In this document: positions 1 to 64,000 of the stretch, piece by piece | Layout of the letters: each line of letters begins with the position of its first letter | Position numbering within the stretch: position 1 is the first letter of the stretch | Assembly (NCBI GenBank): GCA_032209605.1 | Contig: JASFXZ010000037.1 | Location: 4,340,001 to 4,404,000, forward strand | Direction: 5' to 3' | Origin: Mactromeris polynyma | Lineage: Eukaryota > Mollusca > Bivalvia > Venerida > Mactridae | DNA length: 64,000 nucleotides | The notes under the pieces: generated by a model | Database searches by the model: none | Told to the model about the DNA's origin: nothing | The model's input: only the letters and a program-made list of their open reading frames with translations | Made by a program: the position numbers and the translations under genes

Positions 1-440
1 CTGAAAGGGGGGATATAGATTTGCCCTCGTCCGTCCGTCTGTCCGTCACAAAATATTGTGTCACTCATATCTCTAAAACAATATGAGCCGGAGTCATTAA
101 ACTTTACAGGAATGTTTACCAGCATGTGAAGTTGTGCACCTGGGGTTTCATGTTTGGCTGTGCCCAGTAATTGGAAAGTTATGGCCCTTGACTTAGTTAA
201 AATATAGCCTACAGAGTACGCAATCTTGTGTCACTCATATCTCCAAAAGTATATGAGCCAGAGTCATTAAACTTTACAGGAATGTTCACTAGCATGTGTA
301 GTTGTGCATCTGTGGTTTCATGTTCGGCTGTGACCAGCAAGGGCAGAGTTATGGCCCTTGACTTAGACGGGACCGCAATATTACAGAGAGAAGCGTCTGG
401 TTACTACTGTAGACAATTGTAGACCTATCCTTGGTAGCTG
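1..440. repeat. Interspersed repeat with two internal 170-base units
   Basis: Two similar segments begin near 55 and 225, each opening with gtgtcactcatatctc and closing with tatggcccttgacttag. The offset is 170 bases. A CCGTC-rich simple stretch lies at 29-47. The structure resembles short non-coding repeats that are common in bivalve genomes (recalled, not searched). The small ORF at 228-422 lies inside the repeat and is not credible as a gene. Confidence 0.6.
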
Positions 441-734
441 GGACAGAACTGTACGACGTCAGTATACGGAAAAAGCGGAATCTTCTGTTGACAAATTACG
501 CAATCGTATAATTGTGTGTCAAAACCAATGTAATGTTGTAAGTGGAAACCAAGTGGGGAATGTTTATATTAATATCATTGTATCGCATAAAACATGTAAA
601 ACATTGTGTATTGTTTTAATCGAGCTACACATACATGATACTTGATAATAGTCTCTAACAATTCTATCATCAGAATGGCTATTTACTGTTGTTTAGATCA
701 TGGAGGAAAATAAAGTATATATATATATATGGCG
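441..734. other. No gene seen
   Basis: AT-rich sequence with stops in all frames. A short (ta)n run at about 718-729 directly precedes the LINE fragment that follows. Confidence 0.5.
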
Positions 735-1665
735 AATTTGCTAGATATCCACTTTCTATTATAAGAAAAACAGAATATTGAAATACTGGTATAAAATTAT
801 AAACAATAAAGGTTTTTTGCTTTTCATAATATATAACATGCGTGATGCTTATGGTAATATGATAAATGAATGGTTTTTGTTAGTCAAAAACTTGTTAAAT
901 GATTTAGGATTTTCTTATTTGTGTGATATTCAAATGGTTTCTAATCTAGAAATATAACGTGTTATTAGATGTTTATATGATAATTTTTTACAACAATGGT
1001 TCTCTGATGTTACCTACAAAACTTTTAAACATGATTTTTTGAAGAAATTATACTTAACTTGCCATGATTGGAAATGATAAACACAGATTAGCTTTAGCCA
1101 AATTTAGATGTTCAGCACACCGTTTAAATATAGAAGAAGGTCGTTACAGAAATGTGCCATGAATGCTGTAGAAACTGAATTTCATGTTTTACTTGTCTGT
1201 CCACGATATCACGGACCTATATACATACATATACATATAGGTCCGTGACGATATAGAGACCTGAAAATACAATTCTAACTGTTACTGTCATTGGCCTACT
1301 CCCCATAAACTTAAACAGCTGTTATAGAGCTCAAATACTGTAATTTGAGGAACACTAGCATCTTTTATTTTTCATGCTAACTTATTGAGAGAATAATTTA
1401 ATCATCAACCAATTTATTATGTTCGTTAGCCTTATGTTACAACCTCACTGTATGCACGCATTTCCAATATAATTTATGTCAACTATAGTCTTTATCTGTC
1501 AATGATTCATACTATATTTATACACACTTTTCTCGTATATAATGTTTGTTTATGTAATTGTGTTCACCTTTCCCATTGTATATACATGTATGTTGTTATC
1601 ACAATGAACTTGTAAGTTTTTGTCAATGAACTTGTAAGTTTTTGTCAATAAACTTTGAAATTGAA
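735..1665 (+). mobile_element. Degenerate LINE fragment: C-terminal coding part and 3' tail
   Basis: Broken frames encode the end of a non-LTR retrotransposon ORF2. Near 1093-1160 they read KFRCSAHRLNIEEGRYRNVP, and after a frameshift NAVETEFHVLLVCPRYRD, the Cys/His-rich tail typical of many LINEs. The 3' end is tgtcaataaactttgaaattgaaa at about 1635-1665. Positions 732-800 match the reverse complement of about 6275-6345 in the minus-strand LINE, so both belong to one family. The left breakpoint of the 13.48 kb duplication, at about 945, cuts this element. A 38-base palindrome is inserted at 1210. Confidence 0.75.
1203..1254. mobile_element. 38-base palindromic insertion with 7-base target duplication
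   Basis: Element 1210-1247 starts cacggacctata and ends tataggtccgtg, so it can fold on itself almost completely. It is flanked by acgatat at 1203-1209 and again at 1248-1254. The empty site is seen in the sister LINE at about 3958-3968, which reads ccacgatatagagac with no insert. Together with the element at 11100, this shows a real mobile sequence of tiny size. Confidence 0.8.
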
Positions 1666-1674
1666 AATAAAAGT

Positions 1675-1956
1675 AAATCGGCTTAAAGTGTGAAATCACT
1701 TTCGCCGTTGAAATTGGCAATTACTCTTTGGTATCAATAAAATGACAAACACCATTGAAGCAACAAGAGACTAATCATCAAGTGCGAAAAACGCGCAAAC
1801 AAATCAGTTGTCAGTTGTCAACATTAATTTATGGACAAGTGGCATTCACCTGACATGGTCGGGAATAAATACGGGGATTTTCTTGACGGAATACCAAACT
1901 TGCATTTGCATTTCATCTGCAACTATCAATCGTACTCAATATTTACATTTCTAAAA
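1675..1956 (+). promoter_or_regulatory. Promoter and 5' leader of small gene copy a
   Basis: This stretch is shared with the other two near-identical gene copies. The inverted copy c has different DNA upstream, so the cassette begins at about aaatcggcttaaag. Visible are an inverted CCAAT box (attgg) at 1713-1717, a gcgaaaaacgcgc stretch near 1783 and a TATA-like aataaata at 1864-1871. A start site about 30 bases downstream of the TATA box, near 1895, would lie after the ATG at 1831, so the ATG at 1957 is preferred for translation. An octamer-like atttgcat lies at 1904-1911. Confidence 0.5.
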
Positions 1957-2292
1957 ATGTCCTCGCAAAAGCTTGATGACGTCATTGTTGAAATGGCTCA
2001 GCAGACGCTATCTGACGCGGAAAGAAAGTTTCGGAAGTCATGCATCCAGATAACCTTGTTGAATACACAACTGGAGGATATAAAGAAACGCTACCTAAGT
2101 GCGAAAGCAGACGACTTCCACCGCTTCCGGTACAATCTTCGTCTGAAACTTGCTGTGGTCGAGGGAGTAAGAAACATGTACTACGAATACGCTCATATCC
2201 AGGCGGAACACGTGGCCGAAATCAGACTACAGCTGTTTGGAGAAGTTGTGCAGATTGTTGATGATCGCCCGAATGAGGTAGAGGCCGAGTAA
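1957..2292 (+). CDS. Small conserved intronless protein, 111 aa (copy a)
   Basis: I do not recognise this family. The protein starts MSSQKLDDVIVEMAQQ and continues with a charged helical segment (DAERKFRKSCIQITLL, LEDIKKRYLSAK). Its core is FRYNLRLKLAVVEGVRNMYYEYA at about residues 57-79, then QAEHVAEIRLQLFGEV and an acidic tail. It looks all-helical with coiled-coil character, with no signal peptide or membrane segment. The frame is open upstream to an ATG at 1831, but the TATA-like box lies inside that extension and the diverged paralogue at 11796 shares homology only from MSS onward. The stop is followed 28 bases later by a histone-type hairpin. No intron is visible. Cellular role unknown. 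The core shows a faint by-eye resemblance to the N-terminal helix of IER2/IER5-type single-exon genes, which is not enough to name it. Confidence 0.75.
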   Translation: MSSQKLDDVIVEMAQQTLSDAERKFRKSCIQITLLNTQLEDIKKRYLSAKADDFHRFRYNLRLKLAVVEGVRNMYYEYAHIQAEHVAEIRLQLFGEVVQIVDDRPNEVEAE

Positions 2293-2320
2293 AACGTCAC
2301 CTCAATTTCCGGTTTTAAAC

Positions 2321-2380
2321 GGTCCTTGTCAGGGCCAACACATGGTACAATTCTGTACCGCCATTCAACTCGAAAGAATC
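2321..2380 (+). promoter_or_regulatory. Histone-type 3' stem-loop and GAAAGA element (copy a)
   Basis: GGTCCTTGTCAGGGCC at 2321-2336 forms a six-pair stem (one G-U pair) with a four-base TGTC loop, followed by AACACA. This matches the layout of the metazoan replication-dependent histone mRNA 3' hairpin (six-pair GC-rich stem, pyrimidines 5', four-base loop with U at positions 1 and 3, then an ACA-type flank). cgaaagaatc at 2371-2380 resembles a histone downstream element for U7 snRNA, although 34 bases is further away than usual. Confidence 0.65.
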
Positions 2381-2640
2381 TTTTTTATGGTTGTCATATT
2401 AACGGGAAAATCCGTCAAGTCCTTTGATTGCACGTTTACATGCATGCACAGTCAATTATTCACTTACACGTCAACAATTTATTATTGTAATGCCTGTTGA
2501 AATTACTTGATTACTTATTGTGAATTTGCTGATGATCATTGTTTAAATGTATCTAGACATCGGCCGATATTATGTTGTCTTAATGTATGTATTGACTCGA
2601 TGAATGATAGAGATAATTGTGTATCTAGCAATGTGATTAA

Positions 2641-2765
2641 TTTCAAGTTCAAGTTCAAAGTTTTATTGACAAAAATTCACAAAGTTCATTGTCATAACAA
2701 CATATATACATAATTGGAAAAGGGCTTGCAGGCACGAGTATGACAATTACTGTACCCGATTACTA
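2641..2765 (-). mobile_element. LINE 3' tail inserted in reverse orientation
   Basis: The reverse complement reads ...gttatgacaatgaactttgtg... tgtcaataaaactttgaacttgaacttgaa, which matches the LINE 3' end at about 1575-1665 with sequence differences. It is a 5'-truncated insertion that interrupts the endonuclease frame of the LINE at 2490-4855. Confidence 0.6.
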
Positions 2766-2992
2766 AACGATACGAAATAAAGCAATATATGTTGTGCAAA
2801 TATGGATATTAGTGGCATTGATGATGCGTATCGGACTGTAACGGACAGCTTGGTCAGTAATGCTAGAGCGGCGTTTCCCGTTAAGCGGATTAGACCCCAT
2901 CTTAAGCCGTACTGTTGTGAAGAGCTTGATAGTCTACACAGTGCGATGAAGAGGTCACGTGAAGTCTGGTGTCGAGCGGGGAGGCCCCGGGG

Positions 2993-3218
2993 TCATAATT
3001 TTATTTGGGATTTGAGCAAAGCTCCTCATCCATACAACATATGTACAACATTTTGTCAAAGTACAAACAAAATAGCAAATTAGTAAAGTAAAATAAAGAG
3101 AAAAATAAACCACACGATAGAAAAAACAAACAACAAATACACATATGAAAACATCCAAATGATTCACAACAATATGAGTGTGTGAGAGAGTGAAAGAATA
3201 AATTTACATTTCAAATAA
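2993..3218 (-). mobile_element. 3' end of a second LINE family, reverse orientation
   Basis: The reverse complement matches the 3' region of the LINE fragment at about 48600-48780. Shared stretches include ttgctattttgtttgtactttgac, ggatgaggagc-ttgctcaaatcc and ttgttgtgaatcatt. It ends in an A-rich stretch and splits the linker region of the host LINE between GRPRG and the VVHRRCVEN segment. Confidence 0.65.
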
Positions 3219-4102
3219 AAAAAAATAGTATAAAGGTGATAAGGCTGAGTTTAGAGTTGTTCATAGACGTTGTGTAGAAAATTATTTAACAAGGTTGGAC
3301 GGGGAGTTGGAAGACGCTGCTTATAACGATCGTGCCAAATTCTGGAAGCAACTTAAGTCTCGTAAAAGTAAATGTTAAAGTGCTATGGGTGCTGGAATAA
3401 ACTTTGATGGAACGGTTTATAGAAGTAGGTCCGAAGACTTGACGGAGCAATGGGCGAAGTATTTTCAAGACTTATATAATTGCTCAGTCAATACGAACTT
3501 TGATAATAAATTTGCGCAGCATGTAAAGTCAGTTGTTACGGAATCATTTGATCAGATTAGCTTAGGTACTGATGTGACTGTGCTACCGGACTTTGTTGGA
3601 CGTTCTATTCGTACTTTAGCTGGGGGCATGGCCAGTGGTGTCGATGGGGTTTGTCATGAACACTTAATTTTTGCATCGCCTGTTATATCGCCAATATTAG
3701 CCAATTTGTTCACGAGCATGTTGCGACGCGGACATATTCCTGTGGATATGAAAAGAGGTGAACTCATTACTCTACATAAGGGCGGGAAGAAGATGAAGGA
3801 TAATCCTAATAACTACAGGGCGATAACTTTATCGTCTGTCATTCTCAAACTATATGAAACTGTTTTACCAGCACACCGTTTACATATAGAAGAAGGTCGT
3901 TACAGAAATGTGCCATGAATGCTGTAGAAACAGAATTTCATTTTTTACTTGTCTGTCCACGATATAGAGACATGAGAAAACAATTCTAACTGTTACTGTC
4001 ATTGGCATACTCCCCATAAACTTAAACAGCTGTAATAGAGCTAAAATACTGTAATTTGAAGAACACTAGCATCTTTTATTTTTCATGCTAACTTATTGAG
4101 AG

Positions 4103-4581
4103 GACAAGAGTGGCACACTGTCACAAAATACGCCCGTCATAAGTCAGAGCTCAGTCTGAGTTAAAACAAGACAAATTTTATGTAATTTCTAAAATCAAAG
4201 GGTGCTAACTCCTGAGTGATTTTAGCGATATGGCTAGTTATCGAACTTGGTCGAGATATTATGCCCATAAGCATTTTCACTAAGTTTGGTAAAGATCGGA
4301 TGAAAACTCTTTGACTTAGAGGGCGGACAAGGCTAATTTTGTCAATTTTGGATAATTCAAGGGCCATAATTCCGAAGTGCCTCCGTCGATGTGGCTGGTT
4401 ATCGAACTTGGCCGAGATATCATGCCCACAAGCATCTTCACCAAGTATGGTAAAGATCGGAGGAAAACTCTTTGACGTAGAGAGCGTACAACATGTGGAC
4501 ACCGCTCGCCCGCCCGCCCGCCCGCCCGCCCGCCCGCCGTGGGTGTTCCCATAATACGATCCGTTCTTCGAACGGGCGTAT
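4103..4581. mobile_element. 479-base inserted element with internal 155-base repeats and (CGCC)n
   Basis: The uninterrupted sequence (about 1392: gagagaataatttaatc) is split here, so 4103-4581 is an insertion. tacgcccgt lies near the left end and gaacgggcgta at the right end as a short inverted terminal match. Internally, two related segments repeat phrases such as ttatcgaacttgg-cgagatat and ggtaaagatcgga-gaaaactctttga. A cgcc run lies at 4507-4538. The overlapping ORFs on both strands are repeat artefacts. Confidence 0.65.
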
Positions 4582-4855
4582 AATAATTTAATCATCAACC
4601 AATTTATTATGTTCGTTAGCCTTATGTTACAACCTCACTGAATGCACGCATTTCCAATATAATTTATGTCAACTATAGTCTTTATCTGTCAATGATTCAT
4701 ACTATATTTATACACACTTTTCTCGTATATAATGTTTGTTTATGTAATTGTGTTCACCTTTCCCATTGTATATACATGTATGCTGTAATCACAATGAACT
4801 TGTGAGTTTTTGTCAATAAACTTTGAAATTGAAAATAAAAGTAAATCGGCTTAAA

Positions 4856-5134
4856 GTGCAAAATAATTTGAGCCGTTGAAATTGGCAATTACTCTTTAAT
4901 TACTCTTTGGTATCAATAAAATGACAAAACCATTGAAGCAATAAGAGACTAATCATCAAGTGCGAAAAACGCGCAAACAAATCAGATGTCAGTTGTCAAC
5001 ATTAATTTATGGACAAGTGGCATACACCTGACATGGTCGGGAATAAATACGGGGATTTTCTTGACGGAATACCAAACTTGCATTTGCATTTCATCTGCAA
5101 CTATCAATCGTACTCAATATTTACATTTCTAAAA
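4856..5134 (+). promoter_or_regulatory. Promoter and 5' leader of small gene copy b
   Basis: Same cassette as at 1675, with an extra attactcttta repeat. The TATA-like aataaata is at 5042-5049, the inverted CCAAT box is within gaaattggcaa near 4876-4886, and the start codon used is at 5135. Confidence 0.5.
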
Positions 5135-5470
5135 ATGTCCTCGCAAAAGCTTGATGACGTCATTGTTGAAATGGCTCAGCAGACGCTATCTGACGCGGAA
5201 AGAAAGTTTCGGAAGTCATGCATCCAGATAACCTTGTTGAATACACAACTGGAGGATATAAAGAAACGCTACCTAAGTGCGAAAGCAGACGACTTTCACC
5301 GCTTCCGGTACAATCTTCGTCTGAAACTTGCTGTGGTCGAGGGAGTAAGAAACATGTACTACGAATACGCTCATATCCAGGCGGAACACGTGGCCGAAAT
5401 CAGACTACAGCTGTTTGGAGAAGTTGTGCAGATTGTTGATGATCGCCCGGATGAGGTAGAGGCCGAGTAA
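5135..5470 (+). CDS. Small conserved intronless protein, 111 aa (copy b)
   Basis: Near-identical to copy a. The tail reads DDRPDEVEAE instead of DDRPNEVEAE, the only residue change I noticed in the 111-residue form. Copies a and b, with their upstream LINE 3' ends, form an internal direct repeat with an offset of about 3,178 bases, so the gene was duplicated together with flanking LINE sequence. Family and function are not recognised. Confidence 0.75.
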   Translation: MSSQKLDDVIVEMAQQTLSDAERKFRKSCIQITLLNTQLEDIKKRYLSAKADDFHRFRYNLRLKLAVVEGVRNMYYEYAHIQAEHVAEIRLQLFGEVVQIVDDRPDEVEAE

Positions 5471-5498
5471 AACGTCACCTCAATTTCCGGTTTTAAAC

Positions 5499-5558
5499 GG
5501 TCCTTGTCAGGGCCAACACATGGTACAATTATGTACCGCCATTCAACTCGAAAGAATC
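5499..5558 (+). promoter_or_regulatory. Histone-type 3' stem-loop and GAAAGA element (copy b)
   Basis: GGTCCTTGTCAGGGCC at 5499-5514 begins 28 bases after the stop, with flank AACACA. cgaaagaatc is at 5549-5558. Same layout as copy a. Confidence 0.65.
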
Positions 5559-5698
5559 TTTTTTTATGGTTGTCATAATTACGGGAAAATCCGTCAAGTC
5601 ATTTGATTGCACGTTTACATGCATGCACAGTCAATTATTCATGGTACCAGCAGGAAAAAACTCATAGTTTGTTTCACGGTGGGGATACAGAAGTCCGT

Positions 5699-6134
5699 TG
5701 TTACACCCCGTTTTGTAATACATGTACCAATTTTCTGGACTCAACCCGTTTTGTAATACATGTACCAATTTTCTGGACTCAACCCGTTTTGTAATCAAAT
5801 ATCAAAATGCACAGACTATGGGTAATTTCAAAATTGTATTACAAGAAACCTGTGAACAAATGTAAAATCAGCCTTGCTTTACATTTGTACATTGGTTCCG
5901 TGTAATTTATTGTTGAAATTAAACATTTTATCAATTTTATTACAAAACCGGTTGAGTCTCAAATATGGTATTACAAAACGGGTTGTTTAAAATCATGGTC
6001 TTATTGCAAGAATTTCCTATAGCCTTGTGAAATAAGACTCATACCTTATTTGTAGACTGGTTTCCAGTTATTTCTTGATGAAATAATAATTTTCTGTCAA
6101 CTTTGCAATTTTTATTACAAAACGGGTTGTAACA
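5699..6134. mobile_element. 436-base MITE-like element with 21-base terminal inverted repeats
   Basis: The left end is tgttacaccccgttttgtaat (5699-5719) and the right end attacaaaacgggttgtaaca (6114-6134), an inverted repeat with one mismatch. Further internal cccgttttgtaat and attacaaaacgggttg motifs occur near both ends. The inverted sister cassette (8690-8760) lacks it: gatacag joins directly to taatgtatttg. Flanking gtcc on both sides may be part of the element. No coding capacity. Confidence 0.7.
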
Positions 6135-6139
6135 GTCCA

Positions 6140-8720
6140 TTATTTTTTGTTAGTGTATTTGTTTCTGTCATATCTTTCACGCAAAGTTTCGCGGAATAAT
6201 TCCCGAATGCTGGGTAAACTGTTAAAAGCCAGCAACTTAGTAAATATATAATTTCTTATTGCGTGGACAATTTTATACCAGTATTTCAATATTCTGTTTT
6301 TCTTATAATAGAAAGTGGATATCTAGCAAATTCGCCATAAACAAAAGAATTACTAGTTTGTTGGCGTACACCAAGCAGACGTTTCATTTTTTTACATGTA
6401 TACGTTCTATTTCCGGGGCTTTATGAAACCCCCATATTTCACATCCGTAATTCAAAATAGAACTAACCATTGAATCAAAAAGTTTCACTTGTTCGTCAAC
6501 ATTTAAAGATACAATATCAAATAAACTATACAGGGAAAAGAGAGCTCTACTTGCTTGCATGGATAGAGACATTTGGGATTGTGCAAAACAATCATTTGAT
6601 GTCAATGTTACACCTAAGTAAAACGTGATACAGTATTCAGTCTACAATTGTTATATTACAAATTTAGATTATATTATCTATTACCCTTTTTACATACCAT
6701 TACAACAGTTTTATTTATATTCACTTGTATACCCCAAGAGGAACAATAAACATATAAATTGTTTAAAAGCTTTTGTAAACCATCCTCCGAATATGACGTC
6801 AAAACAGCATCATCCGCAAACATAAGCAGAAAAAGTTTGATCTCGTCTATTGTAATAGAATCAATATCATCGGTGAGTAAATGAGTATACATGTCATCAA
6901 TAAAGCAAAGAAACAACACTGGTGAAAACGGATCACCTTGTTTAACACCTCTGTTACTATAAAAAAAGTTAGAGAGTGAACTATTAGTACGGATACAAGA
7001 TTTAATGGTGCTATACATTTGCTGTAATATTTTAACAAGTTTTGAATATGCCTATTCTTAAAAGTTTCTCCCAAATGCCGTTCCTATAAACCATATCAAA
7101 TGCCTTTTGGAAGTCAATAAATGCCAGGTAAAAGTTTCGTTTTTCATCTGATATCACTTTTTGAATTATAAATTTAAAACAAAAATACAATCTACAAAGC
7201 TCTTGTCTTTACGATATCCATACTGGAAATCATTTAAATGATTATTAATTTCTGCCTATTTTCTTAACTGTGTGTCTAAAAGTGTAGAACAAATCTTTGA
7301 AAATATACTAGAAATAGTTATTCCTCTATAATTATTCACATCGTTGAGGTCGCCCTTTTTAGGGACGGGTACTATCACACCTTTTAGCAAACTTTCTGGA
7401 TATATACAATTAGTATACATAAAATTAGAAATATCACAAAGTAAAGGCGATAACACAACATAAAAACATCTCAGGTATATAAGCATATCAGTTCCACCAC
7501 TTTTGCCAGATTTCAAACAAGATATAGCAGACTTTACTTCATCAATACAAATTATACTGTCAAGTATATCAGATTCATTTAATCTAGATTGCGCGTCAGA
7601 CAGCTTATTTTCAATATCATCTCTGGAAAAAAGATATGCCGTCGGAAAATACTGTTTTAAAATGATTATAAAACTCTTCGGTTGAAATTTTAGAGTTTTG
7701 TGGAGATTTACCTTTCAGCCTTTTAATTTCTTTCCAAAACTGTTGTGGTTTGGACGAGGCTAAGTCGTGCAAATATATTTTTTGTTTAGCCTTATACTTT
7801 ATTAGCACGTGATTTTCGTTTTTATACTATTGTAATGTTTACGTTTGGTGACCAATATTTCACGGTTAGCTATAGTTGTTTTTTTAATTGTTAAACTCAC
7901 GACGGGCCTGCTCGCATTTATGTGTAAACCAGGGACTTGTAAATTTACGTATATTGTTAGGTTTATTTGAGCGTTTTCTTTTACCGAAAACCTTAAAAGC
8001 AGATTGATATAAACTATTTGACCACTGATTTAAACCATCGTCAATATTTATGTTTTTAAAGTTATATCGGAGACAATAGATTGGTCTTGATTAAATTTGC
8101 ATCTATTAAAGAAATTTATTACCTGATTCCTTATATAAATACAAATCTGTTATTTGTTGCTGTTTTACATGAAAGCTATCAATTTGTCTTGGATTGAACT
8201 ATTCCCCGGTCAACAGTATGAACTGTTTCCCTCTGGCGCTATGAAGTCATTGGAATTTCCAAATTTTATTTTTAGACGGCATATCATTAACGTTCGGTCG
8301 TTTCCGTATTCGATTCGCGATTTTGATGTCGGGTATGACATTCTGAACTGTTGCCCTCGGCCGGTATTCCCGACACCAAGGGACAACAGTTTTGACTGTT
8401 ACCCAAATAACCATGAAATAACTGTATAATATTCATCGTTTCTTTGAAAATTCCACGTGATTTTTACAAAGAACGTGTCATGATTATCCGACGGGCTAAC
8501 ATTGGCTTTACAATATTTATACTGAGCTGTATTAGAGTATGAGTAGAACATGAATATAAATCATGAACAAAGAAATTGTTTATACAATAAAAAAAATCAC
8601 CTGACATCAGCACATAATCTATGAGACTATTACCATTACCAGATACAAACAGTTTACCCAACATTCTGGAATTATTCCGCAAAACTTTGCGTGAATGATA
8701 TGACAGAAACAAATACATTA
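6140..8720 (-). mobile_element. Degenerate LINE, minus strand: endonuclease to reverse transcriptase
   Basis: Read on the minus strand from 8720: the end of the endonuclease (about 8480-8660, NSLIDYVLMSGDFF, with STH where SDH is expected), the linker (7617-7808, QQFWKEIKRLKGKSPQNS), RT motifs 1-2 (7256-7516, VIVPVPKKGDLNDVNNYRGI), RT core (6674-7018, NRGVKQGDPFSPVLF and the catalytic FADD) and the thumb region (6384-6605, LFDSMVSSILNYGCEIWGF). Several frameshifts and stops make it a pseudogene. About 8150-8450 looks unrelated to the LINE and may be a further insertion. It lies between inverted gene cassettes b and c. Confidence 0.8.
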
Positions 8721-8850
8721 CTGTATCCCCACCGTGAAACAAACTATGAGTTTTCTCTGCTGGTACCATGAATAATTGACTGCGCATGCATGTAAATGTG
8801 CAATCAAATGACTTGTCGGATTTTCCCGTAATTATGACAACCATAAAAAA

Positions 8851-8910
8851 GATTCTTTCGAGTTGAATGGCGGTACAGAATTGTACCATGTGTTGGCCCT
8901 GACAAGGGCC
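8851..8910 (-). promoter_or_regulatory. Histone-type 3' stem-loop and GAAAGA element (copy c)
   Basis: On the minus strand GGCCCTTGTCAGGGCC (8910-8895) has a perfect six-pair stem with loop TGTC and flank AACACA, 28 bases after the stop. cgaaagaatc is at 8860-8851. The stem is fully Watson-Crick here, whereas copies a and b have one G-U pair. Confidence 0.68.
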
Positions 8911-8938
8911 GTTTAAAACCGGGAATTGAGGTGACGTT

Positions 8939-9274
8939 TTACTCGGCCTCTACCTCATCCGGGCGATCATCAACAATCTGCACAACTTCTCCAAACAGCT
9001 GTAGTCTGATTTCGGCCACGTGTTCCGCCTGGATATGAGCGTATTCGTAGTACATGTTTCTTACTCCCTCGACCACAGCAAGTTTCAGACGAAGATTGTA
9101 CCGGAAGCGGTGGAAGTCGTCTGCTTTCGCACTTAGGTAGCGTTTCTTTATATCCTCCAGTTGTGTATTCAACAAGGTTATCTGGATGCATGACTTCCGA
9201 AACTTTCTTTCCGCGTCAGATAGCGTCTGCTGAGCCATTTCAACAATGACGTCATCAAGCTTTTGCGAAGACAT
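8939..9274 (-). CDS. Small conserved intronless protein, 111 aa (copy c, inverted)
   Basis: Same 111-residue product as copy b. The cassette 8724-9568 is the reverse complement of about 4850-5690, including promoter, hairpin and about 180 bases downstream. No LINE tail lies upstream of its promoter, which defines the left limit of the conserved cassette. Start chosen at MSSQ as for copy a. Function not recognised. Confidence 0.75.
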   Translation of the reverse strand: MSSQKLDDVIVEMAQQTLSDAERKFRKSCIQITLLNTQLEDIKKRYLSAKADDFHRFRYNLRLKLAVVEGVRNMYYEYAHIQAEHVAEIRLQLFGEVVQIVDDRPDEVEAE

Positions 9275-9570
9275 TTTTAGAAATGTAAATATTGAGTAAG
9301 ATTGATAGTTGCAGATGAAATGCAAATGCAAGTTTGGTATTCCGTCAAGAAAATCCCCGTATTTATTCCCGACCATGTCAGGTGTATGCCACTTGTCCAT
9401 AAATTAATGTTGACACCTGACATCTGATTTGTTTGCGCGTTTTTCGCACTTGATGATTAGTCTCTTATTGCTTCAATGGTGTTTGTCATTTTATTGATAC
9501 CAAAGAGTAATTAAAGAGTAATTGCCAATTTCAACGGCGAAAGTGATTTTGCACTTTAAGCCGATTTATT
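9275..9570 (-). promoter_or_regulatory. Promoter and 5' leader of small gene copy c
   Basis: On the minus strand this carries the same TATA-like aataaata (9367-9360), the gcgaaaaacgcgc stretch and the inverted CCAAT box. Homology to the other copies stops near 9568. Confidence 0.5.
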
Positions 9571-11690
9571 GGACTTAAATATTTTACCGATACAACAACA
9601 AAACACAAGGCATACATATAATGGTACGCCAATTTGCTACTTGACAAATGGCACTGATACAAAATTAGTATAAGTCTGTTAAACCTTCTGTCTGCCAACT
9701 ATGTTATTTATTATATTTAAATATAAATTAATAAGGCAACTAGAGTACCCCTATTTCTGTTATTTTTAGATACATTTAAATCAAAATGGCACGTGACAAT
9801 TCAGGCCAAGATAGAGTTCAAGGGTCAAAATGTTGCCTTGGTGAATATAAAGATTATATTATCATAACTCCAACGATCAAAAGTGGAACACACTAAAACA
9901 GTTCATATACGGTCACTGTTTTAAACAATTAATAATGACGAATATTGTAGAAAATCTTTTTACATTTAGTGGTATTCTTTTCGGGTACATACTGTGTACT
10001 AATTTTGTTCTCAAGATATCTACTAAAACCGGATCCACCTAGGGGGTACCAGGCTTTCGTTAATGGTCAGTTTTAGGACAGGTTATTCCTAAGCCTTTAA
10101 TTAAATGTTAGACAGATTTCAGGTCCAACCATGATCGCTGGCGTTTGTTTCACTTTGGTGATAGAAGATAAATCTATTTCTTGATGACAGTATATGTGGT
10201 CGACTTAATAAAACAGATACTTCATTTCTTAACATATCAATGGTTTTCTGTAATGATTTTAAATTTGCGCTTTCCATATTTGAAGTCTGGTGCAATATCT
10301 TGTGTGCACTTACACGAATAATTACATGTAATTTCTCAATTTGATGAAAATCCGAACAATTATTGGAACACGCGATAACGTTCATATACGTTCTCTGGTA
10401 ATATGGTACATAGCAAAATATGGTTGTTCCACAAATGTTAGACACGTATCAGTTTTGAATTAATGTACTATACATGTATATCATGATGCTCCCATACCCA
10501 GCTTTCAATGCGTTTTAGCTGTCTTATCGCAGTGGATTGTCCACCTTGAAAGTGACCCGAAAATCGATATCGAGTTTCCAGCTTTACCAGTTTTGATCGA
10601 TAGATTATACAGGGACAATATTTTCAAACGTAGATTTAAACGCTTTATCTTATGACTAGAATAATCTAACTTGTTTCGCATACTAAGTTGACTTACGCTC
10701 TTAATCCACAAGGGTTGCATGTTGCTTTATGTTGATTGTACTTCTGTATGTTTCAATACGGTCCCTATTTCAATACACACGTTAAACATGTTTTACACTC
10801 ATAGCTTACAGAAAATAATCCAATATATTTAGTTTGTTTTGAAAATTAGCCATGTCTCCTTATTTAAGTATTTCATCTTGGACCAATATATACATAGTCC
10901 CAGATTTCTTATTGGAATATATGGTCGTGATTCTGTTTTTGTTGAGAAGTGATCTAATCCCCCTTAGACGTTTAATGAAATATTTGTTGTTCATAATGAC
11001 AATAGTCCTGTCTGATGCATACTCCACAAAAGTCACTATTTTGATGCTTTGCCGAATATATTGTACATTTGATAGATCTACATGTATTATGCGTTATGTC
11101 ACGGACCTATATATATATGGTATATAGGTCCGTGGTTATGTCATATATATGATATATCTACATGTATATTATGCGTAATGTCATATATATCGTATATATG
11201 ATAGATCTACATGTATTATGCGTTATGTCATGTTAGGATTTTTATTTTACTTTACCGCAGAGCAACCTTATTTGTCAAAACGAACTGTACATTACAAGTA
11301 TATTAATATGCCAATAAACTATGCAGGACTTTGTACAATTTATCGATAAATACAACAAAACTTATTATTTCAAACATGTTCAGATTTAAAGTATAAAAAC
11401 ACGTTACGACTATAATGCTTTGGGCAAATTATTGTATAATATCAAGTTACAATCTGTGTACAAATATGCCATTTATTTGTTTGCAATATTTCATCAATTG
11501 AGCAATTAAACCTGATTAGAGCAAATGGTGTTTGGTATCACGTGAGATCAAAGGTCGGCGTCAGTCAACCATTAAACAAACATGTCAATTTTACGATTGA
11601 TAATCAAACAATAAAGTCAAGCAAATATGTGTCGATAATACCAGATGTCATAATTTAGACTAAAATGTAGCAAAATATGTCTTAATTTAT
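9571..11690. other. No recognised gene; two unassigned minus-strand ORFs
   Basis: Minus-strand ORFs at 10119-10445 (108 codons, starting MSNICGTTIFCYVPYY) and 10505-10720 (71 codons) show no motif I recognise and no stem-loop after the stop. They could be decayed transposon pieces or chance. A 35-base palindromic insertion sits at 11100. The rest is AT-rich non-coding sequence with short repeated phrases (atctacatgtattatgcg) around 11080-11220. Confidence 0.4.
11093..11141. mobile_element. 35-base palindromic insertion with 7-base target duplication
   Basis: Element 11100-11134 starts cacggacctata and ends tataggtccgtg, the same termini as the element at 1210 but with a different centre and length. 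It is flanked by gttatgt at 11093-11099 and 11135-11141. Two independent insertions with perfect 7-base duplications support mobility. Confidence 0.8.
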
Positions 11691-11698
11691 CTCCAGAT

Positions 11699-11795
11699 TA
11701 TATAAATACCAGGTAATCAAATCATGCCATTCCATACTTTATGGTATACACATCTCAACCCATTTACTACCTCTCCTTGTAATCATACTGCGAAC
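11699..11795 (+). promoter_or_regulatory. TATA box and leader of the 115-codon paralogue
   Basis: A strong tatataaata box lies at 11699-11708. A start site about 30 bases downstream would fall near 11730, after the in-frame ATG at 11724. This, and the lack of homology between the leader peptide and the other family members, supports initiation at 11796. Confidence 0.55.
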
Positions 11796-12143
11796 ATGTC
11801 GTCTGAGGGAAAGATCTCGAAGCAACATTGCGACCTTGGATTGCTGCGAGAAGCCGAAAGAAAGTTCAAGAAATCGTGTGCTCAAATATGTTTTTTGAAC
11901 AAACTGTTAGAAGATACGCAAGCACGTTATGGGAAGGCAAAGAGAGAAAACTTCAAGTGTTTCCGTTATAACCTAAGATTGAAGTTAGCCGTCGTGGAGG
12001 GCACACGAAACATGTACTACGAGTATGCTTACAAGCAAGCAGAGATTGTTGCCGACTTACGTCTCAAGCTATATGGACAGGAAGTGGAGATTGTTACGTC
12101 AGAGGAAGAGAGCGATGCGGAAACAGACGAATATCCTGTTTGA
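11796..12143 (+). CDS. Small conserved intronless protein, 115 aa (diverged paralogue)
   Basis: Diverged member of the same family as the 111-residue genes. It starts MSSEGKISKQ, then REAERKFKKSCAQICFLN, the core FRYNLRLKLAVVEGTRNMYYEYA, then QAEIVADLRLKLYGQEVEIV and an acidic tail EEESDAETDEYPV. In the 23-codon core only one residue differs from the other genes (T for V), while I count about 15 synonymous codon differences, which is direct evidence of protein-level selection. It is intronless, TATA-driven and followed 75 bases after the stop by a histone-type hairpin with a canonical TTTC loop. Function not recognised. It is predicted helical and acidic at the C-terminus, with no signal peptide. 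Confidence 0.8.
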   Translation: MSSEGKISKQHCDLGLLREAERKFKKSCAQICFLNKLLEDTQARYGKAKRENFKCFRYNLRLKLAVVEGTRNMYYEYAYKQAEIVADLRLKLYGQEVEIVTSEEESDAETDEYPV

Positions 12144-12217
12144 GACGTCACAAAATGTCGATGCGTTTTACCAAAGACCTAAGTACCAGTATTTTGGTAT
12201 TTGGTTTTACAGAAAAC

Positions 12218-12280
12218 AGCCCTTTTCAGGGCTAAATAATGTCCGTTTTTTTAATGGGACTGAAATAAATCAGAAAGAAG
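12218..12280 (+). promoter_or_regulatory. Histone-type 3' stem-loop and GAAAGA element (paralogue)
   Basis: AGCCCTTTTCAGGGCT at 12218-12233 has a perfect six-pair stem and a TTTC loop, the classical histone loop sequence, with flank AAATAA. cagaaagaag lies at 12271-12280, 38 bases beyond the hairpin. The surrounding sequence is unrelated to the flanks of the 111-codon genes, so the hairpin is conserved while its context is not. Confidence 0.68.
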
Positions 12281-12494
12281 TACACTAATATGATTGTCAC
12301 CAGAATGATCAGGGTATCTCACGTAGATGTATATACTTACCCTTCAACTTTCGTGCTTATTGGAAACGTACGATATTCAGCACATATATTTTACATTTCT
12401 CCCTTAGTTAAATAATATCTGTACCATTGACTGTGACACCCTCACTTTGTGTAATGCAATGTATATAATTCGAAACAAGAACTATCTTGAAAAA

Positions 12495-12790
12495 AGATGG
12501 TCGGCTCAACTTTGAAGGTTAAGATTTTTTATGCAACATGAAAAAAGGCGAGATGTTACGATTCATGGTCACTGCAGATCCAAAATGGGTTTCGGTAAAT
12601 TAACCGAAATTCAGAGGATTTCGGTAAGGTAACGTTCCCTTATCGAAAGGTTAACCAGTCCGCGTTAAGGTTACACACGTTGTTCGATTGAAGTGAAATT
12701 GCCTTGGTGGTTAACGTAAGCTTTGTTTGGTTTACACAACACTGATATGCAAATAGCAAAACCGAGTTAGTACGGCTGCGGCGAAAAATG
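12495..12790. repeat. Interspersed repeat (about 300 bases)
   Basis: Matches about 59447-59735 and, in part, about 31722-31870. Shared phrases include gaaggttaagatttt, gatgttac-att, ggatttcggtaa and tttacacaacactgatatgc. The class is unknown. No coding capacity. Confidence 0.6.
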
Positions 12791-13448
12791 CTGAAGTAGA
12801 GCTATTTCATTACAGATCGAGCGTCTTGGGACTCCTCCAATGGTGTCATAGACATAGCCTCATCTACATCAGTCAAATCTTTGTTTTCACTCTTCACAGT
12901 GAGACTAAAATGGTCACTCTTCAATGTGGAGGAAGCCTATGAGATACAGTTGAAATATTACAAAGTAAAGTTTCACCAACTCTTGATTAAGGGAAACAAA
13001 ATATTATACGAGTACGTAATGCATCATCCATGAAAAAAACCCTATTCAGTTGTATTATCTACACCCTTCCCCACCATTGCCTGCTATTTCTGAACACAGA
13101 CAAAATCAGGACTTATAGCAGCAGGTAATGCTCTGATCCCCTACAATCTCCTTGGAGAATATTGCAGCTGTCAATGATTCATTGCCGATGATGTGAAGGA
13201 TCAATATACATGTGTAAGTATCCGATATTTTATACATAAAAACATCCCACTGAAAAACCAAACCAAAAGTCCTAAGTTCCAATGCTGTAAGAAATCTCAC
13301 ATAATGGCATTCTCATACATAAGAAGTCCGAGAGAATTCCTCACAGAAGTTGAATAGTTAGAGAAGGAAAACGAATCAGTTAGAACTCTGGTGCTAGGTC
13401 TGTGTGAATGACAACCTAAAATCCACATTTGAATGAAGACAGATATAA
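12791..13448. other. No gene seen
   Basis: The minus-strand ORF at 13106-13300 has no recognisable motif. Ordinary AT-rich spacer before the minisatellite. Confidence 0.4.
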
Positions 13449-13944
13449 GAACATAAGGTCTAACTAGAACATAAGGTCTAACTAGGACATAAGGTCTAAC
13501 TAGAACTTAAGGTCTAACTAGAACATAAGGTCTAACTAGAACATAAGGTCTAACTAGAACATAAGGTCTAACTAGAACATAAGGTCTAACTAGGACATAA
13601 GGTCTAACTAGAACTTAAGGTCTAACTAGAACATAAGGTCTAACTAGAACATAAGGTCTAACTAGAACATAAGGTCTAACTAGAACATAAGGTCTAACTA
13701 GAACATAAGGTCTAACTAGAACATAAGGTCTAACTAGGACATAAGGTCTAACTAGGACATAAGGTCTAACTAGAACATAAGGTCTAACTAGAACATAAGG
13801 TCTAACTAGAACTTAAGGTCTAACTAGAACATAAGGTCTAACTAGAACATAAGGTCTAACTAGAACATAAGGTCTAACTAGAACATAAGGTCTAACTAGA
13901 ACATAAGGTCTAACTAGAACATAAGGTCTAACTAGAACATAAGG
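13449..13944. repeat. 18-base minisatellite, about 27 copies
   Basis: The unit is aacataaggtctaactag, with scattered gacata and aactta variants. The same order of variants is seen in the second copy at 26934. Confidence 0.95.
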
Positions 13945-14428
13945 ACACTATGTACAGTCAGTATCAAATATTTATTCAAATTCAACACATTAACAGCACA
14001 GTTAGGTAAACATATACTTCATAATAGCTAACAATTGGTAATAAACAAGTTTCTACACAATGTACACACACTTTCAAATCATTATTATCTCCCTTTTTAG
14101 GTCAGTCAGTACCACAAAGGCAAACTGAGTTTACAAAAAAACACCAATAAAAACATGAATAACTACACAATTGCTTGTTTTGTCCATAGTTTAAATGTGA
14201 TAAATGAATTAGATTACAACCTAAAAAGCCATGCATAGTTCTCACATCTACAATATTTACCTCCCTTGTTCTGAATTGATAGGCAAATTTCCTTGAAGTT
14301 TATGGGGAATATAATGTAATCGATGATAAACTAATCTGATATATAAAAATAACTCATTCATTATGTAGGCATTCAGCTCAGTAAGTTGAAGAAAAAGTGG
14401 TTGTCACATGCAAATTCTCTTGGTATTT
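13945..14428. other. Spacer at the end of the duplicated unit; no gene seen
   Basis: Contains the left arm (about 14233-14285) of an inverted repeat whose right arm exists only after copy 2, at about 27969-28037. The duplication junction follows directly. Confidence 0.5.
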
Positions 14429-15149
14429 TCTAGAAATATAACGTGTTATTAGATGTTTATATGATAATTTTTTACAACAATGGTTCTCTGATGTTACCTA
14501 CAAAACTTTTAAACATGATTTTTTGAAGAAATTATACTTAACTTGCCATGATTGGAAATGATAAACACAGATTAGCTTTAGCCAAATTTAGATGTTCAGC
14601 ACACCGTTTAAATATAGAAGAAGGTCGTTACAGAAATGTGCCATGAATGCTGTAGAAACTGAATTTCATGTTTTACTTGTCTGTCCACGATATCACGGAC
14701 CTATATACATACATATACATATAGGTCCGTGACGATATAGAGACCTGAAAATACAATTCTAACTGTTACTGTCATTGGCCTACTCCCCATAAACTTAAAC
14801 AGCTGTTATAGAGCTCAAATACTGTAATTTGAGGAACACTAGCATCTTTTATTTTTCATGCTAACTTATTGAGAGAATAATTTAATCATCAACCAATTTA
14901 TTATGTTCGTTAGCCTTATGTTACAACCTCACTGTATGCACGCATTTCCAATATAATTTATGTCAACTATAGTCTTTATCTGTCAATGATTCATACTATA
15001 TTTATACACACTTTTCTCGTATATAATGTTTGTTTATGTAATTGTGTTCACCTTTCCCATTGTATATACATGTATGTTGTTATCACAATGAACTTGTAAG
15101 TTTTTGTCAATGAACTTGTAAGTTTTTGTCAATAAACTTTGAAATTGAA
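14429..15149 (+). mobile_element. LINE C-terminal fragment and 3' tail (copy 2)
   Basis: Duplicate of 945-1665. The part of the LINE upstream of 945 is absent because the duplication starts inside the element. Confidence 0.75.
14687..14738. mobile_element. 38-base palindromic insertion (copy 2)
   Basis: Duplicate of 1203-1254, element 14694-14731, with the same acgatat flanks. Confidence 0.8.
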
Positions 15150-15158
15150 AATAAAAGT

Positions 15159-15440
15159 AAATCGGCTTAAAGTGTGAAATCACTTTCGCCGTTGAAATTG
15201 GCAATTACTCTTTGGTATCAATAAAATGACAAACACCATTGAAGCAACAAGAGACTAATCATCAAGTGCGAAAAACGCGCAAACAAATCAGTTGTCAGTT
15301 GTCAACATTAATTTATGGACAAGTGGCATTCACCTGACATGGTCGGGAATAAATACGGGGATTTTCTTGACGGAATACCAAACTTGCATTTGCATTTCAT
15401 CTGCAACTATCAATCGTACTCAATATTTACATTTCTAAAA
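15159..15440 (+). promoter_or_regulatory. Promoter of small gene copy a, second unit
   Basis: Duplicate of 1675-1956. TATA-like aataaata at 15348-15355. Confidence 0.5.
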
Positions 15441-15776
15441 ATGTCCTCGCAAAAGCTTGATGACGTCATTGTTGAAATGGCTCAGCAGACGCTATCTGAC
15501 GCGGAAAGAAAGTTTCGGAAGTCATGCATCCAGATAACCTTGTTGAATACACAACTGGAGGATATAAAGAAACGCTACCTAAGTGCGAAAGCAGACGACT
15601 TCCACCGCTTCCGGTACAATCTTCGTCTGAAACTTGCTGTGGTCGAGGGAGTAAGAAACATGTACTACGAATACGCTCATATCCAGGCGGAACACGTGGC
15701 CGAAATCAGACTACAGCTGTTTGGAGAAGTTGTGCAGATTGTTGATGATCGCCCGAATGAGGTAGAGGCCGAGTAA
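15441..15776 (+). CDS. Small conserved intronless protein, 111 aa (copy a, second unit)
   Basis: Sequence-identical product to 1957-2292 (tail DDRPNEVEAE). Unknown function; see the first copy for domain notes. Confidence 0.75.
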   Translation: MSSQKLDDVIVEMAQQTLSDAERKFRKSCIQITLLNTQLEDIKKRYLSAKADDFHRFRYNLRLKLAVVEGVRNMYYEYAHIQAEHVAEIRLQLFGEVVQIVDDRPNEVEAE

Positions 15777-15804
15777 AACGTCACCTCAATTTCCGGTTTT
15801 AAAC

Positions 15805-15864
15805 GGTCCTTGTCAGGGCCAACACATGGTACAATTCTGTACCGCCATTCAACTCGAAAGAATC
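15805..15864 (+). promoter_or_regulatory. Histone-type 3' stem-loop (copy a, second unit)
   Basis: GGTCCTTGTCAGGGCC at 15805-15820 and cgaaagaatc at 15855-15864. Confidence 0.65.
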
Positions 15865-15973
15865 TTTTTTATGGTTGTCATATTAACGGGAAAATCCGTC
15901 AAGTCCTTTGATTGCACGTTTACATGCATGCACAGTCAATTATTCACTTACACGTCAACAATTTATTATTGTA

Positions 15974-18340
15974 ATGCCTGTTGAAATTACTTGATTACTT
16001 ATTGTGAATTTGCTGATGATCATTGTTTAAATGTATCTAGACATCGGCCGATATTATGTTGTCTTAATGTATGTATTGACTCGATGAATGATAGAGATAA
16101 TTGTGTATCTAGCAATGTGATTAATTTCAAGTTCAAGTTCAAAGTTTTATTGACAAAAATTCACAAAGTTCATTGTCATAACAACATATATACATAATTG
16201 GAAAAGGGCTTGCAGGCACGAGTATGACAATTACTGTACCCGATTACTAAACGATACGAAATAAAGCAATATATGTTGTGCAAATATGGATATTAGTGGC
16301 ATTGATGATGCGTATCGGACTGTAACGGACAGCTTGGTCAGTAATGCTAGAGCGGCGTTTCCCGTTAAGCGGATTAGACCCCATCTTAAGCCGTACTGTT
16401 GTGAAGAGCTTGATAGTCTACACAGTGCGATGAAGAGGTCACGTGAAGTCTGGTGTCGAGCGGGGAGGCCCCGGGGTCATAATTTTATTTGGGATTTGAG
16501 CAAAGCTCCTCATCCATACAACATATGTACAACATTTTGTCAAAGTACAAACAAAATAGCAAATTAGTAAAGTAAAATAAAGAGAAAAATAAACCACACG
16601 ATAGAAAAAACAAACAACAAATACACATATGAAAACATCCAAATGATTCACAACAATATGAGTGTGTGAGAGAGTGAAAGAATAAATTTACATTTCAAAT
16701 AAAAAAAAAATAGTATAAAGGTGATAAGGCTGAGTTTAGAGTTGTTCATAGACGTTGTGTAGAAAATTATTTAACAAGGTTGGACGGGGAGTTGGAAGAC
16801 GCTGCTTATAACGATCGTGCCAAATTCTGGAAGCAACTTAAGTCTCGTAAAAGTAAATGTTAAAGTGCTATGGGTGCTGGAATAAACTTTGATGGAACGG
16901 TTTATAGAAGTAGGTCCGAAGACTTGACGGAGCAATGGGCGAAGTATTTTCAAGACTTATATAATTGCTCAGTCAATACGAACTTTGATAATAAATTTGC
17001 GCAGCATGTAAAGTCAGTTGTTACGGAATCATTTGATCAGATTAGCTTAGGTACTGATGTGACTGTGCTACCGGACTTTGTTGGACGTTCTATTCGTACT
17101 TTAGCTGGGGGCATGGCCAGTGGTGTCGATGGGGTTTGTCATGAACACTTAATTTTTGCATCGCCTGTTATATCGCCAATATTAGCCAATTTGTTCACGA
17201 GCATGTTGCGACGCGGACATATTCCTGTGGATATGAAAAGAGGTGAACTCATTACTCTACATAAGGGCGGGAAGAAGATGAAGGATAATCCTAATAACTA
17301 CAGGGCGATAACTTTATCGTCTGTCATTCTCAAACTATATGAAACTGTTTTACCAGCACACCGTTTACATATAGAAGAAGGTCGTTACAGAAATGTGCCA
17401 TGAATGCTGTAGAAACAGAATTTCATTTTTTACTTGTCTGTCCACGATATAGAGACATGAGAAAACAATTCTAACTGTTACTGTCATTGGCATACTCCCC
17501 ATAAACTTAAACAGCTGTAATAGAGCTAAAATACTGTAATTTGAAGAACACTAGCATCTTTTATTTTTCATGCTAACTTATTGAGAGGACAAGAGTGGCA
17601 CACTGTCACAAAATACGCCCGTCATAAGTCAGAGCTCAGTCTGAGTTAAAACAAGACAAATTTTATGTAATTTCTAAAATCAAAGGGTGCTAACTCCTGA
17701 GTGATTTTAGCGATATGGCTAGTTATCGAACTTGGTCGAGATATTATGCCCATAAGCATTTTCACTAAGTTTGGTAAAGATCGGATGAAAACTCTTTGAC
17801 TTAGAGGGCGGACAAGGCTAATTTTGTCAATTTTGGATAATTCAAGGGCCATAATTCCGAAGTGCCTCCGTCGATGTGGCTGGTTATCGAACTTGGCCGA
17901 GATATCATGCCCACAAGCATCTTCACCAAGTATGGTAAAGATCGGAGGAAAACTCTTTGACGTAGAGAGCGTACAACATGTGGACACCGCTCGCCCGCCC
18001 GCCCGCCCGCCCGCCCGCCCGCCGTGGGTGTTCCCATAATACGATCCGTTCTTCGAACGGGCGTATAATAATTTAATCATCAACCAATTTATTATGTTCG
18101 TTAGCCTTATGTTACAACCTCACTGAATGCACGCATTTCCAATATAATTTATGTCAACTATAGTCTTTATCTGTCAATGATTCATACTATATTTATACAC
18201 ACTTTTCTCGTATATAATGTTTGTTTATGTAATTGTGTTCACCTTTCCCATTGTATATACATGTATGCTGTAATCACAATGAACTTGTGAGTTTTTGTCA
18301 ATAAACTTTGAAATTGAAAATAAAAGTAAATCGGCTTAAA
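15974..18340 (+). mobile_element. Degenerate LINE with nested insertions (copy 2)
   Basis: Duplicate of 2490-4855, with the same three insertions (about 16125-16249, 16477-16703 and 17588-18066). The A-run at 16701-16710 is one base longer than in copy 1. Confidence 0.8.
17588..18066. mobile_element. 479-base inserted element with (CGCC)n (copy 2)
   Basis: Duplicate of 4103-4581. Confidence 0.65.
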
Positions 18341-18619
18341 GTGCAAAATAATTTGAGCCGTTGAAATTGGCAATTACTCTTTAATTACTCTTTGGTATCA
18401 ATAAAATGACAAAACCATTGAAGCAATAAGAGACTAATCATCAAGTGCGAAAAACGCGCAAACAAATCAGATGTCAGTTGTCAACATTAATTTATGGACA
18501 AGTGGCATACACCTGACATGGTCGGGAATAAATACGGGGATTTTCTTGACGGAATACCAAACTTGCATTTGCATTTCATCTGCAACTATCAATCGTACTC
18601 AATATTTACATTTCTAAAA

Positions 18620-18955
18620 ATGTCCTCGCAAAAGCTTGATGACGTCATTGTTGAAATGGCTCAGCAGACGCTATCTGACGCGGAAAGAAAGTTTCGGAAG
18701 TCATGCATCCAGATAACCTTGTTGAATACACAACTGGAGGATATAAAGAAACGCTACCTAAGTGCGAAAGCAGACGACTTTCACCGCTTCCGGTACAATC
18801 TTCGTCTGAAACTTGCTGTGGTCGAGGGAGTAAGAAACATGTACTACGAATACGCTCATATCCAGGCGGAACACGTGGCCGAAATCAGACTACAGCTGTT
18901 TGGAGAAGTTGTGCAGATTGTTGATGATCGCCCGGATGAGGTAGAGGCCGAGTAA
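18620..18955 (+). CDS. Small conserved intronless protein, 111 aa (copy b, second unit)
   Basis: Duplicate of 5135-5470. TATA-like box at 18527-18534. Unknown function. Confidence 0.75.
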   Translation: MSSQKLDDVIVEMAQQTLSDAERKFRKSCIQITLLNTQLEDIKKRYLSAKADDFHRFRYNLRLKLAVVEGVRNMYYEYAHIQAEHVAEIRLQLFGEVVQIVDDRPDEVEAE

Positions 18956-18983
18956 AACGTCACCTCAATTTCCGGTTTTAAAC

Positions 18984-19043
18984 GGTCCTTGTCAGGGCCA
19001 ACACATGGTACAATTATGTACCGCCATTCAACTCGAAAGAATC
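18984..19043 (+). promoter_or_regulatory. Histone-type 3' stem-loop (copy b, second unit)
   Basis: GGTCCTTGTCAGGGCC at 18984-18999, with the GAAAGA motif at 19034-19043. Confidence 0.65.
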
Positions 19044-19183
19044 TTTTTTTATGGTTGTCATAATTACGGGAAAATCCGTCAAGTCATTTGATTGCACGTT
19101 TACATGCATGCACAGTCAATTATTCATGGTACCAGCAGGAAAAAACTCATAGTTTGTTTCACGGTGGGGATACAGAAGTCCGT

Positions 19184-19619
19184 TGTTACACCCCGTTTTG
19201 TAATACATGTACCAATTTTCTGGACTCAACCCGTTTTGTAATACATGTACCAATTTTCTGGACTCAACCCGTTTTGTAATCAAATATCAAAATGCACAGA
19301 CTATGGGTAATTTCAAAATTGTATTACAAGAAACCTGTGAACAAATGTAAAATCAGCCTTGCTTTACATTTGTACATTGGTTCCGTGTAATTTATTGTTG
19401 AAATTAAACATTTTATCAATTTTATTACAAAACCGGTTGAGTCTCAAATATGGTATTACAAAACGGGTTGTTTAAAATCATGGTCTTATTGCAAGAATTT
19501 CCTATAGCCTTGTGAAATAAGACTCATACCTTATTTGTAGACTGGTTTCCAGTTATTTCTTGATGAAATAATAATTTTCTGTCAACTTTGCAATTTTTAT
19601 TACAAAACGGGTTGTAACA
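19184..19619. mobile_element. 436-base MITE-like element (copy 2)
   Basis: Duplicate of 5699-6134 with the same terminal inverted repeats. Confidence 0.7.
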
Positions 19620-19624
19620 GTCCA

Positions 19625-22205
19625 TTATTTTTTGTTAGTGTATTTGTTTCTGTCATATCTTTCACGCAAAGTTTCGCGGAATAATTCCCGAATGCTGGGT
19701 AAACTGTTAAAAGCCAGCAACTTAGTAAATATATAATTTCTTATTGCGTGGACAATTTTATACCAGTATTTCAATATTCTGTTTTTCTTATAATAGAAAG
19801 TGGATATCTAGCAAATTCGCCATAAACAAAAGAATTACTAGTTTGTTGGCGTACACCAAGCAGACGTTTCATTTTTTTACATGTATACGTTCTATTTCCG
19901 GGGCTTTATGAAACCCCCATATTTCACATCCGTAATTCAAAATAGAACTAACCATTGAATCAAAAAGTTTCACTTGTTCGTCAACATTTAAAGATACAAT
20001 ATCAAATAAACTATACAGGGAAAAGAGAGCTCTACTTGCTTGCATGGATAGAGACATTTGGGATTGTGCAAAACAATCATTTGATGTCAATGTTACACCT
20101 AAGTAAAACGTGATACAGTATTCAGTCTACAATTGTTATATTACAAATTTAGATTATATTATCTATTACCCTTTTTACATACCATTACAACAGTTTTATT
20201 TATATTCACTTGTATACCCCAAGAGGAACAATAAACATATAAATTGTTTAAAAGCTTTTGTAAACCATCCTCCGAATATGACGTCAAAACAGCATCATCC
20301 GCAAACATAAGCAGAAAAAGTTTGATCTCGTCTATTGTAATAGAATCAATATCATCGGTGAGTAAATGAGTATACATGTCATCAATAAAGCAAAGAAACA
20401 ACACTGGTGAAAACGGATCACCTTGTTTAACACCTCTGTTACTATAAAAAAAGTTAGAGAGTGAACTATTAGTACGGATACAAGATTTAATGGTGCTATA
20501 CATTTGCTGTAATATTTTAACAAGTTTTGAATATGCCTATTCTTAAAAGTTTCTCCCAAATGCCGTTCCTATAAACCATATCAAATGCCTTTTGGAAGTC
20601 AATAAATGCCAGGTAAAAGTTTCGTTTTTCATCTGATATCACTTTTTGAATTATAAATTTAAAACAAAAATACAATCTACAAAGCTCTTGTCTTTACGAT
20701 ATCCATACTGGAAATCATTTAAATGATTATTAATTTCTGCCTATTTTCTTAACTGTGTGTCTAAAAGTGTAGAACAAATCTTTGAAAATATACTAGAAAT
20801 AGTTATTCCTCTATAATTATTCACATCGTTGAGGTCGCCCTTTTTAGGGACGGGTACTATCACACCTTTTAGCAAACTTTCTGGATATATACAATTAGTA
20901 TACATAAAATTAGAAATATCACAAAGTAAAGGCGATAACACAACATAAAAACATCTCAGGTATATAAGCATATCAGTTCCACCACTTTTGCCAGATTTCA
21001 AACAAGATATAGCAGACTTTACTTCATCAATACAAATTATACTGTCAAGTATATCAGATTCATTTAATCTAGATTGCGCGTCAGACAGCTTATTTTCAAT
21101 ATCATCTCTGGAAAAAAGATATGCCGTCGGAAAATACTGTTTTAAAATGATTATAAAACTCTTCGGTTGAAATTTTAGAGTTTTGTGGAGATTTACCTTT
21201 CAGCCTTTTAATTTCTTTCCAAAACTGTTGTGGTTTGGACGAGGCTAAGTCGTGCAAATATATTTTTTGTTTAGCCTTATACTTTATTAGCACGTGATTT
21301 TCGTTTTTATACTATTGTAATGTTTACGTTTGGTGACCAATATTTCACGGTTAGCTATAGTTGTTTTTTTAATTGTTAAACTCACGACGGGCCTGCTCGC
21401 ATTTATGTGTAAACCAGGGACTTGTAAATTTACGTATATTGTTAGGTTTATTTGAGCGTTTTCTTTTACCGAAAACCTTAAAAGCAGATTGATATAAACT
21501 ATTTGACCACTGATTTAAACCATCGTCAATATTTATGTTTTTAAAGTTATATCGGAGACAATAGATTGGTCTTGATTAAATTTGCATCTATTAAAGAAAT
21601 TTATTACCTGATTCCTTATATAAATACAAATCTGTTATTTGTTGCTGTTTTACATGAAAGCTATCAATTTGTCTTGGATTGAACTATTCCCCGGTCAACA
21701 GTATGAACTGTTTCCCTCTGGCGCTATGAAGTCATTGGAATTTCCAAATTTTATTTTTAGACGGCATATCATTAACGTTCGGTCGTTTCCGTATTCGATT
21801 CGCGATTTTGATGTCGGGTATGACATTCTGAACTGTTGCCCTCGGCCGGTATTCCCGACACCAAGGGACAACAGTTTTGACTGTTACCCAAATAACCATG
21901 AAATAACTGTATAATATTCATCGTTTCTTTGAAAATTCCACGTGATTTTTACAAAGAACGTGTCATGATTATCCGACGGGCTAACATTGGCTTTACAATA
22001 TTTATACTGAGCTGTATTAGAGTATGAGTAGAACATGAATATAAATCATGAACAAAGAAATTGTTTATACAATAAAAAAAATCACCTGACATCAGCACAT
22101 AATCTATGAGACTATTACCATTACCAGATACAAACAGTTTACCCAACATTCTGGAATTATTCCGCAAAACTTTGCGTGAATGATATGACAGAAACAAATA
22201 CATTA
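19625..22205 (-). mobile_element. Degenerate LINE, minus strand (copy 2)
   Basis: Duplicate of 6140-8720. RT core with FADD at 20159-20503. Confidence 0.8.
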
Positions 22206-22335
22206 CTGTATCCCCACCGTGAAACAAACTATGAGTTTTCTCTGCTGGTACCATGAATAATTGACTGCGCATGCATGTAAATGTGCAATCAAATGACTTG
22301 TCGGATTTTCCCGTAATTATGACAACCATAAAAAA

Positions 22336-22395
22336 GATTCTTTCGAGTTGAATGGCGGTACAGAATTGTACCATGTGTTGGCCCTGACAAGGGCC
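22336..22395 (-). promoter_or_regulatory. Histone-type 3' stem-loop (copy c, second unit)
   Basis: GGCCCTTGTCAGGGCC on the minus strand at 22395-22380, with the GAAAGA motif at 22345-22336. Confidence 0.68.
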
Positions 22396-22423
22396 GTTTA
22401 AAACCGGGAATTGAGGTGACGTT

Positions 22424-22759
22424 TTACTCGGCCTCTACCTCATCCGGGCGATCATCAACAATCTGCACAACTTCTCCAAACAGCTGTAGTCTGATTTCGG
22501 CCACGTGTTCCGCCTGGATATGAGCGTATTCGTAGTACATGTTTCTTACTCCCTCGACCACAGCAAGTTTCAGACGAAGATTGTACCGGAAGCGGTGGAA
22601 GTCGTCTGCTTTCGCACTTAGGTAGCGTTTCTTTATATCCTCCAGTTGTGTATTCAACAAGGTTATCTGGATGCATGACTTCCGAAACTTTCTTTCCGCG
22701 TCAGATAGCGTCTGCTGAGCCATTTCAACAATGACGTCATCAAGCTTTTGCGAAGACAT
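22424..22759 (-). CDS. Small conserved intronless protein, 111 aa (copy c, second unit)
   Basis: Duplicate of 8939-9274. Its promoter cassette runs to about 23053. Unknown function. Confidence 0.75.
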   Translation of the reverse strand: MSSQKLDDVIVEMAQQTLSDAERKFRKSCIQITLLNTQLEDIKKRYLSAKADDFHRFRYNLRLKLAVVEGVRNMYYEYAHIQAEHVAEIRLQLFGEVVQIVDDRPDEVEAE

Positions 22760-23053
22760 TTTTAGAAATGTAAATATTGAGTAAGATTGATAGTTGCAGA
22801 TGAAATGCAAATGCAAGTTTGGTATTCCGTCAAGAAAATCCCCGTATTTATTCCCGACCATGTCAGGTGTATGCCACTTGTCCATAAATTAATGTTGACA
22901 CCTGACATCTGATTTGTTTGCGCGTTTTTCGCACTTGATGATTAGTCTCTTATTGCTTCAATGGTGTTTGTCATTTTATTGATACCAAAGAGTAATTAAA
23001 GAGTAATTGCCAATTTCAACGGCGAAAGTGATTTTGCACTTTAAGCCGATTTA

Positions 23054-25183
23054 TTGGACTTAAATATTTTACCGATACAACAACAAAACACAAGGCATAC
23101 ATATAATGGTACGCCAATTTGCTACTTGACAAATGGCACTGATACAAAATTAGTATAAGTCTGTTAAACCTTCTGTCTGCCAACTATGTTATTTATTATA
23201 TTTAAATATAAATTAATAAGGCAACTAGAGTACCCCTATTTCTGTTATTTTTAGATACATTTAAATCAAAATGGCACGTGACAATTCAGGCCAAGATAGA
23301 GTTCAAGGGTCAAAATGTTGCCTTGGTGAATATAAAGATTATATTATCATAACTCCAACGATCAAAAGTGGAACACACTAAAACAGTTCATATACGGTCA
23401 CTGTTTTAAACAATTAATAATGACGAATATTGTAGAAAATCTTTTTACATTTAGTGGTATTCTTTTCGGGTACATACTGTGTACTAATTTTGTTCTCAAG
23501 ATATCTACTAAAACCGGATCCACCTAGGGGGTACCAGGCTTTCGTTAATGGTCAGTTTTAGGACAGGTTATTCCTAAGCCTTTAATTAAATGTTAGACAG
23601 ATTTCAGGTCCAACCATGATCGCTGGCGTTTGTTTCACTTTGGTGATAGAAGATAAATCTATTTCTTGATGACAGTATATGTGGTCGACTTAATAAAACA
23701 GATACTTCATTTCTTAACATATCAATGGTTTTCTGTAATGATTTTAAATTTGCGCTTTCCATATTTGAAGTCTGGTGCAATATCTTGTGTGCACTTACAC
23801 GAATAATTACATGTAATTTCTCAATTTGATGAAAATCCGAACAATTATTGGAACACGCGATAACGTTCATATACGTTCTCTGGTAATATGGTACATAGCA
23901 AAATATGGTTGTTCCACAAATGTTAGACACGTATCAGTTTTGAATTAATGTACTATACATGTATATCATGATGCTCCCATACCCAGCTTTCAATGCGTTT
24001 TAGCTGTCTTATCGCAGTGGATTGTCCACCTTGAAAGTGACCCGAAAATCGATATCGAGTTTCCAGCTTTACCAGTTTTGATCGATAGATTATACAGGGA
24101 CAATATTTTCAAACGTAGATTTAAACGCTTTATCTTATGACTAGAATAATCTAACTTGTTTCGCATACTAAGTTGACTTACGCTCTTAATCCACAAGGGT
24201 TGCATGTTGCTTTATGTTGATTGTACTTCTGTATGTTTCAATACGGTCCCTATTTCAATACACACGTTAAACATGTTTTACACTCATAGCTTACAGAAAA
24301 TAATCCAATATATTTAGTTTGTTTTGAAAATTAGCCATGTCTCCTTATTTAAGTATTTCATCTTGGACCAATATATACATAGTCCCAGATTTCTTATTGG
24401 AATATATGGTCGTGATTCTGTTTTTGTTGAGAAGTGATCTAATCCCCCTTAGACGTTTAATGAAATATTTGTTGTTCATAATGACAATAGTCCTGTCTGA
24501 TGCATACTCCACAAAAGTCACTATTTTGATGCTTTGCCGAATATATTGTACATTTGATAGATCTACATGTATTATGCGTTATGTCACGGACCTATATATA
24601 TATGGTATATAGGTCCGTGGTTATGTCATATATATGATATATCTACATGTATATTATGCGTAATGTCATATATATCGTATATATGATAGATCTACATGTA
24701 TTATGCGTTATGTCATGTTAGGATTTTTATTTTACTTTACCGCAGAGCAACCTTATTTGTCAAAACGAACTGTACATTACAAGTATATTAATATGCCAAT
24801 AAACTATGCAGGACTTTGTACAATTTATCGATAAATACAACAAAACTTATTATTTCAAACATGTTCAGATTTAAAGTATAAAAACACGTTACGACTATAA
24901 TGCTTTGGGCAAATTATTGTATAATATCAAGTTACAATCTGTGTACAAATATGCCATTTATTTGTTTGCAATATTTCATCAATTGAGCAATTAAACCTGA
25001 TTAGAGCAAATGGTGTTTGGTATCACGTGAGATCAAAGGTCGGCGTCAGTCAACCATTAAACAAACATGTCAATTTTACGATTGATAATCAAACAATAAA
25101 GTCAAGCAAATATGTGTCGATAATACCAGATGTCATAATTTAGACTAAAATGTAGCAAAATATGTCTTAATTTATCTCCAGAT
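23054..25183. other. No recognised gene (copy 2 of 9571-11690)
   Basis: Duplicate of the spacer in copy 1, with the same unassigned minus-strand ORFs (23604-23930 and 23990-24205). Confidence 0.4.
24578..24626. mobile_element. 35-base palindromic insertion (copy 2)
   Basis: Duplicate of 11093-11141, element 24585-24619, with gttatgt flanks. Confidence 0.8.
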
Positions 25184-25280
25184 TATATAAATACCAGGTA
25201 ATCAAATCATGCCATTCCATACTTTATGGTATACACATCTCAACCCATTTACTACCTCTCCTTGTAATCATACTGCGAAC
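25184..25280 (+). promoter_or_regulatory. TATA box and leader of the 115-codon paralogue (second unit)
   Basis: tatataaata at 25184-25193; duplicate of 11699-11795. Confidence 0.55.
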
Positions 25281-25628
25281 ATGTCGTCTGAGGGAAAGAT
25301 CTCGAAGCAACATTGCGACCTTGGATTGCTGCGAGAAGCCGAAAGAAAGTTCAAGAAATCGTGTGCTCAAATATGTTTTTTGAACAAACTGTTAGAAGAT
25401 ACGCAAGCACGTTATGGGAAGGCAAAGAGAGAAAACTTCAAGTGTTTCCGTTATAACCTAAGATTGAAGTTAGCCGTCGTGGAGGGCACACGAAACATGT
25501 ACTACGAGTATGCTTACAAGCAAGCAGAGATTGTTGCCGACTTACGTCTCAAGCTATATGGACAGGAAGTGGAGATTGTTACGTCAGAGGAAGAGAGCGA
25601 TGCGGAAACAGACGAATATCCTGTTTGA
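25281..25628 (+). CDS. Small conserved intronless protein, 115 aa (paralogue, second unit)
   Basis: Duplicate of 11796-12143 with the same product. Confidence 0.8.
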   Translation: MSSEGKISKQHCDLGLLREAERKFKKSCAQICFLNKLLEDTQARYGKAKRENFKCFRYNLRLKLAVVEGTRNMYYEYAYKQAEIVADLRLKLYGQEVEIVTSEEESDAETDEYPV

Positions 25629-25702
25629 GACGTCACAAAATGTCGATGCGTTTTACCAAAGACCTAAGTACCAGTATTTTGGTATTTGGTTTTACAGAAA
25701 AC

Positions 25703-25765
25703 AGCCCTTTTCAGGGCTAAATAATGTCCGTTTTTTTAATGGGACTGAAATAAATCAGAAAGAAG
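25703..25765 (+). promoter_or_regulatory. Histone-type 3' stem-loop (paralogue, second unit)
   Basis: AGCCCTTTTCAGGGCT at 25703-25718 and cagaaagaag at 25756-25765. Confidence 0.68.
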
Positions 25766-25979
25766 TACACTAATATGATTGTCACCAGAATGATCAGGGT
25801 ATCTCACGTAGATGTATATACTTACCCTTCAACTTTCGTGCTTATTGGAAACGTACGATATTCAGCACATATATTTTACATTTCTCCCTTAGTTAAATAA
25901 TATCTGTACCATTGACTGTGACACCCTCACTTTGTGTAATGCAATGTATATAATTCGAAACAAGAACTATCTTGAAAAA

Positions 25980-26275
25980 AGATGGTCGGCTCAACTTTGA
26001 AGGTTAAGATTTTTTATGCAACATGAAAAAAGGCGAGATGTTACGATTCATGGTCACTGCAGATCCAAAATGGGTTTCGGTAAATTAACCGAAATTCAGA
26101 GGATTTCGGTAAGGTAACGTTCCCTTATCGAAAGGTTAACCAGTCCGCGTTAAGGTTACACACGTTGTTCGATTGAAGTGAAATTGCCTTGGTGGTTAAC
26201 GTAAGCTTTGTTTGGTTTACACAACACTGATATGCAAATAGCAAAACCGAGTTAGTACGGCTGCGGCGAAAAATG
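25980..26275. repeat. Interspersed repeat (copy 2 of 12495-12790)
   Basis: Same family as 59447-59735. Confidence 0.6.
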
Positions 26276-26933
26276 CTGAAGTAGAGCTATTTCATTACAG
26301 ATCGAGCGTCTTGGGACTCCTCCAATGGTGTCATAGACATAGCCTCATCTACATCAGTCAAATCTTTGTTTTCACTCTTCACAGTGAGACTAAAATGGTC
26401 ACTCTTCAATGTGGAGGAAGCCTATGAGATACAGTTGAAATATTACAAAGTAAAGTTTCACCAACTCTTGATTAAGGGAAACAAAATATTATACGAGTAC
26501 GTAATGCATCATCCATGAAAAAAACCCTATTCAGTTGTATTATCTACACCCTTCCCCACCATTGCCTGCTATTTCTGAACACAGACAAAATCAGGACTTA
26601 TAGCAGCAGGTAATGCTCTGATCCCCTACAATCTCCTTGGAGAATATTGCAGCTGTCAATGATTCATTGCCGATGATGTGAAGGATCAATATACATGTGT
26701 AAGTATCCGATATTTTATACATAAAAACATCCCACTGAAAAACCAAACCAAAAGTCCTAAGTTCCAATGCTGTAAGAAATCTCACATAATGGCATTCTCA
26801 TACATAAGAAGTCCGAGAGAATTCCTCACAGAAGTTGAATAGTTAGAGAAGGAAAACGAATCAGTTAGAACTCTGGTGCTAGGTCTGTGTGAATGACAAC
26901 CTAAAATCCACATTTGAATGAAGACAGATATAA

Positions 26934-27429
26934 GAACATAAGGTCTAACTAGAACATAAGGTCTAACTAGGACATAAGGTCTAACTAGAACTTAAGGTCT
27001 AACTAGAACATAAGGTCTAACTAGAACATAAGGTCTAACTAGAACATAAGGTCTAACTAGAACATAAGGTCTAACTAGGACATAAGGTCTAACTAGAACT
27101 TAAGGTCTAACTAGAACATAAGGTCTAACTAGAACATAAGGTCTAACTAGAACATAAGGTCTAACTAGAACATAAGGTCTAACTAGAACATAAGGTCTAA
27201 CTAGAACATAAGGTCTAACTAGGACATAAGGTCTAACTAGGACATAAGGTCTAACTAGAACATAAGGTCTAACTAGAACATAAGGTCTAACTAGAACTTA
27301 AGGTCTAACTAGAACATAAGGTCTAACTAGAACATAAGGTCTAACTAGAACATAAGGTCTAACTAGAACATAAGGTCTAACTAGAACATAAGGTCTAACT
27401 AGAACATAAGGTCTAACTAGAACATAAGG
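26934..27429. repeat. 18-base minisatellite, second copy
   Basis: Same units and same order of variants as 13449-13944. Confidence 0.95.
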
Positions 27430-27717
27430 ACACTATGTACAGTCAGTATCAAATATTTATTCAAATTCAACACATTAACAGCACAGTTAGGTAAACATAT
27501 ACTTCATAATAGCTAACAATTGGTAATAAACAAGTTTCTACACAATGTACACACACTTTCAAATCATTATTATCTCCCTTTTTAGGTCAGTCAGTACCAC
27601 AAAGGCAAACTGAGTTTACAAAAAAACACCAATAAAAACATGAATAACTACACAATTGCTTGTTTTGTCCATAGTTTAAATGTGATAAATGAATTAGATT
27701 ACAACCTAAAAAGCCAT

Positions 27718-28037
27718 GCATAGTTCTCACATCTACAATATTTACCTCCCTTGTTCTGAATTGATAGGCAAATTTCCTTGAAGTTTATGGGGAATATAAT
27801 GTAATCGATGATAAACTAATCTGATATATAAAAATAACTCATTCATTATGTAGGCATTCAGCTCAGTAAGTTGAAGAAAAAGTGGTTGTCACATGCAAAT
27901 TCTCTTGGTATTTTCTCAATTATCAGATACATGTATTTGGAAATTACTCCTATAAAGGCTTATCAGTTTTGCCTATCAAAAATGACCTACAGTTTAGAAC
28001 AAGGGAGGTAAATATTGTAGATGTAGGAACTATGTAT
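27718..28037. repeat. Inverted repeat spanning the right duplication breakpoint
   Basis: The left arm, about 27718-27771 (catctacaatatttacctccc), pairs with the right arm, about 27969-28037 (gggaggtaaatattgtagatg). The breakpoint at about 27916 lies in the loop, so the internal junction at 14429 keeps only the left arm. Confidence 0.7.
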
Positions 28038-28176
28038 TATCTACCCTGATGCTGATAGGATCAATAACTTGTCTAAATTATATGTATAAGAAAGTAAGTG
28101 AAATATTCATGATTTGAATTTTAATCAACAATAATGCTGCAAAACATTTACATTCATCAACTTTTAAACAAGTAAT

Positions 28177-28281
28177 ATCTATAACAGCCCCTAACACACC
28201 GTTAGTCCATAAAGTTTGGCTATACAATATCTATAACAGCCCCTAACACACCGTTAGTCCATAAAGTATGGCTATACAACA
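28177..28281. repeat. 52-base tandem duplication
   Basis: ctataacagcccctaacaca and the following bases occur twice, 52 bases apart, with one difference (agtttggc / agtatggc). Confidence 0.9.
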
Positions 28282-28375
28282 TCTACAACAACAACTGTAT
28301 ACATTTATGGCTTACAGGTACAAATGTAGTATGTTAGATTTTTGTGAAATTTTATCGGTTAATAAAAAAATTAGC

Positions 28376-31238
28376 TAGTAATACATGTACAATGACTGGT
28401 ATTTAAGGGTGCTGCCTCTCATCCAGAATTACACCAGCAGTAATACATGTACAATGACAGGTATTTAAGGGTGTTGCCTCTCATCCAGAATTATACCAGC
28501 AGTAATACATGTACAATGACAGGTATTTAAGGGTGTTGCCTCTCATCCAGAATTATACCAGCAGTAATACATGTACAATGACTGGTATTTAAGGGTGTTG
28601 CCTCTCATCCAGAATTATACCAGCAGTAATACATGTACAATGACAGGTATTTAAGGGTGTTGCCTCTCATCCAGAATTACACCAGCAGTAATACATGTAC
28701 AATGACTGGTATTTAAGGGTGCTGCCTCTCATCCAGAATTATACCAGCAGTAATACATGTACAATGACAGGTATTTAAGGGTGTTGCCTCTCATCCAGAA
28801 TTATACCAGCAGTAATACATGTACAATGACAGGTATTTAAGGGTGTTGCCTCTCATCCAGAATTATACCAGCAGTAATACATGTACAATGACTGGTATTT
28901 AAGGGTGCTGCCTCTCATCCAGAATTATACCAGCAGTAATACATGTACAATGACAGGTATTTAAGGGTGCTGCCTCTCATCCAGAATTATACCAGCAGTA
29001 ATACATGTACAATGACTGGTATTTAAGGGTGCTGCCTCTCATCCAGAATTATACCAGCAGTAATACATGTACAATGACAGGTATTTAAGGGTGCTGCCTC
29101 TCATCCAGAATTATACCAGCAGTAATACATGTACAATGACTGGTATTTAAGGGTGCTGCCTCTCATCCAGAATTATACCAGCAGTAATACATGTACAATG
29201 ACTGGTATTTAAGGGTGCTGCCTCTCATCCAGAATTATACCAGCAGTAATACATGTACAATGACAGGTATTTAAGAGTGCTGCCTCTCATACAGAATTAT
29301 ACCAGCAGTAATACATGTACAATGACTGGTATTTAAGGGTGCTGCCTCTCATCCAGAATTATACCAGCAGTAATACATGTACAATGACTGGTATTTAAGG
29401 GTGCTGCCTCTCATCCAGAATTATACCAGCAGTAATACATGTACAATGACTGGTATTTAAGGGTGCTGCCTCTCATCCAGAATTACACCAGCAGTAATAC
29501 ATGTACAATGACTGGTATTTAAGGGTGCTGCCTCTCATCCAGAATTATACCAGCAGTAATACATGTACAATGACTGGTATTTAAGGGTGCTGCCTCTCAT
29601 CCAGAATTATACCAGCAGTAATACATGTACAATGACTGGTATTTAAGGGTGCTGCCTCTCATCCAGAATTACACCAGCAGTAATACATGTACAATGACTG
29701 GTATTTAAGGGTGCTGCCTCTCATCCAGAATTATACCAGCAGTAATACATGTACAATGACTGGTATTTAAGGGTGCTGCCTCTCATCCAGAATTACACCA
29801 GCAGTAATACATGTACAATGACTGGTATTTAAGGGTGCTGCCTCTCATCCAGAATTATACCAGCAGTAATACATGTACAATGACTGGTATTTAAGGGTGC
29901 TGCCTCTCATCCAGAATTACACCAGCAGTAATACATGTACAATGACTGGTATTTAAGGGTGCTGCCTCTCATCCAGAATTATACCAGCAGTAATACATGT
30001 ACAATGACTGGTATTTAAGGGTGCTGCCTCTCATCCAGAATTACACCAGCAGTAATACATGTACAATGACGGGTATTTAAGGGTGCTGCCTCTCATCCAG
30101 AATTATACCAGCAGTAATACATGTACAATGACTGGTATTTAAGGGTGCTGCCTCTCATCCAGAATTACACCAGCAGTAATACATGTACAATGACTGGTAT
30201 TTAAGGGTGCTGCCTCTCATCCAGAATTATACCAGCAGTAATACATGTACAATGACTGGTATTTAAGGGTGCTGCCTCTCATCCAGAATTATACCAGCAG
30301 TAATACATGTACAATGACTGGTTTTTAAGGGTGCTGCCTCTCATCCAGAATTACACCAGCAGTAATACATGTACAATGACTGGTATTTAAGGGTGCTGCC
30401 TCTCATCCAGAATTATACCAGCAGTAATACATGTACAATGACTGGTATTTAAGGGTGCTGCCTCTCATCCAGAATTACACCAGCAGTAATACATGTACAA
30501 TGACTGGTATTTAAGAGTGCTGCCTCTCATCCAGAATTATACCAGCAGTAATACATGTACAATGACTGGTATTTAAGGGTGCTGCCTCTCATCCAGAATT
30601 ACACCAGCAGTAATACATGTACAACGACTGGTATTTAAGGGTGCTGCCTCTCATCCAGAATTATACCAGCAGTAATACATGTACAATGACTGGTATTTAA
30701 GGGTGCTGCCTCTCATCCAGAATTATACCAGCAGTAATACACGTACAATGACTGGTATTTAAGGGTGCTGCCTCTCATCCAGAATTATACCAGCAGTAAT
30801 ACATGTACAATGACTGGTATTTAAGGGTGCTGCCTCTCATCCAGAATTATACCAGCAGTAATACACGTACAATGACTGGTATTTAAGGGTGCTGCCTCTC
30901 ATCCAGAATTATACCAGCAGTAATACATGTACAATGACAGGTATTTAAGGGTGCTGGCTCTCATCCAGAATTACACCAGCAGTAATACATGTACAATGAC
31001 AGGTATTTAAGGGTGCTGCCTCTCATCCAGAATTATACCAGCAGTAATACATGTACAATGACAGGTATTTAAGGGTGCTGCCTCTCATCCAGAATTATAC
31101 CAGCAGTAATACATGTACAATGACAGGTATTTAAGGGTGCTGCCTCTCATCCAGAATTATACCAGCAGTAATACATGTACAATGACTGGTATTTAAGGGT
31201 GCTGCCTCTCATCCAGAATTACACCAGCAGTAATACAC
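28376..31238. repeat. 62-base satellite array, about 46 copies
   Basis: The unit begins cagcagtaatacatgtacaa. Linked variants (tgacagg/tgactgg, gtgttgcc/gtgctgcc, attacacc/attatacc) cluster in blocks. In 29480-30620 attacacc recurs about every second or third unit, suggesting dimer or trimer amplification. It contains no coding frame and lies outside the ZZEF1 gene, beyond its 3' end. Confidence 0.95.
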
Positions 31239-32123
31239 CCAGATATTTCTAAATGAACCCCACCAATACTAGGCGTGTAAAAGTTAGCATCATGAATAAA
31301 GAGATTTATGGCACCATACCTGTATATTATAATGACACTGTGTTGGGGTGAAATCACAGCATCTGTGTTAAATTAATAGGAGAGTTTGCAGATAAATGGT
31401 TCATTTTATGGTTACCTTGATTTGGTTTCTAGGCAACAATAATAAGCAAGAATAATTTACTTGATGTCAGGCTATTTTCAACCCATTAATTACTCCCATA
31501 TATCATAATCACACTAAAGTTTGCGAAAATGGACCAAAAAGAATATCGAGAATACATTTGACATTATCATGCAATGTCCAGACTGCAATATCAACCATCA
31601 CACTAACAAGTGTAAATTTTGTGATTTGATTGCCGAGTGTAAGTATTCGCTATAATCCTGGACGCTGGTAATATATCAGCTAGTACTCGAGCAAGTATCA
31701 ACAAGAAATATCATAAATAAAGATGGTCGGCGCAATTTGAAGGCTAAGATTTGTTGTGCAACATAAAAAATGCCAAGATGTTACGATTGCTGGTCACTCC
31801 AGATCCAAAATGGATTTCGGTACAATTTCCTTATTCTAACCGTGATTTTGAACGCTAAAATAGTTTTAATACTGCATGGTTAGCTACCATCTATGTTTAA
31901 CAGAGTAAGATAGCCAGCAACTTGAAGTTCAAAGGATTTCAATATACTGCCTCATTGGTTGTTAACTAGAGACTACCACAATTTCTATGAAATACTGTAG
32001 TTCACATTATACAGAATATGTGACTGAACCACTGTGTTAAATCACACTATATGTAAAAAGTATACAAAAAGCTATAAATTCTAGTATTCTATACATAATT
32101 AAATCAGAAAAAAGTCTTGCAAA
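31239..32123. other. No gene seen; partial interspersed repeat
   Basis: 31722-31870 is a truncated copy of the repeat found at 12495 and 59447. The rest is AT-rich with no usable frame. Confidence 0.45.
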
Positions 32124-32336
32124 CAAGAGATATTTGTAAAACATTATGCCCCCAGTGACCTTGACCTTTGACCCCAAATTCAATAGGGTTCCTCTGCTAC
32201 CGAAGATGAATGTGTGGACCAAGTTTGAGGATGATAGGTCAAGGGGTTCTTCAGTTATTGATTGGAAACAAAAAGGTTACAGACTAACATGTGCAAACCA
32301 ATATGCCCTCTCTTCTTTGAAGGGGGGGGGAATAAT
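32124..32336. mobile_element. Short interspersed element with nuclear-receptor-like motifs (copy 1 of 4)
   Basis: Begins caagagatatttgtaaaacattatgcccc and ends in a g-run followed by aataa. The ends (ttatgccccc / gggggcataa) are inverted in the better copies. It carries tgaccttgacctttgacccc at 32157-32176, which on the other strand contains TCAAGGTCA (NR5A/ERR half-site) and GGGTCAAAGGTCA (DR1). It lies 3' of the ZZEF1 stop, perhaps in its 3' UTR. Confidence 0.65.
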
Positions 32337-32746
32337 AAAAATGAATTATGTAATACAAAGCTTTCCAACCATTTTAACAAACCACACCGGTCTAATACAA
32401 GTATACCAAAAAATAAAATTATGTCATTAAAACTTCTTTGTGTCAACGTTTCACTAAGTTAAAACATTATTCACTCAGGGAAAATATGAGTGCACTGTTT
32501 CTTGTGAACAAATTTACAAATTAAACCTGCCACAGCACATTCAGGATTAAAAACACTTTCATTCCTTTCAGCACTGCAATTTCAAGAATTGTTTTTATCT
32601 TCTCTTGAAAAGTCACCTGAAGATCAACAATACCTTCCTGGTAAACTACATTAGGTAGTTGCAGAATATAAGCACCAATCATCACAGTACATAAACCATG
32701 ATAGTCTCGTGCCAGTACATGTATAGTACTTGATCTATAGAGTAAG

Positions 32747-32875
32747 TTAGCTAGCCTTGGCCTTCCCCGACACTTCCTCCTGAGATTTCTTTCTACGTAG
32801 AGCAGCAATTGTAAGTTCTGTAGCTAGATTCTTGTGTCCTATCATAACACTGACTGCTGCTATTCTTTGTATACC
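32747..32875 (-). CDS. ZZEF1: ZZEF1 last coding exon
   Basis: Acceptor tttttttcag before GGTATACAA. Encodes GIQRIAAVSVMIGHKNLATE and on to a basic tail ending GKAKAS, stop TAA at 32749-32747. Phase 0. The tail is longer than and unlike the recalled vertebrate C-terminus. The acceptor region is triplicated upstream (32861-32990). Confidence 0.85.
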   Translation of the reverse strand, partial: GIQRIAAVSVMIGHKNLATELTIAALRRKKSQEEVSGKAKAS

Positions 32876-35800
32876 CTGAAAAAAAGGAGTTTTTATATCA
32901 GCTGGTCTTTGTATACCCTGAAAATAGGAACCTTTATATCAGCTGTTCTTTGTACATGTATACACTGAAAAATAGGAGTTTTTATATCAGCTGGTCCATG
33001 ACAAAAACTATAAATAACCCAAAAATCCATTTTCAGATATGAGCACCGCAGTATGATTTCAAACCTCTTCTATAAGTGACATCATTCCAGAAAACGCCAC
33101 ATGTGACGTCACCATGTACTGACAGTAAGCAATATTTGCTCCATATAGCATTATGAAAAGAAAGTTACAATATGGAGTAAATATTGTTTCCTGCTTGCAC
33201 ATCGTGACATCACATGTGGTGTTTCTTGAAATCATGTCATTTACAGAAGTGGTTGGAAATCCCACAGCAGCATTCATATTTACATTTTCTAATAGATTTA
33301 TTTTTCTATATATTTAATACCACAACTACTAAAATAAGAAATCCACTTTTCTTTTATAGCAATTATAATATTAAATAACGAAATAGAAAAGTAAACTATG
33401 TTCAGTAAACTTATTCTGCCATTATGTAATAAAATAGAATCTTATTTTCGTAGTCATCTTTAATTGAATTCATAAAACTTGTCATTTAAAAGGGATACAA
33501 ATTTGGTAAAGCCTCGTTTTTAGAAGACTAGTTTAATAAAATAAATAAAAAATGATCACTCATGTATGATTCTCTATATGTATAACAATGATACTGAAAA
33601 CAATGTAATAACAAGAGATGTTTGTAAAACATTATACATCCCTGTGACGCCAATATCAATAAGGTTCCTCTGCCACCCAAGATGATTGTGTGGACCAAGT
33701 TTGAGGATGATAGGTCAAGGGGTTCTTGAGTAATTGATCGGAAACGAAAAGGTTACGGACCGACATGTGCAAACCAATATGCTCTCTCTTCTTCAAGAGG
33801 GTTCGAAGGGGGCATACAAATGTAACTCTGTACTACACACAATTTTCATGGTAGGGATTTAGCCATTTGGTGATACCTCAATAATATGACCATCTTCAGG
33901 TATGAAGAAAGGTGGTCTCAGTTGAGAGGTGGTTATCAAGGTAAAATGTAGAAGAAAAATTGACTCCTGGTGATAATGTCGTCTTATTAAGGAGATGGTC
34001 TTAATTTCATGTTTTTTTTGTTTTTTTACCACATATGCAATGTGCACATTTTGAAGAATATATACACACCTGCGAGACAGCCATCTTCAGTTCAGTGACA
34101 TCTTGCATCATCAGCAAGTAATCATCCACAATATTCCATTCCTGTATATACACAATATCATTTAACTTAACAGTTGGAAATTACTTCATAGAGCATCAAA
34201 TATCGTGCCCCTAAGATCATCGTAATTTTTACGATTCTTACATCCCAGTTTCAGGCAAATCAGAATTTATTTTATAATAATAATAATTGCTCCCTGAGAT
34301 TGAGACTCTGAGTGGGACATTTTTTCTGCGGCTGACATTTAGTCAATATGTCTTAAATTGTATCGAAATAAAGCTTTAATAGTAATTTTCTGCACAATCA
34401 CCCATGATTTGGGCGGTCATCCAAAGTAAAAGGTGGCAATTAACAAATTATTGCCAATTATCATGTCTGAAAATAATAGAAACATGTGAAGCTGCAATAA
34501 ACAACATGAGAAGTTGCATCTTGATCAGTGTCACCAAGCGCTTAATTAATTCCATGGTTGAGAGCGTCTATATAACCCCGAAACGTGTATCAATGATTTT
34601 TTGATTGGTGCCCCGATTTTACTACTTACGGTCATCAGTTTGACACATAATTTCAGAGAACTAGTCGAGAATTAAATTAAAATACCCCATAACAAAAATT
34701 AAAGAAAGCTATCATCAAAATCAGGATATTGCGGCTCCCAGCTGGGAAAACGTGACTGGCCTATCAAACCATGAGCCTCCCATACGGAAATCGAGAGAGT
34801 ACACATGTATGGATATAATACTTACAATAGCTAGATTCTCCACCTGTATGCATATAATACTTACAATAGCTAGATTCTCCACCTGTAGGCATATAATACT
34901 TACAATAGCTAGATTCTCCACATGTATGCATATAATACTTACAATAGCTAGATTCTCCACATGTATGCATATAATACTTACAATAGCTAGATTCTCCACA
35001 TGTATGCATATAATACTTACAATAGCTAGATTCTCCACATGTATGCATATAATACTTACAATAGCTAGATTCTCCACATGTATGCATATAATACTTACAA
35101 TAGCTAGATTCTCCACATGTATGCATATAATACTTACAATAGCTAGATTCTCCACATGTATGCATATAATACTTACAATAGCTAGATTCTCCACCTGTAG
35201 GAAGAATTCTGTGAGGGCACGAGATACTGGAGGTAAGATTACAGTAGGCTCAGCATCTTGTTTCGTCATATTGTTGTACAGATGCCACAATGCTTTCAGC
35301 AGTCCAAGGTTTATATCTAACTTTTCAATGCCAGCATCTCTATATACATGTAAAATAATTAAACCATTTAAGTTATAATTTCTGTACACTATACACAGTA
35401 ATTCCATTTTTATTATAAAACAAACAATATATCAAAACAACATCATATACAAAGTTTTCATTTTTTTTTATATAAAATCATTTTGCAACACAATGCTTCA
35501 AATTGCAGTGTAACTATGTTACAAATCTTCACTGACTTTCCACAACACAATGCTTCAAATTGCAGTGTAACTATGTAACAAATCTTCTCTGACTTGTCTT
35601 TCCACAACACAATGCTTCAAATTGCAGTGTAACTATGTAACAAATCTTCACTGACTTGTCTTTCCACAACACAATGCTCCAAATTGCAGTGTAACTATGT
35701 TACAAATCTTCACCGTCTTTCCACAACACAATGCTTCAAATTGCAGTGTAACTATGTTACAAATCTTCACTGACTTGTCTTTCCACAACACAATGCTTCA

Positions 35801-38800
35801 AATTGCAGTGTAACTATGTTACAAATCTTCACCGTCTTTCCACAACACAATGCTTCAAATTGCAGTGTAACTATGTAACAAATCTTCACTGACTTGTCTT
35901 TCCACAACACAATGCTTCAAATTGCAGTGTAACTATGTAACAAATCTTCACTGACTTGTCTTTCCACAACACAATGCTTCAAATTGCAGTGTAACTATGT
36001 AACAAATCTTCACTGACTTGTCTTTCCACAACACAATGCTTCAAATTGCAGTGTAACTATGTTACACATCTTCACTGTCTTTCCACAACACAATGCTTCA
36101 AATTGCAGTGTAACTATGTTACAAATCTTCACTGACTTGTCTTTCCACAACACAATGCTTCAAATTGCAGTGTAACTATGTAACAAATCTTCACTGACTT
36201 GTCTTTCCACAACACAATGCTTCAAATTGCAGTGTAACTATGTAACAAATCTTCACTGTCTTTCCACAACACAATGCTTCAAATTGCAGTGTAACTATGT
36301 TACACATCTTCACTGACTTGTCTTTCCACAACACAATGCTTCAAATTGCAGTGTAACTATGTAACAAATCTTCACTGACTTGTCTTTCCACAACACAATG
36401 CTTCAAATTCCAGTGTAACTATGTTACAAATCTTCACTGACTTGTCTTTCCACAACACAATGCTTCAAATTGCAGTGTAACTATGTAACAAATCTTCACT
36501 GACTTGTCTTTCCACAACACAATGCTTCAAATTGCAGTGTAACTATGTAACAAATCTTCACTGACTTGTCTTTCCACAACACAATGCTTCAAATTGCAGT
36601 GTAACTATGTAACAAATCTTCACTGACTTGTCTTTCCACAAGCCGATGCTTCAAATTGCAGTGTAACTATGTTACACATCTTCACTGACTTGTCTTTCCA
36701 CAACACAATGCTTCAAATTGCAGTGTAACTATGTAACAAATCTTCACTGACTTGTCTTTCCACAACACAATGCTTCAAATTCCAGTGTAACTATGTAACA
36801 AATCTTCACTGACTTGTCTTTCCACAACACAATGCTTCAAATTGCAGTGTAACTATGTAACAAATCTTCACTGACTTGTCTTTCCACAACACAATGCTTC
36901 AAATTGCAGTGTAACTATGTTACACATCTTCACTGTCTTTCCACAACACAATGCTTCAAATTGCAGTGTAACTATGTAACAAATCTTCACTGACTTGTCT
37001 TTCCACAAGCCGATGCTTCAAATTGCAGTGTAACTATGTAACAAATCTTCACTGACTTGTCTTTCCACAAGCCGATGCTTCAAATTGCAGTGTAACTATG
37101 TAACAAATCTTCACTGACTTGTCTTTCCACAACACAATGCTTCAAATTGCAGTGTAACTATGTAACAAATCTTCACTGACTTTCCACAACACAATGCTTC
37201 AAATTGCAGTGTAACTATGTAACAAATCTTCACTGACTTGTCTTTCCACAACACAATGCTTCAAATTGCAGTGTAACTATGTAACAAATCTTCACTGTCT
37301 TTCCACAACACAATGCTTCAAATTGCAGTGTAACTATGTAACAAATCTTCACTGACTTGTCTTTCCACAACACAATGCTTCAAATTGCAGTGTAACTATG
37401 TAACAAATCTTCACTGACTTGTCTTTCCACAACACAATGCTTCAAATTGCAGTGTAACTATGTTACACATCTTCACTGTCTTTCCACAACACAATGCTTC
37501 AAATTGCAGTGTAACTATGTTACAAATCTTCACTGACTTGTCTTTCCACAACACAATGCTTCAAATTGCAGTGTAACTATGTAACAAATCTTCACTGACT
37601 TGTCTTTCCACAACACAATGCTTCAAATTGCAGTGTAACTATGTAACAAATCTTCACTGTCTTTCCACAACACAATGCTTCAAATTGCAGTGTAACTATG
37701 TTACACATCTTCACTGACTTGTCTTTCCACAACACAATGCTTCAAATTGCAGTGTAACTATGTAACAAATCTTCACTGACTTGTCTTTCCACAACACAAT
37801 GCTTCAAATTCCAGTGTAACTATGTAACAAATCTTCACTGACTTGTCTTTCCACAACACAATGCTTCAAATTGCAGTGTAACTATGTAACAAATCTTCAC
37901 TGACTTGTCTTTCCACAACACAATGCTTCAAATTGCAGTGTAACTATGTAACAAATCTTCACTGACTTGTCTTTCCACAACACAATGCTTCAAATTGCAG
38001 TGTAACTATGTAACAAATCTTCACTGACTTGTCTTTCCACAAGCCGATGCTTCAAATTGCAGTGTAACTATGTTACACATCTTCACTGACTTGTCTTTCC
38101 ACAACACAATGCTTCAAATTGCAGTGTAACTATGTAACAAATCTTCACTGACTTGTCTTTCCACAACACAATGCTTCAAATTCCAGTGTAACTATGTAAC
38201 AAATCTTCACTGACTTGTCTTTCCACAACACAATGCTTCAAATTGCAGTGTAACTATGTAACAAATCTTCACTGACTTGTCTTTCCACAACACAATGCTT
38301 CAAATTGCAGTGTAACTATGTTACACATCTTCACTGTCTTTCCAGAACACAATGCTTCAAATTGCAGTGTAACTATGTAACAAATCTTCACTGACTTGTC
38401 TTTCCACAAGCCGATGCTTCAAATTGCAGTGTAACTATGTAACAAATCTTCACTGACTTGTCTTTCCACAAGCCGATGCTTCAAATTGCAGTGTAACTAT
38501 GTAACAAATCTTCACTGACTTGTCTTTCCACAACACAATGCTTCAAATTGCAGTGTAACTATGTAACAAATCTTCACTGACTTTCCACAACACAATGCTT
38601 CAAATTGCAGTGTAACTATGTAACAAATCTTCACTGACTTGTCTTTCCACAACACAATGCTTCAAATTGCAGTGTAACTATGTAACAAATCTTCACTGAC
38701 TTGTCTTTCCACAAGCCGATGCTTCAAATTGCAGTGTAACTATGTTACACATCTTCACTGACTTGTCTTTCCACAACACAATGCTTCAAATTGCAGTGTA

Positions 38801-41800
38801 ACTATGTAACAAATCTTCACTGACTTGTCTTTCCACAACACAATGCTTCAAATTGCAGTGTAACTATGTAACAAATCTTCACTGACTTGTCTTTCCACAA
38901 GCCGATTCTTCAAATTGCAGTGTAACTATGTTACAAATCTTCACTGACTTGTCTTTCCACAACACAATGCTTCAAATTGCAGTGTAACTATGTAACAAAT
39001 CTTCACTGACTTGTCTTTCCACAACACAATGCTTCAAATTGCAGTGTAACTATGTAACAAATCTTCACTGACTTGTCTTTCCACAACACAATGCTTCAAA
39101 TTGCAGTGTAACTATGTAACAAATCTTCACTGACTTGTCTTTCCACAACACAATGCTTCAAATTGCAGTGTAACTATGTAACAAATCTTCACTGACTTGT
39201 CTTTCCACAACACAATGCTTCAAATTGCAGTGTAACTATGTAACACATCTTCACTGACTTGTCTTTCCACAACACAATGCTTCAAATTGCAGTGTAACTA
39301 TGTAACAAATCTTCACTGACTTGTCTTTCCACAACACAATGCTTCAAATTGCAGTGTAACTATGTAACAAATCTTCACTGACTTGTCTTTCCACAACATA
39401 ATGCTTCAAATTGCAGTGTAACTATGTTACAAATCTTCACTGACTTGTCTTTCCACAACACAATGCTTCAAATTGCAGTGTAACTATGTAACAAATCTTC
39501 ACTGACTTGTCTTTCCACAACACAATGCTTCAAATTGCAGTGTAACTATGTAACAAATCTTCACTGACTTGTCTTTCCACAACACAATGCTTCAAATTGC
39601 AGTGTAACTATGTAACAAATCTTCACTGACTTGTCTTTCCACAACACAATGCTTCAAATTGCAGTGTAACTATGTAACAAATCTTCACTGACTTGTCTTT
39701 CCACAACACAATGCTTCAAATTGCAGTGTAACTATGTTACACATCTTCACTGTCTTTCCACAACACAATGCTTCAAATTGCAGTGTAACTATGTTACAAA
39801 TCTTCACTGACTTGTCTTTCCACAACACAATGCTTCAAATTGCAGTGTAACTATGTTACACATCTTCACTGACTTGTCTTTCCACAACACAATGCTTCAA
39901 ATTGCAGTGTAACTATGTTACAAATCTTCACTGACTTGTCTTTCCACAACACAATGCTTCAAATTCCAGTGTAACTATGTAACAAATCTTCACTGACTTG
40001 TCTTTCCACAACACAATGCTTCAAATTGCAGTGTAACTATGTAACAAATCTTCACTGACTTGTCTTTCCACAAGCCGATGCTTCAAATTGCAGTGTAACT
40101 ATGTTACACATCTTCACTGACTTGTCTTTCCACAACACAATGCTTCAAATTGCAGTGTAACTATGTAACAAATCTTCACTGACTTGTCTTTCCACAACAC
40201 AATGCTTCAAATTCCAGTGTAACTATGTAACAAATCTTCACTGACTTGTCTTTCCACAACACAATGCTTCAAATTGCAGTGTAACTATGTAACAAATCTT
40301 CACTGACTTGTCTTTCCACAACACAATGCTTCAAATTGCAGTGTAACTATGTTACACATCTTCACTGTCTTTCCACAACACAATGCTTCAAATTGCAGTG
40401 TAACTATGTAACAAATCTTCACTGACTTGTCTTTCCACAAGCCGATGCTTCAAATTGCAGTGTAACTATGTAACAAATCTTCACTGACTTGTCTTTCCAC
40501 AAGCCGATGCTTCAAATTGCAGTGTAACTATGTAACAAATCTTCACTGACTTGTCTTTCCACAACACAATGCTTCAAATTGCAGTGTAACTATGTAACAA
40601 ATCTTCACTGACTTTCCACAACACAATGCTTCAAATTGCAGTGTAACTATGTAACAAATCTTCACTGACTTGTCTTTCCACAACACAATGCTTCAAATTG
40701 CAGTGTAACTATGTAACAAATCTTCACTGACTTGTCTTTCCACAAGCCGATGCTTCAAATTGCAGTGTAACTATGTTACACATCTTCACTGACTTGTCTT
40801 TCCACAACACAATGCTTCAAATTCCAGTGTAACTATGTAACAAATCTTCACTGACTTGTCTTTCCACAACACAATGCTTCAAATTGCAGTGTAACTATGT
40901 AACAAATCTTCACTGACTTGTCTTTCCACAAGCCGATGCTTCAAATTGCAGTGTAACTATGTTACAAATCTTCACTGACTTGTCTTTCCACAACACAATG
41001 CTTCAAATTGCAGTGTAACTATGTAACAAATCTTCACTGACTTGTCTTTCCACAACACAATGCTTCAAATTGCAGTGTAACTATGTAACAAATCTTCACT
41101 GACTTGTCTTTCCACAACACAATGCTTCAAATTGCAGTGTAACTATGTAACAAATCTTCACTGACTTGTCTTTCCACAACACAATGCTTCAAATTGCAGT
41201 GTAACTATGTAACAAATCTTCACTGACTTGTCTTTCCACAACACAATGCTTCAAATTGCAGTGTAACTATGTAACACATCTTCACTGACTTGTCTTTCCA
41301 CAACACAATGCTTCAAATTGCAGTGTAACTATGTAACAAATCTTCACTGACTTGTCTTTCCACAACACAATGCTTCAAATTGCAGTGTAACTATGTAACA
41401 AATCTTCACTGACTTGTCTTTCCACAACATAATGCTTCAAATTGCAGTGTAACTATGTTACAAATCTTCACTGACTTGTCTTTCCACAACACAATGCTTC
41501 AAATTGCAGTGTAACTATGTAACAAATCTTCACTGACTTGTCTTTCCACAACACAATGCTTCAAATTGCAGTGTAACTATGTAACAAATCTTCACTGACT
41601 TGTCTTTCCACAACACAATGCTTCAAATTGCAGTGTAACTATGTAACAAATCTTCACTGACTTGTCTTTCCACAACACAATGCTTCAAATTGCAGTGTAA
41701 CTATGTAACAAATCTTCACTGACTTGTCTTTCCACAACACAATGCTTCAAATTGCAGTGTAACTATGTTACACATCTTCACTGTCTTTCCACAACACAAT

Positions 41801-44800
41801 GCTTCAAATTGCAGTGTAACTATGTTACAAATCTTCACTGACTTGTCTTTCCACAACACAATGCTTCAAATTGCAGTGTAACTATGTTACACATCTTCAC
41901 TGACTTGTCTTTCCACAACACAATGCTTCAAATTGCAGTGTAACTATGTTACAAATCTTCACTGACTTGTCTTTCCACAACACAATGCTTCAAATTCCAG
42001 TGTAACTATGTAACAAATCTTCACTGACTTGTCTTTCAACAACACAATGCTTCAAATTCCAGTGTAACTATGTAACAAATCTTCACTGACTTGTCTTTCC
42101 ACAACACAATGCTTCAAATTGCAGTGTAACTATGTAACAAATCTTCACTGACTTGTCTTTCCACAACACAATGCTTCAAATTCCAGTGTAACTATGTTAC
42201 AAATCTTCACCGTCTTTCCACAACACAATGCTTCAAATTGCAGTGTAACTATGTTACAAATCTTCACTGACTTGTCTTTCCACAACACAATGCTTCAAAT
42301 TGCAGTGTAACTATGTAACAAATCTTCACTGACTTGTCTTTCCACAACACAATGCTTCAAATTGCAGTGTAACTATGTAACAAATCTTCACTGACTTGTC
42401 TTTCCACAACACAATGCTTCAAATTGCAGTGTAACTATGTAACAAATCTTCACTGACTTGTCTTTCCACAACACAATGCTTCAAATTCCAGTGTAACTAT
42501 GTAACAAATCTTCACTGACTTGTCTTTCCACAACACAATGCTTCAAATTGCAGTGTAACTATGTAACAAATCTTCACTGACTTGTCTTTCCACAACACAA
42601 TGCTTCAAATTGCAGTGTAACTATGTAACAAATCTTCACTGACTTGTCTTTCCACAACACAATGCTTCAAATTCCAGTGTAACTATGTTACAAATCTTCA
42701 CTGACTTGTCTTTCCACAAGCCGATGCCATTTTCCCCATCAAGCAGAGACGGAGGTTAAATGACTATATTGTATTACTTTTATTTGTAAAAGCAAACTTT
42801 TGCCATATCTCGGAATCTTTAGATTTGCAGCTGTGTACCAGATTGACTGAACATACTCGGTATGTCACCTGATCGATAGCCATAAATAAGATTTTGACAG
42901 TAGAATACCAGTATATATACTTAAAGTTATTAAAAATGCAACCGAAAAGTATGTGCTTTAAAACATGACATAAAGAAGAAATCATTCTATATTAATTCAC
43001 TAACACAATTTCCTAAACTTATTCAATCCTGAAATATGAACTATTGGTCCAAAGTTTCAATACTTTTTGAACAATATTTTAAACATTGGTAACAGTTTTA
43101 ACACTATGTACCAAATGAAGTCTAATTAAAACAGTTGTGTTTTTAATAGTGTTAAGTATATACATTGTATATATGTTATTACCTGTGTTGTGTCTGGATA
43201 ATCTTCAATAACAGCTGTAGCGTTTTCAATCTCTGAGTACCAGTTTGTTTACTAGACACATAAACCAACGATGTCCATAGCTCACTCAATGGTAAACTTC
43301 TGAAATAATCATAATAATAAGACTTTCATTATACCAGCTTTCAAAACACGCTTCATTTTTGACAAATTACAAATGCGTTTTCTTCCCCAGCCTTCATACA
43401 GTAATGCATACACAAATGACAAATGTCACGGAAGGACATGACCTGCCCAGCCTGGGAAATTGAACCCTGACCTCACGGATGACAGCCCAGTGCTCTATCC
43501 ACCGAGTTAACTGGCCAGGTACATGCTAATTCAACAACACTGTATACATTATTTGATGTGATATTTAAATAGCCTATAGATAAATGATTCAAATTTGTAA
43601 TTTAACAGTTCCAAATAATTCATCTTCTTGTATGTAGTAATACTGATGGTAACCAGTAAAAAGCAAATATTCAACAAAAAAACAAATTATGTACACCAAA
43701 GTAAGGATGCAAATTATAACAAGGCATGTTTGTAAAACATTATGCCCCCTGTGACCTTGACCTTTGATCCAAAAATTAATAGGGTTCCTCTGCTACCCAA
43801 GTTAAATGTGTGGACCAAGTTTGAGGATGATAGGTCAAGGGGTTCTTGAGTTATTGATAGGAAACGAAAAGGTTACGGACCAACCGACCGACCGACATGT
43901 GCAAACCAATATTCCCTCTCTTCTTCGAAGGGGGGCATAAACATTTGAGGACATGTGTGCAGTAACATGGCACTAGAGTTAGTACATATAAGAGAAAAAG
44001 GAATGTTCAAACACTGCATAGCTACCTTCAACATTCATGGGAAATACAATTTAATTTGTTCTGTTTGTTTGAAGTCCTTAAAATTGTTATAATCAAATTG
44101 TGTATAATGTTGAAATTTATAATAGACAGGAAACAATGTGGCAGTCAGAAAGTGGCACACACAATGTAACTTACCTTGCCAAATGTGAAGATAGAACATC
44201 ATTTAAGATAATATAACCTGTCTCAAAACTGTCCCTGAGTCCAGCAGTGACAGTGAACTTGTATCCCCAATGTGTGTCATGTTCCGAGAACTCACTATCA
44301 AACTCGTAGTATAGAGTGTCCCCTACAATACAAGGCAGACGTTAACAGTCCAGAAAATGTGCAGCTAACAAAGGGCAATGTTTTAGTAAAACATTGGAAC
44401 CTCTCTAGAGCCGCCCTCTCTTGAGCAACAACCTCTTTTCAACAACATAATCAATTTGCCCAGTAATCCTTTACAACCAATTAACCTCTCTATAGCAACA
44501 CTCTCACAACAACAACAACCAATTACGGTAACCTCTCTATAGCAACGATCTCACAACAACAACAACCAATTATGGTAACCTCTCTATAGCAACACTCTCA
44601 CAACAACAACAACCAATTACGGTAACCTCTCTATAGCAACACTCTCACAACAACAACAACAACCAATTACGGTAACCTCTCTATAGCAACACTCTCACAA
44701 CAACAATAACAAATTTCATCTCCCAAAGGATATTGTTTTGGAGAAGTTGCACTGCGCTGTAAACAAATTCAATATTATAGGTCCGTGCTTCCAGTGAGTA

Positions 44801-47800
44801 CTGGACATGTTCATAATATCATGTATCTTCATTACTAGAAGTCAAGCAAAGAATTTTTACGCAAAGGGCTACAGAGAATATATTTTCTCTTGTATAGGAG
44901 AATTCCTCTCAACATCCGGCCTTATTTACTTACAAACAATGCCTGAAAACTTAAAATAAATTTCAAGGGGTTAAAGCAAAACAAGCCTATCTACTTCTTT
45001 AATTATATGCAGATTGATCAGTTTTGTATTCACTCATTAAATTGTCAAATGAAATGTGAAAACTGCAACATAAAAGAGTCAAGAGGTGGCATGATACAGT
45101 AAAACCTCAATGATAAGACCACCCTTAAGTTCCTTAAACAATGGTCTTCTTATTGAGGTGGTCTTAATATTGAGGTTGAATAACAGTGAAAAAACAGTGA
45201 AAATGGACTTGAAAATTAGGCTCTTAATACATGTATTGAGGTGGTCTTTAAGTGTGGTTTTACAGTATATAATAGATATACATGTACCCAAAATTCAGAA
45301 CAGGTTCATTAATATTGTGACTGGTATGAGTACAATTATAGTTCTGAAAATGTAGCTGTACCTGGGACTTGAAAACTGTTCCATGTACCACGTGAAGATC
45401 CATACATCTTGTATTCATTCTGTTTCATATCACTCGATGTACTAAATACAAGCTCATCGTGTGTACGTGTAGAACATCTGTATATAGATATAGTCCACAT
45501 ATTATACACATATACTTCCCCATACCTATCCTTCAATGCCAGGCAACAGGCAGGTAGGCACACGGTAACCATTATTTAACTAGTTGGCAGCTCACCAACT
45601 GGCCATATCAGAATAGACCGCTACTGGGATTCGAACCTTCGACCTCTTGGCAGATGCCTTAACCACTTGGCCCTGGGAGAAGGTATATTTAGAATAAAAA
45701 GCTAGAAGGTTAAGGGTGGTAATATATGATACAATGCCTCAATAGCTCAGTTGATAGAGTGCCCCCTTTGAGTGCGGAATGTCGTGGGTTCGATCCCTAG
45801 CCGCATCATACAAAAGATATGAAAAATGGTACTGGTAGCTCCCTTGCTAGGCACTCAGTATATAAAGGGTAGTATCAGGAGATAAATAAGCCCAGGTAAG
45901 TATCTGTTAGTGGATACCTTGTTGGTCGCATACGAGATTTGTAGCTCATGTTACTTGTTGATCATATGCCACGTTAAAGAAAGCTTATCATTATCTGTCT
46001 TTTTATCTTTTATCATGATTTTTGCAGACCCATTTACATGTAATCCATGCATCTTTATGCAGACCCATTTACATGTAATCCATGCATCTTAATGCAGACC
46101 CATTTACATGTAATCCATGCATCTTAATGCAGACCCATTTACATGTAATCCATGCATCTTAATGCAGACCCATTTACATGTAATCCATGCATCTTTATGC
46201 AGACCCATTTACATGTAATCCATGCATCTTAATGCAGACCCATTTACATGTAATCCATGCATCTTAATGCAGACCCATTTACATGTAATCCATGCATCTT
46301 TATGCAGACCCATTTACATGTAATCCATGCATCTTAATGCAGACCCATTTACATGTAATCCATGCATCTTAATGCAGACCCATTTACATGTAATCCATGC
46401 ATCTTTATGCAGACCCATTTACATGTAATCCATGCATCTTAATGCAGACCCATTTACATGTAATCCATGCATCTTAATACAGACCCATTTACATGTAATC
46501 CATGCATCTTAATGCAGACCCATTTACATGTAATCCATGCATCTTTATGCAGACCCATTTACATGTAATCCATGCATCTTAATGCAGACCCATTTACATG
46601 TAATCCATGCATCTTAATGATTCACTCAGTTTTGTCTCTATATTTAAGGTATTTATACCCAAACTGCTATGGTCTTTTCTATTAAGGTCTACACAATGTT
46701 CACACTGGCGTTACGCAGTGAACTTGGATACAGCTATAGAATGGAGACAACAATTATAACTTTTGATGCATGACAGGGACATTATTTCATTGTGTAGGAA
46801 ACTTAATAATTTAGTAACACAACTCAATGATCTGTTAAAACTGTAATTTTTATAATAAATGTATGGAATACTTATTTACTTGGAATCGAAGGCTACAGTC
46901 AGGAAGGATGCACCAGGCAGTTGTATTTTCTCCTTCACCGAGACAGACTGGTAATTATGTGGAGATTCTTTGGTAACCACGGACATGGTCACTTCCTCCA
47001 TGAACTGACACGCTGTACAAGCTATCGGTATGAGACTTTCCTTCTCACAATGTTGTACCAGATTCTGTACAACCTGAAATCATCAAATCATTCTTTGTTT
47101 TAGTTCAAATAAACAATGTGGATAACATGGAAGGGATGTAATAATAACTTATTGCATGTGTTACTAAATATAGTAAGACATTTCCACTGTACATGAACGT
47201 ATAAGGACAACGTGATGCCAATATCTATGATCATGTGACCTGGTGTGCCGAATATCGGATATTTGGCATACCTCCGGGAGTGCCAGATCTCGATATTTGG
47301 TATACTTCGGGTGTGACGTCATTGTTTAGCGCGGGAAACGTCGACGTTCAGAAACGAAACATTGAACAGACGGCCGACGTTCAAATGGCTTATCCGTCTG
47401 ATAAAACTTGACAGTTTGTATTTAAAATTTGTCAAAATCTGTGTGACAGACTTTTAAGAACTTCAAGTTACAATTTTAGACCTATACTCTAGACAAGTTG
47501 ATTCTAAATCATTTCTAAAATGTTTAATTATTTCCAATATCCATATACAATGTACATTAACTTGTATACTATTGTCTTGTTTTCTGATAACTTTTTGCAA
47601 CTAAAGCCCTTGGGCCAATATCTTTCCAAGTATGCCAATATCGCTGTAAGGCACACCAGTCCCGTATGATAATTTCTAAATCCAACATTTATGTACCCTT
47701 ATTAGGATTGAACACACTCGTTTTAAAAAACAACAAATATCTTGCACTTGCATGTTTTTTTAAAGCAATAGAAGTAATACATAGGCTCTCTCAGAATACA

Positions 47801-50800
47801 GAGATTAAGGAGCAATAATTCATAACTTCATATAATAAAACCTCCCCAGGCATTTTTTGTTGCCAATTTGTTTTTTTACCAGTTTATTGTATTAGCATAA
47901 GATTATCAATACAAAGTACATGTACTAATAATTGTGTTTTATCAACGTTGTATTCCTTTAAGTTAAAAGATGCACAAAATGGTTAAACCAATTGGGCAAC
48001 TAATATTACAGCAATCTTGTACTCGTATGGTTTTGGGTATGTATGGCAAACCCCTACCTTGTTAACTATAACTCTTTTGTTTTATTATTTAAGCAACGAT
48101 TGATTGACAATTTTATTCAGAGTTGGAGAAGTGATATTTCTATAATAAAGTACTTATTATATATAAACATTTGAAAATCGATTTAGAATATGAGCCATAC
48201 TTTAACATCATTAGAACTAAGCTGTATATACAATTATTGACCAAATATAGAATATGTACCCATAAATTAAGGATTGAAACTGGCAGATATGGACAAAATA
48301 GACTCGAAAGAAATGAACACATTTGTGAAGTATGTTTTAACCTCGACATTGAAGACGAAGTTCATTTTATTCTAATCTGTAATAAATATAGGCTGGTTAG
48401 AAAAACATACATAAACTCATATTTTTATATAAGACCAAGTATGTTTAAATTAATTCAATTACTTTCTTCAAAAGATGAGGTTATTTTTAATAATTTATCG
48501 TGTTTCATAGACTGAGCAATGAAAATTAGGAAAAATTTACTTCAATAGAGCAATTATTATTATTATATTATTATATGAAATGTTCAATGTATTTACTTCA
48601 CTCTCACACAAAAAAATTGTTGTGAATCATTATCATGTTTTCATATATGTTTATTTGTTTTTTTTCCATTTTTCCCCATTACTTTACTCTACTAACTTGC
48701 TATTTTGTTTGTACTTTGACAATATGCTGTACATATATTGTAAGGATGAGGAGCGTTGCTCAAATCCGAAAGAAAATTTCTGTTCTGTTCTTAAATGCTT
48801 TATGAATATGAAAAATGATATTTGTAGATCTGCATGTAATTTATAAACTACCTGGTATACACGTTTTGGTCAATAATTCAATCTACTTTTTGTAGCAAAA
48901 ATATAGAATTTTCACCCTAACCATCTAACTATCTTCATTGCAGGAAATGTGCATGTATACTCAGTAAACATTTAAAAACGCAAAATGTAAGATTTCTCAA
49001 ATTTCATGAATTAACCTAGCGATACAAGATAAAAACATAACATGAAATTATTTAGTTTTACTCAAGGATGAATGCTAAATTTTCTTTCATTCAACAAGTA
49101 TTTTCATATCAAAATGAGTTTAAAAACACAATAAAACGACAATTAAAAGACATACAACAGGTACAAAAATGTAAGTTTTTAAATGGACTGAGTATATATG
49201 AATAAACAGAAATACATGTACGGTAGTCCTGTTAGGAATACTGGTACTAACATATACGGTACTTAAATTTATTACGAAGAATACCTTTTACATCCAGAAA
49301 ACCTAAAACAATAGTTTGTATAAATCCTTGCATCTCCTATCCCCTAACGTAACATAAACATTAAGATGAAATGAATGACTTTTACCTTCTGGAAATTTTC
49401 TCTGCTGCCCGTTTTATACAGAAGGTCAAGGACACATGGTATCTGCTGCACTTCTTTGCATCCAAGCAGACGTGAATTGATCACATGACCATAAGCTGGC
49501 CAATGAGCAAGCAGACTGGTGAGCACTTGTCTAGCATACAATACACACATAGCCATGTTGACCTGGAATATGAATGATCATGTCTTCAAACTTAAATACC
49601 GTAAATAAACAAAAAGAAAAACCAGTGCTTTTACTTACCAAATGTAAGTCGTCATTGTTTATAGTATTTGAAAGGTATGTCTGAAAGCAGCATTATGCAT
49701 GTTTTATAAAATTCATATATTCTAACTTGCTGCCATCTCATACATACACAACAATGGAAATTACTCACAAAAAAAAAGAACTGTAACAACATTGCTTGAA
49801 GACAAATAGGACAAATCAAAATCATAAGCACAACTTAAATGCAGGACTCTAACAATCCACTAGCCTGATGTCCTGGACAAGTCTAATTGCTGATTCAGGC
49901 TTCCGACAATTGAGTTGGACTTAGTCTATGACAAGTCTGTTTTAAAGGTCTAGACTGAATGCTATATAAATGACTCCCACAAAATGACAACTAGTCTCCC
50001 ATGTTGGACAAGTCCAATTTGACATGTACACTAGTCTGGGACAACTGTATTTAAAGAAAATTTCTGAAATGTAGACTTTTATAGAGATCCTAACGACCTG
50101 TTACAGCAATGTAAATGTAGACTTTTATAGAGATCCTAACGACGCTGTTACAGCAATGTAAATGTAGACTTTATAGAGATCCTAACGACCTGTTACAGCA
50201 ATGTAAATGTAGACTTTTATAGAGATCCTAACGACGCTGTTACAGCAATGTAAATGTAGACTTTTATAGAGATCCTAACGACGCTGTTACAGCAATGTAA
50301 ATGTAGACTTTTATAGAGATCCTAACGACGCTGTTACAGCAATGTAAATGTAGACTTTTATAGAGATCCTAACGACGCTGTTACAGCAATGTAAATGTAG
50401 ACTTTTATAGAGATCCTAACGACGCTGTTACAGCAATGTAAATGTAGACTTTTATAGAGATCCTAACGCACTGTTACACCAATGTAAATGTAGATTTTAT
50501 AGAGATCCTAACGACCTGTTACAGCAATGTAAATGTAGACTTTTATAGAGATCCTAACGCACTGTTACACCAATGTAAATGTAGACTTTTATAGAGATCC
50601 TAACGCACTGTTACACCAATGTAAATGTAGATTTTATAGAGATCCTAACGACCTGTTACAGCAATGTAAATGTAGACTTTTATAGAGATCCTAACGACGC
50701 TGTTACAGCAATGTAAATGTAGACTTTTATAGAGATCCTAACGCACTGTTACACCAATGTAAATGTAGATTTTATAGAGATCCTAACGACCTGTTACAGC

Positions 50801-53800
50801 AATGTAAATGTAGACTTTTATAGAGATCCTAACGCACTGTTACACCAATGTAAATGTAGACTTTTATAGAGATCCTAACGCACTGTTACACCAATGTAAA
50901 TGTAGATTTTATAGAGATCCTAACGACCTGTTACAGCAATGTAAATGTAGACTTTTATAGAGATCCTAACGACGCTGTTACAGCAATGTAAATGTAGACT
51001 TTTATAGAGATCCTAACGCACTGTTACACCAATGTAAATGTAGATTTTATAGAGATCCTAACAACGCTGTTACAGCAATGTAAATGTAGATTTTATAGAG
51101 ATCCTAACAACGCTGTTACAGCAATGTAAATGTAGATTTTATAGAGATCCTAACAACGCTGTTACAGCAATGTAAATGTAGATTTTATAGAGATCCTAAC
51201 AACGCTGTTACAGCAATGTAAATGTAGATTTTATAGAGATCCTAACAACGCTGTTACAGCAATGTAAATGTAGATTTTATAGAGATCCTAACAACGCTGT
51301 TACAGCAATGTAAATGTAGATTTTATAGAGATCCTAACAACGCTGTTACAGCAATGTAAATGTAGATTTTATAGAGATCCTAACAACGCTGTTACAGCAA
51401 TGTACATGTAGATTTTATAGAGATCCTAACAACGCTGTTACAGCAATGTACATGTAGATTTTATAGAGATCCTAACGACCTGTTACAGCAATGTAAATGT
51501 AGATTTTATAGAGATCCTAACGACCTGTTACAGCAATGTAAATTTTATAGAGATCCTAACGACCTGTTACAGCAATGTAAATGTAGATTTTATAGAGATC
51601 CTAACGACCTGTTACAGAAATGTAAATGTAGATTTTATAGAGATCCTAACGACCTGTTACAGCAATGTAAATGTAGCTTTTATAGAGATCCTAACGCACT
51701 GTTTCACCAATGTAAATGTAGATTTTATAGAGATCCTAATGACCTGTTACAGCAATGTAAATGTAGATTTTATAGAGATCCTAACGACCTGTTACAGCAA
51801 TGTAAATGTAGATTTTATAGAGATCCTAACGACCTGTTACAGCAATGTAAATGTAGATTTTATAGAGATCCTAACGACCTGTTACAGCAATGTAAATGTA
51901 GACTTTTATAGAGATCATAACGACGCTGTTACAGCCATGTAAATGTAGATTTTATAGAGATCCTAACGACCTGTTACAGCAATGTAAATGTAGATTTTAT
52001 AGAGATCCTAACGACCTGTTACAGCAATGTAAATGTAGACTTTTATAGAGATCATAACGACGCTGTTACAGCCATGTAAATGTAGATTTTATAGAGATCC
52101 TAACGACCTGTTACAGCAATGTAAATGTAGATTTTATAGAGATCCTAACGACCTGTTACAGCAATGTAAATGTAGACTTTTATAGAGATCATAACGACGC
52201 TGTTACAGCCATGTAAATGTAGACTTTTATAGAGATCCTAACAACGCTGTTACAGCAATGTAAATGTAGACTTTTATAGAGATCATAACGACGCTGTTAC
52301 AGCAATGTAAATGTAGACTTTTATAGAGATCCTAACGACCTGTTACAGCAATGTAAATGTAGACTTTTATAGAGATCCTAACGACGCTGTTACAGCAATG
52401 TAAATGTAGACTTTTATAGAGATCCTAATGACGCTGTTACACCAATGTAAATGTAGATTTTATAGAGATCCTAACGACGCTGTTACAGCAATGTAAATGT
52501 AGATTTTATAGAGATCCTAATGACGCTGTTACACCAATGTAAATGTAGATTTTATAGAGATCCTAACGACGCTGTTACACCAATGTAAATGTAGATTTTA
52601 TAGAGATCCTAATGACGCTGTTACACCAATGTAAATGTAGATTTTATAGAGATCCTAATGACGCTGTTACAGCAATGTAAATGTAGATTTTATAGAGATC
52701 CTAACAACGCTGTTACAGCAATGTAAATGTAGATTTTATAGAGATCCTAACAACGCTGTTACAGCAATGTAAATGTAGATTTTATAGAGATCCTAACAAC
52801 GCTGTTACAGCAATGTAAATGTAGATTTTATAGAGATCCTAACAACGCTGTTACAGCAATGTACATGTAGATTTTATAGAGATCCTAACAACGCTGTTAC
52901 AGCAATGTACATGTAGATTTTATAGAGATCCTAACGACCTGTTACAGCAATGTAAATGTAGATTTTATAGAGATCCTAACGACCTGTTACAGCAATGTAA
53001 ATTTTATAGAGATCCTAACGACCTGTTACAGCAATGTAAATGTAGATTTTATAGAGATCCTAACGACCTGTTACAGAAATGTAAATGTAGATTTTATAGA
53101 GATCCTAACGACCTGTTACAGCAATGTAAATGTAGCTTTTATAGAGATCCTAACGCACTGTTTCACCAATGTAAATGTAGATTTTATAGAGATCCTAACG
53201 ACCTGTTACAGCAATGTAAATGTAGATTTTATAGAGATCCTAACGACCTGTTACAGCAATGTAAATGTAGATTTTATAGAGATCCTAACGACCTGTTACA
53301 GCAATGTAAATGTAGATTTTATAGAGATCCTAACGACCTGTTACAGCAATGTAAATGTAGACTTTTATAGAGATCATAACGACGCTGTTACAGCCATGTA
53401 AATGTAGATTTTATAGAGATCCTAACGACCTGTTACAGCAATGTAAATGTAGATTTTATAGAGATCCTAACGACCTGTTACAGCAATGTAAATGTAGACT
53501 TTTATAGAGATCATAACGACGCTGTTACAGCCATGTAAATGTAGATTTTATAGAGATCCTAACGACCTGTTACAGCAATGTAAATGTAGATTTTATAGAG
53601 ATCCTAACGACCTGTTACAGCAATGTAAATGTAGACTTTTATAGAGATCATAACGACGCTGTTACAGCCATGTAAATGTAGACTTTTATAGAGATCCTAA
53701 CAACGCTGTTACAGCAATGTAAATGTAGACTTTTATAGAGATCATAACAACGCTGTTACAGCAATGTAAATGTAGACTTTTATAGAGATCCTAACAACGC

Positions 53801-56800
53801 TGTTACAGCAATGTAAATGTAGACTTTTATAGAGATCCTAACGACGCTGTTACAGCAATGTAAATGTAGACTTTTATAGAGATCCTAATGACGCTGTTAC
53901 ACCAATGTAAATGTAGATTTTATAGAGATCCTAACGACGCTGTTACAGCAATGTAAATGTAGATTTTATAGAGATCCTAATGACGCTGTTACACCAATGT
54001 AAATGTAGATTTTATAGAGATCCTAACGACGCTGTTACACCAATGTAAATGTAGATTTTATAGAGATCCTAATGACGCTGTTACACCAATGTAAATGTAG
54101 ATTTTATAGAGATCCTAATGACGCTGTTACACCAATGTAAATGTAGATTTTATAGAGATCCTAATGACGCTGTTACAGCAATGTAAATGTAGATTTTATA
54201 GAGATCCTAATGACGCTGTTACACCAATGTAAATGTAGATTTTATAGAGATCCTAATGACGCTGTTACACCAATGTAAATGTAGATTTTATAGAGATCCT
54301 AATGACGCTGTTACACCAATGTAAATGTAGATTTTATAGAGATCCTAATGACGCTGTTACAGCAATGTAAATGTAGCAGCTTAAATACAACAGAGACAAA
54401 ATTAAATTTTATGATTATAGATAATAAATTCTACTGATTACTTGCTACTCACCTTGGCCAGATATTCTACTGATTACTTGCTACTCACCTTGGCCAGATA
54501 TTCTACTGATTACTTGCTACTCACCTTGGCCAGATATTCTACTGATTACTTGCTACTCACCTTGGCCAGATATTCTCTGGTTCCAGCTTTACCATGTTTC
54601 TCTAACTCTTTCTTCAGTAAATCAGCACTTTTTGTTCTACGTTGTTTGAGTATTTCATCTTGAACATCATTATCAGGACACTGTATCAACTTCTGAGTAT
54701 CGACCGCTGTCTCCTCAGTCGCTTTCTCCACTTTCCTATAATACATATATACATATATAGTTGATCATTGATATGTCACACAGTCAAACTAAAGATAGGG
54801 CACCTCCAAATAAAACTGATATACAGCACTTTAAATTTAATACAGCAAATATGTTTTCAGATACAATGATATTTTACAAATAAATGTATATTATTTTTTC
54901 CTTAAAAAAAGGGGCCCTCTCAATGTTTACTCATAATTGTTTTGCTTCTGCTCGACCCTGAATCATAAATCTTTTACTGAAATGTTTTAATTAGCTGTTG
55001 CAATTAATGTGAAACGATGACGTCATCTTTATTTTGTTTTTCTCAGAAACGAGACTCTGTGAATTTGGGCCAAAAATCTTCAAGACTGCCACATATAAAA
55101 CATGGCTATGTAAACTATGACAAAACAAACATCAAGAAAGTCAGCATATTCTGGATGATAAGCAAGCGACTAGGATTACTGACAGATTTACATGACCACT
55201 CTGCAGTGATTTATATATGTTGTGTTACAATTTGACAACCTGAAAATGCTTGAGAAAGAGTGTAAACACGTATTCAGGAGTTGTCATTGCGCAACTTTTA
55301 ACGCGCATGTTCTTTTCGATTATTGTAGTGTTTGCATTGGGTTAAAGACGTATAAGGAAGTAGTTAACTTTTTTCTTTAAGATGCAAAGATTTTTTCTGA
55401 AATTTGTCACCAAGCACAATACAAATAATGATATTATTATGTTTAATTGAAGGATTTCGTTATATTTTTGCAGTTTTCCTTCTACTTTCTTTTTCTATAT
55501 ACAAAATGTACTGTATTATTAAAAACAGAAAAGTCATTGATATTTAAAATTCTATATTTGAAATTATAAAATGATCTTCAATAAATATTTAAAACAAACG
55601 ATAATGGGTTACCAAGTGTATTAAGGGTAAAAAATTTCAACTTTCACTTTCCATATATATTACGGTACATTTGAACACACAACAAATCAATCGTTATCTT
55701 AAAATCAAGCAAGGTGACCTACTATTTTTATTTCATATTTTCATTCAGACAATGACTCTCATATAGTAAACCAAGTTGTAAGAAAATCGATTTTGCTCTA
55801 TATTCATATGAAATATTCACGTTTTAAATCTTCATTATCATAAAATCGAGCAATGTGACCTATCATTTTTATTTCATGTTTTGGTTAGATACATTACACT
55901 GATCAAATATAAAAAGTTTAAAGGAAATCTCTGCGTTAGAAAAAAACCGGCCTTATTGTAGGATACGCCTTTAACAATAAATGAACTCAAATTCAGACCC
56001 CAAACTAAAATAGTTATGTCAACAAATTGTACTGACCTTTCTGTATGTTTGAGAGAGGGGTGATAATGTATTCCCATATCTATGACTTTCTCTGATAAAG
56101 CTGTACTCAATATAGCTTCTGGATTCTGTGACTGTAAAATTGTGTCCCTGAAATACACAGCATATCACAAATTGTTGAATTTCAACAGCAGAAAATGCAG
56201 AATCATTTTCTGAACAAGTACAGTAAAACCTCAATAATGCAACCACACTTGGGGCTCTTGAAAACTAGTTTTATTATTGAGGTGGTCTTAATATTGAGGT
56301 TGAATAAAGAACAAAATAGTGACAAGATGCCCAAGGGCAACATGTCAAGCCCGCCAATTGTCAAGATATAAAGAGAATAAGGTTATATAATGCTATACAG
56401 TGCATATCTATTATACTCATTTTTTTCCTTTTGAAGTGTTATTATGACCTTTGAGCTATGTACTGGTAGGGTACAGGTCTTGCACAACACATGAGGTCAC
56501 CATGGTAAACATTTGTGCCAAGTAATTTGAAAATCCCCAATAGATGCCGGAAAAGATGTTTTTGAATCATTTAACAACAATTGACCTCCAAGTGTGACTT
56601 TGACCTTCAAACTATGGACATGGGTCCTGCGCACAACACGCCATCTCATCATGGTGAACATTTGAGCCAATTAATTAAAAAATGCCCCAATACATGACAG
56701 TTTTATGGTCCGGACAAGATGTTTTAGATCCATTTTTGATGTGTGACCTTGACCTTTGAGGCTACAGACATGGTTCTTGCGCTCAACACACCGACTCATC

Positions 56801-59800
56801 ATGGTGAACGTTTGTGCCAAGTCATTTGAAAATCCTCTAACACCGGACCGCCATTGTGGCGACTATGTTGAGCTCACCGTAAGCGGGGCTCGACAATAAT
56901 GGATTTGAAAATTGTGTTCTTAATATTAAGGTGGGCCTTTTATTGAGGTGGTCTTTAAGTGAGGTTTTACTGAATTCAAATTTAAGTACAAGGAAATAAT
57001 CAAAGATATTTTAAAGAACACATTTCAGATTTCTTATACAATTTTGCTTCATGATATACAAAGTCAAATAATTTGACATGGAAACGAGGAAGAGGAAAAA
57101 ATCTTCAAATATATTGTAACAATAATTAATTTTTATTCAAGTATACCAAAGAACAAAAAGCTGTGCCTTCAAACGAAGAAAATAATAAGAGAAATACAAT
57201 GTATAATTAACAGAAGATACAAAATATCTACGGATGAGAATATATCTGCATATGTTACCAATAATTGTTGAGTGCAGAAACAATTTGATACTTACAATAT
57301 GTATTATAAACAATCATTGGTGACACTGCAAATTTCCTCTCTCAAACACAAATATACGTACGTACATACTCACATATACAGACGAATAACAACATGCTTA
57401 ACAAACTTAGTTTGTTCACAACATCATAACTTTAAATGAGAACATGGAATGTCAAGGCCACGATAATCTATCAATGTTCAATTAAAATTCAATTATGCTC
57501 AATCTTACCATTTCTCTGATAGTTTCTTCACAATTTCTTTCGGGGTTGCATCCACTCCCTCGAAACTATAAAAATGAAAAATATATCAATCTACATTCAT
57601 CAATTTAGTATTTCAGCATAAAACAAACTTTAATACAGTTTTAGCCTTTTTTGGAACACACATTGACACTGCATTAAAGAATATAGCATTTAAGAAGTGT
57701 AACACAAACGTATTCAGGTACAAAAGGAAATTGTATAAAACACGCAACACTGACCATTCTTAGCAAATCATTCCAACACTAGGCTACATATTCCAAACAT
57801 ATTTCAATTTCTTTACAAAACTTAAATACATGTACAGTAAAACCTTAATAAGACGACCACCCCTGGGACCATTGCAAACTGGTCTTCTTATTGAGACGGT
57901 CCTAATATTGCGGTTGAATAAAGAGCAAAACAGTGAAAATGGACTTGAAAATTGTGTTCTTAATATTGAGGTGGTCTTATTATTGATGTGGTCTTATTAT
58001 TGATGAGGTCTTATCATTGAGTTGATCTTATCATTGAGGTGGTCTTATCATTGAGGTGGTCTTATCATTGAGGTGGTCTAATCATTGAGGTGGTCTTATC
58101 ATTGAGGTGGTCTTATCATTGAGTTGGTCTTATCATTGAGGTGGTCTTATCATTGAGTTGGTCTTATCATTGAGGTGGTCTTATCATTGAGGTGGTCTAA
58201 TCATTGAGGTGGTCTTATCATTGAGGTGGTCTTATCATTGAGTTGGTCTTATCATTGAGGTGGTCTTATCATTGAGTTGGTCTTATCATTGAGGTGGTCT
58301 TATCATTGAGGTGGTCTTATCATTGAGTTGGTCTTATCATTGAGGTGGTCTTATCATTGAGGTGGTCTTATCATTGAGGTGGTCTTATCATTGAGGTGGT
58401 CTTATAATTGAGGTGGTCTTATCATTGAGGTGGTCTTATCATTGAGGTGGTCTTATCATTGAGGTGGTCTTATCATTGAGGTGGTCTTATCATTGAGGTG
58501 GTCTTATCATTGAGTTGGTCTTATCATTGAGGTGGTCTTATCATTGAGGTGGTCTTATCATTGAGGTGGTCTTATCATTGAGGTGGTCTAATCGTTGAGG
58601 TGGTCTTTAAGTGAGGTTTTACTGTATGTTTATAGTTGAACAAGAGATGTTTGTAAAACATAATGCCCCCCTGTGACCTTGACATTTCACCCCAAAATCA
58701 ATATGGTAATCCTCTGCTACCTAAGATGAATGTATGGACCAAGTTTGAGTATGATAGGTCAAGGGGTTCTAGCGTTATTGATCGGAAACGGTTTGAGAAC
58801 AATTGACTCCTGTGACCTTGACCTTTGAGCATGTGAACCCAAATAGGTCAAGGGGTTCTTGAGTTAATGAACGGAAACGAAAAGGCTACGGACTGACTGA
58901 CCGACATACTGATGTGCAAACCAATATGCCCTCTCTTCTTCGAAGGGGGGCATAATAAAGGGTAATTACTGAGCAATATGCAGATACAAATATGGACAAA
59001 AAGCAGCAAAGCAATGCGTTACAGATAGCCCGCTAGATATAATGTTTCAGGAAACACCGAGATCCATTTAAAGATATGAAGAAAGTATTATCCACGATTT
59101 GAATAGTTGCATGTTTTTAGTTCTAAGTGAAAGGATAGTTGCAAATTGGCTAAAAGTTTGCAAGGGTTTTAAGTATAAAGTCTTTATACCTTCTCAATAT
59201 GGACCATCTGAAATGTAGCATATGGTTGTCATGTCATCTATATTATTTCATAAGTAAGCTCACAGCTAATATTGTATTTGATTATCAATATGGCAAATTA
59301 TCTTATGTCAAATTTTCTGTTAGGTCAAAGGCTATTAAAATCTTGAAACCTTGTAAAACTCCGTATTGCAATTTTTGCATCGAAATTTTCATTACATCAA
59401 AATATTTCAAGGTACCAATAGACTAGAAATATCTTTTTAAAAAGAAGGTTGGCACAGTTTGAAGGTTAAGATTTGTTGTGCAACATAAAAAATTGCCAAG
59501 ATGTTACAATTGCTGGTCACTCCAGATCTAAATTGGATTTTGGTAAATTCACCAAAATTCAGTGGATTTCGGTAATGTAACGTACCCCTTATCGAAAGAT
59601 TAAAACCAATCCACTTCAAGGTTACAAACGATGTTAGGTTGAAGAGAACTTGGTTTGAGATTTGATCGGTTTACACAACACTGATATGCTAATAGCAAAG
59701 CCATGTTAGTACGGATACCCCGAAAATGTTTGTATGTTGCATCTATAGTTCATCATAATGCCATCCTCGGTACCCAGGCTATTCTTAACATATATGATAC

Positions 59801-62036
59801 CCTGGGCAAATTGACTGTAAAAATCTTGTACTCATGAATAATTAATGAGGTGATTCCAGCCACTTGATTGGCCGCATGAGACACACCTCAAGCGATACAG
59901 AAATTGCCAAGGAGTTACGGATGAAATGGCGGTCCTGAGGGATCCAATAAGCTCGCGGCTTTCAAACTGCAATTGTTTTTGATGGTCGCTGCCATTTTGT
60001 CGAATTTGCTGATAGCTCTTCACAAAGGAGATTCTTTTTTGTTATCGTCCATTTCATTGGTTGAGAAATGCTAATGAATATTCATGCATTACAAAGTTTC
60101 ACTAGCCAATTTGCCCAGGGTATCATATATGTTATGAATAGCCTGGGTACCGAGAATGCATAAAGTCAAACAGTCTATGGGTAACTTTTGAAGTAATACA
60201 CAGCTCATCCGTATTTTCACACCTCGTTTAATTATCAATTTCTAACATTAAGCCTAGTTTGTTATCCTCTTAACCGTAAACATGCCACTAAAGTGCAGTT
60301 ATCATGATTTAGTCTTTCTCACAACACCAATATTAAAATGGGAATTATTTAAAAACTCAAACTTCTCCATAGCATGTTTATAGCACAAGCATATAGATTT
60401 ACACGCAAGTAACTGCTGTTAATTTCAGAATACATGTACAATTATTCACACATTTTACTATGAACAGATGAAACTAAATCTGAAGCACTCCACATAAACA
60501 AAAAATCCCTCAACCAGAACTATTCTCCAAGAACAATTGTGAAATAAAATACAAACTTTTCTAAGATGGCTTTTACAACAGCATCTGGATTTCTGTCATT
60601 CATATCATAAATGACTTTCAGCACAGATATTGGAAGACTAAGGTCACTTCTCAAGATCTGAAAATATATAGGAAGACATTTTCCCCCTGTTTTTTGTAAT
60701 GGGGCTTTACTTCACACAAACAGCCATGGTCATGTAGTGACATTTTACAGCTATACAAACAGCCATGGTCATGTAGTGACATTTTACAGCTATACAAACA
60801 GCCATGGTCATGTAGTGACATTTTACAGCTATACAAACAGCCATGGTCATGTAGTGACATTTTACAGCTATACAAACAGCCATGGTCATGTAGTGACATT
60901 TTACAGCTATACAAACAGCCATGGTCATGTAGTGACATTTTACAGCTATACAAACAGCCATGGTCATGTAGTGACATTTTACAGCTATACAAACAGCCAT
61001 GGTCATGTAGTGACATTTTACAGCTATACAAACAGCCATGGTCATGTAGTGACATTTTACAGCTATCTGGGTGAAGGAAGACACAAAGTGCCCATTTGGG
61101 GGGGGGAGAGGTATTAATTTGGGCTTAGGTTAGCACTTGGGTAGAACCACTGACCTTCTACAAGCCAGCTGGATAGCCTCTTCACATACACATGCTACAT
61201 CGTGATAGAGATTTGAACCCGCACTAGTGACAGACAAGTGATTTAATATGAGCGACCATAACCACTTGGCCAGGAAGATGAATGAAGACTGAATGATCAA
61301 GTCCCCACCCAAAAAACAACAAGCATCATTGACCCGAGTCAAGTTAACGTTGTTAATAATGTTGATCATTTTATACAAGAGACACCTAAATTAAACAGAA
61401 TATTTATACCAGAGGAACAAAAACTAAGCAAACATAATGCTCGAAGATGTATCTGGCTCATCTGAACATAACATGTTTGAATTGGCTTCATCCAGTATTG
61501 TTGTTACACTGGCTAAAACATCTAAAATCCATTGCAATGTCTGACCAATTGAAAATTGATTTTTTTTTACAATTTTACAAGATGTACAAAAATCTTTCTT
61601 CAACAAATATGGATCAATACATTATGAGTTCATTCTTTGTTAATGCATGTTTATTGATATTTTAACTATAGGAAACATATTTTTCATGTTTGTGTAGGAG
61701 AACAAATGAACAAAAAATGAGCATAAATATCACTTTAAATAAGACAAGAAGTTGAGAAGCACTTACTTTAAACATGAGTTGTGTCTTTTCATCCAATTCA
61801 TGAAACATATCAAGTTCATCTACAAAGTTGATGTCAGTTTCATTTGACGAATCCGATGATGATGAATCACTGATCAGGCTATCGTCGCTGTTGGAGTCAT
61901 CATCATCATTTTTTTTACTCAGCTTCGTCTTTTTCAAGACTTCCTTCAATTTGGTTTGTAATTCACTGGCATTGGTGGGTGCTTTCTTCACGTTGGTGGT
62001 ACAACCTTCGTGCGTGTATAGCATCAGAGAGAGGAC
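32747..62036 (-). CDS. ZZEF1: ZZEF1 orthologue, C-terminal 13 exons (5' end outside the window)
   Basis: Thirteen minus-strand exons join without a phase error into 609 codons plus stop. All acceptors are AG and all donors GT. Diagnostic stretches recalled from vertebrate ZZEF1 appear in the same order: LSLMLY; ELDEKTQLMF; QRRTKSADLLKKEL; VLYARQVLTSLLAHWP; ACQFMEE; PGDTLYYEF; HWGYKFTVTAG; QTGTQRLKTLQLLL; LLKALWHLY with LPPVSRALTEFF; DDYLL; and near the end IQRIAAVSV. ZZEF1 is a large (about 3,000 aa in mammals) protein with EF-hand, DOC and two ZZ zinc fingers, the latter linked to histone H3 tail binding. This window covers only the region after the ZZ fingers, including a beta-sandwich segment with the WGYKFTVTAG motif. 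No exon upstream of 62036 was recognised. Introns are rich in arrays and transposons. Three splice junctions are tandemly duplicated. Confidence 0.85.
32861..32990 (-). repeat. Triplicated splice acceptor of the last ZZEF1 exon
   Basis: The minus strand carries three copies of a block made of intron tail (cagctgatataaa...tttcag) plus exon head (GGTATACAAAGA). The copy nearest the exon is the true acceptor. The next is 42 bases upstream, so using it adds 14 codons with no stop (reading GIQRPADIKTPFFQ). The third is a further 47 bases away and out of frame. Confidence 0.8.
33066..33252. mobile_element. Fold-back element with arms of about 80 bases
   Basis: The left arm, about 33066-33143, and right arm, about 33172-33252, are imperfect inverted copies (ccacatgtgacgtcac / gtgacatcacatgtgg; aatatttgctccatat / atatggagtaaatatt). 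It lies in the last ZZEF1 intron. The open frame across it is a by-product. Confidence 0.75.
33612..33816. mobile_element. Short interspersed element (copy 2 of the family at 32124)
   Basis: Shares tgtggaccaagtttgaggat and gataggtcaaggggttct. The dinuclear-receptor motif is decayed here (gtgacgccaatatc). Intronic in ZZEF1. Confidence 0.65.
34070..34141 (-). CDS. ZZEF1: ZZEF1 exon (24 codons)
   Basis: Acceptor gtatatacag, donor gtgtgt. Encodes EWNIVDDYLLMMQDVTELKM and AVSQ. Phase 0 on both sides. DDYLL aligns with the recalled vertebrate QDYLL. Confidence 0.85.
34270..34800. repeat. Interspersed repeat of about 530 bases (copy 1 of 2)
   Basis: Similar to 62540-63035. Shared phrases include gtgtcaccaagcgctt, gttgagagcgtctatataacccc and aataccccataacaaaaatt. 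It ends directly against the donor array at 34806. Confidence 0.65.
34806..35195 (-). repeat. 39-base array of a ZZEF1 exon end and splice donor, 10 copies
   Basis: Each unit on the minus strand consists of the last 18 exonic bases, GTGGAGAATCTAGCTATT, and the first 21 intronic bases beginning gtaagtattatatgc. Ten gtaagt donors lie exactly 39 bases apart, with first intronic base from 35176 (exon-proximal) to 34825. Because 39 is 13 codons and no unit contains a stop, every donor joins in frame to the next exon, adding 0 to 9 copies of VSIICIHVENLAI. The plus-strand frame across the array is a shadow. Confidence 0.9.
35177..35339 (-). CDS. ZZEF1: ZZEF1 exon with tenfold duplicated donor
   Basis: Acceptor tgtatatag. 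Encodes (R)DAGIEKLDINLGLLKALWHLY, LPPVSRALTEFFLQ and VENLAI at the end. Start phase 2, end phase 0 when the first donor (first intronic base 35176) is used. Nine further in-frame donors follow in the array. Confidence 0.87.
35485..42727. repeat. 62-base intronic satellite, about 118 copies, with a 2,031-base block duplication
   Basis: The unit contains caacacaatgcttcaaattg and gtaactatgtaacaaatc; 57-base variants lack five bases. Rare markers recur at fixed spacing: acaacataatgc (39394 and 41425), the short actgactttccac junction (38571 and 40602) and the aagccgatgc-gttacacatc pair (38041 and 40072) are each 2,031 bases apart. Another marker spacing is 1,401 bases (37170 to 38571). The array fills nearly all of one ZZEF1 intron. 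Confidence 0.95.
43183..43299 (-). CDS. ZZEF1: ZZEF1 exon
   Basis: Acceptor gattatttcag, donor gtaata. Encodes (R)SLPLSELWTSLVYVSSKQTG, then TQRLKTLQLLLKIIQTQH. Start phase 2, end phase 2. Confidence 0.87.
43397..43518 (-). mobile_element. tRNA-derived SINE, minus strand
   Basis: On the minus strand an A-box-like ttaactcggtggatagag and a B-box-like gggttcaatttcc lie about 35 bases apart. The ends do not pair as a tRNA acceptor stem, so this is a SINE head rather than a tRNA gene. Confidence 0.65.
43720..43940. mobile_element. Short interspersed element (copy 3 of the family at 32124)
   Basis: caaggcatgtttgtaaaacattatgcccc to cgaaggggggcataa. Contains tgaccttgacctttgat and a (gacc)n stretch. 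Intronic. Confidence 0.7.
44175..44322 (-). CDS. ZZEF1: ZZEF1 exon (beta-sandwich segment)
   Basis: Acceptor gtattgtag, donor gtaagt. Encodes (G)DTLYYEFDSEFSEHDTHW, GYKFTVTAGLRDSFETGY and on to DVLSSHLA. Start phase 1, end phase 2. WGYKFTVTAG is a family hallmark (recalled). Confidence 0.88.
44395..44715. repeat. 47-base tandem repeat, about 5 copies, in a small element
   Basis: The unit starts aacctctctatagcaacact and ends with a caa-rich stretch and ccaattacggt. The preceding aaaacattggaacctctctaga suggests it grew inside a MITE whose ends I could not fix. Confidence 0.75.
45095..45267. mobile_element. MITE with TACAGTAAAACC ends (173 bases)
   Basis: The left end is tacagtaaaacctcaat and the right end tggttttacagta. 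Internal phrases gtggtcttaatattgaggt and gaaaatggacttgaaaat are shared with the copies at 56219 and 57833. Confidence 0.75.
45362..45477 (-). CDS. ZZEF1: ZZEF1 exon
   Basis: Acceptor tctatatacag, donor gtacag. Encodes (K)CSTRTHDELVFSTSSDMKQN, EYKMYGSSRGTWNSFQVP. Start phase 2, end phase 1. Confidence 0.87.
45585..45677 (-). mobile_element. tRNA-derived SINE head, minus strand
   Basis: The minus strand reads ggccaagtggttaaggc (A box of Leu/Ser type) and aggttcgaatccc (B box). Short; the body is not clearly delimited. Confidence 0.6.
45730..46000 (+). mobile_element. tRNA-derived SINE, plus strand
   Basis: The head at 45734-45808 has tagctcagttgatagag (A box) and gggttcgatccc (B box), then a body with tggtagctcccttgctaggc and ccacgttaaag, a combination I recall from molluscan SINEs. 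Acceptor-stem pairing is poor, so it is not a tRNA gene. Confidence 0.7.
46024..46619. repeat. 35-base minisatellite, about 17 copies
   Basis: The unit starts tgcagacccatttacatgta. ctttatg/cttaatg variants recur every third unit over much of the array, implying a 105-base higher-order unit. Intronic. Confidence 0.93.
46880..47073 (-). CDS. ZZEF1: ZZEF1 exon
   Basis: Acceptor gatgatttcag, donor gtaaat. Encodes VVQNLVQHCEKESLIPIACT, ACQFMEEVTMSVVTKESPHN and on to LPGASFLTVAFDS. Start phase 0, end phase 2. ACQFMEE is conserved with vertebrates (recalled). Confidence 0.88.
47240..47659. mobile_element. Possible MITE with 10-base inverted ends
   Basis: ctggtgtgcc at 47240-47249 and ggcacaccag at 47650-47659, with related tatgccaatatcg/cgaatatcgg phrases inside. 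No clear target duplication. Confidence 0.3.
48080..48790 (+). mobile_element. LINE fragment: C-terminal ORF2 tail and 3' region
   Basis: The frame 48171-48515 encodes the LINE C-terminal tail: KLRIETGRYGQNRLER, then HICEVCFNLDIEDEVHFILIC with a C-x2-C...H-x4-C pattern. The 3' region at 48600-48780 matches, in reverse, the insertion at 2993-3218. Intronic and truncated. Confidence 0.75.
49386..49562 (-). CDS. ZZEF1: ZZEF1 exon (59 codons)
   Basis: Acceptor catattccag, donor gtaaaa. Encodes VNMAMCVLYARQVLTSLLAH and on to LLYKTGSRENFQK. Phase 0 on both sides. Confidence 0.88.
50067..54376. repeat. About 45-base intronic satellite, about 96 copies, with a 1,459-base block duplication
   Basis: The unit contains tgtagattttatagagatcc and gttacagcaatgtaaa. 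Markers gcaatgtaaattttatag (51538 and 52997, numbering from the gtaaatttt) and tgtagcttttatagag (51672 and 53131) are both 1,459 bases apart. 44-46 base length variants and cgacctg/cgacgctg variants alternate in blocks. The open frame at 51739-51942 is a repeat artefact. Confidence 0.95.
54428..54577 (-). repeat. 36-base array of a ZZEF1 exon end and splice donor, 4 copies
   Basis: On the minus strand each unit carries an exon end ATATCTGGCCAAG followed by gtgagtagcaagtaatcag. Donors have first intronic base at 54560 (true), 54524, 54488 and 54452. Reading through the first unit meets the stop taa after VSSK, so the distal donors would truncate the protein. Confidence 0.88.
54561..54735 (-). 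CDS. ZZEF1: ZZEF1 exon with fourfold duplicated donor
   Basis: Acceptor gtattatag, donor gtgagt. Encodes (R)KVEKATEETAVDTQKLIQ, QRRTKSADLLKKELEKHGKA and GTREYLAK. Start phase 2, end phase 0. Confidence 0.88.
55340..55975. repeat. Interspersed element with imperfect inverted ends
   Basis: The left gttaaagacgtataagg and right ccttattgtaggatacgcctttaac are imperfect inverted matches. Two direct segments (aaaatca/gagcaa-gtgacct, near 55700 and 55845) lie inside. Confidence 0.45.
56037..56147 (-). CDS. ZZEF1: ZZEF1 exon
   Basis: Acceptor gtgtatttcag, donor gtcagt. Encodes (W)DTILQSQNPEAILSTALS, EKVIDMGIHYHPSLKHTE. Start and end phase 2. Less conserved than neighbouring exons, but phase-consistent. 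Confidence 0.82.
56219..56974. mobile_element. TACAGTAAAACC MITE interrupted by a nested element
   Basis: The left end is tacagtaaaacctcaataa and the right end ggtctttaagtgaggttttactga. The family sequence is split after aaaatagt and resumes at taatggatttgaaaattg. Confidence 0.75.
56326..56891. mobile_element. Nested element with three internal repeats
   Basis: Flanked by gacaa at 56321-56325 and 56892-56896, a possible 5-base target duplication. It starts gatgcccaagggcaacatgt and ends gtaagcggggct. Three related internal segments carry tgac-ttgacctttgag and cat-atggt-aacatttg phrases. Confidence 0.6.
57509..57565 (-). CDS. ZZEF1: ZZEF1 exon (19 codons)
   Basis: Acceptor catttttatag, donor gtaaga. 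With borrowed bases it encodes NFEGVDATPKEIVKKLSEKW. Start and end phase 2. Too small to find without the flanking phases. Confidence 0.82.
57833..58626. mobile_element. TACAGTAAAACC MITE inflated by a 17-base minisatellite
   Basis: Ends are tacagtaaaacct (57833-57845) and aggttttactgta (58614-58626). An internal gaggtggtcttat phrase that occurs once or twice in the sister copies has grown into about 38 units of ttatcattgaggtggtc (57966-58606). Confidence 0.85.
58641..58955. mobile_element. Short interspersed element (copy 4 of the family at 32124), with internal duplication
   Basis: caagagatgtttgtaaaacataatgcccc to cgaaggggggcataa. The tgaccttgac segment occurs twice (58675 and about 58817) because the middle is partly duplicated. 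It starts 14 bases after the preceding MITE. Confidence 0.7.
59447..59735. repeat. Interspersed repeat (same family as 12495-12790)
   Basis: gaaggttaagatttgttgtg, ggatttcggtaatgtaacgt and tttacacaacactgatatgc mark the family. Confidence 0.65.
59766..60154. mobile_element. 389-base MITE with 48-base terminal inverted repeats
   Basis: The left arm 59766-59813 starts ctcggtacccaggctatt and ends ccctgggcaaattg. The right arm 60107-60154 is its near-perfect inverse, starting caatttgcccaggg and ending gggtaccgag. Non-coding. The flanks show only a weak match (atgc). Confidence 0.85.
60557..60657 (-). CDS. ZZEF1: ZZEF1 exon
   Basis: Acceptor atatattttcag, donor gtttgt (weak; chosen because it gives the only phase that keeps the frame into the next exon). 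Encodes ILRSDLSLPISVLKVIYDMN, DRNPDAVVKAILE. Start phase 0, end phase 2. Confidence 0.82.
60712..61065. repeat. 39-base minisatellite, about 9 copies
   Basis: The unit starts cagccatggtcatgtagtga. Copies are identical over most of their length. Because 39 is divisible by three, frames stay open on both strands; these ORFs are artefacts. Intronic. Confidence 0.95.
61095..61273 (-). mobile_element. tRNA-derived SINE, minus strand
   Basis: The minus strand reads ggccaagtggttatggtcgc (A box), gcgggttcaaatc (B box), then gccatc-like gctatccagctggcttgtag and ggtcagtggttctaccca, a body I recall from bivalve SINEs. Confidence 0.75.
61767..62036 (-). CDS. ZZEF1: ZZEF1 exon (90 codons), most 5' exon recognised
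   Basis: Acceptor tctctgttacag, donor gtaagt. Encodes VLSLMLYTHEGCTTNV, a lysine-rich stretch, an acidic Ser/Asp stretch DDDDSNSDDSLISDSSSSDS and FHELDEKTQLMFK. Phase 0 on both sides. The acidic region corresponds to the poorly conserved acidic stretch of vertebrate ZZEF1. Confidence 0.87.
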
Positions 62037-62539
62037 CTGTAACAGAGATACGTCACAGATCAATGTTAACACTGTTTCATTGTTTGCTTATTTGGAGCTC
62101 CCATTTGAACAATGTGTGAACATGTGTCCTCGAGTTACCAGTTAGCTATTGCGTATAGTTTGTGTACTGGGGACCATTTTATATGAAAGTAGATTCAATA
62201 AAGTCCGGGACTCTGCCATTTCCTCGACAAATCCAGGGTTCTCTAGTAGTCGCCTGCTTGAGTTATCGAAGTTTAACTGTACATTATTTCCATTGTATTT
62301 GGATTTTTATTCAAAAACTGACTAATAACTTGAGATATAAGTTCAGTATATATTTTGTGTGTTTAATGCAAAACTGTAACAACTGCTTCAAAATAGTGTT
62401 AAATACTTGACTGCCGATGTGTTCGACACTCATCTTAAAATTAAGGAAGATGTTAAGGCATCAGAGCAGGAAGTTTGAACAACAGTTAAGATACGTACAT
62501 GTAAACCTTTCTAAAGGCAAATCGGGAGATTGCACTTCT
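62037..62539. other. No exon or element recognised
   Basis: I looked on the minus strand for the next upstream ZZEF1 exon and did not find it. Several plus-strand frames show no motif. Confidence 0.4.
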
Positions 62540-63035
62540 AAAAGCGGGAGATTGAGTCTCAAAACGGGAGATTTTTATTGCGTGGCTGAAATTTGGTCAA
62601 TATCATGTCTTCATCAATATCATAAGCTGTTAATAGCAATGGTCTACGAATTAACTCGTAATTAATAAAGTCGCCAATTAACAATTTTCATGTCTGAATA
62701 CATTAGAAATGTGTAAAACTTGAATAAACAACATGACAAGCGAGGGTCGCATTGTATTTTGATCTGTGTCACCAAGCGCTTGATTACATAGTTGAGAGCG
62801 TCTATATAACCCCAAAAAGTGGTATATACGATTTTCCGACTAGTATCATGATTTTACACTTTCGATTATCAGGTTGAGAAGTAATTTCAACGAACCAGTT
62901 TGGAATGAACTAAAAAATACCCCATAACAAAAATTTATGATGTTTACTATGAAAATCGTGAGATCGCGGCTCTCGGCCGGGAGAGCGTGAGTTGGCTGTC
63001 AAATCAGGGAGTCTCCAGGGGATATCAGGAGAGTT
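62540..63035. repeat. Interspersed repeat (copy 2 of the family at 34270)
   Basis: cgggagattgagtctcaaa at the left, gtgtcaccaagcgcttgatt in the middle, aataccccataacaaaaatt and tcagggagtctcc at the right. The short inverted gggagattgagtctc/gggagtctcc may be the ends. Confidence 0.65.
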
Positions 63036-63097
63036 CACAAGTATGCAAGCATATATTTAAAATCTTTAAAAAACATTCACATGTTAAAATTCTACAG

Positions 63098-63831
63098 TAC
63101 AGTGGAATCCCGTTGGATCGAACTCGTAGGGACTGACAAAATTTGTTCGAGTAAAAGGTTGTTCTAGTCAACCGTGGTTGTGAAATAATTAACATGTGTG
63201 CGTAATATGGCGCTTATATCTTGTCAAAGAGTCTTTAGGTCAATAGTAATGTATACATCTCGCATAAATAATCATAATGCATGATAATAAAGCATACAAA
63301 ATCGTGTTTTTTATACATTTTATTCAATAACACAACAGAAAAAACACGAATGAATATACACGTATAACCATACATAATCAATAGCAGTTCTACGGTCTCT
63401 GGTACTGTAGTATCAAGCTACACGGCATAGAAATTCAATTATACATACGTATGACACATATCAATTATATCAATTATTGCATTAATCAATCTTCAAACAG
63501 CTGCAAACAAATTTATCAATGCTGTTTGTTGTTTGCACGCAATTTTCACAAGTATGTGAATAACACCGCCGTGTCACAATTGAGCCCATTCGCCTGTACA
63601 TCCGTTTATGAGGTGAGAAAATGTATTTTTTGACCGAAAAAAGCGAATAATAGTGCATTTTATGATCAAGGGACCGAATAATTGGTTCGAGAGTTCGAGG
63701 CTGGGCAGATTGAACCAAACGTAGTCGAACAATATAGATTATATAGGAAATTCAATTGGGACTGCATAATCAGTTTGAGTCAACAAGGGTGTTCGACGCA
63801 ACCGAGTTCCAGCCAACGGGATTCTACTGTA
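63098..63831. mobile_element. 734-base non-autonomous DNA transposon (TA-ended)
   Basis: The left end tacagtggaatcccgttgg (63098-63116) is inverse to the right end ccaacgggattctactgta (63813-63831) with one mismatch. It begins and ends with TA, as Tc1/mariner/pogo-like elements do. Internal frames are short, with no transposase motif. Confidence 0.8.
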
Positions 63832-64000
63832 TATAAAGAGACGCACTTTCACATCTGCGACAATTTCTACTAATAATATAAAAGCCTGTAGGCATATAAT
63901 GGTGAAAATTCAATGCTCAATATCATTATTATTCTAGAAACTATTTTGAAGACAGTTACAGAGAAAGAAATTGAGAATATCAAACCGATACCAAACTAAA
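63832..64000. other. No feature seen
   Basis: AT-rich window edge, probably still ZZEF1 intron. Confidence 0.4.

Follow-up and report, generated by a model that had tools for sequence, protein, structure and literature searches.

Histone-type stem-loops behind intronless genes of a bivalve coiled-coil family point to the histone pathway of mRNA 3′ end formation

Intronless members of a bivalve family of predicted coiled-coil proteins likely form the 3′ ends of their mRNAs by the histone pathway, judging from a histone-type hairpin that lies behind the stop codon in 11 of the 14 locus types examined in Mactromeris polynyma, in most cases accompanied by a purine element spaced as in histone genes and by a TTGTC motif. 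To our knowledge, the textbook rule is that this stem-loop is reserved for histones in animals. The starting point was a 64-kb stretch of DNA (the window; contig C231 of genome G000, positions 4340001-4404000), which a sequence-only reading had described as carrying eight small, intronless non-histone genes with histone-type 3′ hairpins and, by implication, cell-cycle-linked or poly(A)-independent expression. Analysis of the window and of the whole genome (792.8 Mb in 299 contigs) supports that interpretation as far as sequence evidence reaches, and the finding is larger than first described.

All eight open reading frames (ORFs) and all eight hairpins were found at the positions given in that reading. 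The window holds four genes (A1, A2, A3 and B), each with a second copy: positions 3217-14431 are repeated at +13485 (16702-27916) over 11.2 kb with zero mismatches, gene A1 is repeated at +13484, and the unit of about 13.5 kb is present twice. This double may have arisen by duplication very recently, or it may be an artefact of assembly. The window evidence therefore counts as four genes, not eight. The genes and their copies are as follows.

1957..2292, forward strand: gene A1, intronless coding sequence, 111 amino acids
5135..5470, forward strand: gene A2, intronless coding sequence, 111 amino acids
8939..9274, reverse strand: gene A3, intronless coding sequence, 111 amino acids
11796..12143, forward strand: gene B, the gene under study, intronless coding sequence, 115 amino acids
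15441..15776, forward strand: copy of A1, stem-loop at 15805-15820
18620..18955, forward strand: copy of A2, stem-loop at 18984-18999
22424..22759, reverse strand: copy of A3, stem-loop at 22380-22395
25281..25628, forward strand: copy of B, stem-loop at 25703-25718

The length first assigned to these genes, under 120 codons, holds when translation is taken from an internal ATG (111 and 115 codons); the longest ORFs run to 153 and 139 amino acids. The description of the genes as TATA-driven stands for B, which has TATATAA at -97 from the ATG, and is to be corrected for A1, which has ATAAATA only, at -92. Further ORFs at 6674-7018 and 7256-7486 (reverse strand) and 3385-3918 (forward strand), together with their copies, resemble what we take to be reverse transcriptase pieces. 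The tandem repeats at 34721-35407, 60651-61055 and 13455-13850 (the last on the reverse strand) give long repetitive ORFs that are probably spurious, or microRNA-like Rfam noise.

The stem-loops of the four genes are listed below, with scores from the Rfam model RF00032 and E values from R1, a covariance model built from M. polynyma's own H4, H2A, H3 and H2B ends only.

2321..2336, forward strand: stem-loop of A1, GGTCCTTGTCAGGGCC, 28 nt past the stop; R1 E 2.7
5499..5514, forward strand: stem-loop of A2, GGTCCTTGTCAGGGCC; R1 E 0.42
8895..8910, reverse strand: stem-loop of A3, GGCCCTTGTCAGGGCC; RF00032 19.3 bits (cut-off 34), R1 E 0.077
12218..12233, forward strand: stem-loop of B, AGCCCTTTTCAGGGCT, 74 nt past the stop; R1 rank 1 in the window, E 0.004

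When both strands of the window were scanned for 16-mers that form six standard pairs, four or more of them G-C, around a TNTN loop, exactly eight matches were obtained, all in the sense orientation and one behind each ORF, against 0.33 expected by chance (mean of 60 first-order Markov sequences of window composition), under criteria that followed the histone consensus and were set post hoc, after the hairpins had been seen. The scan confirms for all eight the 16-base hairpin with six pairs and with T at loop positions 1 and 3. The ACA-type flank that had been reported for most of them is present in the A genes (AACACA) and missing from B (AAATAA). With R1, the top six matches of the window are those of B, A3, A2 and their copies, and A1 and its copy follow at ranks 11-12, with four other matches ahead. 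In a relaxed scan of the window RF00032 reports A3 and its copy only, and it does not report A1, A2 or B in that scan, or the paralogues C267a and C267b. The check by RF00032 that the sequence-only reading had proposed was thus largely negative for the window copies, and it gave matches, in part below the cut-off, for their paralogues C124, C201, C46 and C289 and for the tandem arrays, which score 29.7-40.1 bits at six loci.

These paralogues come from a protein search of the genome in which the best 150 of 173 candidates were scored (in a later search, the best 150 of 176). Among the best 150 of 173, 100 lie on C269, 34 on C227, eight in the window and eight are dispersed; at least 134 copies therefore form tandem arrays on two contigs (C227 and C269), and the earlier comparison with the tandem clusters of histone genes proves stronger than its author knew. 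The array step is mostly about 1.65 kb, with some steps of about 1.1 to 2.0 kb, the unit that was read contains one ORF of more than 100 amino acids, and a weak family match lies at C227:4962645. The locus types with a hairpin are A, B, the arrays, C289, C46, C201, C124a, C124b, C267a, C267b and C267:6370742, and no hairpin was found in the 3′ sequence read for C232 (about 500 nt past the stop), C20 and C146. C267:6370742, one of two further paralogues (35% identity), has GGCACTTTTCAGCGCC, with an A-C mismatch at pair 4, followed by AGAAAGA and TTGTC. The array hairpin GGCCCTTTTCAGAGCC (L009, 1400-1445, and other copies) has a C-A mismatch at the same pair.

Searching the genome with RF00032 yielded 126,947 first-look candidates, and among the 75 scored matches listed at least 53 pass the cut-off of 34 bits. 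The 75 comprise 47 in histone units (H4, H2A), two displaced histone ends on C190, 21 of the family and five of a GDSL-like family, the classes being assigned by contig, score class and representative loci read. The family's 21 are distributed as 19 on C227, one on C269 and one on C124, and C201 is not among the 75. The top of these matches, at 40.1 bits, lies behind the paralogue C124b. This copy carries a TAG in frame, and when the distance is measured from the later stop, the hairpin is placed as in C201. C201 and C124a (36.3 bits each) also exceed 34 bits, and C46 (31.3), C289 (31.0), the arrays (29.7-32.4), C267:6370742 (20.7) and A3 fall below it. On the species' own histones the model gives 38.6 bits for H4, 37.9 for H2A, 35.5 for H3 and 28.2 for H2B, so that H2B, a true histone, is outscored by several family members and misses the Rfam cut-off. 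An Rfam scan of five array loci at the gathering threshold gave no match. Applied to 21 further loci, R1 finds hairpins at E ≤0.0007 behind the family loci given and none at C267a, C267b, C232 or C20.

The elements downstream of the stem-loops in the window are the following.

2344..2359, forward strand: second hairpin of A1, GGTAC..GTACC, in the spacer that separates stem-loop from purine element; 0.8% of shuffles give an equally good fold
2372..2377, forward strand: GAAAGA of A1, HDE-like purine core
2391..2395, forward strand: TTGTC element of A1, 19 nt after the start of the purine core
5550..5555, forward strand: GAAAGA of A2, HDE-like core
8854..8859, reverse strand: GAAAGA of A3, HDE-like core
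12241..12260, forward strand: possible second hairpin of B, GTCC..GGAC, not significant (an equally good fold in 17% of shuffles)
12273..12278, forward strand: GAAAGA of B, HDE-like core, 39 nt after the stem-loop
12294..12298, forward strand: TTGTC element of B, 21 nt after the start of the purine core

The distance from stop to stem-loop is 28-32 nt in the species' own histones and 25-47 nt in nine of the 11 family genes listed; the other two are B (74 nt) and C124b (86 nt), the latter because of its early stop. From stem-loop to purine core there are 12-14 nt in the histones, 12-15 nt in C289, C46, C201, C124b and the arrays, and, beyond histone spacing, 35 nt in A, 39 nt in B and 32 nt in C267a and C267b, with cores that were chosen by eye and without a chance control (GAAAGA, GAATGA, GAAGGA, GAGAGG in H3 and CAAAGA in the arrays). 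GAAAGA had been placed 34-38 bases past the hairpin; the motif is there in A and B, and the spacing is right for A and too short for B. In A and C267, and possibly in B, a second hairpin lies within the long spacer, leaving unpaired distances of 19 nt in A, 19 nt in B and 14 nt in C267; the share of shuffled spacers with an equally good fold is under 1% for A and C267 and 17% for B. It might be that this predicted second hairpin loops out the extra spacing in these genes. TTGTC follows the start of the purine core by 16-23 nt in 13 of the 15 sequences listed, H4, H2A and H3 included (a count without a chance control), and variants occur in H2B (TTGTT) and C267a (TTGTA). We know of no published role for this element.

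The family thus resembles the histone genes of the same genome (H2A, H2B, H3 and H4) in having multi-copy units, intronless ORFs, a stem-loop, a purine element and a TTGTC-type element. The histone genes have TATATAA upstream in three of four cases, and TTGTC or TTGTT 16-22 nt after the purine start. The two differ in that the family protein is predicted to form two long helices and that its arrays lie on other contigs than the histone units.

Pairing was analyzed in 12 distinct hairpins, typed from the family, the histones and the GDSL-like genes. Cells are paired in 97.2% of cases, and two-sided changes occur at three of the six pairs. The share of paired cells, the number of cells with a two-sided change and the covariation score exceed all 500 shuffles and slid versions; the other two of the five measures do not exceed the shuffles, namely the number of pairs with a two-sided change (93 of 500 as high) and further pair types (284 of 500). 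The first stem pair is G-C, A-U or U-A, and the second is G-C in 12 of 12 hairpins. According to one report, Arg181 of SLBP contacts the G of the second stem pair, and the minimal SLBP site has two A's before the stem and one after it (PMC10388802). The C289 hairpin lacks the A after the stem. Synonymous sites are saturated in six of seven distant paralogue pairs (dS is 1.4 for C289-C46), and the hairpin persists; it has thus outlived the surrounding neutral sequence. In five close pairs, dN/dS is 0 to 0.27, on few changes.

This persistence bears on whether the hairpins are relics, a histone 3′ end having once been captured by duplication and the mRNAs now being polyadenylated downstream, with the hairpin a leftover or a minor route. 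Displaced histone ends do exist in the genome: L079 and L080 (C190, 1501-3046) are histone 3′ ends without a histone ORF, arranged as an H2A-type end, a 183-bp tandem repeat that includes an H4-type end and a 36-bp tandem repeat of TGTCCTTTTAAGGACA plus TTGTCA. Poly(A) signals are likewise found in places; B has AATAAA 120 nt past the stop and 30 nt past the hairpin, AATAAA or ATTAAA occurs within 300 nt of the stop in B, in C289 and also in the species' own H2A, and C267:6370742 has AATAAA beyond its hairpin. Against this, nine of the 11 hairpin genes listed have neither signal within 300 nt of the stop, and the hairpin has been kept, with two-sided changes, between paralogues whose synonymous sites are saturated. 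We therefore consider relic ends unlikely and active use of the histone pathway the better reading.

The family extends to other bivalves. Among the matches listed, all named relatives are bivalves (Mya, Dreissena, Pinctada, Mercenaria, Ruditapes, Mactra, Potamilus, Sinanodonta and Tegillarca), drawn from the best 120 of 247 and the best 120 of 232, in which only some proteins carry names and a wider spread is possible. In some database proteins the translation continues beyond the expected stop and into the 3′ region, either with TGA read as W or through a frame shift, and these read-through tails were back-translated with free codon choice, from protein models only, the DNA of the other species being unread. 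Thirteen of 25 W tails fit the degenerate pattern GGYNYTTYTHARNRCCA at shuffle rates of up to 0.45%, with a pattern set after some tails had been seen and with many related tails. Six of the 13 are near copies of one another; among 12 dissimilar representatives, four fit against 0.03 expected. Under a strict six-pair rule with a flanking A, nine of 31 tails fit (P0012, P0016, P0027, P0028, P0029, P0037, P0113, P0117 and P0060), the rule being otherwise loose, with up to 18 of 200 shuffles fitting (P0060), about 0.8 fits expected in sum, and the P0101 and P0151 tails cut at a late W. Six of seven tails picked by eye also fit, including those of Dreissena polymorpha (P0110) and Pinctada imbricata (P0091), which is not a fair count, and three of the seven (P0101, P0143 and P0151) are also among the 25. 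The GGCACTTTTCAGCGCC hairpin of C267:6370742 is, in DNA, of the kind that the P0150 and P0164 tails allow. The C-A mismatch of the array hairpin is maybe old and kept, because the same sequence is compatible with read-through models such as P0110 (Dreissena) and P0043. Absence of the hairpins from related species, which the sequence-only reading had named as a point against itself, is contradicted by these models, and only indirectly.

AlphaFold2 (75 sequences) predicts two long helices, at 3-51 and 54-93, with a mean pLDDT of 87 and a pTM of 0.71, and the predicted protein is a two-helix hairpin, an antiparallel coiled coil. Structural matches are generic helical hairpins, and no Pfam model scored above cut-off in scans of four, 23 and nine proteins. 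The earlier statement that the proteins have no histone fold agrees with this prediction and with the lack of any histone Pfam model in the same scans (for the 23, among the best 25 of 27 families). The fold is similar to HR1, the Rho-binding antiparallel coiled coil (PF02185), in that an antiparallel helical hairpin is predicted for the family; however, PF02185 matches only weakly in two of 23 members (best E 0.0074, below cut-off) and in none of the nine further scans, and the unrelated models ZapB, DUF7863 and RICH match the family as well or better. Taken together, copy number and 3′ end suggest that the product is made in large amounts and required during S phase, in embryos or in germ cells. 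Our guess is that it serves as an abundant structural component of proliferating or embryonic cells.

Among the three copies without a hairpin (C232, C20 and C146), an intron is established for C232 alone, in which exon 1 ends at a GT donor and exon 2 follows about 1.1 kb on, behind a TTTCAG acceptor. Among relatives of C232, identity to the Mercenaria protein is 94% in Ruditapes, 85% in Mya and 90% in Mactra. The situation is analogous to that of H3 and H3.3, as the family likewise has a multi-copy intronless form with the stem-loop and an intron-containing form without it, although its protein is not a histone. In Hydractinia, according to one study, canonical histones have the stem-loop and several variants lack it, with H2A.X.1 and H3.3.2 having one (PMC5011920).

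The genome encodes SLBP: its RNA-binding domain (PF15247) gives two matches on C168, at 60.1 and 36.4 bits, both over the cut-off. For U7 snRNA, a genome search with RF00066 returned six matches, none over the cut-off, and a pattern search returned 21 matches, four of which were read and showed no clear U7 3′ hairpin. From the sequence, we infer the use of SLBP and U7, the lack of poly(A) and S-phase timing. In the proposed mechanism, SLBP would bind the stem-loop behind the stop codon and the U7 snRNP would pair with the downstream purine element; cleavage would occur between the two, and the mRNA would end in the stem-loop without poly(A). Expression would then track the histone programme, in S phase, the early embryo or the germ line, the large tandem arrays would provide high output, and the intron-containing single copy without a stem-loop would be the constitutive form, as H3.3 is beside H3. 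On this reading, expression of this non-histone family is probably S-phase-linked.

The same hairpin could instead be bound by SLBP or an oocyte relative for the storage and translation of maternal mRNA, with no S-phase coupling. High gene copy number would suit egg provisioning, and SLBP-independent control of maternal histone mRNA is the stated subject of a 2026 preprint (PMC12803260). The purine element, spaced as in histone genes, is an argument for U7 cleavage too, and the two readings are compatible; as a replacement for S-phase coupling, we regard maternal storage as decidedly unlikely. That the arrays are satellite-like repeats with a captured gene, their copy number reflecting repeat expansion and not demand for the protein, is highly unlikely, since the near-identical units, an array reaching to about 1 kb from a contig end and the shifted N-terminal frame of a few array copies (L012, L016) are set against the absence of internal stops from 148 of the 150 scored family matches, dN/dS of 0.17-0.26 in three close pairs of dispersed copies (with few changes) and clusters of many members on one contig, which suggest arrays in other bivalves.

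If the histone pathway is indeed used, a broader picture can be drawn, which we put forward tentatively and hold to be rather doubtful: bivalves would use the production route of histones for a second protein, an abundant, replication-coupled coiled coil with arrayed replication-dependent and intron-containing replication-independent forms. This protein would be present in proportion to DNA and act in chromatin or in embryonic cells that divide rapidly, and the GDSL-like family would have taken over the same end. Should RNA data confirm the 3′ ends, a large non-histone family with a histone-type end would break the histone-only rule. Its members would then offer natural experiments on the requirements of SLBP and U7, and such bivalve genes would be under-represented in libraries made by poly(A) selection. 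The family allows a direct test of whether a new protein that takes on the 3′ end takes on S-phase coupling with it.

The GDSL/SGNH-like family (Pfam E 0.00015, below cut-off) is a second non-histone group with such ends, and it has 71 matches in the genome, several of them on C226. The loci read in G000 are L101 (C251), L102 (C225), L103 (C242), L099 (C223) and L100 (C256). L101, L102 and L103 have two histone-type stem-loops, AGAAAGAAT, and ATTGTC directly behind the stop; L100 is an end without a recognisable coding part, and L099 carries a row of about a dozen stem-loops.
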